The notes under the pieces: generated by a model
What the model was told of the DNA's origin: nothing
What the model saw: the letters and a program-made list of their open reading frames with translations, nothing else
The model's database searches: none
Translations under genes and position numbers: made by a program
Assembly: GCF_014203395.1 (NCBI RefSeq)
Contig: NZ_JACHIW010000001.1
Span: 4,819,501-4,883,500 of the forward strand
Reading direction: 5' to 3'
DNA from: Saccharopolyspora phatthalungensis
GTDB lineage: Bacteria > Actinomycetota > Actinomycetes > Mycobacteriales > Pseudonocardiaceae
Length of the DNA: 64,000 nt
In this document: in pieces, positions 1-64,000 of the stretch
Position numbering within the stretch: the first letter of the stretch is position 1
Layout of the letters: each line of letters begins with the position of its first letter

Positions 1-2
1 AG

Positions 3-806
3 AACGGCGTCATCGAGCACTCCTACACGTCAGGTGGGGCTGACTCGGGGATCTATGTCGGCCAATGCAAGCCGTGTCACGTCGTGGTGCGGGACAACAT
101 TTCCGAACTCAACGCGGTCGGTTACGAAGGCACCAACGCCAGTGGCGACATGTACGTGGTGGGTAACCGTTTTGTCGGCAACCGGGTCGGACTCACCATC
201 AACTCCGACCACCAGGAGAAGCTGCTCCCGCAGCGGGGTTCCGTCGTCGCCGGCAACCTGGTCGCGGGCAACCAGCAGACACCGACCCCCGAGCAGGCCG
301 ACGGCGGGTGGGGCATCGGCATCGGCATCGATGGCGGCAGCGAGAATCAGTTCAGCCGCAACCGAATCGCCGGCAATATCAACGCTGGGCTGGTGATTAC
401 CGCAACCACCGACCTGCCACCGGACGGAAACCAGATCGTGGAAAACGCTTTCGCCGCCAACGGCATTGACGTCGGCTGGACGTTTCCCACCGCCACGCAG
501 GGACGCGGTAACTGCCTGCACGCCAATGATCTGCGCACGACGGTGCCCGCTCAGCTCGTGACGACCGCGTCCTGCCCGGTTCCTGCCCAATCGTCCACGC
601 CGTCCGGCACGTGGGCGATGCCGAAGGCACCCGGCGGTATCCCGTTCACCGATGTGGCTGTGCCTGACGCACAGCCACAGTTCCCCAATGCCACCACCAC
701 CGGCGCCACGGCTGTTCCGGCCGTTCCGGCGCTACCGGACACCGCAAGCATCCCGCTGCCGTCGGCGTCACTACTCGCCGGCTGTGCGCTGGTGCAGACA
801 TCCTGA
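3..806 (+). CDS. Right-handed beta-helix repeat protein, C-terminal part (5' end outside window)
   Basis: The frame is open from the window edge and ends at TGA 804-806, giving the last 267 residues. Short repeats of Asn/Gly/Val turns (for example GIYVGQCKPCHVVVRDN, VVGNRFVGNRVGLTIN, QFSRNRIAGNINAGLVI) are typical of pectate-lyase-like parallel beta-helix proteins, where each coil carries a stacked Asn. After about residue 150 the coils give way to a Pro/Ala/Thr-rich tail that is probably unstructured. The family is usually exported and acts on or binds polysaccharides. The N-terminus and any signal peptide are outside the window, and no catalytic residues can be assigned. The next gene is convergent, 7 bases away. 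Confidence 0.75.
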   Translation, partial: NGVIEHSYTSGGADSGIYVGQCKPCHVVVRDNISELNAVGYEGTNASGDMYVVGNRFVGNRVGLTINSDHQEKLLPQRGSVVAGNLVAGNQQTPTPEQADGGWGIGIGIDGGSENQFSRNRIAGNINAGLVITATTDLPPDGNQIVENAFAANGIDVGWTFPTATQGRGNCLHANDLRTTVPAQLVTTASCPVPAQSSTPSGTWAMPKAPGGIPFTDVAVPDAQPQFPNATTTGATAVPAVPALPDTASIPLPSASLLAGCALVQTS

Positions 807-813
807 GCGGCGG

Positions 814-1602
814 CTACCGAGTCGGGCCGACTCCGGGTACCGGCGGAACCGGAATATACCTCTGCGTGTCGAAATCGATGACCACTGGCTGCGGTTCGGA
901 AGCCACATTGACCTGAACCCGATACATGGTGCCGTCCGAGCCGATCCAGTAGCGCACGTTGCCCGCCGTACCGGGCTTGCCGTTGGCGTTCGGCCCAGTC
1001 ATGACGTCCACCTGGTGGCCACCCAACTGGTCCTGCCCAGTCCAGGTGGCGCCGTTCTGCGGCAGTAGTGCGGCGTTGTCAGGCCGGTCGCTGCCGAGAC
1101 CGAGCGCGATGGCCAACGAGGTGTCCAGCGCACTGCCGGTCGTTTGCATCGGACGGCTATACCAATCCGACCCGGGCGGCGATTCCGGTGCTTGCGCCGG
1201 GGTGTTCGCCATCGGGTGGACAAGCACGGTGGCGGCCGTCCATTCGATCAGCCCGTCGCTGGACGTATCGCGCCCGGTGCCGTGCACCACGCCGTAACCG
1301 AGTTTGCCGCGGTAGTCGATGGACCCCGTGATGACCAGCCCACCAGCGGCGCTTGGCACGGTGATCGTCACCGCGCGGCCCCCCGCTTGGTAGTTGCGAA
1401 ACCGCGTGATTGCCAGCCGGTTCGCCTCATCCGGGGTCAATGCACGTGGACCGGTAGGGCCTGAGCCGTTGCCAATGACCAGAAACGCGACCACTGCGGC
1501 GGCCGCGATGCCGATGACGGCTGCCACCCAGCGTGGCCGCAACCATCGGCGCTGGCCGGCCGCGCGCCGCGGGATACCTTGCCGGATTCTCATGCTCCGC
1601 AC
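814..1602 (-). CDS. Membrane-anchored protein of unknown function
   Basis: 262 residues. A basic N-terminus (RRAAGQRRWLRPRW) is followed by one hydrophobic segment at about residues 25-45 (VAAVIGIAAAAVVAFLVIG), so this is a signal anchor with the rest outside the membrane. The exported part has alternating beta-type stretches, with DYRGKLGYGVVHG near the middle and YWIGSDGTMYRVQVNV near the end. These recall LppX/LprG-like or MucB-like mycobacterial lipid-binding folds, but there is no lipobox cysteine and I do not recognise a family. It is divergent from the SdrD-like gene across about 185 bases. It could be a cell-envelope accessory protein; no function is claimed. Confidence 0.7.
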   Translation of the reverse strand: MRSMRIRQGIPRRAAGQRRWLRPRWVAAVIGIAAAAVVAFLVIGNGSGPTGPRALTPDEANRLAITRFRNYQAGGRAVTITVPSAAGGLVITGSIDYRGKLGYGVVHGTGRDTSSDGLIEWTAATVLVHPMANTPAQAPESPPGSDWYSRPMQTTGSALDTSLAIALGLGSDRPDNAALLPQNGATWTGQDQLGGHQVDVMTGPNANGKPGTAGNVRYWIGSDGTMYRVQVNVASEPQPVVIDFDTQRYIPVPPVPGVGPTR

Positions 1603-1786
1603 ACGGCGCGACGCTAACAGGTCCGCTGATGCGTTTCTAAATTACCTATCTTGGCAGCCGCACGGCGTTCTGGTTCTATATAGCGGTTCGGGGGGATCTT
1701 TCGGGGCCAGCGTGTCACTTGGGCCACGAAACCGATGTTCAGCCAGAGAAGGGCTTGTTCATCATGACAAGGGGACAGCTATAGCT

Positions 1787-4288
1787 ATGAACCGAGCCGG
1801 TAGAGGATTCAGCCGGACAGCCGGGAAAAGTACGGGCCGGCTGGCGCGTGTGGGGTTGTCCGGGCTGTTGCTGATAGGCAGCGCGACAGGCCCGATGGTG
1901 GGCACGGCCGGGGCTTCGGCGGCTGACGGCACACTGACGGTCGAGGTACTGCGGGATTTCTTTGGCACCGGCGTGATCAACGCCACCATGGACGTGCCGC
2001 AGCAGGGGATGAAGGTTGACGTTGCCGACCCGGCCGGCCATCACGTCACCGGCATCACGGATGCCACCGGAAAAGTCGTGGTGTCGCCGTCGACCGTGCT
2101 GACCGGCGGCCAGTACCGCGTCGATGTCACTGTTCCCGCTCCCTACAGCAATTATTTGCGGGCGGCGCCGGCTTCGACCGCAGCGAACCACTTCGACAGC
2201 TTCACCACGTTCGTCGACGTGTCGGGCGGCAAGAACGCCTCGGTAATCACCGGGGTCTGGGACGCGGCCGACTACACGCTCCCCGATTCGCGGTATTTCG
2301 TGCCGATCCAGAATGGCGCTAGCGGGACCGACACCCGGGCATTGGTGACGTTCGGAGTGAACACCCGGGGCTCGTGTCCCGGCGACGTGGCGTGCCCGAC
2401 CACGCTCGCCACGCAATCCCAGGTGGGCACGACTTTCGGGCTGGCCTACGACAAGTACCGGCACCGGCTGTTCCAGAGCGAGTTCGCCCGGCGGTACGCC
2501 CCGTACGGTCCGGATGGCGGAGACGCCATCTACACCGTGCCGGCCAAAGGCGGAAGCGCGCCGACCCTGTTCGCGAAGGTGCCGTTCGCCACGGTGACGC
2601 CGCACGACACCGCGAACATGATTAAGGATCCCGGGTTCACCAACGCGCCTGGTAAGGAGAGCATCGGTGGCCTGGCCCTGTCGGAAGACGGCTCGACCCT
2701 GTACGCGGTGAACCTGCTGGCCCGGACCCTGGTGAGCTTCGATGCGACCGGGGCCACCGCATTACGACCCAAAGCGACGGTGCCGATCCCGGCCCCGGGT
2801 TGCGCGGCGCCCACCGACTGGCGGCCGTTCGGGCTTGAAACCCACAACAACACGCTTTATGTCGGTGGCGTGTGTTCCGCGGAAAGCACCCAGAACCGGG
2901 CGGACCTGAAGGCTGTCGTCTACGCCTACGACGGCAAGCAATTCAGCACGGTCCTGACCCAGCCGCTTACTGCCGAGCGCGGTGCCGTCTTTGCCGGTAG
3001 CCCGAGCGCGGGGCAGAACAACCACTGGAACCCGTGGAACACCGACCTGTCAACCTGGGACGCATTCCGCCCTAGTGGCACCGCCTTCATCGATCCGCAG
3101 CCGGAGTTGGCCAGCCTCGCCTTCGCCCGTGACGGTTCGATGATCCTGGGTTTCCGCGACCGGTTCATGGACGTTCTCAGTGCGAGGGGGCTGGACCCTC
3201 GGCCGGGCAACAACACCCCGGAACTCGGCATGTCCGGTGGTGACATCAACATGGCCTGCGCCAATCCCGCCGGTGGATACTCGTGGGAAGGCACCGGAAA
3301 CTGCCCCAACCACGCGAAACCCGCCACCAACGGCGGCCAGGGCACTGGTGTCGTCGAATACTTCCCGGGCGAATTCTTTTCCGGCGGGCACCAGGAAACC
3401 GCGCTAGGCTCGGTGGCCTACATTCCGCAGCAGCAATGGGTCATCAGCACGGAGTTCGACCCGACCGTCCACATCGAAACCAGCGGAACCGGTTACCACA
3501 ACATCAGGACCGGCGAGGGCCCCGGTAACAACCCGGCCGCCAACGCCTACGAGTTCGTCGGTCAGGCCGAGAATGGGTTCGGTAAGGCCGGTGGGCTCGG
3601 CGATATCGCCTATACGGCGGCGAATGCGCCGATCCAGATCGGCAACGTGGTGTGGTTCGACGGCGACCACAACGGAATCCAGGACGCCGGACAGGTGCCG
3701 CTACCGAATGCGACGATCAACCTGCTGGACGCCAGTGGCAAGAAGGTCGCTACGACCAAGACCGATGCCGCCGGCGAGTACTACTTCGGTGGGGTCGGCG
3801 CCGCCTACGAGCTCACGCCGGGTGCGAAGTACACCGTGCAGTTCGACGTGTGTACCGCGAACACCAGCAAGGTGCCAAGCCAGCCGCCGGCAACCGAGCT
3901 GCGGTTCACGCTCCCGCTGGCCGGCAATGACCGGGCACATGACTCCAACGTGATCCCGCCGACCACCGGGCAGCTGTGCAACGGATACGCACCTGTCACG
4001 GCGCCCGCCAACCCTGGAGGGGTTGATCACACGATCGACGCCGGCGTGTACATCCCACAGGCGGCACCGCCGACGTCAACGCCGCCGACGTCCACGCCGC
4101 CGGCCTCTACGCCTCCGACGGACCCGACGATGCCTACCAATCCGCCCCCATCCAACACGCGGACGGACTCGCTGGCCTACACCGGTATTTCCAGCCTGCC
4201 AGCGATAATCTTCCTCGGTGTAGTGCTCCTCGGTGCGGGCGCGGCATTCGTGTTCGTGAGCCGGAAGCGTCGCGCCAAGCAACGCTGA
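1787..4288 (+). CDS. LAXTG-anchored SdrD-B-like cell-surface protein
   Basis: 833 residues from ATG 1787, which has AAGGGG about 12 bases upstream; the frame is open further up, but those starts lack a ribosome site and would precede the signal peptide. Residues 1-45 form a signal peptide (basic, then LSGLLLIGSATGPMVGTAG, then ASA-AD). The middle (about 50-610) is a large beta-rich domain. At about 620-720 lies an SdrD B-type domain (IGNVVWFDGDHNGIQDAGQ, then GEYYFGGV). A Pro/Thr spacer with PPTSTPPTSTPP repeats leads to LAYTG, a hydrophobic helix and RKRRAKQR. LAXTG followed by helix and basic tail is the known substrate signal for class E sortases of high-GC actinobacteria, so covalent wall anchoring is likely. 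No sortase gene is in the window. A role in adhesion or aerial surface coating is inference. Confidence 0.85.
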   Translation: MNRAGRGFSRTAGKSTGRLARVGLSGLLLIGSATGPMVGTAGASAADGTLTVEVLRDFFGTGVINATMDVPQQGMKVDVADPAGHHVTGITDATGKVVVSPSTVLTGGQYRVDVTVPAPYSNYLRAAPASTAANHFDSFTTFVDVSGGKNASVITGVWDAADYTLPDSRYFVPIQNGASGTDTRALVTFGVNTRGSCPGDVACPTTLATQSQVGTTFGLAYDKYRHRLFQSEFARRYAPYGPDGGDAIYTVPAKGGSAPTLFAKVPFATVTPHDTANMIKDPGFTNAPGKESIGGLALSEDGSTLYAVNLLARTLVSFDATGATALRPKATVPIPAPGCAAPTDWRPFGLETHNNTLYVGGVCSAESTQNRADLKAVVYAYDGKQFSTVLTQPLTAERGAVFAGSPSAGQNNHWNPWNTDLSTWDAFRPSGTAFIDPQPELASLAFARDGSMILGFRDRFMDVLSARGLDPRPGNNTPELGMSGGDINMACANPAGGYSWEGTGNCPNHAKPATNGGQGTGVVEYFPGEFFSGGHQETALGSVAYIPQQQWVISTEFDPTVHIETSGTGYHNIRTGEGPGNNPAANAYEFVGQAENGFGKAGGLGDIAYTAANAPIQIGNVVWFDGDHNGIQDAGQVPLPNATINLLDASGKKVATTKTDAAGEYYFGGVGAAYELTPGAKYTVQFDVCTANTSKVPSQPPATELRFTLPLAGNDRAHDSNVIPPTTGQLCNGYAPVTAPANPGGVDHTIDAGVYIPQAAPPTSTPPTSTPPASTPPTDPTMPTNPPPSNTRTDSLAYTGISSLPAIIFLGVVLLGAGAAFVFVSRKRRAKQR

Positions 4289-4297
4289 AAAACGGGT

Positions 4298-4340
4298 GGT
4301 CTGCCCGCCTGCGATTCGGAATGGCGCGGGCGGGCAGACC
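4298..4340 (+). terminator. Hairpin after the surface-protein gene
   Basis: Perfect 12-bp inverted repeat: GGTCTGCCCGCC at 4298-4309 pairs with GGCGGGCAGACC at 4329-4340, loop 19 bases, starting 10 bases after the stop codon. There is no T-run, which is common for actinobacterial terminators. Confidence 0.6.
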
Positions 4341-4375
4341 ATGCCTGTTGCTCTCGGCTCCCGCAGGGCGTCAGG

Positions 4376-4500
4376 TCAGATGTAGAGGTCGATGCTGCCA
4401 TCGTCGTTGAAGCCAAGTTTCTCGTCGCGGCTGTCCGGGCAGGCTGCGCCGTCGCCATTAGCCCGCAAGCCGTGACTCCTGCTAAGAATCGCGTGCCGAA
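4376..4500 (-). pseudogene. Possible C-terminal remnant of a DUF1214/DUF1254-type protein
   Basis: Read on the minus strand, 4378 back up to about 4500 encodes LRANGDG..CPDSRDEKLGFNDDGSIDLYI followed by TGA. Ending in a Gly-rich turn plus DGSIDLYI resembles the last strand of DUF1214 domains. No start or upstream domain exists; the upstream neighbour is a different gene on the other strand. It is therefore at best a fossil tail. The rest of 4341-4663 shows nothing else that I can support. Confidence 0.3.
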
Positions 4501-4663
4501 CACATGAGTATCAGCAAGCAAGCTTACTCAGACCCGGCCGAGCCGGACGCGGACTTTGCCGGAACCCTGCAATGACCGGCGGGCGCGCCAACCCTGAAAC
4601 TACAAAGTCATTAGCGGCCGTTAGTGTGGCGGGTCCGGGACGATGACGATCAAGTGGGGACTT

Positions 4664-6937
4664 ATGGCGACGACGGCGCGGGAGCGGTTGGCTCGGTTGC
4701 TCAGGGGCTCGGAGTCGGCGGGGGCGTTCAGCGCCGAGCTGATCGCGCCGTCGCATCTCTTCGAGCTTGAGGTGTCCGGTGTGGGGCCGGTAAGCCTGCC
4801 GATCCGGGCGCCTGCGGCGAGGAAGTTGATCTCGGTGGCGCGGCCTGCGATGTTCGGGCGGGGTGAGGAGACGCTGACCGACACGGGGGTGCGGGATACC
4901 TGGGAGTTGACGCCGGATCAGGTGTCGCTGGGTGGGTCGGGGTGGGCGGCGTTGTTGGAGGGTGCGCTGGAGCATTTTCGTGACGCGCTGGGGCTTGCCG
5001 GGGCAGTGCGGTTGGTCGCGGAGCCGCATTCGATGCTGGTGTATGGCAAGGGGCAGTTCTTTCTGCCGCATCAGGATTCGGAGAAGCACGACGCGATGGT
5101 GGGCACGCTGGTGGTGTCGTTGCCGTCGACGCATACCGGTGGGGAGTTGGTTGTCGAGCACGCGGGTGAGTCGCGGACCTATCGTGCGTCGAAGTCGGAG
5201 TTGGCTATGGTCGCGTTCTATTCCGACTGCCGTCACGAGGTGACGCCGGTGCGGTCCGGGTATCGGGTGACGCTGACGTTCAACCTGCTGGCCGTCACCG
5301 AGGCCTCGACGGAGGAGCCCGGTTCGGTCGCGGAGCTGGCGCAGTGTCTGACCGAGCATTTCGGTACTCCGGCGACCTCGCGCTATGGGGGCCGTGATCT
5401 CGGGCTACCGAATCGACTTGTGTTCCTGCTTGACCACGAGTACACGCAGCGCGGCCTGGGCTGGAGTCGGCTCAAGGGTGTCGACGCAGAGCGGGCCGCG
5501 TTGGTGCGCGCCGCGGCGGAGGAGGCCGGGTGCGAGGCGGTGTTGGCGCTGGCGGAGGTGCGGGAGACCTGGGACGCCGACTCTGATGACGGTACCTACT
5601 ACGACGAGGTCACCGACGACTACGAAGAGGTCACCGAGGACTACGAACTGCGGTCGTTGATCGACGACGAGATCACCCTGGGCTGGTGGACTAACCAGGA
5701 CGATGGTGGTGAGTCGATCTCGCTGTACGTCCCTGACCATGAGGTCTGTGCCCCCACTGCGAGCGCGGACCTGAAGCCCTACCAGTCCGAGTACGAGGGC
5801 TACATGGGCAACTACGGCAACACGGTGGATCGGTGGTATCGGCGGGCAGCGATCGTGGTGTGGCCGAGGGAGCGGGCGTTCGCGGCGCGCGCCGAGGCTG
5901 GGTCGGGCTGGGCGCTGCACGAACTCCGTGACCGCATCGAGAGGGATGATGTGGCGGGCGCGCGTGGCGCGGCGGAGTCGCTGGCGCCGTTCTGGAAGAC
6001 GACGGGGCCGCAGCCGGAGTTGCTGGGTGTGGCGCTGGCTGTGGCGGGTGGCCTGGACGCTGCCGAGACGGCGGCGATGTTGCTTGAGCCGTTCGGGATC
6101 GAGGCGCTCGCGCGGGACCATGCCGAGGCGTTGGCCGAGGTGGCTGGGCGGTATGGCGAGGAGTGGACCGCGGACGTCATCGGCGGGTGGTTCGGCGCCC
6201 GACACAACCTCGGACCAGATCGAGACGGGTGGATCGAGACGCTGCCAGGGTTGTGTGAGGCGCTGCGTGCGGCGGGCGCGCCGGAGGTGGCGCGATTGCT
6301 GACCGGCCGAACCTGGTACTGGGCGGATCTGCAACTCCGGTCCTGTATCGTCAGCGGGCGAGCCGACAAGCGTCGGCCGCAGTTGCAGCGGCTCGGATCA
6401 CCGCTGGCGCGGCTGTTCGAAGCGGCCGAGGAAGCACAGCGCGACGAGATCAGGGCGGCGCTGCGCGAGCGCGGAGACAAGGTGCTGGTGTGCGTGATGT
6501 CGGCGCTGCGTTCGGCGAATGAGCGGCGGTCGGCAGGGCTGGAGGTCCTTGCCCAGGACTGCGCGGCGCTGCTCGACACGATCATCGCGCGGCCGGCGCG
6601 TGCCGAGGACGACTGGTCGATCGACTGGACCGGGTGCGGGTGCGAGTTGTGCGGGACGCTGGGGGATTTCCTTCATTCCCGATCGCAGCGAGGCTTCGAG
6701 TGGCCGCTGGCGGCGGAGAAACGTCGGCACGTGCATTCCCGGATCGACTCGGCCGACCTCCCGGTACGACACCAGACCCGCAGGCAGGGCCGACCCTACA
6801 CCCTCGTGTTGACCAAGACTAAGGCGCTGTTCACCCGGCCCGAGGAGGAGCGGCAGCAGGCGGTGGCGGACCTGGCGTGGCTGAGATCGAGCTGGGGAGT
6901 CGGGGAAGACAACGCAAGTTTTACTCCGCATCGATGA
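4664..6937 (+). CDS. Large 2OG-Fe(II) oxygenase-domain protein
   Basis: 757 residues from ATG 4664; GTGGGGA sits immediately before it. An in-frame ATG 21 bases upstream (4643) is an alternative with a poorer site. Residues about 125-215 form a prolyl-4-hydroxylase-like core: the HQD of FFLPHQDSEKHD gives the first His and Asp iron ligands, FYSDCRHEV gives the distal His, and SGYRVTLTFNLL supplies the Arg that binds 2-oxoglutarate. The remainder is an alpha-rich region with an Asp/Glu-rich acidic stretch (about 300-335). A C-terminal CGCELCG motif and a KTKALF segment near the end may bind a metal. Similar long proteins are widespread in actinomycetes without a known substrate. It stands alone between a terminator and the MarR gene. 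Confidence 0.85.
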   Translation: MATTARERLARLLRGSESAGAFSAELIAPSHLFELEVSGVGPVSLPIRAPAARKLISVARPAMFGRGEETLTDTGVRDTWELTPDQVSLGGSGWAALLEGALEHFRDALGLAGAVRLVAEPHSMLVYGKGQFFLPHQDSEKHDAMVGTLVVSLPSTHTGGELVVEHAGESRTYRASKSELAMVAFYSDCRHEVTPVRSGYRVTLTFNLLAVTEASTEEPGSVAELAQCLTEHFGTPATSRYGGRDLGLPNRLVFLLDHEYTQRGLGWSRLKGVDAERAALVRAAAEEAGCEAVLALAEVRETWDADSDDGTYYDEVTDDYEEVTEDYELRSLIDDEITLGWWTNQDDGGESISLYVPDHEVCAPTASADLKPYQSEYEGYMGNYGNTVDRWYRRAAIVVWPRERAFAARAEAGSGWALHELRDRIERDDVAGARGAAESLAPFWKTTGPQPELLGVALAVAGGLDAAETAAMLLEPFGIEALARDHAEALAEVAGRYGEEWTADVIGGWFGARHNLGPDRDGWIETLPGLCEALRAAGAPEVARLLTGRTWYWADLQLRSCIVSGRADKRRPQLQRLGSPLARLFEAAEEAQRDEIRAALRERGDKVLVCVMSALRSANERRSAGLEVLAQDCAALLDTIIARPARAEDDWSIDWTGCGCELCGTLGDFLHSRSQRGFEWPLAAEKRRHVHSRIDSADLPVRHQTRRQGRPYTLVLTKTKALFTRPEEERQQAVADLAWLRSSWGVGEDNASFTPHR

Positions 6938-7029
6938 GCCGGAGCTGTGAGTCACCGGGTCGAGCCGTCGGCGTGATCAGGACCGACGTGTTGATCTAAC
7001 CGACGCTCTCCCGCAGACCACCGACCGCG

Positions 7030-7084
7030 AACACAGGACACGCACTGAACGGTAGCGATCTGCACCGGTTTGTCCTGTGTTTTG
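7030..7084 (+). terminator. Inverted repeat with short T-run after the oxygenase gene
   Basis: AACACAGGACA (7030-7040) is an exact reverse complement of TGTCCTGTGTT (7071-7081), followed by TT. The loop is 30 bases. It lies about 90 bases past the oxygenase stop codon. The remaining bases between this element and the MarR gene hold only the operator-like palindrome listed next. Confidence 0.45.
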
Positions 7085-7282
7085 GGGCTTTTGCTGGTCA
7101 CTGTCTCTTGTGGACGCCGCTGGGGGTGTCAAGGGGTCGCAGGTTCCACGTAGCTCAGCGGGCCTTTTTGTGTCGCGATGTGGATCTTGTTGGCCCGGGA
7201 AACAAAGTTGCATTGGTAAACCGAGGTGCGCTCGACCACATTTCCCGTTATTCGGTGGCGCGGCGGGATCTTCGGATGCATG

Positions 7283-7314
7283 CTTGCGGCCAGCAACTAG
7301 TTGTAGCTAGCAAG
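7283..7314. promoter_or_regulatory. Candidate MarR operator
   Basis: A 32-bp interrupted palindrome: CTTGC at 7283-7287 pairs with GCAAG at 7310-7314, and the core CAACTAGTTG at 7294-7303 is a perfect palindrome on exactly the same centre (7298.5). It is 42 bases before the MarR start. MarR proteins normally bind such dyads and repress their own operon, so autoregulation of regulator plus exporter is the natural reading. Confidence 0.5.
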
Positions 7315-7355
7315 TAAATCGGCATAAAAGCGGCAACCGGACCGAAAGTTCAACC

Positions 7356-7865
7356 ATGGCTCATCCCCCCGAGGCGCATCCGAACACCGCCGCGGAGCTC
7401 GGCGTTCAGCTCGTCCGCCTGGTTCGGCTGATCCATCGCGTCAAGTCCCAGACCGGCAAGAAGGGGCCGGACGGGATCGAGCAGTCCGCGTACGCGATCC
7501 TGTTCCACCTCGTTCAGGACGGGCCGCAGCGTACCGGTCGGCTCGCTGAATCGCTGCACTCCGAGATCTCCACGATCAGTCGCCAGAGCAATGCGCTGGT
7601 TCAGCACGGTCTGGTGGAGCGCCAGGCCGATCCCAATGACGGCCGTGCCTGCCTGCTGGCGCCGACGGCCGAGGGGCAGCGGATCTTCCGGGAAGCGCAT
7701 GACCAACGCACTCGGTGGCTGGCCGAGGTGCTGGCTGACTGGTCGCAGGCGGACCGCCTGGCATTGAACAGTCTTTTCGCTCGACTCAACACCGATATCG
7801 AGACGCGCACTCCGAACCTCGCCGAGCCGGCGTGTGCGCCGCAGGCCAAGGGGGGCCACGCATGA
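7356..7865 (+). CDS. MarR-family transcriptional regulator
   Basis: 169 residues. It has a winged-helix fold of the MarR type: a helical dimerisation segment (ELGVQLVRLVRLIHRVKSQ), recognition region with TGRLAESLHSEISTISRQSN (about 65-85), then the wing with LVERQADPNDGRACLLAPT, which carries the family's conserved DxRxxxLxLT-like motif. The stop codon overlaps the start of the exporter gene by four bases (ATGA), so the two are translationally coupled. This pairing usually means that the regulator senses a toxic small molecule and derepresses its exporter. The ligand is unknown. Confidence 0.9.
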   Translation: MAHPPEAHPNTAAELGVQLVRLVRLIHRVKSQTGKKGPDGIEQSAYAILFHLVQDGPQRTGRLAESLHSEISTISRQSNALVQHGLVERQADPNDGRACLLAPTAEGQRIFREAHDQRTRWLAEVLADWSQADRLALNSLFARLNTDIETRTPNLAEPACAPQAKGGHA

Positions 7866-10393
7866 CAAGGATGGCAACGAAGACATCGGGGGGATCGGCC
7901 GAAGCCGAACAAGGCCCGAACCTCACCCACCGCCAGATCGTCACCATCCTGATCGGCCTGATGTCGGGGATGTTCCTGGCGGCGCTGGACCAGACGATCG
8001 TCGGCACCTCGATCGTCCGGATCGCCAACGACCTCAACGGTTTCGACCTGCAGGCGTGGATCACCACCGCCTACCTGATGACATCTACCATCGCTACGCC
8101 GATCTACGGCAAGCTTTCCGACATCTATGGCCGCAAGTCGTTCTACCTGATCGCGATCTCGGTGTTCGTGATCGGATCCGCGGCTGCGACGATCGCGCAG
8201 TCGATGTACGAACTCGCCGCGTTCCGCGCTCTCCAAGGGCTCGGCGCCGGCGGCCTGATGTCGCTGGCGATGACCATCCTCGGCGACATCGTGCCGCCGC
8301 GTCAGCGCGCGAAGTACCAGGGCTTCTTCCTGGCTGTGTTCGGTGTTTCTACGGTGCTCGGCCCGGTGCTGGGCGGGCTGTTCGCTGGGTTCGACACGCT
8401 GGGGGGCATCGACGGCTGGCGGTGGGTGTTCCTGGTGAACGTGCCGATCGGGGTCGTCGCGCTGGCGGTCGTCGCCAAGGTCCTCAACGTGCCGCACCAG
8501 CGCCACGACCACCGCATCGACTGGTGGGGTGGCCTGGCCCTAGCGACCACGGTGGTTCCGCTCCTGCTCATCGCCGAGCAGGGCAACAAGTGGGGTTGGG
8601 AGTCGACGGACGCGATCATCTGCTACGCGGTCGCCGCCGTCGGGTTGGTGCTGTTCCTGTTCATCGAGTACGTGATGAAGGACGCGGCGCTAATTCCGCT
8701 GCGTCTGTTCAAGAACTCCACGTTCACCGTGGCGATCCTCGGTGGAGTCATCGTCGGTGTCGCGATGTTCGGCGCGATCACGATGATTCCGCAGTACTTG
8801 CAGGTCGTGCAGGGCTACACGCCCACCGAGTCGGGGCTGCTGACGCTTCCGCTGATGGCGGGCATCATGTCCGCGTCGATCATCTCGGGGCAGGTCACGT
8901 CGCGCACCGGCCGATACAAGATCTTGCCGGTGATCGGTACCTTCCTGATCGCGGTCGGCGCGGTGGTGTTCGCCCAGGTCGAGTACGACAGCCCGCTGTG
9001 GCTGCCGTTGATCGCCGCCGGAATCATCGGCTTCGGTCTCGGCAACTGCATGCAAACGCTGATCATCGCGGTGCAGAACGCGGGTCCGCGCCAAGACATG
9101 GGCGTTTCCACTGCGGCGGCGACGTTCTTCCGGCAGATGGGCGGGACGATCGGTGTCGCGGTGTTCCTGACCATCCTGTTCAACGTGCTGCCGGGCAACA
9201 TCGAGAAGGCGTTCGGCGGTGCCTTGCCGGTCGCCGCGAGAGGGCAGCTGGGCAGCCTGCAGTCCAACACGGGCGTGATCCAGCAACTGCCCGATGCGCT
9301 GCGCATTCCGGTTCTAGTCGGCTTCACCGAGTCGATCACCACGGTGCTCTACGTCGCAGCCGGGATCGCGCTGCTGGGCTGCCTGGTCCTGATGTTCATG
9401 AAGGAAATCCCGCTCGCCGGTGGTCCGGCACCGGCTGCGTCGATGGTGGAGGGCGGTGAGGCGCTGCTCGAGGGAGAGCCGGAAGTCGTGCCGGTCTGGA
9501 CCGAGCCGAAGTCCACATCGGACACAGAATTGGTCGACGCGGGTAAGCATGCGTTGTCGAACGGGCATGGCGAGTACCAGCGCCCGTTCACCGCGCCGAT
9601 GTCCGCAGCGGCGGCTCACGCGCCGGATGCGGGTTTATCGATCACCGGACAGGTACGGCGTCAGGACGGGACCTCCGTCGAAGGCGCGGTCCTGACCCTG
9701 ATCGACCAGAGCGGGAGGCAGGTAGCCAGGGCCGTCGGCTCCAGCGACGGCAGCTACACGATCAGTGTCCCCGGCATCGGAAACCACGTGCTGATCGTTT
9801 CCGCGACCGGCTACCAGCCCCAAGCCTCCAGCGTGGTCGTCGACGCGAGATCGACAAAGCTGGACATCACACTGACCGGCTCTGGTGAGTTGACCGGCGT
9901 CGTCCGCTCGCCCGGGCAGGGCAACCCGCTGGCCGGCGTCACCGTGACATTGACCGACGAGCGCGGCGAAGTGAATGGCGCGTTCGTCACCGGGGACGAC
10001 GGCGCGTATTCCTTCCGCGGTGTGGGAGCGGGCAACTACACGCTGGTGGCCAGCGGCGACCGCTATCGCCCGATCGCGGCGACCCTGACCGTGCCGGACA
10101 GCGGATTGCTGCGCCACGACATCGAGTTGGCCACTGCCGTGCCGCTCACCGGCACTGCGCGCACCGACGAGGGCCGCATCGTGGCGGACGCGCAGATCAC
10201 GGTGCTCGACACTGACGGCAAAACAGCTGCGGTGACCAGGACCGACGCGGAGGGACGCTATCTGATCAGTGACCTCCAGGAGGGCGACTACACCGTGGTG
10301 GTAAGCGGATATCCACCGGTGTCCAGCCGGGTGAACCTGCTCGGGGATGGGGCGACGCACGATGTGCGGCTCAGCTACGACTCTGTCTCTTGA
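7862..10393 (+). CDS. DHA2-family MFS drug exporter with C-terminal carboxypeptidase-regulatory-like repeats
   Basis: 843 residues from ATG 7862 (ATGA overlap with the MarR gene). Residues about 25-530 are a 14-helix DHA2 transporter: motif A-like GKLSDIYGRKSFY after helix 2, LDQTIVGTSIVRI in helix 1 (motif D-type), and GPVLGGLFAG (motif C, antiporter). After an acidic/Pro linker (about 535-590) come three repeated beta-sandwich domains of about 80 residues. They start near SITGQVRRQDGTSVEGAVLT, ELTGVVRSPGQGNPLAGVTV and PLTGTARTDEGRIVADAQIT, each ending in the GxYxVxVxAxGY pattern of carboxypeptidase regulatory (CarboxypepD_reg) domains. Drug/proton antiport is known for the family. The function of the added domains is unknown, and a 14-helix topology would place them in the cytoplasm. 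Confidence 0.88.
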   Translation: MTRMATKTSGGSAEAEQGPNLTHRQIVTILIGLMSGMFLAALDQTIVGTSIVRIANDLNGFDLQAWITTAYLMTSTIATPIYGKLSDIYGRKSFYLIAISVFVIGSAAATIAQSMYELAAFRALQGLGAGGLMSLAMTILGDIVPPRQRAKYQGFFLAVFGVSTVLGPVLGGLFAGFDTLGGIDGWRWVFLVNVPIGVVALAVVAKVLNVPHQRHDHRIDWWGGLALATTVVPLLLIAEQGNKWGWESTDAIICYAVAAVGLVLFLFIEYVMKDAALIPLRLFKNSTFTVAILGGVIVGVAMFGAITMIPQYLQVVQGYTPTESGLLTLPLMAGIMSASIISGQVTSRTGRYKILPVIGTFLIAVGAVVFAQVEYDSPLWLPLIAAGIIGFGLGNCMQTLIIAVQNAGPRQDMGVSTAAATFFRQMGGTIGVAVFLTILFNVLPGNIEKAFGGALPVAARGQLGSLQSNTGVIQQLPDALRIPVLVGFTESITTVLYVAAGIALLGCLVLMFMKEIPLAGGPAPAASMVEGGEALLEGEPEVVPVWTEPKSTSDTELVDAGKHALSNGHGEYQRPFTAPMSAAAAHAPDAGLSITGQVRRQDGTSVEGAVLTLIDQSGRQVARAVGSSDGSYTISVPGIGNHVLIVSATGYQPQASSVVVDARSTKLDITLTGSGELTGVVRSPGQGNPLAGVTVTLTDERGEVNGAFVTGDDGAYSFRGVGAGNYTLVASGDRYRPIAATLTVPDSGLLRHDIELATAVPLTGTARTDEGRIVADAQITVLDTDGKTAAVTRTDAEGRYLISDLQEGDYTVVVSGYPPVSSRVNLLGDGATHDVRLSYDSVS

Positions 10394-10456
10394 CGGCACT
10401 GGCCAACGCCGCGGGCGCCTCGTCGCTGACTGGTATGTACGGGAGAGCCCACCCAA

Positions 10457-10470
10457 AAATCTATAGATTT
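10457..10470. promoter_or_regulatory. Perfect 14-bp palindrome upstream of an orphan start
   Basis: AAATCTATAGATTT is perfectly self-complementary. About 70 bases downstream is an excellent ribosome site (GAAGGAG at 10529-10535) before GTG 10541. The encoded peptide (MSAVSVRRRRHGRALAAMAR) then runs into the 3' end of the oppositely oriented GntR gene. This looks like the promoter, operator and first codons of a gene whose body has been lost. Otherwise 10394-10621 holds nothing recognisable. Confidence 0.4.
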
Positions 10471-10621
10471 CTCTTGCGTCCGGTCGGGGCCGCCTTTTAC
10501 GGTTGGCGAACCTAGTTCCGATGCCTCGAAGGAGCGGCTGGTGAGCGCTGTGTCTGTGCGCCGGAGGCGGCACGGCCGAGCGCTGGCGGCGATGGCCAGA
10601 CGCCGCCGAAGGTTGGGCTGC

Positions 10622-11311
10622 TCAGTCGGTGGATTCCTCGGCCCACTGCAGGATCGCTTTGCGGGTGTTGTTCATGTGGATCAGGACAGCCTCTGCCGCC
10701 GCGTCTTCGTCGCCGTCCAGACAGGCTTGCATGATCGCGCGATGCTCGTCGGCGACGGAGCCGTAGTCAGTGCGGATCGGCTGCGACAGTTGTCGGAAGC
10801 GCCGGGATTGATCAGTGAGCAACTCGGCGATGCGAAGCAGCCACGCGGAGTCGCAGCACCGCAGCGTCGTCTTGTGGAACTCGACATGCACCTCTTCGTA
10901 GGCGGCGTAGGCGCGGCCGGTGAGTTCGGTGACGTTGTCGCCGCCCGCGTCCTGCATGCGGCGAAATGCCTGGTCGACCTCGTCGCGCCAGGCATCGTCA
11001 CCGGCCGCTACCGATCGGCGCAGTGCCATCGGTTCGAGCATCGTGCGCAGCTCGTAAATCTCCTCCATCTCCTTGACGGAGATCTCGGCGACCCGCACGC
11101 CCCGCTGGGGCAGGTAGCTAACCCAGCCCTCACCGGCGAGCCGGGCGAATGCCTCCCGCAAGGGCGTGGCGCTGACCGAGAACCGGTTGGCCAGTGCGGT
11201 CGCAGCGAGTCGATCACCGGGTTTGAACTCGTGCGCGAAGATCGCGTCCCGGAGTTGGTCGGTCACGCGGTCGGTCAGCGACTGCGAGTCGTTCGCCGCC
11301 CTTTCGGTCAT
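10622..11311 (-). CDS. GntR-family regulator (FCD/FadR subfamily)
   Basis: 229 residues from ATG 11311; the frame is open 31 codons further, but an N-terminus of about 10 residues before the helix-turn-helix fits the family. The winged helix is at about 10-75 (LTDRVTDQLRDAIFAHEFKP, then ATALANRFSVSATPLREAFARLAGEGWV, wing LPQRGVRVAEI). The all-helical FCD domain follows at about 85-220, with the metal/ligand-binding Asp-His pattern spread through EEVHVEFHKTTL and ADEHRAIMQACLDGD. FCD regulators usually respond to a carboxylic acid intermediate of the pathway next door. It is divergent from the cyclase/BKACE pair, its likely target. Confidence 0.88.
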   Translation of the reverse strand: MTERAANDSQSLTDRVTDQLRDAIFAHEFKPGDRLAATALANRFSVSATPLREAFARLAGEGWVSYLPQRGVRVAEISVKEMEEIYELRTMLEPMALRRSVAAGDDAWRDEVDQAFRRMQDAGGDNVTELTGRAYAAYEEVHVEFHKTTLRCCDSAWLLRIAELLTDQSRRFRQLSQPIRTDYGSVADEHRAIMQACLDGDEDAAAEAVLIHMNNTRKAILQWAEESTD

Positions 11312-11397
11312 GCCCACATTGTTGCCACCACTCGAGCGTGCGACCAAACACCCCGGGCAGAACTTCCGCCCCGCAACGCCGAAGTCGACCTTGGAGA

Positions 11398-12177
11398 ATG
11401 ACATTGCGCAGGTTAGTGGACCTCTCGGTGCCGTTGCAGGCCGGGATCGCCTCGGATCCGCCGAGTCTCTTACCGGAGATCGACTACTACGACCATGCCG
11501 ACACCGCGACGGATGTGCTGGCGTTCTTTCCCGGCGCCACCGAGGACGATCTGCCTGACCGTGAGGGCTGGGCGATCGAACGGATGCGGGTCACCACGCA
11601 CAACGGGACGCATCTCGATGCCCCGTACCACTACTCCGCGGTGATGGATGGTGGGCAGCGGGCGATCACCATCGACGAGGTTCCGTTGGAATGGTGCTTG
11701 CAGCCAGCCGTGAAGCTGGACTTCCGGCACTTCGAGGACGGCTACGTCGCCACGGCCGCCGATGTGGAAGCCGAGCTTAAGCGTATCGACCACCTGCTGC
11801 GGCCGTTGGAGATCGTGGTGGTGAACACGGCCGCTGGTGTGCGCTACGGGCGGGACGACTACGTCACTTCCGGCTGTGGGATGGGCCGCGACGCCACGCT
11901 GTATCTGCTGGAACGCGGCGTCCGGCTGACCGGGACGGACGCCTGGAGCTGGGACGCCCCGTTCGCCTACACCGCTGACCGCTACGCCCGTGACCGGGAT
12001 CCGTCAGTGATTTGGGAGGGCCATCGGGCCGGCCGTGAGATCGGCTACTGCCACCTCGAGAAGCTCCACAACCTGGAGTCGTTGCCTCCCAGCGGTTTCC
12101 AGATCGCCTGCTTTCCCGTGAAGATCCACGCGGCGTCCGCGGGGTGGACCCGCGCCGTGGCGATCTTCGACGACTGA
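11398..12177 (+). CDS. Cyclase-family hydrolase (kynurenine-formamidase-like)
   Basis: 259 residues. The signature HxGTHxDxPxH is complete in TTHNGTHLDAPYHYS (about residues 74-86); it supplies the divalent metal site of the cyclase/kynurenine formamidase (KynB-like) superfamily. SGCGMGRDATLYLLERGVRL and TDAWSWDAP later in the protein also match the family. ATG 11398 is used, but GGAG sits only one base before it; an in-frame TTG at 11404 has better spacing and could be the true start. It is followed after 29 bases by the BKACE gene, so they probably act in sequence on an amide, lactone or cyclic ester intermediate. The substrate is not known. Confidence 0.85.
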   Translation: MTLRRLVDLSVPLQAGIASDPPSLLPEIDYYDHADTATDVLAFFPGATEDDLPDREGWAIERMRVTTHNGTHLDAPYHYSAVMDGGQRAITIDEVPLEWCLQPAVKLDFRHFEDGYVATAADVEAELKRIDHLLRPLEIVVVNTAAGVRYGRDDYVTSGCGMGRDATLYLLERGVRLTGTDAWSWDAPFAYTADRYARDRDPSVIWEGHRAGREIGYCHLEKLHNLESLPPSGFQIACFPVKIHAASAGWTRAVAIFDD

Positions 12178-12206
12178 CCGACCCGACAGAGCGGAGTTCT
12201 ACGCAC

Positions 12207-13025
12207 ATGAGCGTCGTGATCACCGTGGCGCCGACCGGCCCGATCGCCTCGAAGACCGACAACCCGTACCTGCCGACCCAGCCCGAGGAGATCGCCGACG
12301 CCGTCGCGAAGGCGTACGAAGCTGGCGCCGCCGTCGCACACATCCACCTGCGGGACACCGAGCACCGGCCGACCGCCGACCTGGCCATCGCCCGGCGCAC
12401 GATGGACCTGATCGCCGAGCGCTGCCCGATTCTCATCCAGCTCTCCACCGGGGTGGGCCTTAGCGTGCCGTTCGAGGAGCGTGCGGCACTGGTCGAACTG
12501 CGTCCCCGGATGGCCACGCTCAACCCGTGCAGCATGAGCTTCGGTGCGGGGGAGTTTCGCAACCCTCCGGCCGATGTGCGCCGGTTGGCGGCGCGGATGC
12601 GGGAACTCGGTGTGAAACCCGAGTTGGAGATCTACGACACCGGACATCTGGACGCCTGCCTTCGGCTGCGCGATGAGGGCTTGCTGGATGACGAGCCGAT
12701 GCAGTTCTCGATCGTCCTCGGCGTGGCGGGTGGGATGGCCGCGACGCCGGACAATCTGCTCACGATGGTTCGGCGGCTGCCGGAAGGCGCCGTGTGGCAG
12801 GTGATCGCCATTGGCCGCGCCAACCTGTCGCTGACCGCGATGGGACTGGCCCTCGGTGGCAACGCCCGCGCCGGTCTGGAAGACGCGCTGTACCTGCGCA
12901 AGGGCGAACTCAGCCCCGGCAACCTCCCGCTGGTCGAACGTGCCGTGCAACTCGCCAACGACCTCGACCTCGGCGTGGCCGGTGTCGAGGCGACCGAGAA
13001 GCTGCTCAATCTCCCGCCCCGCTGA
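12207..13025 (+). CDS. BKACE-type beta-keto acid cleavage enzyme
   Basis: 272 residues from ATG 12207 with CGGAG ten bases upstream. It matches the Kce/DUF849 family: N-terminal VVITVAPTGPIASK, the Zn-binding HIHLRD at about residues 45-50, then SMSFGAGEFRN and the Gly-rich VLGVAGGMAATPDNLL. The family condenses a beta-keto acid with acetyl-CoA to yield acetoacetate plus a new CoA ester (first described for 3-keto-5-aminohexanoate in lysine fermentation; many other substrates are known). Its partner is the upstream cyclase, and the pair is probably under the GntR gene. The size is normal for the family. Confidence 0.88.
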   Translation: MSVVITVAPTGPIASKTDNPYLPTQPEEIADAVAKAYEAGAAVAHIHLRDTEHRPTADLAIARRTMDLIAERCPILIQLSTGVGLSVPFEERAALVELRPRMATLNPCSMSFGAGEFRNPPADVRRLAARMRELGVKPELEIYDTGHLDACLRLRDEGLLDDEPMQFSIVLGVAGGMAATPDNLLTMVRRLPEGAVWQVIAIGRANLSLTAMGLALGGNARAGLEDALYLRKGELSPGNLPLVERAVQLANDLDLGVAGVEATEKLLNLPPR

Positions 13026-13196
13026 CAAGCGGTGGCCACCAGCGCCGATGACCAGCCTCCAGCCCCTTCTCGCACGCGGCGGCTGAGCCGGAACCGTTAC
13101 GACAGACGGTGATCTCCTGTTGACCGGTCGCGCGCAATTCGTACAGAACGCGCTCAAAGCCGGACTGCGTACCCCCGGTCGGGGAGCTGCGGTTCC

Positions 13197-13463
13197 GCAT
13201 CTCCCGTCCCGTACATCTACTACCACGGAGGCGCGAACGCCGTCAGCTCCGGATCGTTCGGACTTGAACGCGGCGCGAATCTGGCGCGCGAGGCCAACAT
13301 GATCGTCATTCGGCCCAACCACCGGATGGGTGCGCTCGGCCTGGTTCACTTCGGACTGATCGGCGACGATCTGCCGGAGGCGGTGAACCTCGGTCGGCAG
13401 GACCAGATCGCGGCGCTGAAGTGCGCCGACCGTCGCAACAAAGGAAGCCAATATCTTGCATGA
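13197..13463 (+). pseudogene. Internal fragment of a type-B carboxylesterase
   Basis: In one frame 13197-13463 reads SPVPYIYYHGGANAVSSGSF, then ANLAREANMIVIRPNHRMGA, then LGLVHFG and NLGRQDQIAALK before a stop. These are the oxyanion-hole (HGGxx.SGS), the NLAxxxxMIVVxxNYRxGxLGF and the NxGLxDQxAAL blocks of type-B carboxylesterases (PnbA-like), in the right order and spacing. The N-terminal third, the catalytic Ser (GESAG) and the whole C-terminal half are missing. There is no start codon or ribosome site. It lies between the BKACE gene and the LysR gene. Confidence 0.65.
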
Positions 13464-13550
13464 ATGTATAGACTTTTTCGATTACCTCGAAAGCTGGCCC
13501 GGCGCCCGAGTGACCGGTCTGGCGGGAACGGCGGTCCGGTGGAGATCGAG

Positions 13551-14474
13551 ATGGCATCCGAGTCGGCTGAGCTGCACAGTCTGGACAACAATCACCTGCA
13601 CGCATTGCACGCACTGCTGACCGAGCGCACGGTCACTGGGGCGGCACTTCGCCTGGGGCGCACCCAGCCCACGTTGTCGGCCGCGCTGGCTCGATTACGT
13701 CGGCATTTCTCCGATGATCTGCTGACCCGGGTCGGGAATCATTACCAGCTAACTCCGTTCGCGGAGCAGTTGCGTCCGCTGACCAGTGTGGCCGTGGCTG
13801 CGGTCGAACGAGTGTTTTCGGCGGAGTCGGAATTCGATCCGGCGAGTTCCGGCCGGGTTTTCACGATCGTTTCCTCGGACTACGGAATCAGCGTGGTCGG
13901 CGCGCATCTGGTGGCATTGCTGGAAAAGCGGGCGCCTCGCGCGTGCGTTCGTTTCGAGCCGGTGACCCCGGAAGCGCTGAGCCGGAATCCGGACTTCTAC
14001 CGGACGATGGATGGCGTTTTCATGCCACACGGATACATCGACCTTCCGCGGTCGATGGATCTGTTCGAGGACCAGTGGATCTGCCTGGTGGCCGCGGACA
14101 ACCCGGACGTCGGGGACCGGCTGACCATGGATGATCTGCACCGGCTGCCGTGGGTCGCCACCTTCGGCGACCCATTCGGCCGGGCGCCGGCGTGGCGGCA
14201 GATGGAACTGCTCGGGGTGACTCCCCGCGTGTGCGCCACTGCGGATTCCTTCCTGACCATGCCGCAACTCGTCCGCCGTACCGGTGGTCTTGCGCTGATG
14301 CAGAACAAGCTCGCCACTGGGATGGCAGAGGCATTGGATGTGCGGATCGTGGCCTGCCCGTTCGACGCGGTGCCCATCGTCGAAGCGTTCTGGTGGCATC
14401 CGATGCACGATCAGGATTCCGGCCATGTCTGGTTGCGTGGCCTCCTTTCGGAGGCCAGCGCCCTGATCACCTGA
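13551..14474 (+). CDS. LysR-family transcriptional regulator
   Basis: 307 residues from ATG 13551, preceded by GGTGGAG with 6-base spacing; GTG 13539 in frame is less likely. The N-terminal helix-turn-helix (about 10-70: [57 protein letters not shown]) is closest in style to the NodD/NahR/PcaQ branch. The co-inducer-binding domain follows ([20 protein letters not shown] onward). The gene is convergent with the minus-strand catabolic operon that begins at 19181, with 11 bases between the stop codons. It is the most likely activator of that operon (inference; a LysR-type box lies upstream of the operon). Confidence 0.88.
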
Positions 14475-14485
14475 ACGCCGCCGGA

Positions 14486-15175
14486 TCAGCCGGTGGTCGC
14501 CGCGTCGGCGGGAAGCGGCGTGACCGCCGGGCGGCGGATCACGATCTCTCCCGACGGGGTGCCCACGGCCACCGCGTAAAGACCTGGCCGGTCGCCGTTG
14601 TATTTCAGTGGTAGCTGATCGACACCGTCGCCGAGCCACTGGCGCATGTCCTGCTCGGTGCCGCCGACCTCCATCCACGTGACCCCCTGCGGTGACACGG
14701 TCTCGTGGTCGCGGGGCTGACGAGCCGGGTGGGCGTCCATGTCGGGAATGAGGAAGACATTGGGCAAGCCCCGTTGCCAGCAGTAGACGGTGTCCGGGGG
14801 GCGCGCCGGGGCGCTCATGGAGCCGTCTGGCTTACGCCGAAGCCCGGTCTCGAAGATTTCGCTACCCAGACGTGCCGCGATCGTCTCCAGTTCGTCGCGC
14901 GTGTCCACCCGCAGGCACCAGCCGATGTAGACGTCGCCGTTGCGAATTTGGTCGTAGAACCACTTGTCCACCGGGTTGTGCTCCGGGGAGTAGGCGTCGA
15001 TGACGCTTTCCACCTCGATGTACTGGTCCGGGCCCAATGCAACGATGCGATTGGCGATGCCCAGGCCGGGAAACCAGCCGCCTTCGTACTGCCCCAGGCC
15101 GGTTTCGTCGCAGAGTCGGACCGTGCCTTCGTAGAGGTTCTTGGTGCCCAGCGAGATGTGGTCGATGGTGAGCAA
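14486..15175 (-). CDS. Glyoxalase-like (VOC superfamily) protein
   Basis: 229 residues. It begins MLTIDHISLGTKNLYEGTVR, the first beta-alpha unit of a glyoxalase-like domain, with QYIEVESVID closing the first module and a second module later (VGGTEQDMRQWLGD, GIYAV-type strands). It matches the longer Glyoxalase-like (PF13468-type) group rather than classical glyoxalase I. It is the last gene of the minus-strand operon, 21 bases after the transporter. A dioxygenase, isomerase or lyase acting on a ring-cleavage product would fit the operon, but the metal ligands cannot be assigned confidently. Confidence 0.8.
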   Translation of the reverse strand: MLTIDHISLGTKNLYEGTVRLCDETGLGQYEGGWFPGLGIANRIVALGPDQYIEVESVIDAYSPEHNPVDKWFYDQIRNGDVYIGWCLRVDTRDELETIAARLGSEIFETGLRRKPDGSMSAPARPPDTVYCWQRGLPNVFLIPDMDAHPARQPRDHETVSPQGVTWMEVGGTEQDMRQWLGDGVDQLPLKYNGDRPGLYAVAVGTPSGEIVIRRPAVTPLPADAATTG

Positions 15176-15196
15176 CGGGAAATGCCTCCTCAGGAT

Positions 15197-16555
15197 TCAG
15201 TTGCTGGCGGAGTGCTGGGGGTCGGCGATGATCGGTTCATCGTCCGGACGCTCCCCTGGTCCACGGAGCCGTTTCGCCGCCACAGTAAGCACCGCGCAGC
15301 CCGTGAGCGCGATGGCGACGAAGTACAGCCCACTGTTGTAATTACCGCTGGCGTCGCGCAGCCAACCGACGACATACGGGCTGGCGAAGCTGGCGATATT
15401 GCCCAGGGTGGTGGTGAACGCGACGCCGACCGCGACCGCGACGCCCGGGCGCAAATGCTGGATGGGCAATTGCCACATCAGCGACAGGCTGGCGTAGATG
15501 CCGGCGGTCAGCAGCGTCGTACCGATCAGCGTGATGGGCAGGCTGTGACCGTTGATTGTGATCAGCACACCAACGGCGGCTACCAGCGCGCCTGCTGCGG
15601 AGTGCCAGACGCGTTCCCGACTGCGGTCCGAGTGCCGGGCCCAGAACAAGGCCGCGGCTATCGCCGGGAGATAGACCACCGAGGTCACCAATCCGGTCTG
15701 GACCAGGCTGAACTTGGTGTGATAAGTCGCGGCGAATCCCGCGATGATCAGCGGGAGGAACGCTGTCAGCGCGGCGAAGCCGATCCACAACATGCCGGTG
15801 GCGGTCGCGAAGACCATGAGCCTCCCGTCGCGCATCCGGTCGGTCAGATCGGCAAGCCGGATCCGTGGTCGGTCTTGCGCGCCGTCCTCGACCTCCGCCA
15901 GCACGGCGGCCCGCTCCTCGGGGGTCAACCAGTCCGCTTTCGCGGGAGAGTCGGTGAGCCACAGCAGGATCAGCACGCCGAACAGAATCGAGGGCAGCCC
16001 CTCGAAAACGAACATCCACCGCCACCCTGCCAGACCAGCCAGCCCGTCAGCGTGTTGGAGGATGATCGCCGACAGCGGCGTGCCGAGGACGGCGTAGAAC
16101 GGCAGCGTGGAGAGCACGCTGATCAGCCCTCTGCGCGTCGGGGCGAACCAATAGGTCAGGTACAGCAACATACCGGGCAGGAAGCCTGCTTCCGCGGCCC
16201 CGAGCAGGATTCGTACGAAAACCAGCGAGCCTTCCCCGGTGACGAAACCGGTGCAGGTGGCCACGACTCCCCAACAGATCATGAGCAAGGACAGCCATCG
16301 GCGTGGCCCCACTCGCTGCAACGCCATATTGCTGGGAATCTGAAGGGCGATGTATCCGGCCGAGAAGATCCCGGTCGCGAATCCGAATGCCGCCGCGGAC
16401 AGCCCGAGATCCTTGTTCATGGTCAGCGCCGCAGTGCCCAGGTTGACCCGGTCCAGGTAGTTAGCCGTGTACATGGCCAGCAGCAGCGGAACCAGGCGCC
16501 AGGCGACCTTGCGTGCGGCTCGGCGGCGGATCTCCCGGTTGGAGGTCGTGTTCAT
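15197..16555 (-). CDS. MFS transporter, ACS (anion:cation symporter) family
   Basis: 452 residues with about 12 hydrophobic segments. MYTANYLDRVNLGTAALTM in the first helix is the ACS-family signature (YxDRxNxxxA). FATGIFSAGYIALQIPSNMA and RILLGAAEAGFLPGMLLYLTYWF are also diagnostic. Family members import organic anions such as phthalate, tartrate, hexuronates or 4-hydroxyphenylacetate with protons. The start overlaps the end of the aldehyde dehydrogenase gene (ATGA), so it is translationally coupled. It is probably the uptake system for the aromatic or muconate-type acid degraded by this operon. Confidence 0.9.
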   Translation of the reverse strand: MNTTSNREIRRRAARKVAWRLVPLLLAMYTANYLDRVNLGTAALTMNKDLGLSAAAFGFATGIFSAGYIALQIPSNMALQRVGPRRWLSLLMICWGVVATCTGFVTGEGSLVFVRILLGAAEAGFLPGMLLYLTYWFAPTRRGLISVLSTLPFYAVLGTPLSAIILQHADGLAGLAGWRWMFVFEGLPSILFGVLILLWLTDSPAKADWLTPEERAAVLAEVEDGAQDRPRIRLADLTDRMRDGRLMVFATATGMLWIGFAALTAFLPLIIAGFAATYHTKFSLVQTGLVTSVVYLPAIAAALFWARHSDRSRERVWHSAAGALVAAVGVLITINGHSLPITLIGTTLLTAGIYASLSLMWQLPIQHLRPGVAVAVGVAFTTTLGNIASFASPYVVGWLRDASGNYNSGLYFVAIALTGCAVLTVAAKRLRGPGERPDDEPIIADPQHSASN

Positions 16556-18054
16556 TGGGCATCATCGCCCTGGCCGTCGACGACCTCCAGCGACGGTGCC
16601 CAGCGCGGGATGTCCGCCGTGCCGGAGGGCAGCCGCAGGCTCTTGCTGTAGCCGAACTCATGGAGGGTTTCCAGGGCGTGTTCGCGGCCGTATCCACTAG
16701 CGCCCACACCGCCGAACGGGGTTCCAGTGAACGCGCGGTTGTAGTGGTTGACGAACACCATGCCCGCGCGGAGCGCTCGGCCGACCCGCAGGGCGCGCTC
16801 GGAGTCGCGGGTGAACACCCCGGCCACTAGGCCGAATTCGGTGCCGTTGGCGATGCTGATCGCCTCGGCCTCGTCGTGGAAGGGGATCAGGCACACCACG
16901 GGGCCGAAGATCTCCTCGTGGGCGATGCGCATGTCCCGGGAGACGCCGGTGAACAGGGTCGGCGGGGCGTAGAACCCGTCGACCAATTCCGGATCCGTGG
17001 GCAGCACCGCCTGTGCCGCGATCGTCGCGCCTTCGGCCACGCCGATGTCGATGTAGTCCAGCACCCGCTGCCGCTGCGCCGGTGTCACCAGCGGACCCAC
17101 GTGCGTGTCCGCGTCCGCACCATTGCCGACTCTCAGCCGGGCCACGGCGCTGGCAAAGCGACGAGCGACTTCGTCGTAGAGATCGGCGTGTACCAGGACG
17201 CGGGATGCGGCGGTGCAGGCTTCGCCCTGGTTGAAGAAGCCACCTTCCACGGCCCAGGGCAGGGCCGAGTCCAGGTCGGCGTCGTCGAAGATCATCAGTG
17301 CGTTCTTGCCGCCGAGTTCCATCAGCGTCGGGGTCAGGTTGTCCGCCGCCGTCTTGATCACTGCCGTGCCGGTGGTGGGGGCGCCGGTAAAGGAGATCTT
17401 TCCGACCAGCTTGTGTCCGGCCAGCGCGGCGCCGATCTTGCCGGTCCCCGGGACGACGTGCACGACGTCGTCCGGGAGGACGGACTGCGCCAATTCCACA
17501 ACCCGTAGCACCGACAGCGGTGCCTGCTCAGGTGGCTTGATGACCACGGCGTTGCCTGCCGCGAGCGCGGGGGCGAGCTTGCCGGCAGTGTGCAGCGGAG
17601 GCCAGTTGAACGGCACGATCGCGCCGATGACCCCATAGGGCTCCAGCACCGTGACGTCCAGGATGCTGCCCGCGTCACGCACCTGATTCGGCATCGCCTC
17701 ACAGAGGCTGGCGAACAGTTCGAAAATGGCGATGGCGGCTTCGAGGTCGAATCCCCGCGACTGCGAGACCGGCTTGCCGTTGTCACTTGTTTCCAGCGTC
17801 GCGATCTCGTCCGCATGCTCGCGTACCGCCTGGGCGATCTTCCAGAGCCACCGGCCGCGTTCCCGTGGCGTGCGGGCTTTCCACGCGAAATGCGCCTCGT
17901 AGGCGGCACGGACCGCCTGATCCACCTGTTCCGCACCGGCTCCCTGCATGACCGTCAGAGGCTTACCGGTAGCCGGATTGTCCACAGTGAACTGATCAGC
18001 GTCGTCTTCCGACGACCACCGGGTCCGCCGGACCTGGCTGGTTTCGAATGTCAT
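16552..18054 (-). CDS. NAD(P)+-dependent aldehyde dehydrogenase
   Basis: 500 residues from ATG 18054, chosen because GGGAGG lies about 10 bases upstream and because family members start there; the frame runs on upstream through the amidohydrolase gene. Domains: Rossmann NAD site with PFNWPPLHTAGKLAPALAAG, GFTGxxxxG-like FTGAPTTGTAV, general base Glu in MELGGKN (about 265), nucleophile Cys in NQGEACTAASR (about 298), and late EEIFGPVV. All catalytic residues are present. The 42-base gap to the amidohydrolase stop suggests joint transcription. Together with an ACMSD-like decarboxylase this resembles a muconate-semialdehyde branch, in which the decarboxylated semialdehyde is oxidised; that is inference. 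Confidence 0.92.
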   Translation of the reverse strand: MTFETSQVRRTRWSSEDDADQFTVDNPATGKPLTVMQGAGAEQVDQAVRAAYEAHFAWKARTPRERGRWLWKIAQAVREHADEIATLETSDNGKPVSQSRGFDLEAAIAIFELFASLCEAMPNQVRDAGSILDVTVLEPYGVIGAIVPFNWPPLHTAGKLAPALAAGNAVVIKPPEQAPLSVLRVVELAQSVLPDDVVHVVPGTGKIGAALAGHKLVGKISFTGAPTTGTAVIKTAADNLTPTLMELGGKNALMIFDDADLDSALPWAVEGGFFNQGEACTAASRVLVHADLYDEVARRFASAVARLRVGNGADADTHVGPLVTPAQRQRVLDYIDIGVAEGATIAAQAVLPTDPELVDGFYAPPTLFTGVSRDMRIAHEEIFGPVVCLIPFHDEAEAISIANGTEFGLVAGVFTRDSERALRVGRALRAGMVFVNHYNRAFTGTPFGGVGASGYGREHALETLHEFGYSKSLRLPSGTADIPRWAPSLEVVDGQGDDAQ

Positions 18055-18095
18055 GGACAGACATCCTCCCTTCTGCAACGGGGGCTGCCTTCCGG

Positions 18096-19181
18096 TCACC
18101 AGTGGCCGGGGGCAGGGCTTTCTAGTCGTCGACCGGTGCGCCGCGACGCGGGCAGCAGGTTGAGGTTCGCCGCGTTGCCACCCTTGATGGCCGCGGCGGT
18201 GACCGGGTCGGACACCGCCTCTTGCAAGCGCTGCACCGGATCTTCGACACCCATGTCGAACGGGTAATCCGAGCCGAGGACGACCCGGTTGGGGCCTGCG
18301 GCACGGACCAGGGCGCGCAACGACTCGGGGGTGTGGACTAGCGAGTCGAACCAAATCCGTTGCAGGTAGGTACTCGGCAACTGCCGACATCCCTTGGCTT
18401 CCGGCCGGTTGCGCCAGGCATGGTCATTCCGCCCGAGAAAAGCCGGCAGATATCCACCGCCATGTGCGGCGAGCAGACGCAGTCGGGGAAAACGGTCCAG
18501 GACACCGCCGAATATCAAGTGCGACAAAGCGACCGCATGCTCGACCGGTTGCCCGACTGAATTGGACAGATACCAGCGGTCAAGGCGCGCGTCGAGCGTG
18601 CATCCCCAGGGATGGAGAAAAACGACGGCATCGAGTTCTTCGGCGCGTTTCCACAGCGGGTCCAGTCCAGGGTCGGACAGTTCGATCGTCCCGCCGCCCA
18701 GCCGATAGGGTACGTGCGAGGAAATCTCGACCCCACGCAGTCCGCAGCCCACGGCGTGCTCCAAGGCGGCCACGGCGACCGCGGGATGCCGCAGCGGCGC
18801 CACCCCCAGGCCGCACAATCGGTCGGAATAGACAGCACAGTGTGCCCGGATGCCTTCGTTGGTGGTTTGCGCCAGATCCCAGGCAAGCGCGGAATCCGCC
18901 CAGGAATGATACTGGGTGGGCGACACCGAGACGACCTGGACATTCACCTGGGCCGCGGCCATCACTTCAATGCGGGTATGCACATCGGTCAGCCGCTCCC
19001 AGCGTTCGCCGAAACGGCGCTTGCTCACCTCGATCGATTCCCCGCCCGCACGCAACTCTTCGAGATCCGCATGTGCCGCATATTCCGGACGGCCCTTCAC
19101 CAGGGACTCGACTTCCGGCAGCCAGGCGTGCGCGTGCACGTCTACGGTCGGAAATACGGAACTAGTGACATCGCTGGACAT
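18096..19181 (-). CDS. Amidohydrolase-family decarboxylase (ACMSD / gamma-resorcylate decarboxylase-like)
   Basis: 361 residues from ATG 19181 (GAGAGG upstream). The amidohydrolase-2 metal site is complete: VDVHAHAW near residue 13 (HxH), AVVFLHPWG in the middle, LLAAHGGGYLPAFLGR, and VVLGSDYPFDMG carrying the final Asp. The TLDARLDRWYLSNSVGQPVEH block is shared with 2-amino-3-carboxymuconate semialdehyde decarboxylase and related non-oxidative decarboxylases. First gene of a four-gene minus-strand operon (decarboxylase, dehydrogenase, importer, VOC protein). The natural substrate could be a carboxylated ring-cleavage product or an aromatic acid. Confidence 0.88.
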   Translation of the reverse strand: MSSDVTSSVFPTVDVHAHAWLPEVESLVKGRPEYAAHADLEELRAGGESIEVSKRRFGERWERLTDVHTRIEVMAAAQVNVQVVSVSPTQYHSWADSALAWDLAQTTNEGIRAHCAVYSDRLCGLGVAPLRHPAVAVAALEHAVGCGLRGVEISSHVPYRLGGGTIELSDPGLDPLWKRAEELDAVVFLHPWGCTLDARLDRWYLSNSVGQPVEHAVALSHLIFGGVLDRFPRLRLLAAHGGGYLPAFLGRNDHAWRNRPEAKGCRQLPSTYLQRIWFDSLVHTPESLRALVRAAGPNRVVLGSDYPFDMGVEDPVQRLQEAVSDPVTAAAIKGGNAANLNLLPASRRTGRRLESPAPGHW

Positions 19182-19280
19182 GGGGCGCCTCTCAACATTG
19201 CACTGCGACGTTGCGCCGCGATGCGTTCAATGTTGGGCAGCGACAGCCTATAAAGGAAGCCCATTCTCGTGATAGAGGCT

Positions 19281-19295
19281 ATAGATCAGGTCTAT
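19281..19295. promoter_or_regulatory. Candidate LysR-type box upstream of the decarboxylase operon
   Basis: ATAGA (19281-19285), five bases, TCTAT (19291-19295): a perfect interrupted dyad with the T-N11-A pattern typical of LysR binding sites, 100 bases upstream of the operon's first codon. The core CTATAGA also occurs at 10461 and, as GTATAGA, just upstream of the LysR gene (13467). The rest of 19182-19659 shows no gene that I can support. Confidence 0.4.
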
Positions 19296-19659
19296 GCTCC
19301 CGCAGTCACAGCACCCGTGTCCGGGGGCTCAGTCTGGCCGATCTCCGTTGACTGCGAGTGGCTGCCTGAGATTTCGCCGTCGAACTGGCAGACGAGATCG
19401 TATGTCGCTCACAGCCGTCACTTCAGCACCTGGAGTGAACAACGGCTCGCGCCCATCTTCACCCAGAAAGGTAGTGCGGCCAGTCCGCGTGTGGTGTGCG
19501 ACGCCGCTGTCAGGGAGATTGGCCTTCGTCGGTGAGGCGCTTTTGATGATGACGGCAAGTTGAAGACGTGAAGCGCGTTGGTAGTCGGGGGGAAAGCACC
19601 TCATACTGCGACGACCGGGAGTGGACCAGCCGCCGAACACCCACTGGGGGCCGTTATGA

Positions 19660-20886
19660 GTGCATCGATCCTCGTCGGGGACGATGGCTGAGGCGGCCGG
19701 TGCCCATGCCAGCGGGTCGGCAAGGGGCGCCGCGCCCGATGCCCGCTCATTGGCGCCTGACCTAGCCCGCGGCTGCATGCTCTTGGTGATCGTGCTCGGA
19801 AACGCACACGTGTTCCTATACGGGCACAAGATCGGTGTGCGCCGGTACCCGATCTTCGAAGAAGTTCCGGACCAAGTGCTCGCGCTGTTCCAGATGACAT
19901 TCGTGGACGGTCGGGGGTACCCGATGTTCGCCGCTTTGTTCGGTTACGGCCTCGTTCAGCTTGCGCGGCGGCAGGCGAGGTTAGGGCTTGAACCGCGCGC
20001 CGTTCGGCGGATTCTGCGACGGCGGGGTTGCGGACTCGTTTTGCTTGGTTTCGCGCACGCGCTGTTTCTGTTCTCGGGCGATATCATCGGCGCGTATGGG
20101 ATGCTTGCCGTCCTTCTGACGGGCGTTGTCGTGGGGGCGAGCGACAGGGCATTGTTGTTGATTGCGGGCATATGGATGATTCCGGCGGCGTTCTACGGTG
20201 CTCTGCAGGGGATACCGGTGCCTGAGCACGCCCCGCCGCTGGAGTCGTCGATCTCGACTTCCGCCCCGTTGAAGGCTGCGGGATTCCGCGTGGAGGAATG
20301 GGGAAAACAGTCGCCCGTGCAGGTGTCATTCAGTCTGATTTCGCCGATGTTGATTGGCGCCTGGGCAGGTCGCCGCCGCCTGCTCGACGAGCCCGAGCGG
20401 TATCAGCGATGCCTCCGAGGTGTCGCGGTTCTGGGGGTAGGCGCGGCCGTGGCTGGCGGGTTGCCAATGGCCCTGATGGCTTCCGAGGTGTGGACGGAAC
20501 CGACCCCGGTGGCGAACATCGTGGCAGGCGTGCTGCATGCGGTGACCGGTTACGCGGGTGGTGTGGGATATGCGGCGCTGGCCGGACTGATTGCAATACG
20601 GCTCAGCGTGCGGCAAGGTCCCGTGGTCAGAGCGATGAAGGCCTGCGGGCAGCGGTCGATGACGTGCTACCTCGGCCAGTCTGTCCTCCTCGTGGCTGTG
20701 CTGCCGGCATATGGCGGTGGGCTAGGGGACCATCTGGGGGTAGCGGAAGCGGCGGTGCTGGCGGTGCTGATTTGGTGTGTAGTCGTTGCCATGGCCGACA
20801 TCATGCGGCGACTGAGCGTGCGGGGCCCGGCAGAGGTTCTGCTGCGCCGAGTGACCTATGGGCGTGCCTCCGCAGCGAAACACTAG
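19660..20886 (+). CDS. DUF418 multi-pass membrane protein
   Basis: 408 residues from GTG 19660, which has GGGGG at 9-base spacing; ATG 19684 in frame is the alternative but its site is too close. About nine to ten hydrophobic segments. The opening LAPDLARGCMLLVIVLGNAH and later FVDGRGYPMFAALFGYGLV, GAYGMLAVLLTG and the C-terminal GQRSMTCYLGQSVLL are the hallmarks of YeiB-like DUF418 proteins. The GxRSMTxYxxQS motif is the core of DUF418. The biochemical role is unknown; the family shows distant similarity to acyltransferase-type membrane proteins. The next gene is convergent. Confidence 0.85.
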   Translation: MHRSSSGTMAEAAGAHASGSARGAAPDARSLAPDLARGCMLLVIVLGNAHVFLYGHKIGVRRYPIFEEVPDQVLALFQMTFVDGRGYPMFAALFGYGLVQLARRQARLGLEPRAVRRILRRRGCGLVLLGFAHALFLFSGDIIGAYGMLAVLLTGVVVGASDRALLLIAGIWMIPAAFYGALQGIPVPEHAPPLESSISTSAPLKAAGFRVEEWGKQSPVQVSFSLISPMLIGAWAGRRRLLDEPERYQRCLRGVAVLGVGAAVAGGLPMALMASEVWTEPTPVANIVAGVLHAVTGYAGGVGYAALAGLIAIRLSVRQGPVVRAMKACGQRSMTCYLGQSVLLVAVLPAYGGGLGDHLGVAEAAVLAVLIWCVVVAMADIMRRLSVRGPAEVLLRRVTYGRASAAKH

Positions 20887-21037
20887 CCCACTGCTTTCGT
20901 TGCATTGTGGGTTGAGTGGTGTTGGGAAACGGAGAAAAGTGCCCTGAACTAACTGAACCGCATCGGCTGCATGAACCGTGCACAAGAGAATCTTCTCGGC
21001 ATAAGCCCTACACGTGCAGGAGCCTGCGCGTTCGTTT

Positions 21038-23362
21038 CTAGCTGGCGTGCGGGGTGTTGTCGTGCTCGGTGGCCCAGACTGCGATTTGGGAGCGTGAGGT
21101 GAAGCCGAGTTTGATGAGAATGTGCTCGACGTGGGCTTCGGCGGTGCGCTGGGAGATGACCAGGTTGCTGGCGATTTGCTTGTTGCTCATGCCTTGGCGC
21201 ACGAGTTCGGCGATTTCCCGCTCGCGTCGGCTAAGGCCTGCGCCCGGCTTTTGCCGGGGAGCGGGCGCGGTGCGTGGCGGTTTGCCGCGGGCGTAGGCGA
21301 TGGCTTGTTCGAGGCTGACGTCCGCACCTTGGGCGTAGCGGCGGCGGTACTGGTCGTCGCCGAGAGCGTGGCGGGTCCGTTGTTCGCATTCGTCGTGGTA
21401 GTGGCTGAAGAAGGTCAGCAGTGGTGCGCCGGCTTCGCGGCGGATGGTTTCGGCGGTGCCGAACAGCTGGGCGGCGTCGTCGTGGCGGTTTTCGCTTGTG
21501 GCGACCCATGCGAGCGTTTCGACGCACAGTCCGGTGCAGTGGTGGTCGTTGAATGCCTGCTGGAGGTCGTGGCTTTCGCGGGCGAGTGTGGCGGCTCGTT
21601 GCGGCTGGCCTTGCCGCCAGGCCTCAACGCCGAGGCCCCAGAGGGCGTACGAGCAGCGCCAGCTTTCGCCGTATTCGCGTGAGAGCGCGAGAAGTTCCTC
21701 GTATGCGGCGGTGACGCGTTCTGAGTCGCCGTGCAGTGAGGCGCTGACGCCGAGGACGACGAGGGCGGTGGAAAACCAGGGCAGGTCCCCGGAAAACCGC
21801 AGCCGGGGAATCACTTCTTCGCAGAACTTAACCGCATTTGAGAAGTCGCCTTGCAGCGCTGCGTTGAGGGCTTCGGCAACCCGGAGCAGTGCGGCTGTGT
21901 CTCCGTCGTGGTCGGCAGTGAGCGTGCGGGCCTCGCTGATGAGAGTGGCTGCTGCGGGAACATCGCTTTGCAGAAGGGCGAGATAGCTGGCACTAATGAG
22001 CAAACGCAGCCGGTCGCCGTCTTTCTCGGTGCCTTGCTGAAGGATTCGGTCGCACCAGCGGCGGCCTTCACTAGTGAGTCCGCTAACGCGCCAGTAGTCG
22101 CTGAGGGCGTCGGCGATGCGCGTTCCAGCCACGGTACCTGTCGGCTCGTTCAGGCAGAATTCGAGTGCGGTGCGAATGTTGGCGTGTTCGGTTCGCAGGC
22201 GTGCAAACCAACGGGCTTGATTGGGGCCGAACCAGTGCTGCTGCATCTGCTCGGCCAGGTTCAGGCACCAGTCCCGGTGCCGTTGGCGGACCGGCGTCTC
22301 CTGGCCGGAATGTCGCAGCATGTCGCGGCCGTACTGCCGGATGGTCTCCAGCAGCCGGTACCGGGCCTGGTCGCCACGGTCATCGCGGATGAGGATCGAC
22401 TTGTCCACCAGTCCCGCCAGTGCGCCTAGAACGTCGGCTTGGGCCAGGTTTTCGTCCGCGCAGACCGCCTCGGCACCGTCGAGATCGAAGCTGTCGGCGA
22501 AGACAGAGGTACGTGCCCACAGCTTCTTCTCGTTGCTGGAGCACAGATCGCAACTCCATTCGATCAGGGCGCGCAGCGTCTGATGTCGCGGCTGCGCGGC
22601 CCTGTTGCCGGTAGTGAGCAGGCTGAACCGGTCGTCCAGCCGTCGCAGGACTTGCTCGGGGGACAGCACTTTCAGGCTCACCGTCGCCAGTTCGATTGCC
22701 AGGGGAATGCCGTCCAGTCGTCGGCAGATGCCGGAGGCGACACGTCCGTTGCGGTCATCGAGGACGAAGTCCGGCAGGACCGCTTTCGCACGGTCCGAAA
22801 ACAGCGCGATAGCTTCGTAACCGGCCAACGCACTGGGCCTGACACCGCTGTCGGCATCCGGGCATTCCAGGGCGGAGACCGGCAGGATGGACTCGCCGGC
22901 GATGCCGAGCGCCTGGCGGCTGGTGACCAGGATCCGCAGTTTAGGGCACCGTTCGAGCAGGGCCGCCACGGTGAGCGCGCAGGTGTGAAGCACATGTTCG
23001 CAGTTGTCGAGCACCAGCAGCAGACGCCGGTCCGCGACACGCTCGGCTACTGTCTCGGCGGTCCAGCGTGTGGACTGATCGTGGATGCCCAGTGCGGACA
23101 CGATCGCTTGGGGAACGAGCCCCTCGTCTTCCAGGCCCGCGAGTTCGACCAGCCAGACATCGTCGGGGAAGGCTCGCCGCATGTTCCAGGCGGCGCGCGA
23201 GGCCAGCCTGGTCTTGCCCACGCCGCCCACGCCGGTCAGGCTGACCAGCCGGGAGGAGGACAGCGCCTGCCTGACCTGGCTCAGCTCTTTGCGCCGGCCG
23301 ACGAAGCTGGTGACCTCGGTCGGCCATTTTTCCGGCAAGCGCTGCGCGGACACGTCGGTCAT
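21038..23362 (-). CDS. LuxR-type regulator with NB-ARC-like ATPase and TPR repeats
   Basis: 774 residues. Residues about 18-330 form a STAND/AfsR-like ATPase: VTSFVGRRKELSQVRQAL, Walker A GVGGVGKTRLA (about 46-56), Walker B RLLLVLDNCEHV, and LRILVTSRQALGIAGE. A helical TPR-like sensor region follows (about 350-690, with Gly-Ala helix pairs such as ALWGLGVEAWRQGQPQRAA). The C-terminus is a LuxR helix-turn-helix (LSRREREIAELVRQGMSNKQ, RTAEAHVEHILIKLG). Such proteins oligomerise with ATP and activate transcription; targets are not evident. A decayed second copy lies directly upstream. Confidence 0.92.
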   Translation of the reverse strand: MTDVSAQRLPEKWPTEVTSFVGRRKELSQVRQALSSSRLVSLTGVGGVGKTRLASRAAWNMRRAFPDDVWLVELAGLEDEGLVPQAIVSALGIHDQSTRWTAETVAERVADRRLLLVLDNCEHVLHTCALTVAALLERCPKLRILVTSRQALGIAGESILPVSALECPDADSGVRPSALAGYEAIALFSDRAKAVLPDFVLDDRNGRVASGICRRLDGIPLAIELATVSLKVLSPEQVLRRLDDRFSLLTTGNRAAQPRHQTLRALIEWSCDLCSSNEKKLWARTSVFADSFDLDGAEAVCADENLAQADVLGALAGLVDKSILIRDDRGDQARYRLLETIRQYGRDMLRHSGQETPVRQRHRDWCLNLAEQMQQHWFGPNQARWFARLRTEHANIRTALEFCLNEPTGTVAGTRIADALSDYWRVSGLTSEGRRWCDRILQQGTEKDGDRLRLLISASYLALLQSDVPAAATLISEARTLTADHDGDTAALLRVAEALNAALQGDFSNAVKFCEEVIPRLRFSGDLPWFSTALVVLGVSASLHGDSERVTAAYEELLALSREYGESWRCSYALWGLGVEAWRQGQPQRAATLARESHDLQQAFNDHHCTGLCVETLAWVATSENRHDDAAQLFGTAETIRREAGAPLLTFFSHYHDECEQRTRHALGDDQYRRRYAQGADVSLEQAIAYARGKPPRTAPAPRQKPGAGLSRREREIAELVRQGMSNKQIASNLVISQRTAEAHVEHILIKLGFTSRSQIAVWATEHDNTPHAS

Positions 23363-23376
23363 AGCAGTTCCAGGCT

Positions 23377-23994
23377 AGCTCGGTGGCCCGTGAAACGCCT
23401 CGACGCCGAACCCCCAGGGCGTGCGATCAGTTCGGCTGCGGCGGGGACATTACTTTGCAGGAGCACGAGGGGACTGGCACTGACGAGCAGCCGCAGGCGA
23501 TTCCTGCTCGGAGTGGCACCTCATTGATGAGCCCGCTGAACCGCCAGTAGTCCCGCAAGGCATACGCGATGTGCATTCCCGCTGCGATCTCACCGGGCTC
23601 GGAAAGACAGAATTCGAGTGCTGTTCGGACGTTGGCGTGTTCTTCCCGCATCCGGGTAAACCAGCCGGCCTGGTCAGGTCCGAACCAGTGACGCCGCATC
23701 TGTTCGGCCAACACACCAAGTTCGACCATCCAGACCCCATCGGGGGAGGTACGCCGCAATTCCCATGCGACACGCTAGGCCAATCGCGTCTTACCGCCCC
23801 ACTCCCATCCCAACCAGGGTCACCAGCCACGACGACAAGGCCCGTCTTACCTCGCTCAGCTCCCTACGGCGCCCGGCGAAAATAGTCACATCCGCCTGCC
23901 ACCTGTTTTGGACCCCTGGAAACCGCGGTGCACCCACCAGCGCAAGGCCGATCTTGTTCGGGCGGCCGTTCGCGCTCGCGTACACGGCGGTCAT
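23377..23994 (-). pseudogene. Decayed tandem copy of the LuxR-ATPase regulator
   Basis: Reading from 23994 on the minus strand, segments match the intact neighbour in order but in different frames. DVTIFAGRRRELSEVRRALS aligns with its VTSFVGRRKELSQVRQALSS. After a frameshift, GGKTRLA aligns with the Walker A, but the next codon is TAG where the intact copy has a Ser codon. VAWELRRTSPDGVWMVEL follows and is joined directly to LAEQMRRHWFGPDQAGWFTR, deleting about 300 codons. Another shift gives NRLRLLVSASPLVLLQSNVP (intact copy: DRLRLLISASYLALLQSDVP), and a second deletion jumps to TPWGFGVEAF. It has at least one nonsense change, frameshifts and two large deletions, so it is not functional. Confidence 0.85.
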
Positions 23995-24030
23995 GCCAGC
24001 AGAGCGCTGTTGGAAACGAGATCGGCGCGG

Positions 24031-25038
24031 TCAGCTCGTCTTCGCCCCGGGGACCGCTGTCTCGCCGTCCGACCACCGTGTCACTGAGTAGGCGCGCCGG
24101 TACGCGTGCGGGGACAGTCCGATGGCCGCTCGGAGGTGGGTGCGGAGCTGGACCGGGTCGGCGAACCCGACCGCCGTCGCGATCTCGTTGATGGTCAGGT
24201 CGGTCGTTTCCAGCAGGCGGCGGGCGCGGTCGACGCGCTGGCGGGTAATCCACTGCTGCGGACTCTGTCCCACCTCGGCGCGGAACTTCCGGGTGAAGGT
24301 CCGAACGCTCATGTGGGCGTGCCGGGCGAGGTCTGCCAAGCGCAACGGCTCGGCCAGCCGTTCGACGGCCCACTGTCGGGTGGACGAGGTCGAGCTGTCG
24401 CCGTGGACGGGCACGGGATGCTCGATGAACTGCGCCTGACCGCCCTCGCGCCACGGCGCGACCACGCAGCGGCGGGCCGCGGCGTTGGCAGCGTCGACTC
24501 CGAAGTCGCGACGCACCAGGTGCAGGCACAGGTCGATACCGGCGGCGGCACCGGAGGCGGTGAGGACCCGACCGTTGTCCACGAACAGCACGCCCGGATT
24601 CACGTCGACGAGCGGGAATCGCTGCGCGAACTCGGCGCACAACGCCCAGTGCGTCGTGGCGCTCAGGCCGTCCAGCATGCCCGCCGCCGCGAGCACGAAG
24701 GCCGAGCTGCACAGACTGACCACCCGCGTCGTCGCGGGAATCGAGGCGAGCGCCGCGACGAGGTCGGGCGAGAGGGGACCGCGGCCCAGCATGTCGCGCC
24801 TCGGATCCTGGGTCGCGATCACGACCGTGTCGGCCTCAGCGAGCAGGCGCTCGTCGTGCTCCGGCGACACGATGAAGCCCTGATTGGTGCGCACCGGCCG
24901 ACCGCCCAAAGAGCAGATGGAGACCGAGTACAACGGCCGCCCCGAGGCGTCGGCCGCCTGTTCGAGGACCTGACCGGGGATTCCCAGATCGAAAGGTTTG
25001 ACTCCGTCCAGCGCGAGGACGGCGACCCGATGCGGCAT
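24031..25038 (-). CDS. GlxA-type AraC-family regulator (DJ-1/PfpI + HTH)
   Basis: 335 residues from ATG 25038. The N-terminal DJ-1/PfpI-like domain (about 5-185) starts HRVAVLALDGVKPFDLGIPG and contains the nucleophile-elbow-like VVSLCSSAFVLAAAGMLDG. The C-terminal AraC double helix-turn-helix (about 225-320) has LADLARHAHMSVRTFTRKFR and TINEIATAVGFADPVQLRTH. The family activates or represses adjacent catabolic genes. It is divergently transcribed from the aldehyde dehydrogenase operon, across a 70-base gap with a clear dyad. Confidence 0.92.
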   Translation of the reverse strand: MPHRVAVLALDGVKPFDLGIPGQVLEQAADASGRPLYSVSICSLGGRPVRTNQGFIVSPEHDERLLAEADTVVIATQDPRRDMLGRGPLSPDLVAALASIPATTRVVSLCSSAFVLAAAGMLDGLSATTHWALCAEFAQRFPLVDVNPGVLFVDNGRVLTASGAAAGIDLCLHLVRRDFGVDAANAAARRCVVAPWREGGQAQFIEHPVPVHGDSSTSSTRQWAVERLAEPLRLADLARHAHMSVRTFTRKFRAEVGQSPQQWITRQRVDRARRLLETTDLTINEIATAVGFADPVQLRTHLRAAIGLSPHAYRRAYSVTRWSDGETAVPGAKTS

Positions 25039-25055
25039 GGCCCGATTATTACGGC

Positions 25056-25075
25056 TATTGGCTCGCAGGCCAATA
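25056..25075. promoter_or_regulatory. Dyad in the GlxA / dehydrogenase divergent promoter
   Basis: TATTGGC (25056-25062) and GCCAATA (25069-25075) are exact inverted repeats separated by six bases. They sit in the middle of the 70-base gap between the divergent regulator and operon starts, where a shared operator would be expected. Confidence 0.45.
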
Positions 25076-25108
25076 CCGCCGCGTCGAAGTTTCGATGAAA
25101 GTGTCCGC

Positions 25109-26554
25109 ATGACCACGGACCAGCATTCGTTCTTCATCGACGGCAGGTGGCGCAGCCCCGCCTCCGACCGGCGCATCACCGTCATCGACGCCAGCACTGA
25201 AGAGGTGCTTGGCGGCGTGCCGGAGGGACAGGAAGCGGACATCGACGCGGCCGTCTCAGCCGCGCGACGCGCGTTCGACGACCCGACCGGTTGGTCGAAC
25301 TGGGAGCCGACCGCGCGCGCCGAAGTGATGCGCCGCCTGGCTGACGCACTCGACGCGCGCAAGGACGAGCTCACGCGCACTGTCTGCCGGGAGAACGGCA
25401 TGCCGATGGCTCTCGCCGAGGTGCTTGAGGGCGCATTGCCGTCGCTGCTGCTGCGCTACTACGCCGACCTGATCTGCGCGACGCCGAGCGAGGAGCACCG
25501 GGACGGGCTGCTGGGTCGCCCAGTGATCGTGCGCCGAGAACCGGTAGGCGTCGCGGCGGCCATCGTGCCGTGGAACGCTCCGCAGACGCTGGCGTCGCTC
25601 AAGTACGCCCCCGCGCTCGCAGCCGGTGCCACAGTGGTCCTTAAGCCATCACCGGAAGCGCCGCTCGACTCGGTGTTCTTCGCCGAGGCGCTGATCGAGG
25701 CCGGGGTGCCTGACGGCGTCATCAACATCGTGCCGGCGGGTCGCGAGGTCGGTGCCTACCTCGTGGCGCACCCCGGCATCGACAAGGTGGCGTTCACCGG
25801 CTCGACCGCTGCCGGCCGGGCCGTCGCCGAGACCTGCGGACGGCTGCTGCGACCGGCGACGCTCGAACTGGGGGGCAAGTCGGCCGCGATCGTGCTGGAG
25901 GACGCCGACCTGGACTCCGAGGCCATGCAGCAGGAGTTGTTCGCGGCCACGATGATGAACAACGGCCAGGCATGTTTCGCCAGCACCAGGGTGCTTGCAC
26001 CGCGCAGCCGGTACGCCGAGGTGGTCGATGCTGTGTCGTCGCTCGCCGAATCCCTCAAGGTCGGCGACCCTCTCGATCCGACGACGCAGGTAGGGCCGTT
26101 GGCCACCGCCCGCCAGCGTGATCGGGTGGAGGCATACATCGCGAAGGGCAAGGACGAGGGCTCCCGGCTGACCGTGGGCGGCGGTCGGCCGGGTCATCTC
26201 GACCGCGGCTGGTACGTAGAGCCGACCGTCTTCGCCGACGTGGACAACCGTCAGGTGATCGCCCAGGAGGAAATCTTCGGCCCGGTCCTCGTGATCACCC
26301 CCTACGAGGACGAGCAGGACGCGATCCGGCTGGCCAACGACTCCGACTTCGGGCTCGGCGGATCGGTGTGGACCCGCGACGCCGAGCACGGACGCGACAT
26401 CGCCCGCAGGATCCGCACCGGATCCATCGGCGTCAACCACTACATGTCCGATCCCATCGCCCCCTTCGGCGGCGTGCGGGCCAGCGGTCTCGGCCGCGAG
26501 TTCGGTCCCGAGGGGCTAGCCAACTACCAGCAGCTGAAGTCCATCTATCTCTGA
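25109..26554 (+). CDS. Aldehyde dehydrogenase, first gene of the NDMA-ADH operon
   Basis: 481 residues from ATG 25109 (GAAAG upstream); the frame extends into the regulator's sequence but earlier starts lack support. NAD site with VPWNAPQTLASLKYAPALAA and FTGSTAAGRAVAE, catalytic Glu in LELGGKSAAI, catalytic Cys in NNGQACFASTR, and EEIFGPVLVITPYED near the end. Complete and of normal length. It is followed after 61 bases by the NDMA-type alcohol dehydrogenase. The pair would oxidise an alcohol through an aldehyde to an acid. It is likely controlled by the divergent GlxA-type regulator. Confidence 0.92.
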   Translation: MTTDQHSFFIDGRWRSPASDRRITVIDASTEEVLGGVPEGQEADIDAAVSAARRAFDDPTGWSNWEPTARAEVMRRLADALDARKDELTRTVCRENGMPMALAEVLEGALPSLLLRYYADLICATPSEEHRDGLLGRPVIVRREPVGVAAAIVPWNAPQTLASLKYAPALAAGATVVLKPSPEAPLDSVFFAEALIEAGVPDGVINIVPAGREVGAYLVAHPGIDKVAFTGSTAAGRAVAETCGRLLRPATLELGGKSAAIVLEDADLDSEAMQQELFAATMMNNGQACFASTRVLAPRSRYAEVVDAVSSLAESLKVGDPLDPTTQVGPLATARQRDRVEAYIAKGKDEGSRLTVGGGRPGHLDRGWYVEPTVFADVDNRQVIAQEEIFGPVLVITPYEDEQDAIRLANDSDFGLGGSVWTRDAEHGRDIARRIRTGSIGVNHYMSDPIAPFGGVRASGLGREFGPEGLANYQQLKSIYL

Positions 26555-26615
26555 CCCACCCGAGCCCAGTACTGCCGTCTATCCAGTGCCGCCGTCTATT
26601 CAATGAGGAGTCGAC

Positions 26616-27725
26616 GTGAAGACCCGTGCCGCGATTTGTTGGGAACAAAATACTGAGTGGACGGTCGAGGAGATCGACCTCGATCCACCGCAATCGGGAG
26701 AGGTACTGGTGCGGATGGGAGGGTCCGGCCTCTGCCGCTCCGACGAGCACATCCTGCGCGGCGATCTGCCGTTTCCGTTGCCGATGATCGGGGGCCACGA
26801 GGGCGCCGGCGTCGTCGAGGAGGTCGGACCGGGTGTGCGCGGGCTCGAACCGGGCGACCACGTCGTCTTCGGATTCATCGCCGCATGCGGCCGATGCCCG
26901 GCATGCTCGACCGGCCATCAGAACCTGTGCGACCTGGGCATGTACATGCCCGAGGGCTGGCAGGTCAGCGACCACACCGCTCGGCATCACGCGCGGGGAC
27001 AAGATCTGCGAACGACCTGCATGCTGGGAACGTTTGCCGAGCACTCCGTGGTGAACGAGGCCAACTGCATCAAGATCGAACAGGACGTGCCGCTCGACCG
27101 TGCCTGCCTTCTCGGTTGCGGCGTCGTGACGGGATGGGGATCGGCCGTCAACGCCGGCGAGGTGCGCGCCGGAGACACCGTCGTCGTCATCGGAATAGGC
27201 GGCATCGGCATCAATGCCGTCCAAGGGGCGGCCCTGGCCGGGGCCGAGCGCATCCTGGCCGTCGATCCCGTCCAGTACAAGCGGGATCGCGCACCCGAGT
27301 TCGGCGCGACCCACGTGGCCCACGACACCGATGAGGGTTTTGCCCTGCTGCAGGAGCTCACCCGCGGCCGACTCGCGGACGTCGTGATCAATACCAAAGA
27401 CCTGGGCACGGGATCGGACATCGGCGACGCGCTACGGCTGTGCGGCAAGCGCGGCCGTGTCGTCGTCACCAACGTGCACAACGCCGAGGAGTCGACGGTC
27501 TCGATGAACCCCCTCGACCTGACGCTGATGGAAAAGCAGGTGCGTGGAGCCCTGTTCGGCTCGGCCAACCCGCGCGTCGACATCCCGCGCCTGCTGGATC
27601 TCTACCGCAACGACAAGCTCAAGCTCGACGAACTGATCACGCACCGGTACAAGCTCAACGAGGTGAACGATGGCTATGAGGACATGCGGCAGGGCAGGAT
27701 TCTGCGCGGCGTCATCACCTTCTGA
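26616..27725 (+). CDS. NDMA-dependent (mycofactocin-type) Zn alcohol dehydrogenase
   Basis: 369 residues from GTG 26616 with GAGGAG at 5-base spacing. Catalytic Zn ligands lie in SGLCRSDEHI and MIGGHEGAGVV; the structural Zn loop CGRCPACSTGHQNLC is intact; the Rossmann fold has VIGIGGIGINAVQGAA. The WQVSDHTARHHARGQDLRTT insert and the CMLGTFAEHSVVNE block match the group of actinobacterial alcohol dehydrogenases that hold NAD tightly and need NDMA in vitro. In that group, redox recycling depends on the peptide-derived cofactor mycofactocin (established for related enzymes, not shown here). No mycofactocin genes are in the window. The substrate is unknown. Confidence 0.85.
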   Translation: MKTRAAICWEQNTEWTVEEIDLDPPQSGEVLVRMGGSGLCRSDEHILRGDLPFPLPMIGGHEGAGVVEEVGPGVRGLEPGDHVVFGFIAACGRCPACSTGHQNLCDLGMYMPEGWQVSDHTARHHARGQDLRTTCMLGTFAEHSVVNEANCIKIEQDVPLDRACLLGCGVVTGWGSAVNAGEVRAGDTVVVIGIGGIGINAVQGAALAGAERILAVDPVQYKRDRAPEFGATHVAHDTDEGFALLQELTRGRLADVVINTKDLGTGSDIGDALRLCGKRGRVVVTNVHNAEESTVSMNPLDLTLMEKQVRGALFGSANPRVDIPRLLDLYRNDKLKLDELITHRYKLNEVNDGYEDMRQGRILRGVITF

Positions 27726-27776
27726 CCACCGCAGCGCGCACCTGACCCGTCGTCTCCGTCGCCCTCGGCGGATCCG

Positions 27777-29033
27777 ATGATTCCGCGCGCGCTGAGACAA
27801 CTCGCCGGAGATTCCGCGTCCGGCGCCCCGGTGGTCGTCGAGGGCGGCTCGCCAGGGCATGTACGGGTCGAGTCGACCGACCTGATCAACATGGCGTCGA
27901 ACGATTATCTGGGTCTCGCGCGGCACCCACGGGTGGTCGCGGCGGCCGGCGACGCGATACGGCGGTGGGGCCTGGGCACCGCGTCGACGCGGCCCCTGTC
28001 CGGCACGACCGGCCTGCATCGCCGGCTCGAACAGCGGCTCGCCGACTGGAGCGGGACCGACGACGCGGTGCTGTTCGGGTCCTGCTGGACCGCGAACGCC
28101 GCAGTCTTCGAGATGCTGGCCGAACTGTCGAACCGAGTCGGTGCGACCCTCGCCGTATTCTCCGATCAGCTCAACCACGCGAGCATCATCGACGCGATCC
28201 GGGCGCAGCGGGCGACCCTGTCGCACTTGAGCCGATACGAACGGGGCTCGGAAGCGTCCTTACGGGACGGACTCGCCGGGCAGCCCGCGACCGCCGTGAA
28301 GGTCATCGTGACCGACGGGGTCTTCAGCATGGAAGGTGACCAGGCCGACCTGGCGACGCTCGTCAAGCTGGCGGACGAACACGATGCCCTGCTGGTGGTC
28401 GACGACTCCCACGGCCTCGGGGTCGTCGGAACCACGGGCCGGGGCACGGCCGAAGCTCAAGGTGTCCTGTGCAGTGTCGACGTCGTAACCGGGACCCTCG
28501 GCAAGGCGCTGGGCGGCGCTTCGGGCGGATTTGTCGCGACCACGTCCGATCTGTCGGCGTGGCTGCGCACCGGCTCCCGACCGTTCGTCTTCTCCAACAA
28601 CCCTTCGGTTCCCGTCGTCGCCGGTGCTCTAGCGGCCCTCGACATCCTTAGCGACGACTCCGAGCCCCTGGCCACCCTGCGCAGCCGCACCGACCAACTG
28701 CGGCGCGGTGTCGCTGGCCTCGGGCTGCCGAGCGTGTCCGGAGACCATCCGATCGTGCCGGTGATCATCGGCGACGACGACGCTGCGCGCGAGGTGAGCC
28801 GGTCGTTGCGACGGCTCGGCGTGTTCGCGACCGCGCTCACCTTCCCGATCGTGGCCCGCGGTGCGGCGCGGCTGCGTCTGCAGGCGTCGGCCGCGCACAC
28901 GGTCGAGGACATCGACCGTGTCCTCGATGCGCTCGACCGCGCGTGTGCGCAGCGGGGGATGCTGCCCGCCCGCGCGCGAAATTCGGCTCCGGCCGACGCG
29001 TCGAGCAGGTTCGATGACGGGAGCGGCTCTTGA
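27777..29033 (+). CDS. Alpha-oxoamine synthase-like PLP enzyme (AONS/KBL family)
   Basis: 418 residues. The fold-type I aminotransferase features of BioF/KBL are clear: NMASNDYLGLARHPRVV, GLGTASTRPLSGTTGLHRRL, the DDSHGLGVVGTTGRG loop contacting PLP, and the Schiff-base Lys in TGTLGKALGGASGGF. Family members condense an acyl-CoA with an amino acid and lose CO2, making 8-amino-7-oxononanoate, 2-amino-3-oxobutyrate or sphingoid precursors. The lack of other biotin genes argues against BioF. Its tail after about residue 395 is low complexity. The stop overlaps the next gene's TTG start. Confidence 0.88.
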   Translation: MIPRALRQLAGDSASGAPVVVEGGSPGHVRVESTDLINMASNDYLGLARHPRVVAAAGDAIRRWGLGTASTRPLSGTTGLHRRLEQRLADWSGTDDAVLFGSCWTANAAVFEMLAELSNRVGATLAVFSDQLNHASIIDAIRAQRATLSHLSRYERGSEASLRDGLAGQPATAVKVIVTDGVFSMEGDQADLATLVKLADEHDALLVVDDSHGLGVVGTTGRGTAEAQGVLCSVDVVTGTLGKALGGASGGFVATTSDLSAWLRTGSRPFVFSNNPSVPVVAGALAALDILSDDSEPLATLRSRTDQLRRGVAGLGLPSVSGDHPIVPVIIGDDDAAREVSRSLRRLGVFATALTFPIVARGAARLRLQASAAHTVEDIDRVLDALDRACAQRGMLPARARNSAPADASSRFDDGSGS

Positions 29034-29866
29034 GACCGGTGTCGACGGCCTGGCCGGACCAGAGCTCAGTCGCCGTCATGATCACGGTCGCCTACGAGCA
29101 GTGGTCCCGTCATCATTGGCCGGTCTACGCCCCGATGGCGACGTCGTGGCCGCTACCGCCCGGCACCCTGGATCTGCACAGCATGTCGTGGGCCGACTAC
29201 GGCACGACGACCGGCGTGTGGCGACTCCTGGACATCCTCGCCGAGCGCGGAATCCGGGCCACCTGGCCGACGAACGCGCTGGCCGTCGAGCGGGCACCGG
29301 AGGCCGTCCGTTCCATTTGCGCCGCCGGCCACGAGATCGCCGGGCACTCGCTGGCCCAGGACGTCATGGTGTCATCGCTCGACCGGGACGCGGAACTGCA
29401 GAACATCCGGCGCTGCACGGCGGCGTTCGAAGAACTCACCGGAGTCCGGCCCCGGGGCTGGCTCAGCCCGCGCGCCACGGCCTCACCACGAACGGCAGAG
29501 CTGCTGGCGCAGTGCGGATACGTGTGGTGGAGCGACCACAACGACCACGACTTGCCGCAGGTTGTGAACACAGCAAGCGGATCGCTCGTCGCGATCATGC
29601 ACAGCGACGTGACGGACGTGCGGGCGGCCTCGGCCGGGCCGCGAGGCGTTCGCGACATCTACTGCGACACGTTCGACTACCTGCTGTCCACCGGACGACC
29701 AGAGGTGCTGAACGTCACCGTCCACGCGCATGTGAGCGGGCGGCCGGCGATGGCCGCAGCCTTCGAGCAGATCCTCGACCACATCCAATCCGCGGGCTCC
29801 GCCGTGTGGATCGCGACCCACGCCGAGATCGCGTCCTGGATTCTCGAACAGCACAAGCCGTCGTAG
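29030..29866 (+). CDS. Polysaccharide-deacetylase/NodB-like protein
   Basis: 278 residues from TTG 29030, which overlaps the preceding stop (TTGA) and has GGGAG at 6-base spacing; GTG 29039 is the alternative. The NodB homology region is recognisable: GVWRLLDILAERGIRATWPT, then EIAGHSLAQDVMVS (motif 2), and RGWLSPRATASPRTAELLAQ (motif 3). It resembles the PuuE/HpdA-like cytoplasmic subset (amide hydrolysis of purine- or imide-type compounds) more than a secreted chitin deacetylase, and no signal peptide is seen. A role in hydrolysing an amide or imide in this pathway is inference. Confidence 0.78.
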   Translation: MRPVSTAWPDQSSVAVMITVAYEQWSRHHWPVYAPMATSWPLPPGTLDLHSMSWADYGTTTGVWRLLDILAERGIRATWPTNALAVERAPEAVRSICAAGHEIAGHSLAQDVMVSSLDRDAELQNIRRCTAAFEELTGVRPRGWLSPRATASPRTAELLAQCGYVWWSDHNDHDLPQVVNTASGSLVAIMHSDVTDVRAASAGPRGVRDIYCDTFDYLLSTGRPEVLNVTVHAHVSGRPAMAAAFEQILDHIQSAGSAVWIATHAEIASWILEQHKPS

Positions 29867-29916
29867 CAATTTCCGACCCAAACAACGGCAAACCCCACAA
29901 GATCAAGGAGCAATGC

Positions 29917-30939
29917 ATGAGCACTGTGCTGGTGATCGGCGGCACCGGAGCGATGGGGACCCCCGTCGTCCGTCGCCTCCTCGCCGAACCGCGCACAACG
30001 GTTTCCGTGCTGACGCGGGACCCATCGTCGGATCGGGCGACGGCCCTGCGCACGGCCAGTCGAGGACGGGTGGAGCTCGTTCAGGGTGATTTGGCGGACC
30101 CGGCGTCGGTCGAGAATGCGATGAAAGGCGTCGATGGCGTCTTCTGCAACACTGACTTCTTCGCCACGATGTCGCCGGCGCGGGAGTACGAGCAAGGTCT
30201 CAATGCGCTGCAGGCCGCCGAGAAAGCAGGCGTCGCGCGGTTCGTGTGGTCCTCGCTGGACTACGCCGGGGTGCTGACCGACGGCCGGATCCCCGTGCCA
30301 CACTACGACGCCAAGGCGGCCGTGGCGGCCCACATCGCGCTTCGGCAATCCGAGGAGGCGATGCGCAAGAACAGCGACGGCTGGTACTCGACGAGCGTCG
30401 CGGTGCTGGTGACCGCGCCGTACTTCGAGAACTTCCAATTCCGGATGGCACCGGAAAGGGGACGGCTGCCCGACGGTCGGGAGGGCCTGACGTTCGCCGT
30501 GCCGCTCGGCGCTGGCCGGTACCCGCTCATCGGACTCGACGACATCGCATTCTTCGCGAGCCTCATGCTCGAGGACTGGCAGCAGTGGCGCGGCCGGACG
30601 TTGCGGGTGGTGGCCGACAGTCTCACTGGCGAGCAGATCGCCGCCACCTTCGAGCGCGTTACCGGTATCCCCAGCATCTACCGCCCGGTGCCGCTCGACG
30701 ACGTGCGCGCGGCCATGCCCGATATCGGTCACGACCTGGCGGCGATGTTCGAGTTCTTCCAGGACTACAACGTGTTCGACCGGGCCCGGGACGTCGCCTA
30801 CCTGCGTCGCCTTCATCCGCAGTTGATGTCATTCGAGAACTGGGTCCGCGCGTCCGGCTGGGACGGCACCGTCCACGAGGTGCAGGCCCGGCCGGTCCAG
30901 GTCGGTGGCCGCGACGATCCCGCGCGCCACGAAGGCTGA
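29917..30939 (+). CDS. NmrA-like NAD(P)-binding protein
   Basis: 340 residues from ATG 29917 with AAGGAG at 6-base spacing (an out-of-frame ATG lies four bases earlier). The N-terminal Rossmann motif VLVIGGTGAMGTPVVRRLL and the LVQGDLADPASVENAMKGVDGVFC block identify the NmrA/atypical SDR group. FVWSSLDYAGVL replaces the usual YxxxK active site, so it may be a sensor or a reductase acting on a bulky substrate (isoflavone-reductase-like). It is the last gene of the operon and is followed by a strong hairpin. Confidence 0.85.
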   Translation: MSTVLVIGGTGAMGTPVVRRLLAEPRTTVSVLTRDPSSDRATALRTASRGRVELVQGDLADPASVENAMKGVDGVFCNTDFFATMSPAREYEQGLNALQAAEKAGVARFVWSSLDYAGVLTDGRIPVPHYDAKAAVAAHIALRQSEEAMRKNSDGWYSTSVAVLVTAPYFENFQFRMAPERGRLPDGREGLTFAVPLGAGRYPLIGLDDIAFFASLMLEDWQQWRGRTLRVVADSLTGEQIAATFERVTGIPSIYRPVPLDDVRAAMPDIGHDLAAMFEFFQDYNVFDRARDVAYLRRLHPQLMSFENWVRASGWDGTVHEVQARPVQVGGRDDPARHEG

Positions 30940-30986
30940 GCGTACGCAGCGACACGCCCCCATCCGCTCCTGGGCCAACGCCTGGT

Positions 30987-31029
30987 CGTCCGCGACGGAC
31001 CGGCGCTGCGGCCGGTGCCGTCGCGGACG
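30987..31029. terminator. Strong hairpin between convergent genes
   Basis: CGTCCGCGACGG (30987-30998) is an exact inverted repeat of CCGTCGCGGACG (31018-31029), and ACCGGC / GCCGGT extends the stem to about 18 pairs with one bulge around a 6-base loop. It sits between the NmrA-like gene and the convergent deaminase gene and can serve both. Nothing else is recognisable in 30940-31282. Confidence 0.6.
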
Positions 31030-31282
31030 AGTTCGGTGGCTGATGCCGAGGACGTAGTCAAGGTCAGGTGGTGACGGCCAGAACCTCGTGGGTCCGGTTT
31101 GGACGAAAGGGCCCGGAGCGGGTTCAAAGGCGAACGGATCCGCGATCCGGGCCCGGGCGTCGGCGGGGCGGGGTGGCGGTGGAAGTGCTGTTCTGGGTGC
31201 GCCGATATGGAGGCATCGGGGTCGGCGGCCAGCTGGTAGCGAAGCGCCATGGGCATGCGGGTGCTATGTCCACTGTAGACAG

Positions 31283-32920
31283 CTACCTGGCGGGCGCCAG
31301 GGTTCGGTCGTCGTGGGACAGGGTTGCGTGGGGCGCGGCCTTTCGGTCGATCTCGTACTGCCATTGCAGGGTCGCCTTGGTACTCGCGTGCAGCCGGTCG
31401 CGGCACGCGGGGTCCAGCTGGTCCCAGGTGGTGCCGAGGGGGATGGCGCGGCAGATGTCGATGACGTTGTTCTGCTGGTAGTTGTCCGGGACGATCCAGA
31501 GGTTCTCGCCTTCGACGAAGGCGTGGTCGAGCGAGGCGCGGGACAGGGTCACGAGCTGTTCATTGGTGAGGCTTTGGGTGGCGATGGCGAACTGGTACTC
31601 GCTGGCCAGGGTGCTGTTGGTGATGCCGGGGTCGTCCGAGGACAACGTTACGGGCACCCGGTCGGCCATGTCGTTGAGCCAGCGTTGCAACGGATGGTCA
31701 CGGCCGGTGACGCGAAGAATTCCGTCGTTGCTGCTCAACGGTACTTCGACGAGGATATGTCTCTCGCGCATCGTGGCGGCCAGGCCTTCCGGGTCGGCTT
31801 CGGAGAAGAAATCGACGCCGTGGCCGATGCGTTTGACCCCCGCCTCCACCGCTGCGCGGACGTGGAAGGACAACGGGTCCTCCGGGGGCGGGTCCTGCCG
31901 CATGTACCGCTGGACTTGGTTGAGGCGGTAGACGAGTTCGCCGGCGTGAAGGCTGAATTTGGCGTTGAGCAGTTTGTTGGTCAGGAATCCGACCATGGCC
32001 ATGTGCAGGCGGTAGTCCCTCAGCGCGGTCGGGTCGTCCTCGGGTTGGACGAGGTTGACGCCAACCACCTTGGTACTGGCGTCGCTGGCCAGGAGGACGC
32101 CGAGGATGAGTTGGGCGAACACCAACTTCGGCGTGTCGGTGCGCCGGGCCTGGAAGTCGAAGCGGATCACCACGCGGCATGCCGGGGTGGGATTGGCCTC
32201 GTTGCAGTTGAGGTGATTCGGGCTACGGTAGCCGACATACTTGCTCTGGTATTCGGCGGCGGCTGCGTCGACGATACCGGTGAACCCGTCGGCCTGGGTG
32301 AGTTGGTCGTAGAACTCGCCGAGGTTGTCCGGGTTGGGGTCCGGCAGGGGCGTGTTGGCGACGAAGCGCCGAAGTTGACTGGACTGGGCGCCCAGCAGGG
32401 TTTCGATGTAACTGACATGTTCAATGGCGGCGGTGCGGGCGACCTCGGCGAGGATGTCCTGGTCGCGGCCGGCGATGGCCGCGTCGTAGCGGCCGAACGT
32501 GCCGAAGAAGTGGTCGTGGCCGGGGTTGGGATCGCCGTCGGGCGGGAACTGGAAGTCTCGCATGGACCACTGCCGCAGGAGATTAGGCCGGTCCTGCCCG
32601 GTGATCGGGCGGGTGGCTCCGGGACACTGGTCATCCACCCGGTTTCGGGCGGTCCAGGTCGCCTCATCGAGGCAAAGTCCGTCCATGATCGCCCAGGTGA
32701 TGATCGTGTTTGTGTTCACCGCTCCGTGCAGGTGGTGATGAATGTCCCCGCCCAAGGGCTGCATGGCCCGTGCCGTGGGCGGCTGGTCGTGGGCCACGGC
32801 CGGGGCGGTGGGAGCGAGCAGGGGGAACAGCGTGGCGGCGACCACGACCGCGCGGCCCGCTCGCCCGAGGCGATGCCGCCGAGGCCCTCCCTGCGTCGTC
32901 TCCGATCGTCGGGTTCGCAT
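31283..32920 (-). CDS. Secreted adenosine deaminase-like enzyme
   Basis: 545 residues from ATG 32920 (GTG 32929 in frame is possible; neither has a good ribosome site). A Sec signal peptide with an RR-rich start ends near APAVAHDQ. The metal-dependent deaminase motifs are complete: DIHHHLHGAVN (first two His), LHAGELVYR, GVKRIGHGVDFF and VTLSSDDPGITN, matching the ADA/ADGF family. It is longer than cytosolic ADA (about 340 aa) because of insertions around residues 80-220. An extracellular enzyme scavenging nucleosides is the likely role; secreted ADA-like proteins are known in actinomycetes. The C-terminal ending is polar. Confidence 0.85.
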   Translation of the reverse strand: MRTRRSETTQGGPRRHRLGRAGRAVVVAATLFPLLAPTAPAVAHDQPPTARAMQPLGGDIHHHLHGAVNTNTIITWAIMDGLCLDEATWTARNRVDDQCPGATRPITGQDRPNLLRQWSMRDFQFPPDGDPNPGHDHFFGTFGRYDAAIAGRDQDILAEVARTAAIEHVSYIETLLGAQSSQLRRFVANTPLPDPNPDNLGEFYDQLTQADGFTGIVDAAAAEYQSKYVGYRSPNHLNCNEANPTPACRVVIRFDFQARRTDTPKLVFAQLILGVLLASDASTKVVGVNLVQPEDDPTALRDYRLHMAMVGFLTNKLLNAKFSLHAGELVYRLNQVQRYMRQDPPPEDPLSFHVRAAVEAGVKRIGHGVDFFSEADPEGLAATMRERHILVEVPLSSNDGILRVTGRDHPLQRWLNDMADRVPVTLSSDDPGITNSTLASEYQFAIATQSLTNEQLVTLSRASLDHAFVEGENLWIVPDNYQQNNVIDICRAIPLGTTWDQLDPACRDRLHASTKATLQWQYEIDRKAAPHATLSHDDRTLAPAR

Positions 32921-33401
32921 AGCGGTCACGGGTCTGCGCCAGCGACCACAACGGGATTCCAGTCGCCTGGGCTGGAGCCGGGCATTGGCACTCCTGTCCT
33001 CTGCCGACTGCTGAGAGTTACGTGGAGATCAGAATGGTAGCCAACAACAATTCGAATTGAATTCACAGATTGTGGTTGGCTTGGGAATCGGCCTACGGTG
33101 TGTGACCTCCATACCGTTGCTTCCCAACACGCGAGTGACGCCTGTCTGAGGGGCGTGGTGGTCGGGGTGGCGCCCGGCTGCCTCGTCCGGGATGGTGCCA
33201 CCACCTTTCCGGGCGCCGACGCTAACGCCACGAGACGTCCACCGGTATGCCTTGGTCCCCCGTCCTGGTAGGGACGCACCCAGATCGGCCACGTCCTCGC
33301 CACTGCGCAGCGCGACTCGGCAGTGTCACGCGATCGTCCGGGATCCAGCGGCCGGAACCTGATCGAGGGAAACGGGAAATAGCCGATCGGCTGTCAGACC
33401 A

Positions 33402-33593
33402 TCAGGGGCGGACCTGTTTGCGGAGATCATCGTGCAGCGTGGCGACGTTGACGTAGACGTCCGGAAAACCGGTGGCACACCAAGCCGCTCCCCGTAACGC
33501 CATCAGCGTCGTCCCTGCGATCAACGGCGCCCCGAATACCTAGGACACTTTCCTGCCCTTGCACGCCGACGGAGCACAACATCGCGCAGGTCG
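33402..33593 (-). pseudogene. C-terminal remnant of a trypsin-like serine protease
   Basis: On the minus strand, CAMLCSVGVQGQESVLGIRG corresponds to the MLCAG..GQDSCQGDSGG block around the catalytic Ser, with the Ser-containing GDSGG degraded. After a frameshift, GAPLIAGTTLMALRGAAWCA continues as TGFPDVYVNVATLHDDLRKQ, matching the PLxxxG..VSWG.GCA..G.PGVYxxV end of chymotrypsin-fold proteases. A stop follows at 33402-33404. The N-terminal His and Asp blocks were not found. It is a dead fragment; the other bases in 32921-33854 hold no gene that I can support. Confidence 0.6.
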
Positions 33594-33854
33594 AACGCGA
33601 TCCCGGTGTTGTAGGCATTCGCACTCCGACAACCGGCTTTATGCACACCGCTCGCCAAACGATCAGGGTGACAACCGTTCGAGTGCTTCTTGTTGACCAT
33701 GGACACGCGAGGTCGACAAACTCTTGGTAAGAACTTATGAAACGACCTTACGAAAACTTCAGATGCCGCACATTCGCTAGTAGCCGCAATGTGTGGCCAC
33801 TTGCCCAAAGTATCCCGGCAGAGCCTTACGTCTCATCACGGATTAGGAGTCGAT

Positions 33855-35282
33855 ATGCCCGTCTCTACCCGAAGTCTTTCTCCTTTGCAGGAGAAAATTA
33901 TGCGGGAAAATTTCGCCTATTCAGAACCATTCTTTCGCGGTCGGGACCTTCATCCCATGCTCGACTGCGGGAATTCTCCCGAGCTTGCCCTGGCTCCGGT
34001 TCGCGAGCGGAATGTGCCTATCGTAGATCGGCCGCTCTATATTCCATTCAACGCAAAACTTCGCCAAGAATTTTTCGGCGGTATCCTGTACGACTGCGAC
34101 GGACACCGGCATTTCATGGTCGACTCGACCGCATACGAATTGCTTAAGTCCGCTCTCACGCCCGGGCTAACGCCACAGCAACTCCTATCCGTGTCCCGAG
34201 TGGGGTCCGATGGCGAATCCACCATCGCTGCACTGATCCGCAACAACCTACTCAGTGTGTCACCTGCTAACACGGTTGTCCGGCACTTTCCCGTTCGAAA
34301 CATAGATCTTGAGTATTTGCAGAGTCCGGTCCTTGCCGAAATCGAAGTCACCTATGGATGTTTCCGTGCGTGCCGGCACTGTGCCTATGAATCCTCACCC
34401 ACTGCTCGCTTGTCGAACGAGTTGACGGCAGAACAATGGTCGACGGTGTTCAAGAAACTAGCCGCAGCGGGCGTCCTTATCGTGCAGCTTACGGGCGGCG
34501 ACCCGCTATTCCGAGATGACTCGTTTGACATCGTGGATGCCGCAGACGACGCGGGTCTTAGCGTGTACGTGCGTAGCGACACTGTCGCTCTCGATGGGGC
34601 CAGCCTCAACCGGATCAGATCCCTTCGTCATCTTTGGCACGTCGGTACCAGCCTCGACGGCGCCGATGCCGTCGCCCACGACTGGATGCGGGGCCGGGGC
34701 GCTTTTGAAACATTTAAGGAGCGTGTCAGGGTACTGGCGTCCGAGGGCATCGCGGTATCAGTTGGAGCCACTCTGCACAAGAACAACTATGAGACGGTCC
34801 GGCAAATGGGTCGACTATCGATGGAACTCGGAGCGCGGTGGTTCGATATTGGTTTCCTTTCTCCGGTTGGACGCGGTGCCGACCTGGGGAATCTTGTGCT
34901 TGATCGCCACGAGATTATTTCCAGCCTAGATTCATACTTGGCGGGTGTGCGGGAAGGCGACTACATTCCTTCTCATGCACACTACCTGCACCGGGCGCAG
35001 GAGAAAGAACCCTTCGACGATCTCATTGAAATCATTGACAAGCTCCCGTATGTGACCGAGTGGCCCTTTAGCAGACTGCGTTTGGATCCCATGGGATCGT
35101 CGTATACCGCTGGAAAGCTCAAGGGCTCTGACTATGCGGGCGGGTACAACGCGCTCACGGAGCCTATCGAACATATCTGGGACCACAGCCCGAATCTCCG
35201 ACAGCTTCGCGAGATTGCCGATGGTCGACGTATCCACAGTTTGGATTATCGCTTGCTCCGTTCAAATCATGAGTTCATCTAG
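33855..35282 (+). CDS. Radical SAM enzyme with PqqD-like N-terminal domain
   Basis: 475 residues from ATG 33855 (AGGAG, 5 bases); an in-frame ATG 66 bases upstream lacks a site. Residues about 65-145 look like a PqqD/RRE peptide-recognition domain (AKLRQEFFGGILYDCDGHRH, then TAYELL and IAALIRNNLL). The radical SAM core follows: IEVTYGCFRACRHCAYES gives the CxxxCxxC [4Fe-4S] site, and LIVQLTGGDPLF the GGE-like SAM contact. The C-terminal part has a SPASM-like layout (SRLRLDPMGSSYTAGKLKG, GGYNALTEPIEHIWDHSPNL) but not one Cys after the core motif, so no auxiliary cluster. RiPP maturase relatives are known to act on peptides; the substrate here is unknown. G+C and codon use are lower than neighbours. 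Confidence 0.85.
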   Translation: MPVSTRSLSPLQEKIMRENFAYSEPFFRGRDLHPMLDCGNSPELALAPVRERNVPIVDRPLYIPFNAKLRQEFFGGILYDCDGHRHFMVDSTAYELLKSALTPGLTPQQLLSVSRVGSDGESTIAALIRNNLLSVSPANTVVRHFPVRNIDLEYLQSPVLAEIEVTYGCFRACRHCAYESSPTARLSNELTAEQWSTVFKKLAAAGVLIVQLTGGDPLFRDDSFDIVDAADDAGLSVYVRSDTVALDGASLNRIRSLRHLWHVGTSLDGADAVAHDWMRGRGAFETFKERVRVLASEGIAVSVGATLHKNNYETVRQMGRLSMELGARWFDIGFLSPVGRGADLGNLVLDRHEIISSLDSYLAGVREGDYIPSHAHYLHRAQEKEPFDDLIEIIDKLPYVTEWPFSRLRLDPMGSSYTAGKLKGSDYAGGYNALTEPIEHIWDHSPNLRQLREIADGRRIHSLDYRLLRSNHEFI

Positions 35283-35352
35283 CTAAGAAGCAGCGCGGTT
35301 TTAGGAATCTGGACCGTTCGCGTTCCCGGATGCAACTTACTTGGAGGATTAG

Positions 35353-36099
35353 GTGTCGGAGAGCTTTGAGTTTCCGGGCAAGTATTATGAAATCATCCGC
35401 CGAGACTATCGCAATTTGGAAGAAGAGACTCAGTTTCTCGCATCATACCTTCCAGACGATGGCCACGTGTTGGACCTTGGTTGCGGCACGGGCACCAACC
35501 TGAGGGCACTACGAGGGCTGGGGAAAAAGTACACCCTGCTAGGCGTTGATCAGAGCCAAAGTTTTATCGATTATGCTAATTCCGCGGGTAACAACAACAT
35601 ACGGTACGTTCGCGGCAAACTCGATGAATATGAGACAAATGATCAATTCAATCTCATCTACAGTCTTTTCGTGAGACTGAACTATCTGCGGCATGACCAA
35701 ATGCGCGCCGTGCTGAATAAGGTTAGCTCCTGGCTGCGACCGGACGGAATCTTCGTTGTTGATGTCAGCTATCTGCTCCAGTTTGTGGAGAACTATCAGC
35801 CCTATATTACTGCCCATCATAAAGACGATAGAATTCTTATTACCCGCTTCATTCGCCATTCGCTGAACGCGCACGAGGGGAATTGGCGCCACGAGGAAAC
35901 GATGCTCGTACGCGAACAAGACGGCCAGCTATCGATGTACGAAAATTTCTTTGATCAGACGGTGATCACTGCTCCTGAATTGCGGCGCATGCTGCAGGAG
36001 GCAGGGCTTAAGGTTGTCGAGACGTTCCGGAACTTCCGTAAAGATCCCCCATTTAGAGGCGGGCAAGGTTCGCTAATCTTCGTCGCCTCCAAGGCTTGA
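35353..36099 (+). CDS. Class I SAM-dependent methyltransferase, paired with the radical SAM enzyme
   Basis: 248 residues from GTG 35353 with GGAGG at 5-base spacing, 70 bases after the radical SAM stop, so probably one operon. Motif I is HVLDLGCGTGTNLRALRGLG (about residues 37-56), motif II YTLLGVDQSQSFIDYAN, motif IV FNLIYSLFVRLNYL, and GIFVVDVSYLLQF follows. The substrate class cannot be deduced; peptide N-, C- or O-methylation would suit a RiPP partner. Two hand-counted 60-base lines (35581-35700) contain 28 and 25 G+C, that is about 44%, against 42 of 60 in the NmrA-like gene. This is a strong sign of recent transfer. Confidence 0.88.
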   Translation: MSESFEFPGKYYEIIRRDYRNLEEETQFLASYLPDDGHVLDLGCGTGTNLRALRGLGKKYTLLGVDQSQSFIDYANSAGNNNIRYVRGKLDEYETNDQFNLIYSLFVRLNYLRHDQMRAVLNKVSSWLRPDGIFVVDVSYLLQFVENYQPYITAHHKDDRILITRFIRHSLNAHEGNWRHEETMLVREQDGQLSMYENFFDQTVITAPELRRMLQEAGLKVVETFRNFRKDPPFRGGQGSLIFVASKA

Positions 36100-36103
36100 C
36101 GGG

Positions 36104-36283
36104 ATTCGGGATCTAGGGCGAGGGGCGTATGAGTACCGTCGTGTGATCAATAAGCTGGTGGCGCGGCATACGGAGCCGGTCTTGCCGATCTCGTGGTTCT
36201 CCAAGCATGTTGCCACCTGGGATCGGGTCCGTTGCCGCGACAGTAGTCGGCGGTCAGCGCCGAAAGCTTTTGCTGAGAGAGAC
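36104..36283 (+). other. Unassigned coding-like stretch after the methyltransferase
   Basis: From 36104 one plus-strand frame reads RGAYEYRRVINKLVARHTEP and VLPISWFSKHVATWDRVRCR before running into the antisense of the fibre-like gene. It has protein-like composition but no start codon or ribosome site. It may be a gene remnant; I do not recognise it. Confidence 0.2.
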
Positions 36284-37750
36284 GGCAGTGGGTGTTGAGT
36301 CCTTGGTCTTGACCGGGACCAGTTTGGACGAACCGAGGGGATACCAGAAGAACTGGTAGGACGCGGCAGGATGCTCGCTGTCGTAGGAGAATGAGAGGGT
36401 GAATGCGCTGTCGGAGGCGATCGGCAGCAGAACTGAGTTGTCCTCGCACCAGAAACGCCACTCATCGTTGAAACTGTGGTGGTCAGGGCTTGTCGGGCGG
36501 GCCGCTGTGGCACATCGAGTGTGACCGGCGTATTCGATGCCAACTTGGCCGAAGCTTAGGTCGTCGAGGTCGGTGGTCCAGACCTCGGCGAGGACCAAAC
36601 CTCCGGTCGAACTCTGGTATGTACCGATGTCAAGCTGGGTCGGGGTGTAGCCGAGGATGTCCGCGAGCTGGCTGACCAGCAGTCGGCCGTTGGACGTCAG
36701 GTCCCCTTCGGCGTCGAGCGTTCCAGACACCTTGAGGTCCTTCTTGGCGACGGCGTTTTCCTCGATGACAAGCCCGCCCGTGATGCTCGTGTCGCCGTTG
36801 ACCGCCACCCCGTTCTGCCCACTGGTGGTCAGCTTGTCCTGTTGGGCTCCGGCTTGCTTGACGGTGAGATCGCCTTGGGCGTAGGTGAGGCCGGTGATCG
36901 TGAGCGGTCCCTCGATGAGCACTGGCGCGGTCACCCGGATCGGCTTGTCGCTGGTGATCGTGGGGGAGTCGGTGAACGTCAGTTGGCTGGTGGTGATCGC
37001 GGTGGTCTCTAGTATCGGCTTCGTCACGGTGACCGAGGTGGCCAGGTAGTGCTCGATGGTGTTGCCGCTGGCCGTGAGGCTTGCCTTGAGATAAAACGTG
37101 GTGTCTCGGGACAGCGGAAGCGGTTTGTCCGGCCAGGAGCGCACGTTCGTGACGTCGATCGGGTCGTTGTTGTCGTACAACAGCGTGTAGCCGGCGCCCT
37201 CCGATGCTGACCAGCTCAATGTGATCCCGTCACCTGGATTGATGCTGGCGTGCCCAGATCCATCCAAAGTGGATGGATGGAAGTCCCCGAAGTAGAAGCC
37301 GTGTGGGTATTTTCCGATGTAGAAGGTGGTCTTGGCGCGTCCGGAGTCCGTTCGTTCCTCGACAGTGAGAACGGTGACCCCGACCTGGGCGTTCACGTTG
37401 ATGTCGGTGAAGCTGAATGCGTAACCTGTGGTGTCGAGGTTTGGGGGCCGCTGCTGATTGGGGACGGCTATGAATGCCGTGCCGCTCAGGCTCACGTCCC
37501 ATCCCGCCGGGGAGACTTGGGGGTGGACGCCGTCTAGGTGCTCGGTGAGGTCCGCGGCGTCGGGGCCTACGCTGAAATTGAACGTCAGGCTTTGGCAGGT
37601 GATCGGTTTGCCCGTGTTGTTGGACACCAGGACGGTGATTGTCGAGGGTGTCGGGGAGAATTTGGCCGGTGTGACCTGTAGGGGGGCGGGTGTGGTGTCG
37701 ATCGAGTAGTCGAGCACGCAGCTGGGGTCGCGGACTTGGCGAACGAACAT
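36254..37750 (-). CDS. Fibre-like protein, last gene of the DUF6603 operon
   Basis: 498 residues from ATG 37750, preceded by AAGGAG; an ATG 15 bases earlier overlaps the upstream stop (ATGA) but has no site of its own. The N-terminal part (about 1-230) is made of Ig/beta-sandwich-like modules (TVLVSNNTGKPITCQSLTFN; TLSWSASEGAGYTLLYDNND). Residues about 260-360 are short repeated strands (PVLIEGPLTITGL, DLTVKQAGAQQDKL, TSITGGLVIEENAV, DLKVSGTLDAEGDLTSNGRL) resembling the beta-spiral stalk of phage tail fibres. A C-terminal beta domain follows. No signal peptide is present. A fibre or adhesin-like tip role is inference from architecture only. Confidence 0.75.
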   Translation of the reverse strand: MFVRQVRDPSCVLDYSIDTTPAPLQVTPAKFSPTPSTITVLVSNNTGKPITCQSLTFNFSVGPDAADLTEHLDGVHPQVSPAGWDVSLSGTAFIAVPNQQRPPNLDTTGYAFSFTDINVNAQVGVTVLTVEERTDSGRAKTTFYIGKYPHGFYFGDFHPSTLDGSGHASINPGDGITLSWSASEGAGYTLLYDNNDPIDVTNVRSWPDKPLPLSRDTTFYLKASLTASGNTIEHYLATSVTVTKPILETTAITTSQLTFTDSPTITSDKPIRVTAPVLIEGPLTITGLTYAQGDLTVKQAGAQQDKLTTSGQNGVAVNGDTSITGGLVIEENAVAKKDLKVSGTLDAEGDLTSNGRLLVSQLADILGYTPTQLDIGTYQSSTGGLVLAEVWTTDLDDLSFGQVGIEYAGHTRCATAARPTSPDHHSFNDEWRFWCEDNSVLLPIASDSAFTLSFSYDSEHPAASYQFFWYPLGSSKLVPVKTKDSTPTAVSLSKSFRR

Positions 37751-37761
37751 GGATGTCTCCT

Positions 37762-40700
37762 TCATGGCGTCGAAGGCGTGGGGCGCGTGCCGCCAGAGCG
37801 TCGTAGCCAGCCGGTGCGGAGGATCGGTGGGGCGGTCGGCACGTGCGCAATCGGTGAGGCGGCAGCGAGCGGCAGGGTTTCCCCGCCATGACCCATGTCA
37901 GTCCAGGTCCAGTCTCCGTGCCGGGTCGAGGGGCGTGGTAGAACCAGCCGCCGGTCCTGCTCCTGCGCACCAAGCATCGCGACCTGGGACAGCAGCGGTC
38001 CCATCCGCAAGGCGATCTCCATTCGGGACAGTGGGACGTCAATGAATCCGCTGGGCAACCGCAGCACCGACACCGGCAGGACGTCCGTGGTCGCGTGTAC
38101 CGCGGCTCGGGGATCGATCAGCATCGTGAGGTGGGCTGAATCCGGTGTCCCAGCCACCGTGAGCGGAAACCCCGCGCCGATCGGCTCGATGTATGGGTCG
38201 GACACGCTGGCGGCGTGCACGGCGAGGAACCGGGAACCGTCCGCTTCTGTCTGGTAGCCGATCAGGCCGTCGTCGAGGTTGTACACCGATCCCAGCCGCA
38301 CCCACCACGGATAGCTCACAAAGGGAGGCAGCGGCTGGTTGTCCTTCAGTCCCACAACGTACTGCCACTGTTCCCAACTTGGGTCCAACAACGGTGGTCC
38401 GTCCAGTTCCAGTCGCAGGCGGGCCCGGACTAGGGCCAGCGGCCGACCGGCCAGCACGGTCATGGTCGAGTCGTCCCAGTTGCCGAGTGGGTTGACCGAC
38501 CACAGTGTCTCGTCGATCGTTTTCAGCAAAGCGGAGAACGAGGCTGGCCCGGCATCGCGGAGACCAGCGAGAAAATCCGCCAGGTGCCGAAAGTCGTGGC
38601 ACAGAGACGCGATGTCCGGGTACTGGCCCCCAGGTGCCGGGTCCCACCAGACTTCGGGCTGGTTGTTGGAGCCGTACACGACCCGCATCTCCCCGAGTGC
38701 CTCTCCCGTTGGCGCATACGCCGAGAGCCCTTGGTCAAGATGGTTCGGCAGCAGCCATCCGCATACCGGATTGCCTCCGATGTCCAATGCGAGCACGTGG
38801 TCGTCGTCGAGTGCGGATACGTGGTCGAATCGAAGCCGGGCGCTTTGGACCAGTCGCGGGCGCAGCTCGACGAATCGGTATGGAGCCTTTGCCAGCACCG
38901 TCTGGCCGGGTCGGGTCGAGTCCGGACACGCGATTGGCTTGCGGTCGCTGTCCTGCGGGCTGCCTGTTCCGTCCGGGTTGATGACGTCGCAGACCTGGCC
39001 GAACACGTCGATCACGTGTAGTCGGGTGAAGGCGAACTGCCCGCTTCGGGTCTGCTGGAAGTGCGACTGTGGCCAGGACGACCCCTTGGGTGGATCACCG
39101 GGGATCGGGAACGTCCGGTGCTGATCGCCGATCAGAGTGGCCAGCGAGGTCGGTTCGTTGCGCTCGTCGTATGGGTGGCCGGCCACGCTGGGGTCGCGCC
39201 GCGTCATCTGCAGGGTCAGGCCATCCAGTGCCTGGCTGAGCAAGTCCCATCGGGCGACTTGGCGTTCCAGTTCCTTCAGGCTGTCGGTCGGTGTGTCGGG
39301 ATGGGTCGCGATGTACCTGCGGATCTGCGCTGCCAGGGTGAAGGTGGCGTTGGAAGTAAGGTGAATTCGTCCACTGTAGATCTCGTATGCGGGGGCGTCG
39401 CCGGTTCCTGTTCCCTGCCAATGGTACCGGGTGCCGTCGAACGTCCAGTTGGTCTGGTGCTCATTCTGGTAGGGGATGGGGAAGAAATTCAGTTCGTACA
39501 TCAGATACAGCGGGGACCATGGTTGTGTCCATGGCGTGGCGCCGAACTGCGGCAGCGTGCCGACCGCCTTGGCTTTTGGATCGGCCACGACCTTGGTCAG
39601 GGTGCCGGCGGTGAACGCCTGATCGAGCAGCCACAGTTCGGCGACCAGTGCGCGAACTGCGGCGGCTGTGGGGAGCTTGTCGACCGGTGGAGTTGGTGGC
39701 GTCGGCGGGGCGGAAATGAGTCCGTTGCCCAGGTCGATTTGGGTCAGCAGCGAGCCGGGAAGCCGGCAGGTGAGCGGGCCGTTCGTATCATCGCGTGCCG
39801 GTCCCTTGAGACCGCACAGCAACGTTACCGGGTCATTGGCGCGGTGGAATTCACCCAGCGGGACGCGTTTGAGTTCGCGATGTGCGATGTCGATCCCGTG
39901 GTCCTTGAGGTAGGCGTCGGCCGCCTGCGCCAGTTCCTCTGGAGTCGCGCCCCACGGGATATGTTCTGGGTGGTTGGAACTGCTGGACCGCCGTGCGGCG
40001 ATGTCGGCGAAGCGTTGTCTCACTCCTGCCGCCAACCCGGACTTGGCCGGGTCGAGCGCGGCGGCGAACGGATCCGCGAAGATGTCCGGAAGCGTTGGGC
40101 TGTTGTTCAGCCACCACACGCCGTAAAGTTTCCACTGTGCGTCAAATAGCTCCCGAACAGCGGCGTCGTGGTGGCCCTGCGCGGTGTTTAGTGTGGACAG
40201 TAGTCGTTCTTCGGCGTCCCGCTCGGCCTTCGTGAGTGGCGGAGGAGGCGGAGGGTCCCGGTCTTCCGCATTGGAGGTCCGGTCCACAATCTCCCAGACG
40301 TGACCGCCGTCGGTCGCACCGAACCACGCGCGATGGATGGACTGGTCCACCGATTCTGTTCCGGCGTCGTCCAGGTCGTCGAGCAGGCCGTAGTGCAGGG
40401 CCTCCAGAAGTGCGGCGTCCAGGGGGTCGGCCTTCTTCGACAGCAGCAGCCCGGTAAGCGCGTCAGCCGCGTTGTTGCCGACCGCGACGCCGACTGACTC
40501 GCCATCTGGCCGCTGTGATACCGGAACGCTGCCGGTCCGCTGCCAGTGCACGCCGATTGAGTACCCCGAGTAGAGGGTGGTGGCTGGGGGTGTGGTGTCC
40601 GTGCTGCCCGCCACCTGCCAGCTCAGCTTGGCAAGGCTGTCCACTTGAGTGCTCGGGTCGTGCTTGGCCGCCGAGTACCAACCGACCACTAGGTAGCTGA

Positions 40701-41319
40701 GCGTGCCATCGTCGGCGACACCGGTCAGGTCGTCGTGAATGGATAGCACGTCCTCGTTGTATGGCTGGTAGGCGGAAAAGGTGAGGAGCCCGGGACCGAT
40801 CGCGGTGAGGTAAGGGGGGAGGTCCGCAGTCTCTCCCGTCCAGTCGGCGGCAGCCACTCGTCGTCCGATGTGGACGTTCTCCTGCGTATGGGGCCTGACG
40901 TAGGGGGTGGTTCCGCCCTTGTTACCTTGTGGGGGAAGCCAGTCACTTTCGACCACCCACGCCGTCACTGTTCGGGGGTGCGGCTCGCCTGAGTAGCGCA
41001 CCACCAGCCACCGGTTTGGAACCAGTGGAAAGGTGGTGTCGCCCTTGGCGGTGTCGTGGTGGCCCTGACGAAAGGCACTGGGCAGATGCCAGTGCAAATA
41101 CACGCCATTGGCCTCGGGGCAGTTGCGCCAGTCGGCTGCGGTGTTGTCGTCGAAGGGCCGCGGCTCGGGTGAGAGGCCGAGCGGAAGATTGGCGAAGTTG
41201 GCCTTCCAGCGTTGGAACGCTACCTTGTCGCGCACCTCGTCGTTGACGACCAGGGCCTCCACCTCGATCGGAACTATCAGTGGATTGGGGGCGGTGTTCG
41301 TGGGTGGGTTCCCGCTCAT
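37762..41319 (-). CDS. Giant protein of unknown function (1185 aa)
   Basis: ATG 41319 has AGGAGG four bases upstream and follows the 756-aa gene by 8 bases. No signal peptide or transmembrane segment. The N-terminal 200 residues carry GVYLHWHLPSAFRQG, FPLVPNRWLVVRYSGEPHPR and AWVVESDWLPPQG, a pattern I have seen only in uncharacterised large proteins. The middle region is mixed helix and strand with a Trp-rich stretch (AQWKLYGVWWLNNSPTLPDI). The C-terminal third is beta-rich with FVELRPRLVQSARLRFDHVS and PWWVRLGSVYNLDDGLIGYQ. No catalytic motif is visible. The 3' end is next to the start of the fibre-like gene. It probably forms part of one assembly with its operon partners. Confidence 0.75.
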   Translation of the reverse strand: MSGNPPTNTAPNPLIVPIEVEALVVNDEVRDKVAFQRWKANFANLPLGLSPEPRPFDDNTAADWRNCPEANGVYLHWHLPSAFRQGHHDTAKGDTTFPLVPNRWLVVRYSGEPHPRTVTAWVVESDWLPPQGNKGGTTPYVRPHTQENVHIGRRVAAADWTGETADLPPYLTAIGPGLLTFSAYQPYNEDVLSIHDDLTGVADDGTLSYLVVGWYSAAKHDPSTQVDSLAKLSWQVAGSTDTTPPATTLYSGYSIGVHWQRTGSVPVSQRPDGESVGVAVGNNAADALTGLLLSKKADPLDAALLEALHYGLLDDLDDAGTESVDQSIHRAWFGATDGGHVWEIVDRTSNAEDRDPPPPPPLTKAERDAEERLLSTLNTAQGHHDAAVRELFDAQWKLYGVWWLNNSPTLPDIFADPFAAALDPAKSGLAAGVRQRFADIAARRSSSSNHPEHIPWGATPEELAQAADAYLKDHGIDIAHRELKRVPLGEFHRANDPVTLLCGLKGPARDDTNGPLTCRLPGSLLTQIDLGNGLISAPPTPPTPPVDKLPTAAAVRALVAELWLLDQAFTAGTLTKVVADPKAKAVGTLPQFGATPWTQPWSPLYLMYELNFFPIPYQNEHQTNWTFDGTRYHWQGTGTGDAPAYEIYSGRIHLTSNATFTLAAQIRRYIATHPDTPTDSLKELERQVARWDLLSQALDGLTLQMTRRDPSVAGHPYDERNEPTSLATLIGDQHRTFPIPGDPPKGSSWPQSHFQQTRSGQFAFTRLHVIDVFGQVCDVINPDGTGSPQDSDRKPIACPDSTRPGQTVLAKAPYRFVELRPRLVQSARLRFDHVSALDDDHVLALDIGGNPVCGWLLPNHLDQGLSAYAPTGEALGEMRVVYGSNNQPEVWWDPAPGGQYPDIASLCHDFRHLADFLAGLRDAGPASFSALLKTIDETLWSVNPLGNWDDSTMTVLAGRPLALVRARLRLELDGPPLLDPSWEQWQYVVGLKDNQPLPPFVSYPWWVRLGSVYNLDDGLIGYQTEADGSRFLAVHAASVSDPYIEPIGAGFPLTVAGTPDSAHLTMLIDPRAAVHATTDVLPVSVLRLPSGFIDVPLSRMEIALRMGPLLSQVAMLGAQEQDRRLVLPRPSTRHGDWTWTDMGHGGETLPLAAASPIAHVPTAPPILRTGWLRRSGGTRPTPSTP

Positions 41320-41327
41320 CAAGCCTC

Positions 41328-43598
41328 CTAATGACGACGGAAGGTCATCTGTTGGGGCGCGGCGACCAGTTGGACGGCCAGACCGGCAGGGGTGAGGCCG
41401 TCCGGCTGGGAGTGGGCACCGAGTTTGGCAGGGATGTCCGCAAGTAGCTGGCTCACGTCGAGCACTCGCTGGCCGCCTCGAAGGTAATCGGAGGTGAATC
41501 CGGTCAGGTAGACCTCGTCGAGCGGGTGACCGATGTCGTTTCTCAGGTCGCGAAGGTGGACGTGTGGGCCGTGCTTCGCGTCGATCTCATATCCGAAATG
41601 CAGACCCTGGGCGGGCTCGGCGACGGTCAATTCGTCCAGCACGCCGTCTACCAGGATCAGCGCAACGTCCGGCGCCAGCGTGTCCGCTCGCAACACCGCC
41701 AGCTCGCCGCGTTTCCCGTTCTTTTCCGTGCCACTGACATGGACGCGCAAGGCAGGCCAACTCGGCACCAGCGCCGACCGGATGACCACTCCCGACATCG
41801 TGGCCGGGATAGAGGTGATTACCTGGTGCAGCAACGTGTTTAGGGCAGCGTCCAGGGAACCGGCGACTCCGATGCTGAGCGCGCCGAATACCAGCGCGGT
41901 CTGCCAGCCACGATCGACGTGGAAGAATCGCAACGACTCCGTGGGTAGCAGATGATCACGGGGAACTAGGTGATCGAAGGGGACCGGGTACAACAGCGCG
42001 AGGCGGTCCAACCAGTCCAACACCGGGTCGGCCTGGGGCTTAGTGGCCGACGACACGGACTGTTGCACCAAAGGATCCTTCTCCCATGCGTCGCGCAGGA
42101 CGGCCATGGCGGACAATGAGTCCTGGTCGACACCAGCTGGCGGGCGTTCGAGAGTTGCACTGGACAACGCCTTGGTCAGGGTCGCTGCGAAGTCTTGCCG
42201 GACGCGTTTTTCAAAGCGGTCCCGTACGGGACGATGGCCCAGTGCCGTCACCGCGGACAAGCCCTGGAAGGCGATCCCCGCGCCGGCCTGACTGCCATGG
42301 CTCGGCCTGGCCGTTGCCGACAGCAGCCGGCCAAGGTGCCGGCACGCCGCCTTGCGCCATGCCATGAGTGCGGGAGCGAAACCGGGATCGGCCAACGCCA
42401 GCGACCGACCCATGGTCCATGCGGTGGCGTAGCTGGCGTCGAACAGGCCGTACCGCTCCAGGTACACCAGCCAGGCATCCGAGGTGAGGACCGCCTCCGG
42501 CGCGGTCGGGGTGGGCACCGGCTGGGCCGGTGTGGCCGTGAGCGGGCCTCGATACCAGGCGAATGTCCGTTCGCCGGAGCCGAGTTGGTAGGTCAGCGGA
42601 ACGTAGCCAGCTGTCAGCCTGTCTTTGACCTCGCCGGACGCGCCGGTCGGGTCCAGCCGCAGGGTGAGCCGATCCGGATCGGTCTGCGCCGCACCGTCCG
42701 GTTCGGCGAGATGCTCCATCAACACGCCGAAGTGCGAACCGGTGTCCGGTAGCGACCGGAATGTCCACGAATGCAGCGCGACCATGCGCAACGGCAGGGT
42801 GCTTTTCTTTTCCCGGGTGAGGTAGGGCCGGAAGCCTTCCAGGCTGACCAGGTGCGCCGCGAACTGCCCACCGCCTTCATCGGGGAACCGGTTGCCGATG
42901 ACCACTGCGTGCAGGCCGGCGTAGCGGGGATCGTCGCCGTCGGCGAACCCTTTGAGGCTGACCGTGCGTGGCACACCGCGCAGCGATCGTGCGCGGGCGC
43001 GAGCCGCCAAGGTCGCTAGTGATGCGGTCTCGTCCCCGCTGCGCCGTAGGTGGGTCAGCAGACCCAGTTCGTCGTACTTAGGCGCGATCTGGTCGAAAAG
43101 CTCGCCCGGCACATCCAGCGTGCGGCAGACGCTGTCCAACAGATCGGGCTCGATGTCAGCGAGTTCCGGCGCGATCGCCTCATTACTGGGTGTTTGCCGC
43201 AGTCCCCGGACGGTGCGGGAGTCGGTAACGCCGACCGCTTCGGGGTCGCCGGGCAATTCCTTGGCAGCGAACAGGAGCAGCGCGAGCCATGGCCGCTTGG
43301 CGTCCGCCGGAGACTCGCTGATCGTGCTCTCCCAGGGCAGGGCGGGCCGGTCGAGTGTGATGTGGGGGAGGATCTGGTCGAACTTTCCAGTGCAGCCGGC
43401 CGTCGGGTAGACCGCATGGACAGCTTTCTCGGGAAGACCGAACCGGGGCGCTCGGACATCCAGGGTGCGCACGACCGGAGTGTCGAAGTACCCGGTGTCA
43501 TCCACACTCAGCTCGTGCTTGGTGGTGATCGTGTAGAGACCCACTTTGAGGTTCGGGATCAGTGTGTCGTGAAACTCGTATTCGACGCCCTCGCTCAT
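41328..43598 (-). CDS. Large protein of unknown function (756 aa)
   Basis: ATG 43598 overlaps the preceding stop codon (ATGA) and has GGAGGTG at 7-base spacing. It opens with a beta-rich region (YEFHDTLIPNLKVGLYTITT, then YFDTPVVRTLDVRAPRFGLP) reminiscent of phage baseplate or tail proteins. A long mixed section contains LKGFADGDDPRYAGLHAVVI and VPLTYQLGSGERTFAWYRGP. A helical region with an Ala-rich core precedes a C-terminal part containing LHFGYEIDAKHGPHVHLRDL. No signal peptide, lipobox or enzyme motif was found. It is always read with its two large neighbours because of the overlaps. The function is unknown. Confidence 0.75.
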   Translation of the reverse strand: MSEGVEYEFHDTLIPNLKVGLYTITTKHELSVDDTGYFDTPVVRTLDVRAPRFGLPEKAVHAVYPTAGCTGKFDQILPHITLDRPALPWESTISESPADAKRPWLALLLFAAKELPGDPEAVGVTDSRTVRGLRQTPSNEAIAPELADIEPDLLDSVCRTLDVPGELFDQIAPKYDELGLLTHLRRSGDETASLATLAARARARSLRGVPRTVSLKGFADGDDPRYAGLHAVVIGNRFPDEGGGQFAAHLVSLEGFRPYLTREKKSTLPLRMVALHSWTFRSLPDTGSHFGVLMEHLAEPDGAAQTDPDRLTLRLDPTGASGEVKDRLTAGYVPLTYQLGSGERTFAWYRGPLTATPAQPVPTPTAPEAVLTSDAWLVYLERYGLFDASYATAWTMGRSLALADPGFAPALMAWRKAACRHLGRLLSATARPSHGSQAGAGIAFQGLSAVTALGHRPVRDRFEKRVRQDFAATLTKALSSATLERPPAGVDQDSLSAMAVLRDAWEKDPLVQQSVSSATKPQADPVLDWLDRLALLYPVPFDHLVPRDHLLPTESLRFFHVDRGWQTALVFGALSIGVAGSLDAALNTLLHQVITSIPATMSGVVIRSALVPSWPALRVHVSGTEKNGKRGELAVLRADTLAPDVALILVDGVLDELTVAEPAQGLHFGYEIDAKHGPHVHLRDLRNDIGHPLDEVYLTGFTSDYLRGGQRVLDVSQLLADIPAKLGAHSQPDGLTPAGLAVQLVAAPQQMTFRRH

Positions 43599-46500
43599 CG
43601 AGGTTCACCTCCGGCGGGAACCAGCAGGGGCTGGGCGGCCAGGCTGTGACCGGCACTGGCCGCGTATCCGGGCAGCGGATCGTCGGGCACGTCGTACCCC
43701 AGGCTTTGCAGTTGGTTGTGCAGTGCGGCACGCTGTCCTGTCGGTCCGGGGGCGGCGATCCCGGTGGCGATGAGCTGGATGGTGTTGGTCGTGGCCGTTG
43801 GTTTCGGGCCGACCGGGGTGGCCGTGCCGTTGTAGGGCATCGGCCCGTCCGGCAACGGGTCGGCGTTGAGGTTGCCGGCCCCGGTTGTGAGCGTGCCCGA
43901 GAAATCTGGTGCTGGGACGGTCACCCGCAGGCCAATGAGCTGCTTGGGCACCAGGCCACCGTCTGGGTCGTTCAGATCCGGCGCATCTTTACCCCACAGG
44001 GCTTTCGGTGTGTTGCCCAGAATGGGTGCGATGATCCACCGGTCGACATCGACGGCCGGGCCGTCCTGGTGAGTCACCGTGACGGCATGCGTCGACGTGG
44101 CATCGGTGTCCATCGCACGGATCGGCAGGGTTCCCTTGGTCGACTGAACCGGTTTTCCGCAGAAGACAAGTGACATCGCCGGGACGGCGGTGGCCGTGGT
44201 GAACGTGAAGCCATGCGTCGACACCACCCACGTCTCCGCTTCGTCGGCCCCGGGAAAGCCGGTCTCGGCTGGGCCGGTGCCGGATGACGAGGGTTTTGGC
44301 GTGGGCGTGAGCCCCTCGGTCGGTGTCATTTGCACTGCCTGCTCCTTGGGCGGCAGCTGCGCTTGGAACTGCGTCCAGGAACAGGGTGGGAGATCGTCGG
44401 GCCGGGGCTCACCGAAGCCGATCGTGAACGATACGAACTCCAGGTGCAGGGTGGCGTTGCCACCAAACGGCGGCCCCCAGAGTTCAACGTCAACGCCGAG
44501 CTCGACGTTGATCGTCACGTGCACGAACCAGACCTTAATGGTGTAGGACACGCCGAACGACACGCCGACGGAGATGTCGTAGGAGAACGGCGCCCACTGG
44601 ATGAGCGTGTCCAGATGGACGGTTGCCCAGGCCGAGAGCGAACCACTACGGAACTGCACAGCGAGCGCCCCGCCAAACATGAGGCCGTGCGGCGCGATCG
44701 TCAGGTAGCCCGCGGCGGTGAGGTTCGTCTGCTCGTCGATGTCGGCAACCACCGAGATCCGTGGCACGCTCGGATACCACCCGGGTTTGACGAACGCTGG
44801 GTGGTATCCACCGACGCAGATCACGAAGTCGCCCTGATGCGGGCTCGGGTCGACCCACATGCACAGGGCGATACCCCCGGTCGGCTTGTAGTTGGTGAAA
44901 TAGACGAAGGAGTTCCTGGTGAACTGCGCGGCCAGTGAGAGCAAGCCCTCGCTGTGCCGGTAGAGCGCCTCCGCCGCAATCTCGAGGTGAGCGGTCAGCG
45001 TCTCGCCCGGTGTTCTGGTCTTGGGGAAGTCGAACCGTCCGAGCCCAAGCAGTGTGATCACCAGATCGGTGCCGAACTCCACCACTGCCAGCGCCCGGAA
45101 TTCGGCGAATTCAAAGGTGGTCCAGTGCAGGCCGGCGGCGAACCAGTTCTCGCCGGCCTGGTCCGTGACCCACGGCGGAGCCTGCGTTCGCAGCACGTCC
45201 AACAACTGGATCGGGTCGGGGTTCTCGCCGATGATGCTCGGATCGTCCAGCCCAGCCACGAACGGACACGTGCTGATCTCGGCGACCGTGCCGATGCGCA
45301 TCGCGGTGTTGAGGCCGCCGCCGAGATAGACCTGCTTGACCCGAAACGCTGTTGGCCCGAACCCCTCCTTGCCGCTGCCTACACCGATGCTTCCGAAGAG
45401 AAAAAACGACGTCGTGCCGTCGTTCTTTCGCGCGTAGGACCCGACGAAGGCCAGGCTGATCGCCGGCGCACTGAGCATGCCGAGACCATCCAGTCGTACT
45501 GGATATGTCTTGTCTTGCCGGAGTAGCAGGACGGCCTTGATGGTGACTGAGGCGAGCGTCTCGCTGATACCGAACCCATCAATCCGGACGCCGTCGACCA
45601 CTCCGCTGTTAAGCGGGACTGCGACGGTGAATCTGGAAATCTCGACGGTAAAGCCGTGAATGGCGGCAATGATATTAGTGAAGATCTGGAGACAGCCCTT
45701 GGCGTAGCCAAGGCTGATGCCGTCGAGCCGGATCGGTCCGTGAGACTCGGGCTTGGACTGCTGTTCTGTCTGCGCGGAGGGGTTCTGGTCGTCCTCGGCG
45801 ACCTGGCTGGAGGCCGAGCCGAGCTGGATCTTGAGCGCATCCCTGGCGACGCCGCCGAACTTGTAGCCCAGTGTCGCGGTCACCCCGGCCGCGAGTGGTC
45901 CAGGGGGTAGCGTAGGCAGCGTTTTGCCGCCGGCTCCGATCGCCGCGTTGATGTCGACGACGTCCTGATTTGTCAGCGAGTCCTTGGCGAACACCAACGC
46001 CGCCTGCGTCATAACAACGTCGTGCTCCTTCGGAATCCAACTGCTGAGCACTGGCAAGCCTGACAGGGCCAGGTCGAGGCTGGCTTCGATCACCCCTGCG
46101 AAGGAGGGCCCCTTGTCCTGCCCGCGCCGGCCGACAAGTACCCAACGAACGTTGTTGGTAGTGGTCAGCTTGACCGTGCCGGAGAACAGCAAACACCTGG
46201 CCTTCGTGTCGTATCGAAACCACAGGTCTGTCAGGCTGACGTCGAGGTCTTTGAGCAGCGCGAAGCCCATCGTGCTGGCGACCTGATACAACGAGGTGTC
46301 CTTGGTCGCTCCGCTACACGCGCTGAGCGACGCGGAACCGTCCAGCGGCGCTTCGAACGGGGTGTTGTCGAGAGCACAGGTGAACAGCGCCCGCCCGGTG
46401 TCGCCCTGCCCGGTCAGTGCGATTCCCGGCTGTGTGAACCCGAAATGTGTCGACAGATCGCCGTAGTCAGCGGACACCGTGACGGTCGCGAAGGCCCACG

Positions 46501-46882
46501 TGCTCAGGCTGATCGTGACGGTGTACCCCGACACCGATTCGCCAGCGCCGTCGGCGGTGAACGTGACCGAGACCGTCGCGCTCGCCGGCGACTTCAGCGT
46601 GATGTTCCCGCTGACCGTGAGCCGCGCCGAGTCCGTGACGGCCTTGCTCACCGTGAGCGTTCCGTCCGTCAGATGTGCGCCGAACAACTCCGCAGATCGG
46701 CCGACGCCGAGCTTGTCACCCGAAAGCGAGAACGTCTTCCCGGAACTGGCCGCTAGCAGATTCTTCAGCTCACTCACCGCGAGTGGCACCGCGCTCCTCC
46801 GTACGTTGGAAACCGCGGCCGTTGTAGGTCGCGGTTGCGTTTTCGTTCCGCTGGCGGTTTGATTCGCGGCCGCTAAGCACAT
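43595..46882 (-). CDS. DUF6603-like giant beta-rich protein, first gene of the operon
   Basis: 1095 residues; start at ATG 46882 is tentative, since no strong ribosome site is visible and a start about 35 codons downstream (before VSELKNLLAASSGKTF) is possible. The C-terminal half has the repeating pattern I associate with DUF6603: GGLNTAMRIGTVAEISTCPF, QAGENWFAAGLHWTTFEFAE, ALAVVEFGTDLVITLLGLGR, FVICVGGYHPAFVKPGWYPS and GVSFGVSYTIKVWFVHVTIN. These amphipathic strands suggest a large beta-structure. The N-terminal half has repeated 40-50-residue beta units (LTVSGNITLKSPASATVSVT). Known DUF6603 proteins in bacteria and fungi have no assigned role. It leads a four-gene unit with overlaps or gaps below 15 bases. 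Confidence 0.72.
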   Translation of the reverse strand: MCLAAANQTASGTKTQPRPTTAAVSNVRRSAVPLAVSELKNLLAASSGKTFSLSGDKLGVGRSAELFGAHLTDGTLTVSKAVTDSARLTVSGNITLKSPASATVSVTFTADGAGESVSGYTVTISLSTWAFATVTVSADYGDLSTHFGFTQPGIALTGQGDTGRALFTCALDNTPFEAPLDGSASLSACSGATKDTSLYQVASTMGFALLKDLDVSLTDLWFRYDTKARCLLFSGTVKLTTTNNVRWVLVGRRGQDKGPSFAGVIEASLDLALSGLPVLSSWIPKEHDVVMTQAALVFAKDSLTNQDVVDINAAIGAGGKTLPTLPPGPLAAGVTATLGYKFGGVARDALKIQLGSASSQVAEDDQNPSAQTEQQSKPESHGPIRLDGISLGYAKGCLQIFTNIIAAIHGFTVEISRFTVAVPLNSGVVDGVRIDGFGISETLASVTIKAVLLLRQDKTYPVRLDGLGMLSAPAISLAFVGSYARKNDGTTSFFLFGSIGVGSGKEGFGPTAFRVKQVYLGGGLNTAMRIGTVAEISTCPFVAGLDDPSIIGENPDPIQLLDVLRTQAPPWVTDQAGENWFAAGLHWTTFEFAEFRALAVVEFGTDLVITLLGLGRFDFPKTRTPGETLTAHLEIAAEALYRHSEGLLSLAAQFTRNSFVYFTNYKPTGGIALCMWVDPSPHQGDFVICVGGYHPAFVKPGWYPSVPRISVVADIDEQTNLTAAGYLTIAPHGLMFGGALAVQFRSGSLSAWATVHLDTLIQWAPFSYDISVGVSFGVSYTIKVWFVHVTINVELGVDVELWGPPFGGNATLHLEFVSFTIGFGEPRPDDLPPCSWTQFQAQLPPKEQAVQMTPTEGLTPTPKPSSSGTGPAETGFPGADEAETWVVSTHGFTFTTATAVPAMSLVFCGKPVQSTKGTLPIRAMDTDATSTHAVTVTHQDGPAVDVDRWIIAPILGNTPKALWGKDAPDLNDPDGGLVPKQLIGLRVTVPAPDFSGTLTTGAGNLNADPLPDGPMPYNGTATPVGPKPTATTNTIQLIATGIAAPGPTGQRAALHNQLQSLGYDVPDDPLPGYAASAGHSLAAQPLLVPAGGEPR

Positions 46883-47203
46883 GAATACGACCGGTACCGT
46901 CGTCGGCCATTCTGCTCCCTTTCTCCGGCTGCGAACGGCTCCACGATCACCTCAAGCGCGCGTCCGCGCCAGCGGAACTACCCCGACGGGTGGCTGTTTC
47001 GAGGGCCGTGACCAGACTTGGAGACGGCCCGGACTGGTGTTACCGCGATGCAAAATAATCCACTGTGGACGGTGATCGCCGAAGTGTCGCGAGTTCGCAT
47101 CTGCTGAAATCGGCGGCGCGAGCAATTCACCGTGAAGCCGGCGGTATCCCAGCTCGGGTTCTCTTTGGCGCCTGCCGCAACGGTAGGCTTCGGCCGGTTG
47201 GTT
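46883..47203. other. Non-coding region upstream of the DUF6603 operon
   Basis: This must contain the promoter of the minus-strand giant-gene operon. I see no convincing gene, repeat or operator in it; short open frames here have no ribosome sites. Confidence 0.4.
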
Positions 47204-47241
47204 GCCTGGTCGGGCACCGTGTTTCGGGTACCCGACCAGGC
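47204..47241 (-). terminator. Hairpin after the VOC gene
   Basis: GCCTGGTCGGG (47204-47214) and CCCGACCAGGC (47231-47241) are perfect inverted repeats; ACC/GGT extends the stem past one mismatch. It lies 10 bases beyond the VOC stop codon on the minus strand. Confidence 0.6.
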
Positions 47242-47251
47242 ACTCCCTCGG

Positions 47252-47626
47252 TTACAGGTACGGGCGGGTGATCAGCTCAATCGCGTGGCCGGCGGGGTCC
47301 TTGAAATACACCCCGCGACCGCCTTGGCCATTGTTGATCTCGCTCGGGCGTCGCATCTGCGGATCGGCCCAGTGTTCGATGCCGTGATCACACAGCCGTC
47401 GATACGCCCGATCGAAGAGCTCGTCGTCAATCAGGAATGCGTAGTGCTGCATCTGGATCTCTACCGGCGGCTCGGCGAACTGAAGTAGCACACCGTCGTT
47501 GAGCTGGATGTTGGTGAACACGCCCCAGGACGGTGCTTCCGGGAGTTCCAATAACTCTCGAAAGAATCGAGCCGACTCGTTACGATCCTTGGCAGCGATG
47601 ATGGTGTGGTTGAACGTGACTGTCAT
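47252..47626 (-). CDS. VOC-superfamily (glyoxalase/dioxygenase) protein
   Basis: 124 residues from ATG 47626 with CGAGG about 8 bases upstream; the frame runs further up without a better start. A single VOC module pair: TVTFNHTIIAAKDRNESARF (first metal His), then QLNDGVLLQF, QMQHYAFLIDDELFD (second His), and GVYFKDPAGHAIELITRPYL with the terminal metal Glu. Length and motif order match the small glyoxalase/bleomycin-resistance/dioxygenase family, usually homodimers. It is a lone gene with its own hairpin; its substrate is not predictable. Confidence 0.88.
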   Translation of the reverse strand: MTVTFNHTIIAAKDRNESARFFRELLELPEAPSWGVFTNIQLNDGVLLQFAEPPVEIQMQHYAFLIDDELFDRAYRRLCDHGIEHWADPQMRRPSEINNGQGGRGVYFKDPAGHAIELITRPYL

Positions 47627-47852
47627 TCGGTTGACCTCGTTGTTGTTCGACAGAAGAACGGACTCGCGACGCACGAGCGCCGGGGGTCCGCGTGCCGAAC
47701 CGAGGGGGTGCCTTCTGCGCACCCGCCGTGCGATCAGCCCTCCACCGGATAGCCAATCTCTGCGTGGCGTAGCGCCGGTCCGGTGTTCACGGTGGGTGAC
47801 GCTACTTGATCTGGCTGGCTCCGACAAGATTTGCCGGCCGGACAAGCAGCAA

Positions 47853-47918
47853 CCCCGGAGCCGTTTCCTGCCGGTTTGTCCGTACAGGCCGAACCGGACA
47901 CAGTTCGGGGCTCCGGGG
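47853..47918. promoter_or_regulatory. Nested inverted repeats in a 770-base intergenic region
   Basis: CCCCGGAGCC (47853-47862) pairs exactly with GGCTCCGGGG (47909-47918); inside it CCGGTT (47871-47876) pairs with AACCGG (47892-47897). A two-tier hairpin like this may be a terminator, an attenuator or a structured RNA. The other bases in 47627-48398 contain no gene that I can support. Confidence 0.35.
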
Positions 47919-48398
47919 TCGGGTAGCTGCCTAGTATTCGCCGACCGCATGCCCGCGTCGAGTCACACAGGATCATCACACGTCGGGTCGGCTGGTGTGC
48001 CGAGGGCGGTCCTAGCGGACAGCCACCTCACAAGTCCTGTTGGTATTCAACGTTGGACCACCTCCTTTCCCGTGTATAGAGCAGGCTAGGGGACGGTGCG
48101 CCTATCTGGCTACTGATTTTTCGCCGTGAGACACGGCCGCGGCCGCCAGCGGTCGGCGCCGGCCGAGCCGGTCGACGGTCTTGCCCGTCGGCCCACAGCT
48201 AAAGCAGTCGCCCGGATACGGCCTCTTCGAGTGAAATGTGTGATTGCGCCGAAATGCGCGTAGTTGGCTATTCGGCGCGGGAAAGATCTTCGCGCGCGGC
48301 GGGCTTCATACTCTTCTGACACGCTTTTCCCAGCAATTCCTCAGCTTCACGGGCAAAGCTTCCGCCACACTCGTCTGGGCGTGAGGAGTCTGATTGCG

Positions 48399-49682
48399 GT
48401 GAAACACCGATTAGCGGTCGGCAGGCGATGGCTGATCGTCGTGAGCGTCGTCGTGGTGATCGCGGCCGGTGTCGGCACGTGGTTGCTGACTCGCACCAGT
48501 AGCACGCCGCAGGTGCGGACCCTCGCGGCCACCACGGCGACCCTTCGCCAGACGATCTCTTCGTCGGGAACCATCGAACCCGCGCAACAGGCCAACCTGA
48601 ATTTCGCCGTGTCCGGTCAGGTGACGGCGGTCAATGTGGCGGTGGGCCAACACGTTTCGCAGGGTCAGGCGCTCGCCACGGTGAACTCGGCGTCGCTGCG
48701 CGCCTCCGTCGCCGACGCGCAGGCGACCGTGGCCTCCGACCAGGCCCGGCTGTCCTCCGACCAGTCCGCCAACGCGTCTTCGACGCAGCTCAACGCGGAT
48801 CAGGCCGCGCTCTCCGCGGCGCAGAACCAGCTGACCAACACCCAGAACTCGCTGCACGAGGCCACCCTGACCTCGCCGCAGGACGGCACCGTCGCGTTGG
48901 TGAACCTGACGGTGGGACAGCAGGTTTCGGCCGGCGGCTCGTCGAGCGGCTCGTCCACCGCCAGCTCCTCGGCAGGCGGTTCCAGCGGGTCCTCCTCCGG
49001 CGACGGGAACGGCTCGACTGCCGGCGGTGGTCAAGGCGGCGGCGGTCAGGGCGGCGGGGGTCAAGGCGGCGGCGGTCAGGGCGCGGGCAGCGGCCAAAAC
49101 AGCTCCGGTTCCGGCAACTCGTCGAGCACGAACGCGCAGATCGTGGTGATCTCGGACGGCTCCTACATCGTCAACGCCACCGTCGACGACACCGAAGTGA
49201 GCCAGGTCAAGATCGGTAACCAGGCCGTGATCACGCCGAACGGCAGCACCACCCCGGTCTACGGCACGGTGACGTCGGTGGGTCTGCTCGCCAACTCGTC
49301 GTCGGTGCCGAGCTACCCGGTCACCATCGGTATCACCGGCAGCCCCAGCGGCTTGTTCCCCGGCGCCGGAGCGCAGGTGTCGATCATCGTGAAGCAGCTC
49401 AGCGACGTGCTGACCGTTCCCTCCGGGGCGATCCACTACGCCGACGGACACCAGACCGTCACCGTGATGGCCAACGGCCAGCAGAGCACGGTCACGGTCA
49501 CCACCGGCATGTCGTCGAACGGCAGGACGCAGATCCTCAGCGGCCTGTCCGAAGGACAGCAGGTCGTGGTGCCGAGCACGCAGCCGACCAATCGCCCCAC
49601 CACCCAGACCGGCGGCCGCGGCTTCGGTGGCGGCGGCGGTGGATTCGGTGGTGGTGGCTTCGGCGGCGGTGGAAGGGGTTGA
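48399..49682 (+). CDS. HlyD/MacA-like membrane-fusion adaptor
   Basis: 427 residues from GTG 48399, preceded by GTGAGGAG at about 10 bases; this places the single transmembrane anchor (LIVVSVVVVIAAGVGTWLL) near the N-terminus. Two lipoyl-like halves: LNFAVSGQVTAVNVAVGQHV and LTSPQDGTVALVNLTVGQQV, separated by a short Ala/Gln-rich coiled coil. A Ser/Gly linker with four GGGGQ-type units follows, then the beta-barrel domain (VDDTEVSQVKIGNQAVITPN). The tail is Gly/Phe-rich. Adaptor for the ABC exporter encoded next (MacAB-like). In Gram-positives the adaptor cannot reach a TolC, so its role in export is inferred. Confidence 0.88.
   Translation: MKHRLAVGRRWLIVVSVVVVIAAGVGTWLLTRTSSTPQVRTLAATTATLRQTISSSGTIEPAQQANLNFAVSGQVTAVNVAVGQHVSQGQALATVNSASLRASVADAQATVASDQARLSSDQSANASSTQLNADQAALSAAQNQLTNTQNSLHEATLTSPQDGTVALVNLTVGQQVSAGGSSSGSSTASSSAGGSSGSSSGDGNGSTAGGGQGGGGQGGGGQGGGGQGAGSGQNSSGSGNSSSTNAQIVVISDGSYIVNATVDDTEVSQVKIGNQAVITPNGSTTPVYGTVTSVGLLANSSSVPSYPVTIGITGSPSGLFPGAGAQVSIIVKQLSDVLTVPSGAIHYADGHQTVTVMANGQQSTVTVTTGMSSNGRTQILSGLSEGQQVVVPSTQPTNRPTTQTGGRGFGGGGGGFGGGGFGGGGRG
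49023..49083 (+). repeat. Short tandem repeat coding a Gly/Gln linker
   Basis: Four near-identical 15-base units of the form GGCGGCGGCGGTCAG(or A) encode consecutive GGGGQ-type units in the first adaptor. Such slippage-prone sequence can vary in length between strains. Confidence 0.7.
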
Positions 49683-49683
49683 C

Positions 49684-50409
49684 GTGACCGACCTACCCAC
49701 CACGCCGCTGCCCGGCCCGGTCATCGAGACCGTCGACCTGGGTAAGATCTACCGGGCCGGCTCGCTGGAAGTCGAGGCGCTGCGCACCGTTTCGCTGCGA
49801 GTCGACGAGGGCGAGTACGTCGCGATCATGGGTCCCTCCGGGTCCGGGAAGTCGACGCTGATGCACATCCTGGGCTGCCTGGATGTCGCGACGTCGGGCA
49901 CCTACCGCCTCACCGGCGTCGACGTCAGCGAACTCTCCGAGGCCGAGCTGGCCGGAATCCGCAACAAGCGCATCGGATTCGTCTTCCAGCAGTTCAACCT
50001 GCTGGCGCCTCTCCCGGCATGGCGCAACGTGGAACTTCCGCTCTGCTACGCGAACCGGCCCCGCGCAGAACGCAAGGAACGCGCGATCGCGGTGTTGGAG
50101 CGAGTCGGCCTAGGCGAGCGGATCATGCATAAACCCGGTGAGCTCTCCGGTGGTCAGCAGTCGCGCGTGGCGCTGGCCCGGGCGCTGGTCAACGAACCCG
50201 CGCTGATCCTGGCCGACGAGCCCACCGGCGCACTGGATTCCCATTCCACGCAGGACGTTCTGGCGATGTTCGACGAGCTCAACCAGGCGGGCCACACGGT
50301 TCTGCTCATCACGCACGAAGAGGACGTCGCAGCCCACGCGAAACGCACGGTCCGCGTGCGGGACGGGATCATCCAGTCCGACACCCGCAATCCGGGGGTG
50401 CGCCGATGA
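49684..50409 (+). CDS. ABC transporter ATP-binding protein (MacB/LolD-like)
   Basis: 241 residues from GTG 49684, one base after the adaptor stop and with GGAAGGGG upstream. Walker A GPSGSGKST (about 49-57), Q-loop FVFQQFNLL, signature LSGGQQSRVALARAL, Walker B LILADEPTGAL and switch His in LLITHEEDVAAHA are intact. It has the short, accessory-free layout of LolD/MacB-type ATPases that drive mechanotransmission rather than transport through a pore. The stop overlaps the permease start. Confidence 0.93.
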   Translation: MTDLPTTPLPGPVIETVDLGKIYRAGSLEVEALRTVSLRVDEGEYVAIMGPSGSGKSTLMHILGCLDVATSGTYRLTGVDVSELSEAELAGIRNKRIGFVFQQFNLLAPLPAWRNVELPLCYANRPRAERKERAIAVLERVGLGERIMHKPGELSGGQQSRVALARALVNEPALILADEPTGALDSHSTQDVLAMFDELNQAGHTVLLITHEEDVAAHAKRTVRVRDGIIQSDTRNPGVRR

Positions 50410-51638
50410 ACTGGACGGAAACGATCCGCACCAGCCTGGACGCGCTCCGCTCGCACCGGATGCGCTCCGGGCTGACGATGCTCGGGATCCTCATCGGGAT
50501 CGCGGCGGTGATCCTCACCGTCGGGCTCGGCGAGGGGGCGCAGCAGCAAGTCAGTTCCGCGATCAACTCGTTGGGCACGAACCTGCTCGTGATCACGCCC
50601 GGTAGCAGTTCGAGCGGCGGGGTCCGCGGCGGTCTCGGCTCGGCCACCACCCTGACGCTCAGCGACGCCGACGCGCTGGGCAGCAGGACGGTCGCACCGG
50701 ACATCGCGGGGGTGGCGCCCAGCACGAGCCGCTCCACGAGCGTCAAAGCCGGGGGCACGAACTGGACAACCTCGGTGGTCGGCAGCACGCCGAACTGGGC
50801 GAAGGTGCGCGACCGCACGGTCGCCGAAGGGCGGTTCATCACCGATCAGGACGTCGTCGCCGACGCCGCGGTCGCCGTGCTCGGCCCGGCCACCGCGCAG
50901 GAGCTGTTCGGCGGCGGCGACCCGGTCGGGCAGACCGTGACCGTGGGCAGCACCCCACTCACCGTCATCGGCGTGCTGAACTCGGCCGGATCGTCCTCGG
51001 CCGCCCAGAACCAGGATGACCAGGCGATCGTGCCGATCAGCACCGCCACCGACAGGCTGTTCGGCGGCACCACCCGGACCTCGGTGCAGTCGATCTACGT
51101 CGAGGCCACCTCGCAGGACACGCTCTCGGCGGCCTACCAGGAAGCCGACCAGGAGCTGCTCAACACCCATCACATCACCGACCCGACGCAGTCGGACTTC
51201 ACCATCTCCAGCCAGCAGGCGCTGCTGAGCACCGCAACCTCGGTGACCCGGACGCTGACCGTCCTGCTCGGCGGGGTCGCCGCGATCTCCCTGCTGGTCG
51301 GGGGAATCGGGGTGATGAACATCATGCTTGTGTCGGTGACCGAGCGGATTCGGGAGATCGGGCTGCGCAAGGCGATCGGCGCGAGCCCGGTCGTCATCCG
51401 GCGCCAGTTCCTTGTCGAGGCCGCCACTTTGGGCCTCGCGGGCGGACTGCTCGGCGTGATTCTCGGCATCGCCGGGGCGGTTCTGCTGCCGAGTCTGATC
51501 TCCATCCCGATCGTCATCTCGCCCACCGCGACCATCGGGGCCATCCTCACCTCGATCTTGATCGGGGTGGTGTTCGGGGTGTATCCGGCCAGCCGCGCGG
51601 CCCGGCTCGCACCGATCGACGCGCTGCGAAGCGAATGA
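50406..51638 (+). CDS. ABC transporter permease (MacB-like, FtsX domain)
   Basis: 410 residues; ATG overlaps the ATPase stop (ATGA). One N-terminal transmembrane helix (SGLTMLGILIGIAAVILTVG), a MacB-type extracellular periplasmic-core domain (about 45-270, TNLLVITPGSSSSGGVRG through QEADQELLNTHHIT) and an FtsX domain with three helices at the C-terminus (LLVGGIGVMNIMLVSVTERI; REIGLRKAIGASPVVIRRQF; LGVILGIAGAVLLPSL). It forms the exporter with the ATPase. Similar operons export peptides, lipids or antibiotics. No substrate clue is present. Confidence 0.93.
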   Translation: MNWTETIRTSLDALRSHRMRSGLTMLGILIGIAAVILTVGLGEGAQQQVSSAINSLGTNLLVITPGSSSSGGVRGGLGSATTLTLSDADALGSRTVAPDIAGVAPSTSRSTSVKAGGTNWTTSVVGSTPNWAKVRDRTVAEGRFITDQDVVADAAVAVLGPATAQELFGGGDPVGQTVTVGSTPLTVIGVLNSAGSSSAAQNQDDQAIVPISTATDRLFGGTTRTSVQSIYVEATSQDTLSAAYQEADQELLNTHHITDPTQSDFTISSQQALLSTATSVTRTLTVLLGGVAAISLLVGGIGVMNIMLVSVTERIREIGLRKAIGASPVVIRRQFLVEAATLGLAGGLLGVILGIAGAVLLPSLISIPIVISPTATIGAILTSILIGVVFGVYPASRAARLAPIDALRSE

Positions 51639-51714
51639 GGGAGGGATCGGATTGGCTTGCGGAGAGAGCTTCCATCCCGCGCGAATTCCGCAATGAATCT
51701 TCCAGGAGTACGCC

Positions 51715-52536
51715 ATGACCATTCGTCTCAGCCACAGCGTCCTCGCTGGCTCGTGCGCGGCGCTGTTCGCGCTGGCCGCGTGCGGCGGAAACAGTAGCCG
51801 GCCGGGCAATTCCGCGCCCCCGCCGAGCTCGTCGGATCAGGGAGCGCGCGCTCCGCAAGGCGCGTTCGGGACGATCGCTGCCGTCACGGCGTCCGCCATG
51901 GAGGTCCAAAACCAGCAAAGCGGCCAGGTGACGGTGAACTTCACCGCCTCGACCACGTTCGACAGCACCGTCCCGGCGAGCCTGTCGGACGTCACGGTCG
52001 GTTCCTGCGTCATGGTCACCGCGGCGGCCGGCACGACCGCGAACCCGACCGCGCCGGCCGTCGAGATCAGCCAACCGGCCAACAACACCTGCACGCGCGG
52101 CGGACTCTTCGGCGGCGGCGGTGGTGGCAACCAGGGGCGGACCAGTTCCAGTCGCCAACCCAATCCCAGTCGCCAACCCAGTCCTAGCGCGGGGAACAAC
52201 CAGGGACCGCGAGGGGCCTTCGGCTCGGTGACCGCGGTGCAGCCGAATGGCTTCACGGTGCGCGAAACCAACCCCAGGAGCAACCAGACCACCGACGTCA
52301 CGGTCACCGCCGACTCCTCTACCACCTACACCAGGACAGTGCCCGCGGACTCGCATGCCCTGGCGGTCGGCAAGTGCGTCGTCGCACTCGGCCCGGCCGA
52401 CGACACCGGAGCGGTCACCGCCCGTTCGATCACCATCAGCACCCCTGGCCCCAACGGCTGCCCGACCTTCGGCCGCGGCCAGGGGCGGCGTCCAGGCCAG
52501 GACCAGGGACAGAGCAACGGTGGTAGCAATGGCTGA
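51715..52536 (+). CDS. DUF5666-like lipoprotein
   Basis: 273 residues from ATG 51715 with CCAGGAG at ideal spacing. Signal peptide with lipobox LAAC (about residue 22), so anchored outside the membrane. Two similar beta-barrel modules: GAFGTIAAVTASAMEVQNQQ with DVTVGSCVMV, and GAFGSVTAVQPNGFTVRETN with LAVGKCVVAL, the DUF5666 style in which a strand-turn repeat precedes a conserved Gly-Cys. A Gly/Pro/Ser-rich spacer separates them. Each module carries Cys that may pair. It lies between exporter and second adaptor, with an 8-base overlap into the latter; probably part of the export complex or its sensor. Confidence 0.82.
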   Translation: MTIRLSHSVLAGSCAALFALAACGGNSSRPGNSAPPPSSSDQGARAPQGAFGTIAAVTASAMEVQNQQSGQVTVNFTASTTFDSTVPASLSDVTVGSCVMVTAAAGTTANPTAPAVEISQPANNTCTRGGLFGGGGGGNQGRTSSSRQPNPSRQPSPSAGNNQGPRGAFGSVTAVQPNGFTVRETNPRSNQTTDVTVTADSSTTYTRTVPADSHALAVGKCVVALGPADDTGAVTARSITISTPGPNGCPTFGRGQGRRPGQDQGQSNGGSNG

Positions 52537-54301
52537 ACGTCGGCGAAGCGCGCGGCACTGGATCACCGGGGTGACCACCGTGGCGGTGCTCGGCGGCGGC
52601 GCCGGGGCATGGGCGGCGATGCGCCCTTCGGATCCGGCCTACCGGCTCGCCAGTGCCGGCCCGGCCGAGGTCACCAGCACCCTGTCGGCCACCGGCACGA
52701 TCCAGTCGGTCAACCAGGCGACGCTGAGCTTCCCCGTGTCGGGCACGGTTTCCGCGGTCAACGTCCAGGTCGGGCAGCAGGTGTCGGCGGGTCAGGTGGT
52801 CGCGGCACTCGACACCACCACCGTGTCCAGCCAGGTCGTCTCGGCGCAGTCCAGGCTGGCCACCGCGCAGGCCAAACTCGCGTCCGACCAGGACCGTCAA
52901 ACCGCCGCCGCGCAGGCGTCGCCCGCGCCGGCGAAGCCGTCCACGGCGAACGCATCGGGCACGAGCCGCAGCCCGGGTGGCGATGCCAAGCCGATCGCAC
53001 CGCCGCCGCAGCTGGCGTCCGCTCAAGACACGGTGAAAACGTCGCAGCAGCAAGTCGATTCCGACCTCACGGCGGTCAGTTCCCTGGCAGGCCGGGAAAA
53101 GACAACGTGCGACCAGGCGATGCAGTCGGCGAGCTCCAGCTCGACCGGATCCAGCCAGCCCAGCACGAGCACCGAACCCACCCCGAGTCGGACGACCTCC
53201 TCGGCACCCTCATCCGGTTCCGGCGGCAGCGAGGCGGTATCGGAATGCACCTCGCTGATCCAGCAGGTCATGACCGCGCAGAGCAAGACCGCGGCCGACG
53301 AGAAAGCGCTCAGCGACGCCGAAAACAGCTTGAACACGGTGCTCGGCCAGGCCATCGCGAGCGTGAACCGCGCGGCGTCGGCAGCATCTCAGGCTGCCCA
53401 AGCGCCCCAACCAGCCTCGCAGAGCCGGGGCACCCAGCCGAGCTCGCAGAGCCGAAGCACTCAGCCGCCTTCCCAGAACCGCAGCGCCCAGAACCCCAGC
53501 GCCCAGAACCGCAGCGGCACCACGGCGACGGCGCCCCCGTCAGCCGACCAGCTCGCCGCCGACCAGGCGTCGGTGGACTCCGCGAACGCGGATCTGGTCG
53601 CCGCGCAACAGAATCTCGATGCCGCGACACTGATCAGCCCGATCGCGGGCACCGTCGCGCAGGTCGGCGTCGCTGCCGGGCAGACGGTCGCCGGGGCGAG
53701 CGAGAAGAGCAACATCGTGATCATCGGACCGGGCTCCGACGAGGTCACCACCTCGGTCAGCGATGTCCAGCTCGGCCAGGTCCACCCGGGCCAGGACGTG
53801 ACGGTCACGCCGGATGGCACCGGCCTGCGGCTGACCGGAAAGGTCGCCTCGGTCGGCGTTCTGCCGGGCACGAGTGGATCCACAACCGGCACGTCCCCGG
53901 CGACCTCGTCCGGCGCCTCGTCGAGCGGGACCAGCTACCCTGTCACGATCTCGCTCGATCCGACCTCGCAACAGCTGTTTGCCGGGGCGACCGCGGCGGT
54001 CTCGATCATGGTCGGCGGGACGCACGCATCGGTGACCGTCCCGACGTCCGCCGTCCGCGCAGCGGGTTCACGACACATCGTCAGCGTGCTCCGCAACGGC
54101 ACGCTGATCGCGGTGCCGGTCACGGTCGGAGTCGTCGGTGCGACGTTGACCGAGGTCACCTCCGGTTTGCGGGTTGGTGATCAGGTCGTGCTGGCCAACC
54201 TCGACACACCGCTGCCGAGCGGCAACACGACGCAGCGCGGTTTCGGTGGTGGCGGTTTCGCCCGGCCCGGAGGTGGTGGCGGCGCAGGCCGCGGCGACTG
54301 A
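52529..54301 (+). CDS. Second HlyD-like adaptor with long low-complexity insert
   Basis: 590 residues from ATG 52529, overlapping the lipoprotein gene. N-terminal anchor (ITGVTTVAVLGGGAGAWAAM), first lipoyl-like half LSFPVSGTVSAVNVQVGQQV, second half LISPIAGTVAQVGVAAGQTV, beta-barrel VSDVQLGQVHPGQDVTVTPD, and a Gly/Phe/Arg tail like that of the first adaptor (RGFGGGGFARPGGGG). Between the halves sits about 300 residues of Ser/Thr/Pro/Gln-rich sequence. It holds two Cys (KTTCDQ and SECTSL) and repeats such as SQSRGTQPSSQSRSTQPPSQ. It is last of the five-gene export operon. The insert could span the cell wall; this is inference. Confidence 0.85.
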   Translation: MAERRRSARHWITGVTTVAVLGGGAGAWAAMRPSDPAYRLASAGPAEVTSTLSATGTIQSVNQATLSFPVSGTVSAVNVQVGQQVSAGQVVAALDTTTVSSQVVSAQSRLATAQAKLASDQDRQTAAAQASPAPAKPSTANASGTSRSPGGDAKPIAPPPQLASAQDTVKTSQQQVDSDLTAVSSLAGREKTTCDQAMQSASSSSTGSSQPSTSTEPTPSRTTSSAPSSGSGGSEAVSECTSLIQQVMTAQSKTAADEKALSDAENSLNTVLGQAIASVNRAASAASQAAQAPQPASQSRGTQPSSQSRSTQPPSQNRSAQNPSAQNRSGTTATAPPSADQLAADQASVDSANADLVAAQQNLDAATLISPIAGTVAQVGVAAGQTVAGASEKSNIVIIGPGSDEVTTSVSDVQLGQVHPGQDVTVTPDGTGLRLTGKVASVGVLPGTSGSTTGTSPATSSGASSSGTSYPVTISLDPTSQQLFAGATAAVSIMVGGTHASVTVPTSAVRAAGSRHIVSVLRNGTLIAVPVTVGVVGATLTEVTSGLRVGDQVVLANLDTPLPSGNTTQRGFGGGGFARPGGGGGAGRGD

Positions 54302-54571
54302 TCGCTATCTGCATCGCCGAGCGGGCTAAGCCCGGTGACATCGAAACCGGGGAAAGGTGGATAGTCCCGGGATGAGCCGGGAGGGTGTCCGCTGACCGGC
54401 CATGCCCTCGGTAACTGGCGAATAATCCGCGGACTTCGTCCGGCGTGCACCATTTGACCAGTGACGGGCCGTGTGCGGCATGTGAGCCAGCACGCCACAG
54501 TAATGACTACACCAGGTTCGCCTCTCGGCATGCAGCCGCGGGACGGTGGCATAACTACGGGATATAAAATA

Positions 54572-54645
54572 GGATCAATTCCACATGATCCGCCATCGAT
54601 TCGAGAACGCTCTTATCGCGGTGCGATAACTATATCCATCGATGG
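54572..54645. promoter_or_regulatory. AT-rich cluster of nested inverted repeats
   Basis: Three exact dyads lie within 74 bases. GGATCA/TGATCC is at 54572-54577 and 54586-54591. CCATCGAT/ATCGATGG is at 54593-54600 and 54638-54645. Enclosed by it, TTATCGC/GCGATAA is at 54613-54619 and 54623-54629 with a 3-base loop. The patch has 26 of 60 G+C in line 54601-54660. It precedes the Cys-rich/YeeE operon and may be its operator or a structured leader. No gene is supported elsewhere in 54302-54902. Confidence 0.45.
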
Positions 54646-54902
54646 TTTGTTATTTGATCGTAAACATGTAGGAAAACGGCTGGTCATCGTACTTTTCCGA
54701 TTGAAATTCGCCTTTTGCTGAAGGATGTAACGGGCTGGGGGATCCGCCGGATTAATAACCCGGAGGGGGATCGTGTTACGGCGCGTTGCATTCCGCTACG
54801 CGCTGCGATCGCCGGTCGGGTTCTGCAAATACAAAAACGACAAGATCGCGCCATGCCGCCTACCCTCGGCCGGGTGGTATGAGCCGGTCAGATCGGAGCG
54901 AT

Positions 54903-55364
54903 ATGGGCTGCTCCCATGCCGGATCATGCCCCCTCTTCCCGTTGTTAAGGGCAAGTTTGCGCGGCTGGCGCGACTCCTATTGCGACAGCGAGGCCAGGTG
55001 GCGCGAGTGCGCTCGATACAAGTTGGCGTCCAGGGGCCAGCTCGTTCCGATCTCACTGCTCCCGAACGGTGCTGACGTGGGGCACATCAGGAAAGCTGCC
55101 GAGCGGTCCGCCGCGGCCGAGCCGACCCCGCCGTCACCGCTCATTTCCGAGTCGCCGGACACCGTGGTTTGGTTCGAACCGGCGCCGAGACCGGCCCCGG
55201 ATAGGCCGCGCGAGCCGTCATTACGCTCACCGGCCCCACGGGTCCCAACGACCCTCCCAACGACCCCACCAGCCTCAGACCGGGTAACACGGCCCACGCG
55301 AGCGCAGGGCTCGAAACGCCGCTGGTGGACCCGACTCGCCGAGTGGATGAGAGGTCCCGCATGA
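54903..55364 (+). CDS. Small Cys-rich protein coupled to a YeeE transporter
   Basis: 153 residues from ATG 54903 (GGAG at 4 bases). The first half is a compact domain, CSHAGSCPLFPLLRASLRGW, then RDSYCDSEARWRECARYKLA and VPISLLPNG. I recognise the spacing CPLF..W..YC...C.RY....G..VP..LLPNG as a small conserved domain, probably metal- or Fe-S-binding. The second half is Pro/Ser-rich with a basic end (KRRWWTRLAEW). Its stop overlaps the YeeE start (ATGA), which confirms that it is translated. It is likely a soluble partner in sulfur handling; that is inference from context. Confidence 0.72.
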   Translation: MGCSHAGSCPLFPLLRASLRGWRDSYCDSEARWRECARYKLASRGQLVPISLLPNGADVGHIRKAAERSAAAEPTPPSPLISESPDTVVWFEPAPRPAPDRPREPSLRSPAPRVPTTLPTTPPASDRVTRPTRAQGSKRRWWTRLAEWMRGPA

Positions 55365-56017
55365 GCAACTACTGGCCCTGGTGGGCGGGCGCGATCGGGC
55401 TTGCCCTGGTCACCGTCAACTACACGCTGATCACGGATCGGTCCTTCGGGGTGTCCTCGGCGTGGGATCGCGTCTTGCACTGGCGTGCCGAACGCCGCAT
55501 CGAACGGCAGGAGGCCCAGTTCGCCGACGACCGTGACCTCGCGGAAGCTTTCGCCGCGGCGACCGCCGCGGAGTTCGGGACCCGCTCTGGAGCACCCACC
55601 TCGCCGGACGTGATGCGCGGTGACACGCAGCCGCACGGCCAGGACACCGGATCCGCGGCGGGCGAGCAGGCCACGACCGCGAGCGTGCGTTCGGCGCCTC
55701 TGGTCACCCAGGCTGCCCTGCTCCTGTCGATCTTCGTCGGCGGATGGGTAGCGGCCGTGACCGCTGGCCGATTCGAGATCCGCTTTGACATGGGCGATGG
55801 TTTTCGCCAGCTCGTCACCGCCGATTCGAACGTCATGATCGGCGTGCTGTTCGTGGGAGGCATCCTCGTTGGCTTTGGCACTCGCTTGGCCGGGGGCTGC
55901 AGTTCCGGCCACGGACTCAGTGGCTGCGGTCGGTTGCGCCCGGTCAGCCTCGTCGCAACTGTCGTCTTTTTCGGCACCGCTGTTGCCGTGTCGTTCCTGC
56001 TGTGGAAGGTGATCTGA
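55361..56017 (+). CDS. YeeE/YedE-family transporter, N-terminal-half type
   Basis: 218 residues from ATG 55361. An N-terminal helix (WWAGAIGLALVTVNYTLITD), a charged loop of about 70 residues, then helices with GVLFVGGILVGFGTRLAGGCSSGHGLSGC. The GGCSSGHGLSG signature is the Cys-containing pore motif of YeeE/YedE (TsuA) sulfur transporters, which pass thiosulfate or persulfide along conserved Cys. The protein is about half the length of a fused transporter; the partner half is the next gene (start overlapping the stop, TGATG). Confidence 0.9.
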   Translation: MSNYWPWWAGAIGLALVTVNYTLITDRSFGVSSAWDRVLHWRAERRIERQEAQFADDRDLAEAFAAATAAEFGTRSGAPTSPDVMRGDTQPHGQDTGSAAGEQATTASVRSAPLVTQAALLLSIFVGGWVAAVTAGRFEIRFDMGDGFRQLVTADSNVMIGVLFVGGILVGFGTRLAGGCSSGHGLSGCGRLRPVSLVATVVFFGTAVAVSFLLWKVI

Positions 56018-56433
56018 TGCGTACCAAGGGCGCGGTGCTCGTCGCCAACATCATCACCGGGCTTGCCCTCGGTTACATCGTCGCCAACATCGGGTTCGGT
56101 GACTACGCCGAGCTGAACCGCATGTTCACCTTCCAGGACCCGCGCATGCTGTACGCCTTCGCCGGAGCCGTGGCGATCATCGTGGTGGTCTTCGCCGTGG
56201 TGGGTGTCCGCCGTACGCCAGGGCGCATCCACGGCGGCGTGGTCCCCGGGGCGGTGCTGTTCGGTACCGGCTGGGCGATCTCGGGTGGCTGCCCGGCGAT
56301 CCCGATCATCCAGGTCGCCAGCGGATACCTGCCCGCTCTCGTCACAATCGCCGGTGTCATGGTCGGCATCTGGCTGTGTCGCTGGGCCAACGCCAGGTTC
56401 TTCCAACTCGACCGCGGCTCCTGCGGGCTGTAA
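56017..56433 (+). CDS. YeeE/YedE partner half (DUF6691-like)
   Basis: 138 residues from ATG 56017, overlapping the previous stop. Four hydrophobic segments: VLVANIITGLALGYIVANIG, MLYAFAGAVAIIVVVFAVVG, VLFGTGWAISGGCPAIPIIQ and a last one ending VGIWLCRWANARFF. The GGCPAIP motif is the second conserved Cys loop of the YeeE fold. Together with its partner it makes a two-chain sulfur (thiosulfate or sulfide-type) importer. A strong terminator follows immediately. Confidence 0.9.
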   Translation: MRTKGAVLVANIITGLALGYIVANIGFGDYAELNRMFTFQDPRMLYAFAGAVAIIVVVFAVVGVRRTPGRIHGGVVPGAVLFGTGWAISGGCPAIPIIQVASGYLPALVTIAGVMVGIWLCRWANARFFQLDRGSCGL

Positions 56434-56452
56434 CGGTACATTCAGCGAGACC

Positions 56453-56490
56453 GATGCGGGGGCCTGACTCCTGGACTGAGCCCCCGCATC
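56453..56490 (+). terminator. Terminator after the YeeE operon
   Basis: GATGCGGGGGC (56453-56463) pairs perfectly with GCCCCCGCATC (56480-56490), loop 16 bases, followed by CTCTTG; 20 bases past the stop codon. Confidence 0.7.
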
Positions 56491-57639
56491 CTCTTGACGT
56501 CACCATCGGCCAACCCGTACAAGTCACTGTGCACGATGGCTGATTGTCTTATGTGGACGGTTGTTGCGGTCCCGGGCACAATCTTGCCGACCGTGGCGGC
56601 AGCGCGTCGACCGAGTCAGACCCGCGCTCGACGCACGCCAGCCCATCGGTCTGGAGCGGCGTCAACTCGGTGATGATGTCTCGCGCCTCGTCGACTGTGA
56701 TTGATGGCGGAGCCGTAACGCATGCCGTCCTCCTCTCCAATGTCGGGTGTGGAAAGCAATCGCGGCCGGTCCAACGAGGACTGTCGGCGCTCCAATGCCG
56801 CTGGGCGTCGAGGCCTGTCCAGATCAGACCTTAGATCGGTTCGTCCGCGTCGGCATCAACGGTCGTTGTTGAGGGATATCAAGCGATCTCTTGGGTTCTG
56901 CGACGGGCAGGGCTGTTGAAACACGAAGCACTATGTACACAGTACGAATGTCTCGGTCGCCCGTCCTCGCGCGTTGAGTAACCATTCGCGCGACCGCACC
57001 GCCATCGACACCTCCGGCAGTCGATCTGGACTTCCGATTGACTGAAACGTCCACATCGGACTAGAATGCCCTCTCGGCCGCTTGTACGTAGGCAGCGCGG
57101 TCGTTCCCGCTTCTTCTGCGATACCCCAACCGAGGGCCCCGCCGCGTGCGACGTAACGATCTGCGCACGCGCGGACACGGACCTTGCGTACCCAACTTGC
57201 CGGTACCTGGATTCCAAGATCCGCGCCCATCCGCGCGTAACTACACAAAGAAATAGCCATCATGCCACAAACAGAGCGTTAAGAAACAGGATTTCTTTGC
57301 AGGGAAGTAGGGGCGGCGGGGCGGCAATGCGCCGCCGCTGCCCGACTGGCGTGGGGCGTGCTACCCGAAGGAAGACCGCGGTCCGAGTGGCAAGACGACC
57401 CCGCATCACTCCGCTGAATGGACGTCCGGTTGGTGTCGTCGCTAATCTAAAAAAGCGTTCACCTCCGGCGTGGCATCACCCGATTGACCTATACACTTCG
57501 CGGATCAACTACGGCAGTCTAGTGACCTAGAAACTTCCGCCGGCCTAATCAGAAACCTGGGTAGGGAAAATAGGGAGCTGTGTAACAGTCGGCTGAATGC
57601 GGTCACCTGCGCGTCCTTTGTGTGAAGGGGAAACCATTA
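56491..57639. other. 1.15-kb region without a supported gene
   Basis: This precedes the injection-system locus. Several open frames exist but none has both a ribosome site and a plausible composition. The best is a 34-codon minus-strand frame starting at 56723 behind GGAGAGGAGG, which ends quickly and may be the 5' end of a lost gene. A short dyad, AAGAAA (57281-57286) and TTTCTT (57292-57297), is visible. The promoter of the collagen-like gene should lie towards the right end. Confidence 0.4.
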
Positions 57640-58767
57640 ATGTCGTCCTCGAAAACACTCGATGCCGTTTTCACTCCAGCCAAGGTCGAACCGGGTTCCA
57701 GCGTACAAGTCAGCATTAGCGGACTGCCGTCCGATGTTCGGTCGGTCAGCATCGTGTCCGCGGCCGTCGAAGGCGGTTCAGAACCGCAAACGCTCGAGGT
57801 GACCGTCGGATCGGACGGTGCGGTCACGGCGTCGGGCGACATCGCAATCAATTCTGACCTGACGCCCGGGGAACAGGCTATCGAAGTGCGCAGGGACGGG
57901 CCGGACGGCGACGTGGTCGGTAATGTCACTTTCACGGTGAGCGAATCGTCCGATCCTGACGCTGCGGCAAAAATGAGGAGGGCCGGTCCGCCCGGCCCCA
58001 AGGGCGATAAGGGAGACAAAGGCGACCCCGGCCCCAAGGGGGACAAAGGCGACACCGGCCCCAGGGGGCCCAGGGGAGACCGGGGGGACCAGGGCGATCC
58101 GGGTGAGAAGGGGGACCCCGGCCCCAAGGGACAGCCCGGTCCGAAAGGTGACCGCGGGGACAAGGGAGAACCGGGTGCCGCTGGTTCTAACGGCCGGAAG
58201 GGTGACCCTGGAGAAAAGGGCGATCCCGGCCCGAAGGGGGGAACTGGCCAAAAGGGGGAGGCTGGCCCCAAGGGAGAGGCTGGCCCGAAGGGGGAGACCG
58301 GGCCGAAGGGAGAGGCTGGCCCCAAGGGGGAGACCGGCCCCAAGGGAGACAAGGGGGAACAGGGCGACCCCGGACCGAAGGGAGACGCCGGTCCTAAGGG
58401 CGACGCCGGTCCCAAGGGCGACAAGGGAGATCCTGGAAAGGACGGAGGCGGCGGGCACGCCATTCTTGTTGACGACTACACGATATCAGTCAACGAGTTG
58501 CGAACCCGTAAGCTGAACACGATCTGGTCCAGGACCGTCACCGTGAAAAATCTTTCCCAGGATACCGTCCTGTTGTCGTCCAAGGAGGCCCAGGGGATCG
58601 CGCATGATTACCTGGCGTCCGTGGAAGTGTCCGGTTACGAGCGCTTCAAAGATGGCTTCACCATCTTTCTCCGGAAGGTGACCGAGCCGGCCTGGATCGA
58701 AAAGAACGGTAAGGTCCTGGTGCGCACCGTTGTCTACTCCGCAGCCCCCACCCAGTTCGGCGACTGA
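57640..58767 (+). CDS. Collagen-like triple-helix protein heading the CIS locus
   Basis: 375 residues from ATG 57640 (AAGGGG at 9 bases). Residues about 1-110 form an Ig-like beta domain (LDAVFTPAKVEPGSSVQVSI, then GNVTFTVSES). Residues about 116-268 are some 51 uninterrupted Gly-X-Y triplets, rich in GPK, GDK, GEA and GDP: a charged bacterial collagen sequence that can fold as a trimeric rod of about 45 nm (at 0.29 nm per residue). The C-terminal 105 residues are a globular domain (HAILVDDYTISVNELRTRKL, then YERFKDGFTIFLRKVTEPAW). No signal peptide or anchor is present. It is 43 bases before the next gene and in the same direction as the tail genes. It could be a fibre or receptor-binding part of the particle (inference). 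Confidence 0.85.
   Translation: MSSSKTLDAVFTPAKVEPGSSVQVSISGLPSDVRSVSIVSAAVEGGSEPQTLEVTVGSDGAVTASGDIAINSDLTPGEQAIEVRRDGPDGDVVGNVTFTVSESSDPDAAAKMRRAGPPGPKGDKGDKGDPGPKGDKGDTGPRGPRGDRGDQGDPGEKGDPGPKGQPGPKGDRGDKGEPGAAGSNGRKGDPGEKGDPGPKGGTGQKGEAGPKGEAGPKGETGPKGEAGPKGETGPKGDKGEQGDPGPKGDAGPKGDAGPKGDKGDPGKDGGGGHAILVDDYTISVNELRTRKLNTIWSRTVTVKNLSQDTVLLSSKEAQGIAHDYLASVEVSGYERFKDGFTIFLRKVTEPAWIEKNGKVLVRTVVYSAAPTQFGD
57985..58443 (+). repeat. Collagen Gly-X-Y coding repeat
   Basis: About 51 consecutive 9-base units encoding Gly-X-Y; the stretch around 58260-58335 repeats nearly identical GGCCCGAAGGGAGAG-type blocks. Such arrays expand and contract by slippage. Confidence 0.9.
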
Positions 58768-58810
58768 ATTCGGCGAACATCTTCTCCCACTCCGAACGTG
58801 AAGGCTGGTC

Positions 58811-59677
58811 ATGGCAGACGACTTCGACGAGAGCAACGTGAATCCACCCGACGACCCGGACGCCGTACTGCGAGAGCTGAAAAATCAGGCTGACTACGGA
58901 AAATTGTTCGCGGCGACGCTGGCCAAAGATTCGACGACGATCGACAAGGCGGTCGGTGAACTGACCAAGAATCGCGCCGATATCGACAAGAGCGAAAAAG
59001 ACTACGTCGCGGGCGACTATCTGAAGAAGTTTGCCGAACTGCGGGCACGCATCGACGACAAATGGCCCTGTCTGCGCCGGGTGCTCGAGGAGAATGCCGA
59101 CCTTGCCGACCTGGTCATACGGACATTTCGCGAGGACATCCTCCAGGCGAGACAAAAACTGGAGGAGATCACCGAGCACCTGACGCGGGCGCAGCAGGAA
59201 CTCGACTCGCGCACCCGGGAACTCGCCGACAAACAGCAGGCCCTCAAGGACCTGCTGACCCTGCCGGCTGATCTGGTGAAACAGTTGACCACGATGACCG
59301 GCCTGGAAAAGCGGGTGCAGGATGCCGCACAGGATCCCACCAGAGCCTTCGAGGCGTACGCCACGGCCGACGAGATCATTCGGCAGTTCGAGGAAGAACT
59401 CTTCGTACCGACCGTGGCTGAATTCCACAAGCTCGTGTTCGCCCGCTGGGGCGAGGTGGTCCGCACCCAACGGGAACTGGCGAAGGCTCAGGACAAGGTG
59501 TCCAAGCTCGCCGGCAAGAAGACAACGGTCGAGCAGGCAGTGAAAGACCTGAGCAATGACCGAATCGCCGAACTGTTGCGGCGCTGGACCTCGGCACTGC
59601 TGCGGTCAGTGGACCCGGCACCGGATGAACAGCGGGCTGAAGAGGTGGCGGAGTGGGCCACGTCCACCTCGCCCTGA
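58811..59677 (+). CDS. Coiled-coil protein of the CIS locus
   Basis: 288 residues; GAAGG seven bases before ATG 58811. Almost wholly helical: a first helical region (DAVLRELKNQADYGKLFAAT), long heptad stretches at about 100-160 (EDILQARQKLEEITEHLTRA, QQELDSRTRELADKQQAL) and 225-260 (TQRELAKAQDKVSKLAGKKT). No signal peptide, no enzyme motif. Its 3' end overlaps the next gene by 25 bases, so it is likely co-translated with the cap protein. I do not recognise a family; a scaffold, chaperone or ruler-like function would suit its place in a contractile-particle operon. Confidence 0.75.
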   Translation: MADDFDESNVNPPDDPDAVLRELKNQADYGKLFAATLAKDSTTIDKAVGELTKNRADIDKSEKDYVAGDYLKKFAELRARIDDKWPCLRRVLEENADLADLVIRTFREDILQARQKLEEITEHLTRAQQELDSRTRELADKQQALKDLLTLPADLVKQLTTMTGLEKRVQDAAQDPTRAFEAYATADEIIRQFEEELFVPTVAEFHKLVFARWGEVVRTQRELAKAQDKVSKLAGKKTTVEQAVKDLSNDRIAELLRRWTSALLRSVDPAPDEQRAEEVAEWATSTSP

Positions 59678-60324
59678 ACTTGGTCAGCCGGGCGTTGCGC
59701 GAGGTACTGGCCATCGGATACCGCGCCGACCCGGTGGTGGACGCGCTCGTGGGAACGAAGGGTGTCGTGTTCACTGATCCGGGCGAGACGGCCAAGGACG
59801 CGCCGGGATGCCTGTCGCTGTGGCTGTACCGGGTCATGGAGAACGGTCATCTCCGCAACATCCCCGTCGAGGAACCACCGGGATCGACCACCCGTCGGCA
59901 GCCGCCGCTGTCGCTGGACCTGCACTACCTGCTGACCCCGTTCACCTCGTCAACCGAGAACGACCAGATCCTGCTCAGCAGCTCGATGCAACTGTTGCAC
60001 GACAACGCCATCGTCTACGTCCAGGACCCGGTCGCGGGAACGGTCGATGAGATCAGGGTCGTGCTCGGCCGGCCGGAGCAGGCCGAGCTGACCGGGATCT
60101 GGGAAGCACTCCACGCCCCGTACCGGCTCTCGGTCACCTATGTGGTGCGGGTGGTGCGGATCGACAGTACCCGGGTGGACGACACAGCACTGGTCGTCGA
60201 CGTGCGCACGATCTACTCGTCGTTGTGGCCACGGTCGGGGACGGTTCCCCTGGAGATCTCCGACCGCCATTTCGCCCCACCCAACGGTGAACCAGCCGTC
60301 CATGAACGCAACCGAGGAGGGTAG
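59653..60324 (+). CDS. DUF4255 / Pvc16-type tail-cap protein
   Basis: 223 residues from GTG 59653, overlapping the coiled-coil gene. LNLVSRALREVLAIGYRADP at the start and PPLSLDLHYLLTPFTSSTEN, then SSMQLLHDNAIVYVQ are the DUF4255 (Pvc16_N) signature. LTGIWEALHAPYRLSVTYVV is the matching second half. In Photorhabdus-type injection systems this protein caps the distal end of the sheath-tube particle. Its TAG stop touches the sheath ATG (60325). It is a strong marker of an extracellular contractile injection system rather than a prophage. Confidence 0.9.
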   Translation: MGHVHLALNLVSRALREVLAIGYRADPVVDALVGTKGVVFTDPGETAKDAPGCLSLWLYRVMENGHLRNIPVEEPPGSTTRRQPPLSLDLHYLLTPFTSSTENDQILLSSSMQLLHDNAIVYVQDPVAGTVDEIRVVLGRPEQAELTGIWEALHAPYRLSVTYVVRVVRIDSTRVDDTALVVDVRTIYSSLWPRSGTVPLEISDRHFAPPNGEPAVHERNRGG

Positions 60325-61908
60325 ATGCCCGAGTACCTTTCTCCCGGCACCTACGTCGAAGAGCTGCCGAGCGACGTGCTTCCGATCCAGGGGGTGAGCA
60401 CCAGCACCGCGGGATTCGCCGGCCTGACCGAACGTGGCCCGACCCAAGCGACACTGCTCACCTCCTGGCCCGAGTACCAGCGCTGGTACGGCGGCATCCT
60501 CGACCCGGCCCAGTCATATCTGCCGATCGCGGTGCAGGGGTTCTTCACCAATGGCGGCCAGCGGGTGTTCGTGGCCAGGATCGTGCCGGAGTCGGCCACG
60601 ACCGCGACGCTCACCCTGCCCGCCGATGGCGACGCAGCGCCGACGGTCACCGCGGTGGGCCCGGGCGGGTGGGGCGGGCGGGTGTACGTCAAAGTCGGCC
60701 CGGCCACAAAGAACGCCAAGGGGTTCCGGCTCTCGGTGGCCTATTACCGGGGCAAGCCCCCGGAGACCATCGACGTGGTCAAATTCCCGCCGACGGTGTC
60801 GGAGGACTACGACGAACTCGGTGCCGACCGCAGCGCCGGACGGTTCGCGGAGGGTGTGGTCAACCCCGCCTCGCACCTGATTTCCCTGTCCTGGCCGAAG
60901 GACAAAATCCCCTCCGTGCCCAGCAGCGGGGACTGGACCCCGCTCACAGTCGAAGCCGACGACCCCTCGGTGAAACCCACCGCCACGGACTTTCAGGGCC
61001 GTGACGGATCCGGCGGGTCCGGCCCCACCGGTCTGGCCGCGCTGGCCGCCGTGGATGAGGTGGCCATCCTCGCGGTGCCCGACGCCGTGAACGCGGCGTT
61101 GATACCGGACAGCAACGAACGCGTGACCATCGTCGGCAGCGTCCTCGACCAGTGCGAGTCGCTGCGGGACCGGTTCGCCATCCTCGACGTGGAACAGGGC
61201 GCGTCGGACGTCAAGTCCATCGCCACCCAGTTCGTCTCCCGCCGGTCCAACTACGCGGCCATCTACTACCCGCACCTGCGGATCCTCGATTCGACCAGCC
61301 GGGCACCGATCCTGGTACCGCCCAGCGGATTCATCGCCGGGATCTACGCCCACAACGATGTCACCAGGGGCGTACACAAGGCGCCGGCCAACTACCAGGT
61401 GCAGGGCATCCTCACCCGGGATGTGCAACCCGGTGTCGGGCCGCTGGAGTTCACGATCTCCAAGGGACAGCAAGACATCCTCAACCCGCAGGGCGTCAAC
61501 GTGATCCGGGACTTCCGGACCACCGGGCAAGGGATCCGGGTATGGGGCGCCAGGACGATCTCCAGCGAACCGGACTGGACCTACATCAACGTGCGCAGGC
61601 TGTTCACCTACGTTGAGGAATCGGTGGAAAGAAGCCTGCAGTGGGTGGTGTTCGAGCCGAACTCCGAACCCACCTGGGCCAGGTTGCGCCGGACGGTCGA
61701 CACCTTCCTGGAGCAGGTATGGCGGGACGGCGCGCTGATGGGCAGCACCCGCCAGGCGGCCTACTTCGTCCGGTGTGACAACTCCACCATGTCGGTCGAC
61801 GACATCCTCAACGGCCGCCTGATCTGCTTGATCGGCCTCGCCGCGGTGCGTCCCGCGGAGTTCGTGGTGCTGCGCTTCTCGCAGAAGACCATCGAGGCCG
61901 CCGCCTGA
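60325..61908 (+). CDS. Contractile injection system sheath protein 1
   Basis: 527 residues. N-terminal YLSPGTYVEELPSDVLPIQG and FAGLTERGPTQATLLTSWPE, followed by FFTNGGQRVFVARI, are the conserved opening of phage-tail sheath (gpFI / Pvc2-like) proteins. A central variable domain (about 85-280) precedes the C-terminal sheath core: GVHKAPANYQVQGI, INPxGVNVIR-like LNPQGVNVIRDFRTTGQGIR, WTYINVRRLFTYVEESVERS and LIGLAAVRPAEFVVLRFSQK. In the particle this forms the contractile outer tube. Tight spacing to the cap gene and 28 bases to the tube gene support one operon. Confidence 0.93.
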   Translation: MPEYLSPGTYVEELPSDVLPIQGVSTSTAGFAGLTERGPTQATLLTSWPEYQRWYGGILDPAQSYLPIAVQGFFTNGGQRVFVARIVPESATTATLTLPADGDAAPTVTAVGPGGWGGRVYVKVGPATKNAKGFRLSVAYYRGKPPETIDVVKFPPTVSEDYDELGADRSAGRFAEGVVNPASHLISLSWPKDKIPSVPSSGDWTPLTVEADDPSVKPTATDFQGRDGSGGSGPTGLAALAAVDEVAILAVPDAVNAALIPDSNERVTIVGSVLDQCESLRDRFAILDVEQGASDVKSIATQFVSRRSNYAAIYYPHLRILDSTSRAPILVPPSGFIAGIYAHNDVTRGVHKAPANYQVQGILTRDVQPGVGPLEFTISKGQQDILNPQGVNVIRDFRTTGQGIRVWGARTISSEPDWTYINVRRLFTYVEESVERSLQWVVFEPNSEPTWARLRRTVDTFLEQVWRDGALMGSTRQAAYFVRCDNSTMSVDDILNGRLICLIGLAAVRPAEFVVLRFSQKTIEAAA

Positions 61909-61936
61909 TCCCGACCGACCGTCTGGAGAAAAGACG

Positions 61937-62383
61937 ATGGCACAGACCGGAAAACGAGTCGACCCGTTCGCGTCGTTCAACTTCACCCTCGACATCGACG
62001 GACTGGCCGGGTCGCACGGTTTCTCGGAGTGCAGTGGGGCCAACACCGAGCAGGACGTCATCGAGTACCGCGAGGGCAACATGGACTTCGCAGTGATCAA
62101 ACTGCCTGGATTGAAGAAGTTCGGCGATATCACCCTGAAACGGGGCTTCACCACCAACCGGGAGCTGTGGGAGTGGCGGCGCGCGGTACTGGAAGGCACC
62201 GTCGTGCGTCGCACCGGCCACATCGTGCTCAACGACGAGGCAGGCAAGCCCGCACTGCGCTGGAAGTTCACCAACGCCTGGCCGAAGCAGTACTCCGCGC
62301 CCTCGCTGAGCGGCACCGCCACCGAGGTGGCGATCGAGGAACTGGTGCTGGTCGTGGAAAGCTTCGAGCTGGACGCGGCGTAA
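61937..62383 (+). CDS. Contractile injection system inner tube protein (gp19-like)
   Basis: 148 residues from ATG 61937 (GGAG at 8 bases). The phage T4 gp19-like tube fold is evident from FASFNFTLDIDGLAGSHGFS, ECSGANTEQDVIEYREGN, LKKFGDITLKRGFTTNRELW and TEVAIEELVLVVESFELDA, matching Pvc1/Afp1-type tube proteins in length. It forms the hollow inner tube that carries effectors. The next gene starts one base after its stop. Confidence 0.93.
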   Translation: MAQTGKRVDPFASFNFTLDIDGLAGSHGFSECSGANTEQDVIEYREGNMDFAVIKLPGLKKFGDITLKRGFTTNRELWEWRRAVLEGTVVRRTGHIVLNDEAGKPALRWKFTNAWPKQYSAPSLSGTATEVAIEELVLVVESFELDAA

Positions 62384-62384
62384 C

Positions 62385-64000
62385 ATGCGCGGCCACTCGA
62401 CCAGCACCGTGCTCTCGAATCCGCTTGGCGCGCACCGTACCCCGGGTGTGCGGATGGAATGGCTGGACGCCGCACCGCAGGGCCGCAGTGTCGTGCCGAC
62501 CGATGTCGCCGGTTTCGTCGGCGTGGCCGAGCGCGGACCGCTGCACAGTGCGGTCCGGGTCGATGGCCTGAGCCAGTTCCAGGGGGTGTTCGGCAGGACG
62601 CTTCCGTATGCCTACCTCGCGTACGCGGTGGAGGCGTTCTTCGCCAACGGCGGCAACCGATGCTGGGTCGTCCGGGTCGCCAACCCGGACGACGCCGTGG
62701 CCGCCAGCGCGATAGTGCCGGTCGGGGACGCCGATACCGCGTTGGTGGTGACCGCCTGCAGTCCTGGCTCCTGGGGTAATGCGGTTGAGTGCCATGTGCG
62801 GCCGATGATGCACGGAAGATTCGTGCTGGAACTGCGCTGTGGTGGGGTTCGCGAGGTCTGGCGTGGGCTGGCGAGCGCCCCGGACGCCTTGGCTGGCCGA
62901 GACCCGATCGCCGTCCTCAACGACCTGCAGACCGGTTCCCGGTTGGTGACGGTGCGGTGGTGGGCCGACGGTGTGGGGAATCCGGCGGGCGCCGTGGGGT
63001 ATCCGTCAATCGGCTCCGCCGACGGCGTGCTGCTCACCGGCGGTGCCGACGGTCTGACCACCCTGCGTCCCGAGCATTTCGGCGCGGAGCCGACCCGATG
63101 GGGCGTCGAGGCGCTTGACCTGGTCGACGAGGTCTCCTTGGTGAGCGTGCCGGACTGCTTCTCGCCTCCGGCGTCACAGCGCGGGGTGCCCAGCCCGCGG
63201 CCTTGCGCCCCAAAGTCCTCAGTGGAGCTTCGTCCGCCGCGCCCGGTGTTCGACCTCGAGGCGGTCGCCCGGGTGCAGCAGGCCGCGGTCTGGCACTGCG
63301 AACGGCGGAAAGACCGGGTCGCTCTCTTGGACGTCCCCCGCGAAGGCGCGGACGGTCTCCCCGCGGGCACGGCCGACGTGATCGCGTGGCGAGACCAGTT
63401 CGACTCTTCCTACGCCGCGTTGTACCACCCCTGGATCGTGGTGCCCGACCGAAACGTGACCAGCCGGACCCTTGTCCCGCCCAGTGGCCACGTCGCCGGG
63501 CTGTGTGCGTTGGGAGACAACACGACCGGCGTGCACAAGGCCCCGGCGGGCAGCGTGCTCCAACTGGCCATCGACACGGCCGTCGACCTGGACGCGGTGG
63601 AGCACGGCGACCTCGACCACGCCGGCGTCAACGTGATCCGGATGGCACGCGGTGTCCGGGTGCTCGGCAACCGGACCCTGACCAAGCGGCACTCGTGGTT
63701 GGGGCGGCTGAACGTGCGGCGGCTGCTGGTGGCCTTGGAGGAACAGGTCGCCGTGGAGACCGCGTGGACCACGTTCGAGGCCAACGGGACCAGACTCTGC
63801 GGAGAGCTGGAAAGTTTGGTGCGCGATGTCCTCGAAGATGCCAGGCGCAGGGGGCTGCTGGTCGGTGCGACACCGGACGAGGCGTACTCGGTGTGCTGCG
63901 ACGAGTCCGTCAATCCTCCTGCGGAGCTGGCCGAAGGCAGGATCGTCTGTCTGATCGGGATTCGGCCACCACCGCCGGCCGAGTTCCTGGTGGTCCGAAT
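62385..64000 (+). CDS. Second sheath protein of the CIS (3' end outside window)
   Basis: The frame from ATG 62385 stays open for 538 codons to the window edge. It has LSNPLGAHRTPGVRMEWLDA and VAGFVGVAERGPLHSAVRVD at the start, FFANGGNRCWVVRVANPDD, then VPPSGHVAGLCALGDNTTGV, VHKAPAG, HAGVNVIRMARGVRVLGNRT and LNVRRLLVALEEQVAV near the end, so the whole sheath core is present. It shares layout but little sequence with sheath 1 and is richer in Cys. Two or three sheath paralogues are characteristic of PVC/Afp-type systems. Only a few C-terminal residues are missing. Confidence 0.88.
   Translation, partial: MRGHSTSTVLSNPLGAHRTPGVRMEWLDAAPQGRSVVPTDVAGFVGVAERGPLHSAVRVDGLSQFQGVFGRTLPYAYLAYAVEAFFANGGNRCWVVRVANPDDAVAASAIVPVGDADTALVVTACSPGSWGNAVECHVRPMMHGRFVLELRCGGVREVWRGLASAPDALAGRDPIAVLNDLQTGSRLVTVRWWADGVGNPAGAVGYPSIGSADGVLLTGGADGLTTLRPEHFGAEPTRWGVEALDLVDEVSLVSVPDCFSPPASQRGVPSPRPCAPKSSVELRPPRPVFDLEAVARVQQAAVWHCERRKDRVALLDVPREGADGLPAGTADVIAWRDQFDSSYAALYHPWIVVPDRNVTSRTLVPPSGHVAGLCALGDNTTGVHKAPAGSVLQLAIDTAVDLDAVEHGDLDHAGVNVIRMARGVRVLGNRTLTKRHSWLGRLNVRRLLVALEEQVAVETAWTTFEANGTRLCGELESLVRDVLEDARRRGLLVGATPDEAYSVCCDESVNPPAELAEGRIVCLIGIRPPPPAEFLVVR

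Follow-up and report, generated by a model that had tools for sequence, protein, structure and literature searches.

A radical SAM enzyme gene with a conserved N-terminal extension and its methyltransferase partner in Saccharopolyspora phatthalungensis: a possible leucyl-tRNA synthetase inhibitor pathway

Gene pair and predicted domains of the radical SAM enzyme

The window, i.e., the whole stretch of 64,000 nucleotides of Saccharopolyspora phatthalungensis DNA that was analysed, contains a radical SAM (rSAM) enzyme gene followed by a class I SAM-dependent methyltransferase gene (Table 1). A purine-rich ribosome site is present just 5′ of both genes, and their G+C contents (55.7% for the rSAM gene and 50.3% for the methyltransferase gene) are lower than the 65.5% of the window. 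The Pfam matches were Radical_SAM (E 6.6e-17) and Methyltransf_25 (E 1.1e-17), whereas the NCBIfam cut-off was reached by none of the best 25 models for either protein; the daptide methyltransferase model, for example, gave 45.6 bits against a cut-off of 175. Relatives of the methyltransferase also sit 3′ of the rSAM gene in two other loci, one from Crossiella (65% identity) and one from a Pseudonocardia MAG (50% identity), in keeping with an earlier note on this DNA that had paired the two genes. No structured RNA or T-box was found in window positions 33000 to 36400 at E 0.5, nor at gathering scores near the genes of the Crossiella, Pseudonocardia, and L028 loci.

Table 1. Positions in the window of the gene pair and of the features assigned to it.
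Feature	Position	Strand	Basis
Shine-Dalgarno-like AGGAG ahead of rSAM start	33845..33849	+	read directly from sequence
rSAM enzyme gene, 475 aa	33855..35282	+	ATG start; ORF list, Pfam, predicted structure, fold matches
Leader-like helix and two short strands, residues 8-30	33876..33944	+	predicted secondary structure; leader role inferred
DLHPMLDC, residues 31-38, proposed fused core peptide	33945..33968	+	conservation; substrate role inferred
Variable linker, residues 39-59	33969..34031	+	mean pairwise identity 0.12 in 17 rows
RRE (PqqD-like) domain, residues 60-145	34032..34289	+	aligned with SkfB and SuiB N-termini; weak by sequence profile
CFRACRHC radical SAM cluster motif, residues 169-176	34359..34382	+	three Cys invariant in 62 rows
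SPASM-like tail without Cys, residues 401-475	35055..35279	+	sequence, predicted structure, fold alignment
Class I SAM-dependent methyltransferase gene, 248 aa	35353..36099	+	GTG start; ORF list, Pfam, NCBIfam

Several other features of the window were recorded. Four tandem large ORFs (503, 1186, 756, and 1095 aa) occupy the minus strand from 36254 to 46882; the 1095-aa member matches DUF6603 (Pfam E 1.7e-113), the sole solid match of the four, the 503-aa member has a very weak Pfam match, and the 1186- and 756-aa members have none at the limits used. A 548-aa protein (31283 to 32929, minus strand) matches adenosine deaminase toward its C terminus (residues 361 to 474) and gives a weak PADLOC match to CARF-ADA. 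The actinobacterial sRNA Ms_IGR-5 was found at 47844 to 48075 on the minus strand (100.6 bits). An anti-phage role for the gene pair was considered and rejected: the PADLOC viperin match of the rSAM enzyme is weak (E 2.9e-7), and the Mad2 match of the methyltransferase is partial (E 3.4e-18, positions 264 to 416 of the 492 in the profile).

The predicted structure and fold matches of the rSAM enzyme give the domain order of N-terminal extension, RRE-like (leader-binding) domain with a SkfB/SuiB-like fold, rSAM barrel, and SPASM-like tail. The earlier note had described a PqqD/RRE-like N-terminal region, a classic CxxxCxxC motif, and a SPASM-like tail with no Cys after the core motif. The first of these is borne out by the predicted structure and by the fold alignment with SkfB and SuiB, although the profile score is weak (an MftB match below the cut-off); the second is the CFRACRHC motif, located within the radical SAM barrel as in SPASM-domain rSAM peptide maturases; and the third agrees with the predicted structure and fold alignment of the tail, in which no Cys ligands for one or more auxiliary clusters were found (0 Cys in the 299 residues after CFRACRHC). 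A separate precursor ORF was sought 5′ of and just 3′ of the rSAM gene in the window and the Crossiella and Pseudonocardia loci, as well as farther downstream in the window, and no small ORF common to the compared stretches of the three loci was found, as the earlier note had reported for the window. Its proposal of peptide modification is upheld in part by the RRE-like domain and the peptide-maturase fold; what it had not considered is that the extension ahead of the RRE could itself be the substrate, and the M14 carboxypeptidase and leucyl-tRNA synthetase genes of fuller loci, described below, were out of its sight.

Residues 1 to 58 of the rSAM enzyme precede the RRE and are not covered by the alignments with SkfB and SuiB. 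The model places a helix at residues 10 to 19 and strands at 20 to 23 and 26 to 29, with block mean pLDDT values of 94 and 89 for residues 11 to 30, 72 for 31 to 40, 53 for 41 to 50, and 72 for 51 to 60. Because the mean for residues 31 to 40 is 72, order in this segment appears to be reduced rather than absent. Conservation was evaluated in a set of 17 rows, made up of 16 divergent relatives and the window enzyme. It was found that D31, H33, M35, L36, D37, and C38 are present in 17 of 17 rows and that segment 31 to 38 has a mean pairwise identity of 0.83, ninth of 467 eight-residue stretches, compared to 0.12 for the linker, 0.43 for RRE residues 60 to 90, and 0.19 for RRE residues 91 to 145. 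The octapeptide DLHPMLDC is conserved about as much as the iron-sulfur motif.

The sequence MLDC occurs within the first 80 residues in 50 of 62 rows. Among the 12 rows that do not have it, P0048, P0050, and P0054 start just before the RRE, and the others belong to remoter branches. The three form one clade (support 100/99) nested among relatives that bear the extension, with protein starts taken as given in the rows. A fused core peptide would be expected to appear as a short conserved motif between variable flanks, with reduced model confidence and an RRE nearby, and a catalytic arm could have the same appearance. We propose that this extension combines a leader and a core in one chain with the enzyme.

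The carboxypeptidase and leucyl-tRNA synthetase of related loci

The rSAM relatives are rare, amounting to 61 proteins at E <= 1e-20 with the window's own included, as scored among the 7995 candidates with the most words in common. The scan of genome contigs yielded two loci with an rSAM relative, and the number of genomes with a relative, counting the window's own, was 1 of 394 in the class, 1 of 397 in the order, and 3 of 390 in the family. A viral origin was rejected, with a relative encoded in none of the 9 and 16 pattern-matched viral stretches, as was a plasmid origin, with only two Thermus records matched at E 1e-20. In these two Thermus thermophilus plasmids (L018 and L019, both at 7857 to 10521), the related rSAM gene is followed by an MFS transporter gene and the other neighbours differ. 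In the parts of the literature sources available, no paper among the matches listed was recognised as describing this cluster.

The Crossiella (L008) and Pseudonocardia MAG (L009) loci are fuller, containing the rSAM, methyltransferase, M14 zinc carboxypeptidase, and leucyl-tRNA synthetase (LeuRS) genes in that order. The L009 rSAM gene carries one in-frame TGA. The Crossiella cluster (6685 to 9643 of L008) adjoins genes for a TraG/TraD-like conjugation protein and a transposase-type HTH protein, which suggests a mobile element.

The linkage of rSAM and M14 genes was evaluated from contig sizes: 19 of 77 M14 homologues share an exactly equal longest-contig size with one of the 61 rSAM homologues, Crossiella among them, whereas 2000 trials with sizes jittered by up to 20% averaged 0.3 such pairs, with at most 4. 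Linkage in these 19 pairs is thus deduced from equal sizes, as opposed to being read from the contigs, and the pair with a 2963-base contig is probably a coincidence because this length is too short for the rSAM, methyltransferase, and M14 genes. Five of the 19 pairs also agree in genus (Crossiella, Kitasatospora, Streptacidiphilus, Streptomyces, and Actinoplanes). The M14 residues H161, E164, N220, R221, H252, and E333 are invariant in 18 of 18 rows, and we take them to be the HxxE...H zinc ligands, the NR motif, and the catalytic Glu; a Pfam M14 match at E 0.01 was obtained for 14 of the 18 rows.

In both fuller loci, the LeuRS gene comes directly after the M14 gene, with a gap of 53 bases and convergent orientation in Crossiella and a gap of 10 bases on the same strand in the MAG. 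The motif is KMSKS in both cluster LeuRS and KMGKS in the two host LeuRS that were examined. The Crossiella genome contains an ordinary LeuRS elsewhere in addition to the cluster copy. In the MAG, which is 95% complete, the cluster lies downstream of AlgH/YqgE, the usual place of leuS, as in two hosts compared, and the cluster-borne LeuRS is the one detected; it is 64% identical to the Crossiella cluster copy and 41 to 42% identical to two host-type LeuRS, which share 74% identity.

In the window genome (8.54 Mb, 99.4% complete), neither of two M14 queries found a relative at E 0.001, while the second matched the Crossiella and MAG genomes in the same search; a single LeuRS was found, with no second copy and none beside the gene pair. 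Therefore, the window copy of the cluster may be incomplete or a remnant; alternatively, the LeuRS of the window host may already tolerate the product. Of the three loci, the Crossiella one is where a copy of the putative target beside the cluster goes together with an ordinary copy elsewhere.

At E <= 1e-200, 19 of 390 family genomes have a LeuRS resembling the Crossiella cluster copy. In 9 of them, the identity is at least 64% and KMSKS is always present; in the other 10, the identity is 47 to 49% and the pattern was not found, so KMSKS was dropped as a mark of the whole set. Seven of the 9 genomes with a close LeuRS (64 to 82%, KMSKS) are without this rSAM. In two genomes, G715 and G1023, the LeuRS is 82% identical to the Crossiella cluster copy and adjoins a P450 gene, with no M14 gene in either; its neighbours include an AMP-binding/PP-binding NRPS protein (Pfam) in G715 and an NRPS-like sequence (by eye) in G1023. 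An amidinotransferase-like protein (by eye) is also encoded near the KMSKS-type LeuRS, P450, and NRPS genes in these loci (L057 and L058), which are possibly another LeuRS-inhibitor pathway. The KMSKS-type LeuRS is thus found in two or more dissimilar biosynthetic contexts, which would be expected of a self-resistance gene but is no proof of one.

A second rSAM gene in the MAG (32% identity) shares a short contig with a TrpRS gene that is transcribed divergently from it (TIGR00233, above the cut-off); no further TrpRS-type loci were found in the family beyond genome G1005. The N terminus of this second enzyme contains LRAGWD, also kept in relative P0057, and DLHxMLDC is absent from the TrpRS-type relatives. 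Other N termini contain IAWD (P0061), MMD (P0063), or AID (the Thermus protein). MAFFT placed LRAGWD of P0057 opposite approximately residues 16 to 21 of the window enzyme rather than opposite MLDC, the pairing with MLDC having been made by eye. In the P0061 model (mean pLDDT 87.4), residues 30 to 39, which cover IAWD, are below 50. The link to TrpRS is weak because all three genomes searched have 2 or 3 TrpRS matches. No PF00133 synthetase was found on the two Thermus plasmids.

A tentative pathway and its competitors

Because an M14 carboxypeptidase and a LeuRS follow in the fuller loci, the arrangement suggests that LeuRS is the target of an antibiotic and that the additional LeuRS copy provides self-resistance. 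From the genes, predicted fold, conservation, rSAM-M14 linkage, and M14-LeuRS adjacency in two loci, we propose a model in which the rSAM and methyltransferase are part of a pathway to a peptide-derived antibiotic that would mimic leucine and hit LeuRS. The rSAM N terminus would be the substrate, with residues 8 to 30 as a leader bound by the RRE of the same enzyme and with DLHPMLDC as a core joined to the RRE by the flexible linker. The single radical SAM cluster would modify the core at Leu36-Asp37-Cys38 or at a neighbouring position, the methyltransferase would cap the product, and, in complete loci, M14 would trim the released peptide from its C-terminal end while the linked LeuRS protects the producer. 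Taken as a whole, and with the gene pair as a rare, horizontally spread pathway, we hold this model tentatively, its chance of being right in all parts falling somewhat short of even.

Consistent with this model are the adjacency of M14 and LeuRS in both fuller loci together with the ordinary LeuRS elsewhere in Crossiella, the equal-size pairs of rSAM and M14 homologues, the invariant M14 residues, the similar LeuRS beside P450 genes in G715 and G1023, the conservation of DLHxMLDC between variable flanks, the nesting of the three extension-less relatives in a supported clade, the absence of a small ORF shared by the loci, and the second rSAM gene of the MAG beside a TrpRS gene. Against it are the lack of an M14 relative and a second LeuRS in the window genome, the restriction of known LeuRS adjacency to two loci, the close LeuRS relatives in 7 family genomes that do not have this rSAM (with 10 more having a remoter LeuRS), the frequency of TrpRS duplicates, the MAFFT placement of LRAGWD, the reduced rather than absent order of residues 31 to 40, the in-frame TGA in L009, and the cost of consuming an enzyme for each product. 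The main rival to the fused-core reading makes the extension a lid or catalytic arm, in which, for example, C38 would be a hydrogen donor or D31, H33, and C38 metal ligands. The substrate would then be a peptide encoded elsewhere or a small molecule, which keeps alive the earlier note's suggestion of a substrate that is encoded elsewhere or is not a ribosomal peptide, and the interpretation of LeuRS as an antibiotic target would still hold. We regard such an arm as quite possible but doubtful: the extension is missing from the nested clade of three relatives (with starts as in the protein rows), DLHxMLDC is missing from the TrpRS-type relatives, and an RRE-like domain is present.

The LeuRS gene could also be explained in ways that do not involve a target. 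In pearlin pathways, aminoacyl-tRNA is used, and by comparison the cluster LeuRS might supply leucyl-tRNA or leucyl-adenylate, with the rSAM and methyltransferase acting on the leucyl group and M14 freeing the product. The direct adjacency of LeuRS and M14 would fit, but inspection of the ORF lists for the cluster surroundings revealed no recognisable tRNA-dependent ligase, close relatives of this LeuRS are found in the different P450/NRPS context, and the MAG cluster LeuRS must also serve the cell because it is the only one detected there; we consider this explanation improbable. Very improbable, in our estimate, is that LeuRS is a chance neighbour carried by recombination and unrelated to the product. 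The small number of loci, the position of the MAG cluster at the normal leuS place, the absence of LeuRS from the window cluster, and the 7 family genomes with a close LeuRS and no rSAM would agree with chance, whereas the placement of LeuRS beside M14 in two loci of different orientation and the scarcity of this LeuRS type, present at 64% identity or above in only 9 of 390 family genomes, argue against it.

An extension of the fused-core model is that the rSAM enzyme is its own substrate and that the core residue before Asp names the target, i.e., Leu in MLD with LeuRS and Trp in GWD with TrpRS. The MMD and AID relatives would then predict MetRS and IleRS, giving a coded family of aminoacyl-tRNA synthetase inhibitors. 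We think this combined reading rather unlikely and keep the match of residue with synthetase as a lead only. If the proposal is right, ribosomal peptide chemistry would gain a radical SAM enzyme that modifies itself, the failure of precursor searches around such genes would be explained, and synthetase inhibitors would become findable by rule from the enzyme's own N terminus. Independently of the fused-substrate reading, the LeuRS-bearing cluster is a lead to an antibiotic and its target that can readily be tested.

Comparison with known systems

The window enzyme resembles the RRE-rSAM-SPASM peptide maturases SkfB and SuiB, but its SPASM-like tail is devoid of Cys, a separate precursor ORF was not found, and an additional conserved N terminus precedes the RRE. 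Its best NCBIfam profile match is the rSAM/SPASM protein family TIGR04053, over the rSAM barrel (E 9e-31), with 107.4 bits against a cut-off of 395. The match to mycofactocin MftC is long (residues 155 to 461, E 8.6e-28), with 97.5 bits against a cut-off of 265, and the RRE matches mycofactocin MftB weakly. The alignments with the cytosylglucuronate decarboxylase BlsE and with viperin start at residue 155 or later, leaving the RRE and the extension unmatched.

Borosin methyltransferases such as OphMA carry their own fused core, which is C-terminal on a methyltransferase. The window enzyme would share with these the idea of an enzyme bearing its own core, whereas the core proposed here is N-terminal and on an rSAM enzyme. 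The proposed LeuRS target is shared with agrocin 84, which, according to the part of the source available, is a leucyl-adenylate analogue conjugate and not a ribosomal peptide product (PMC7916415).
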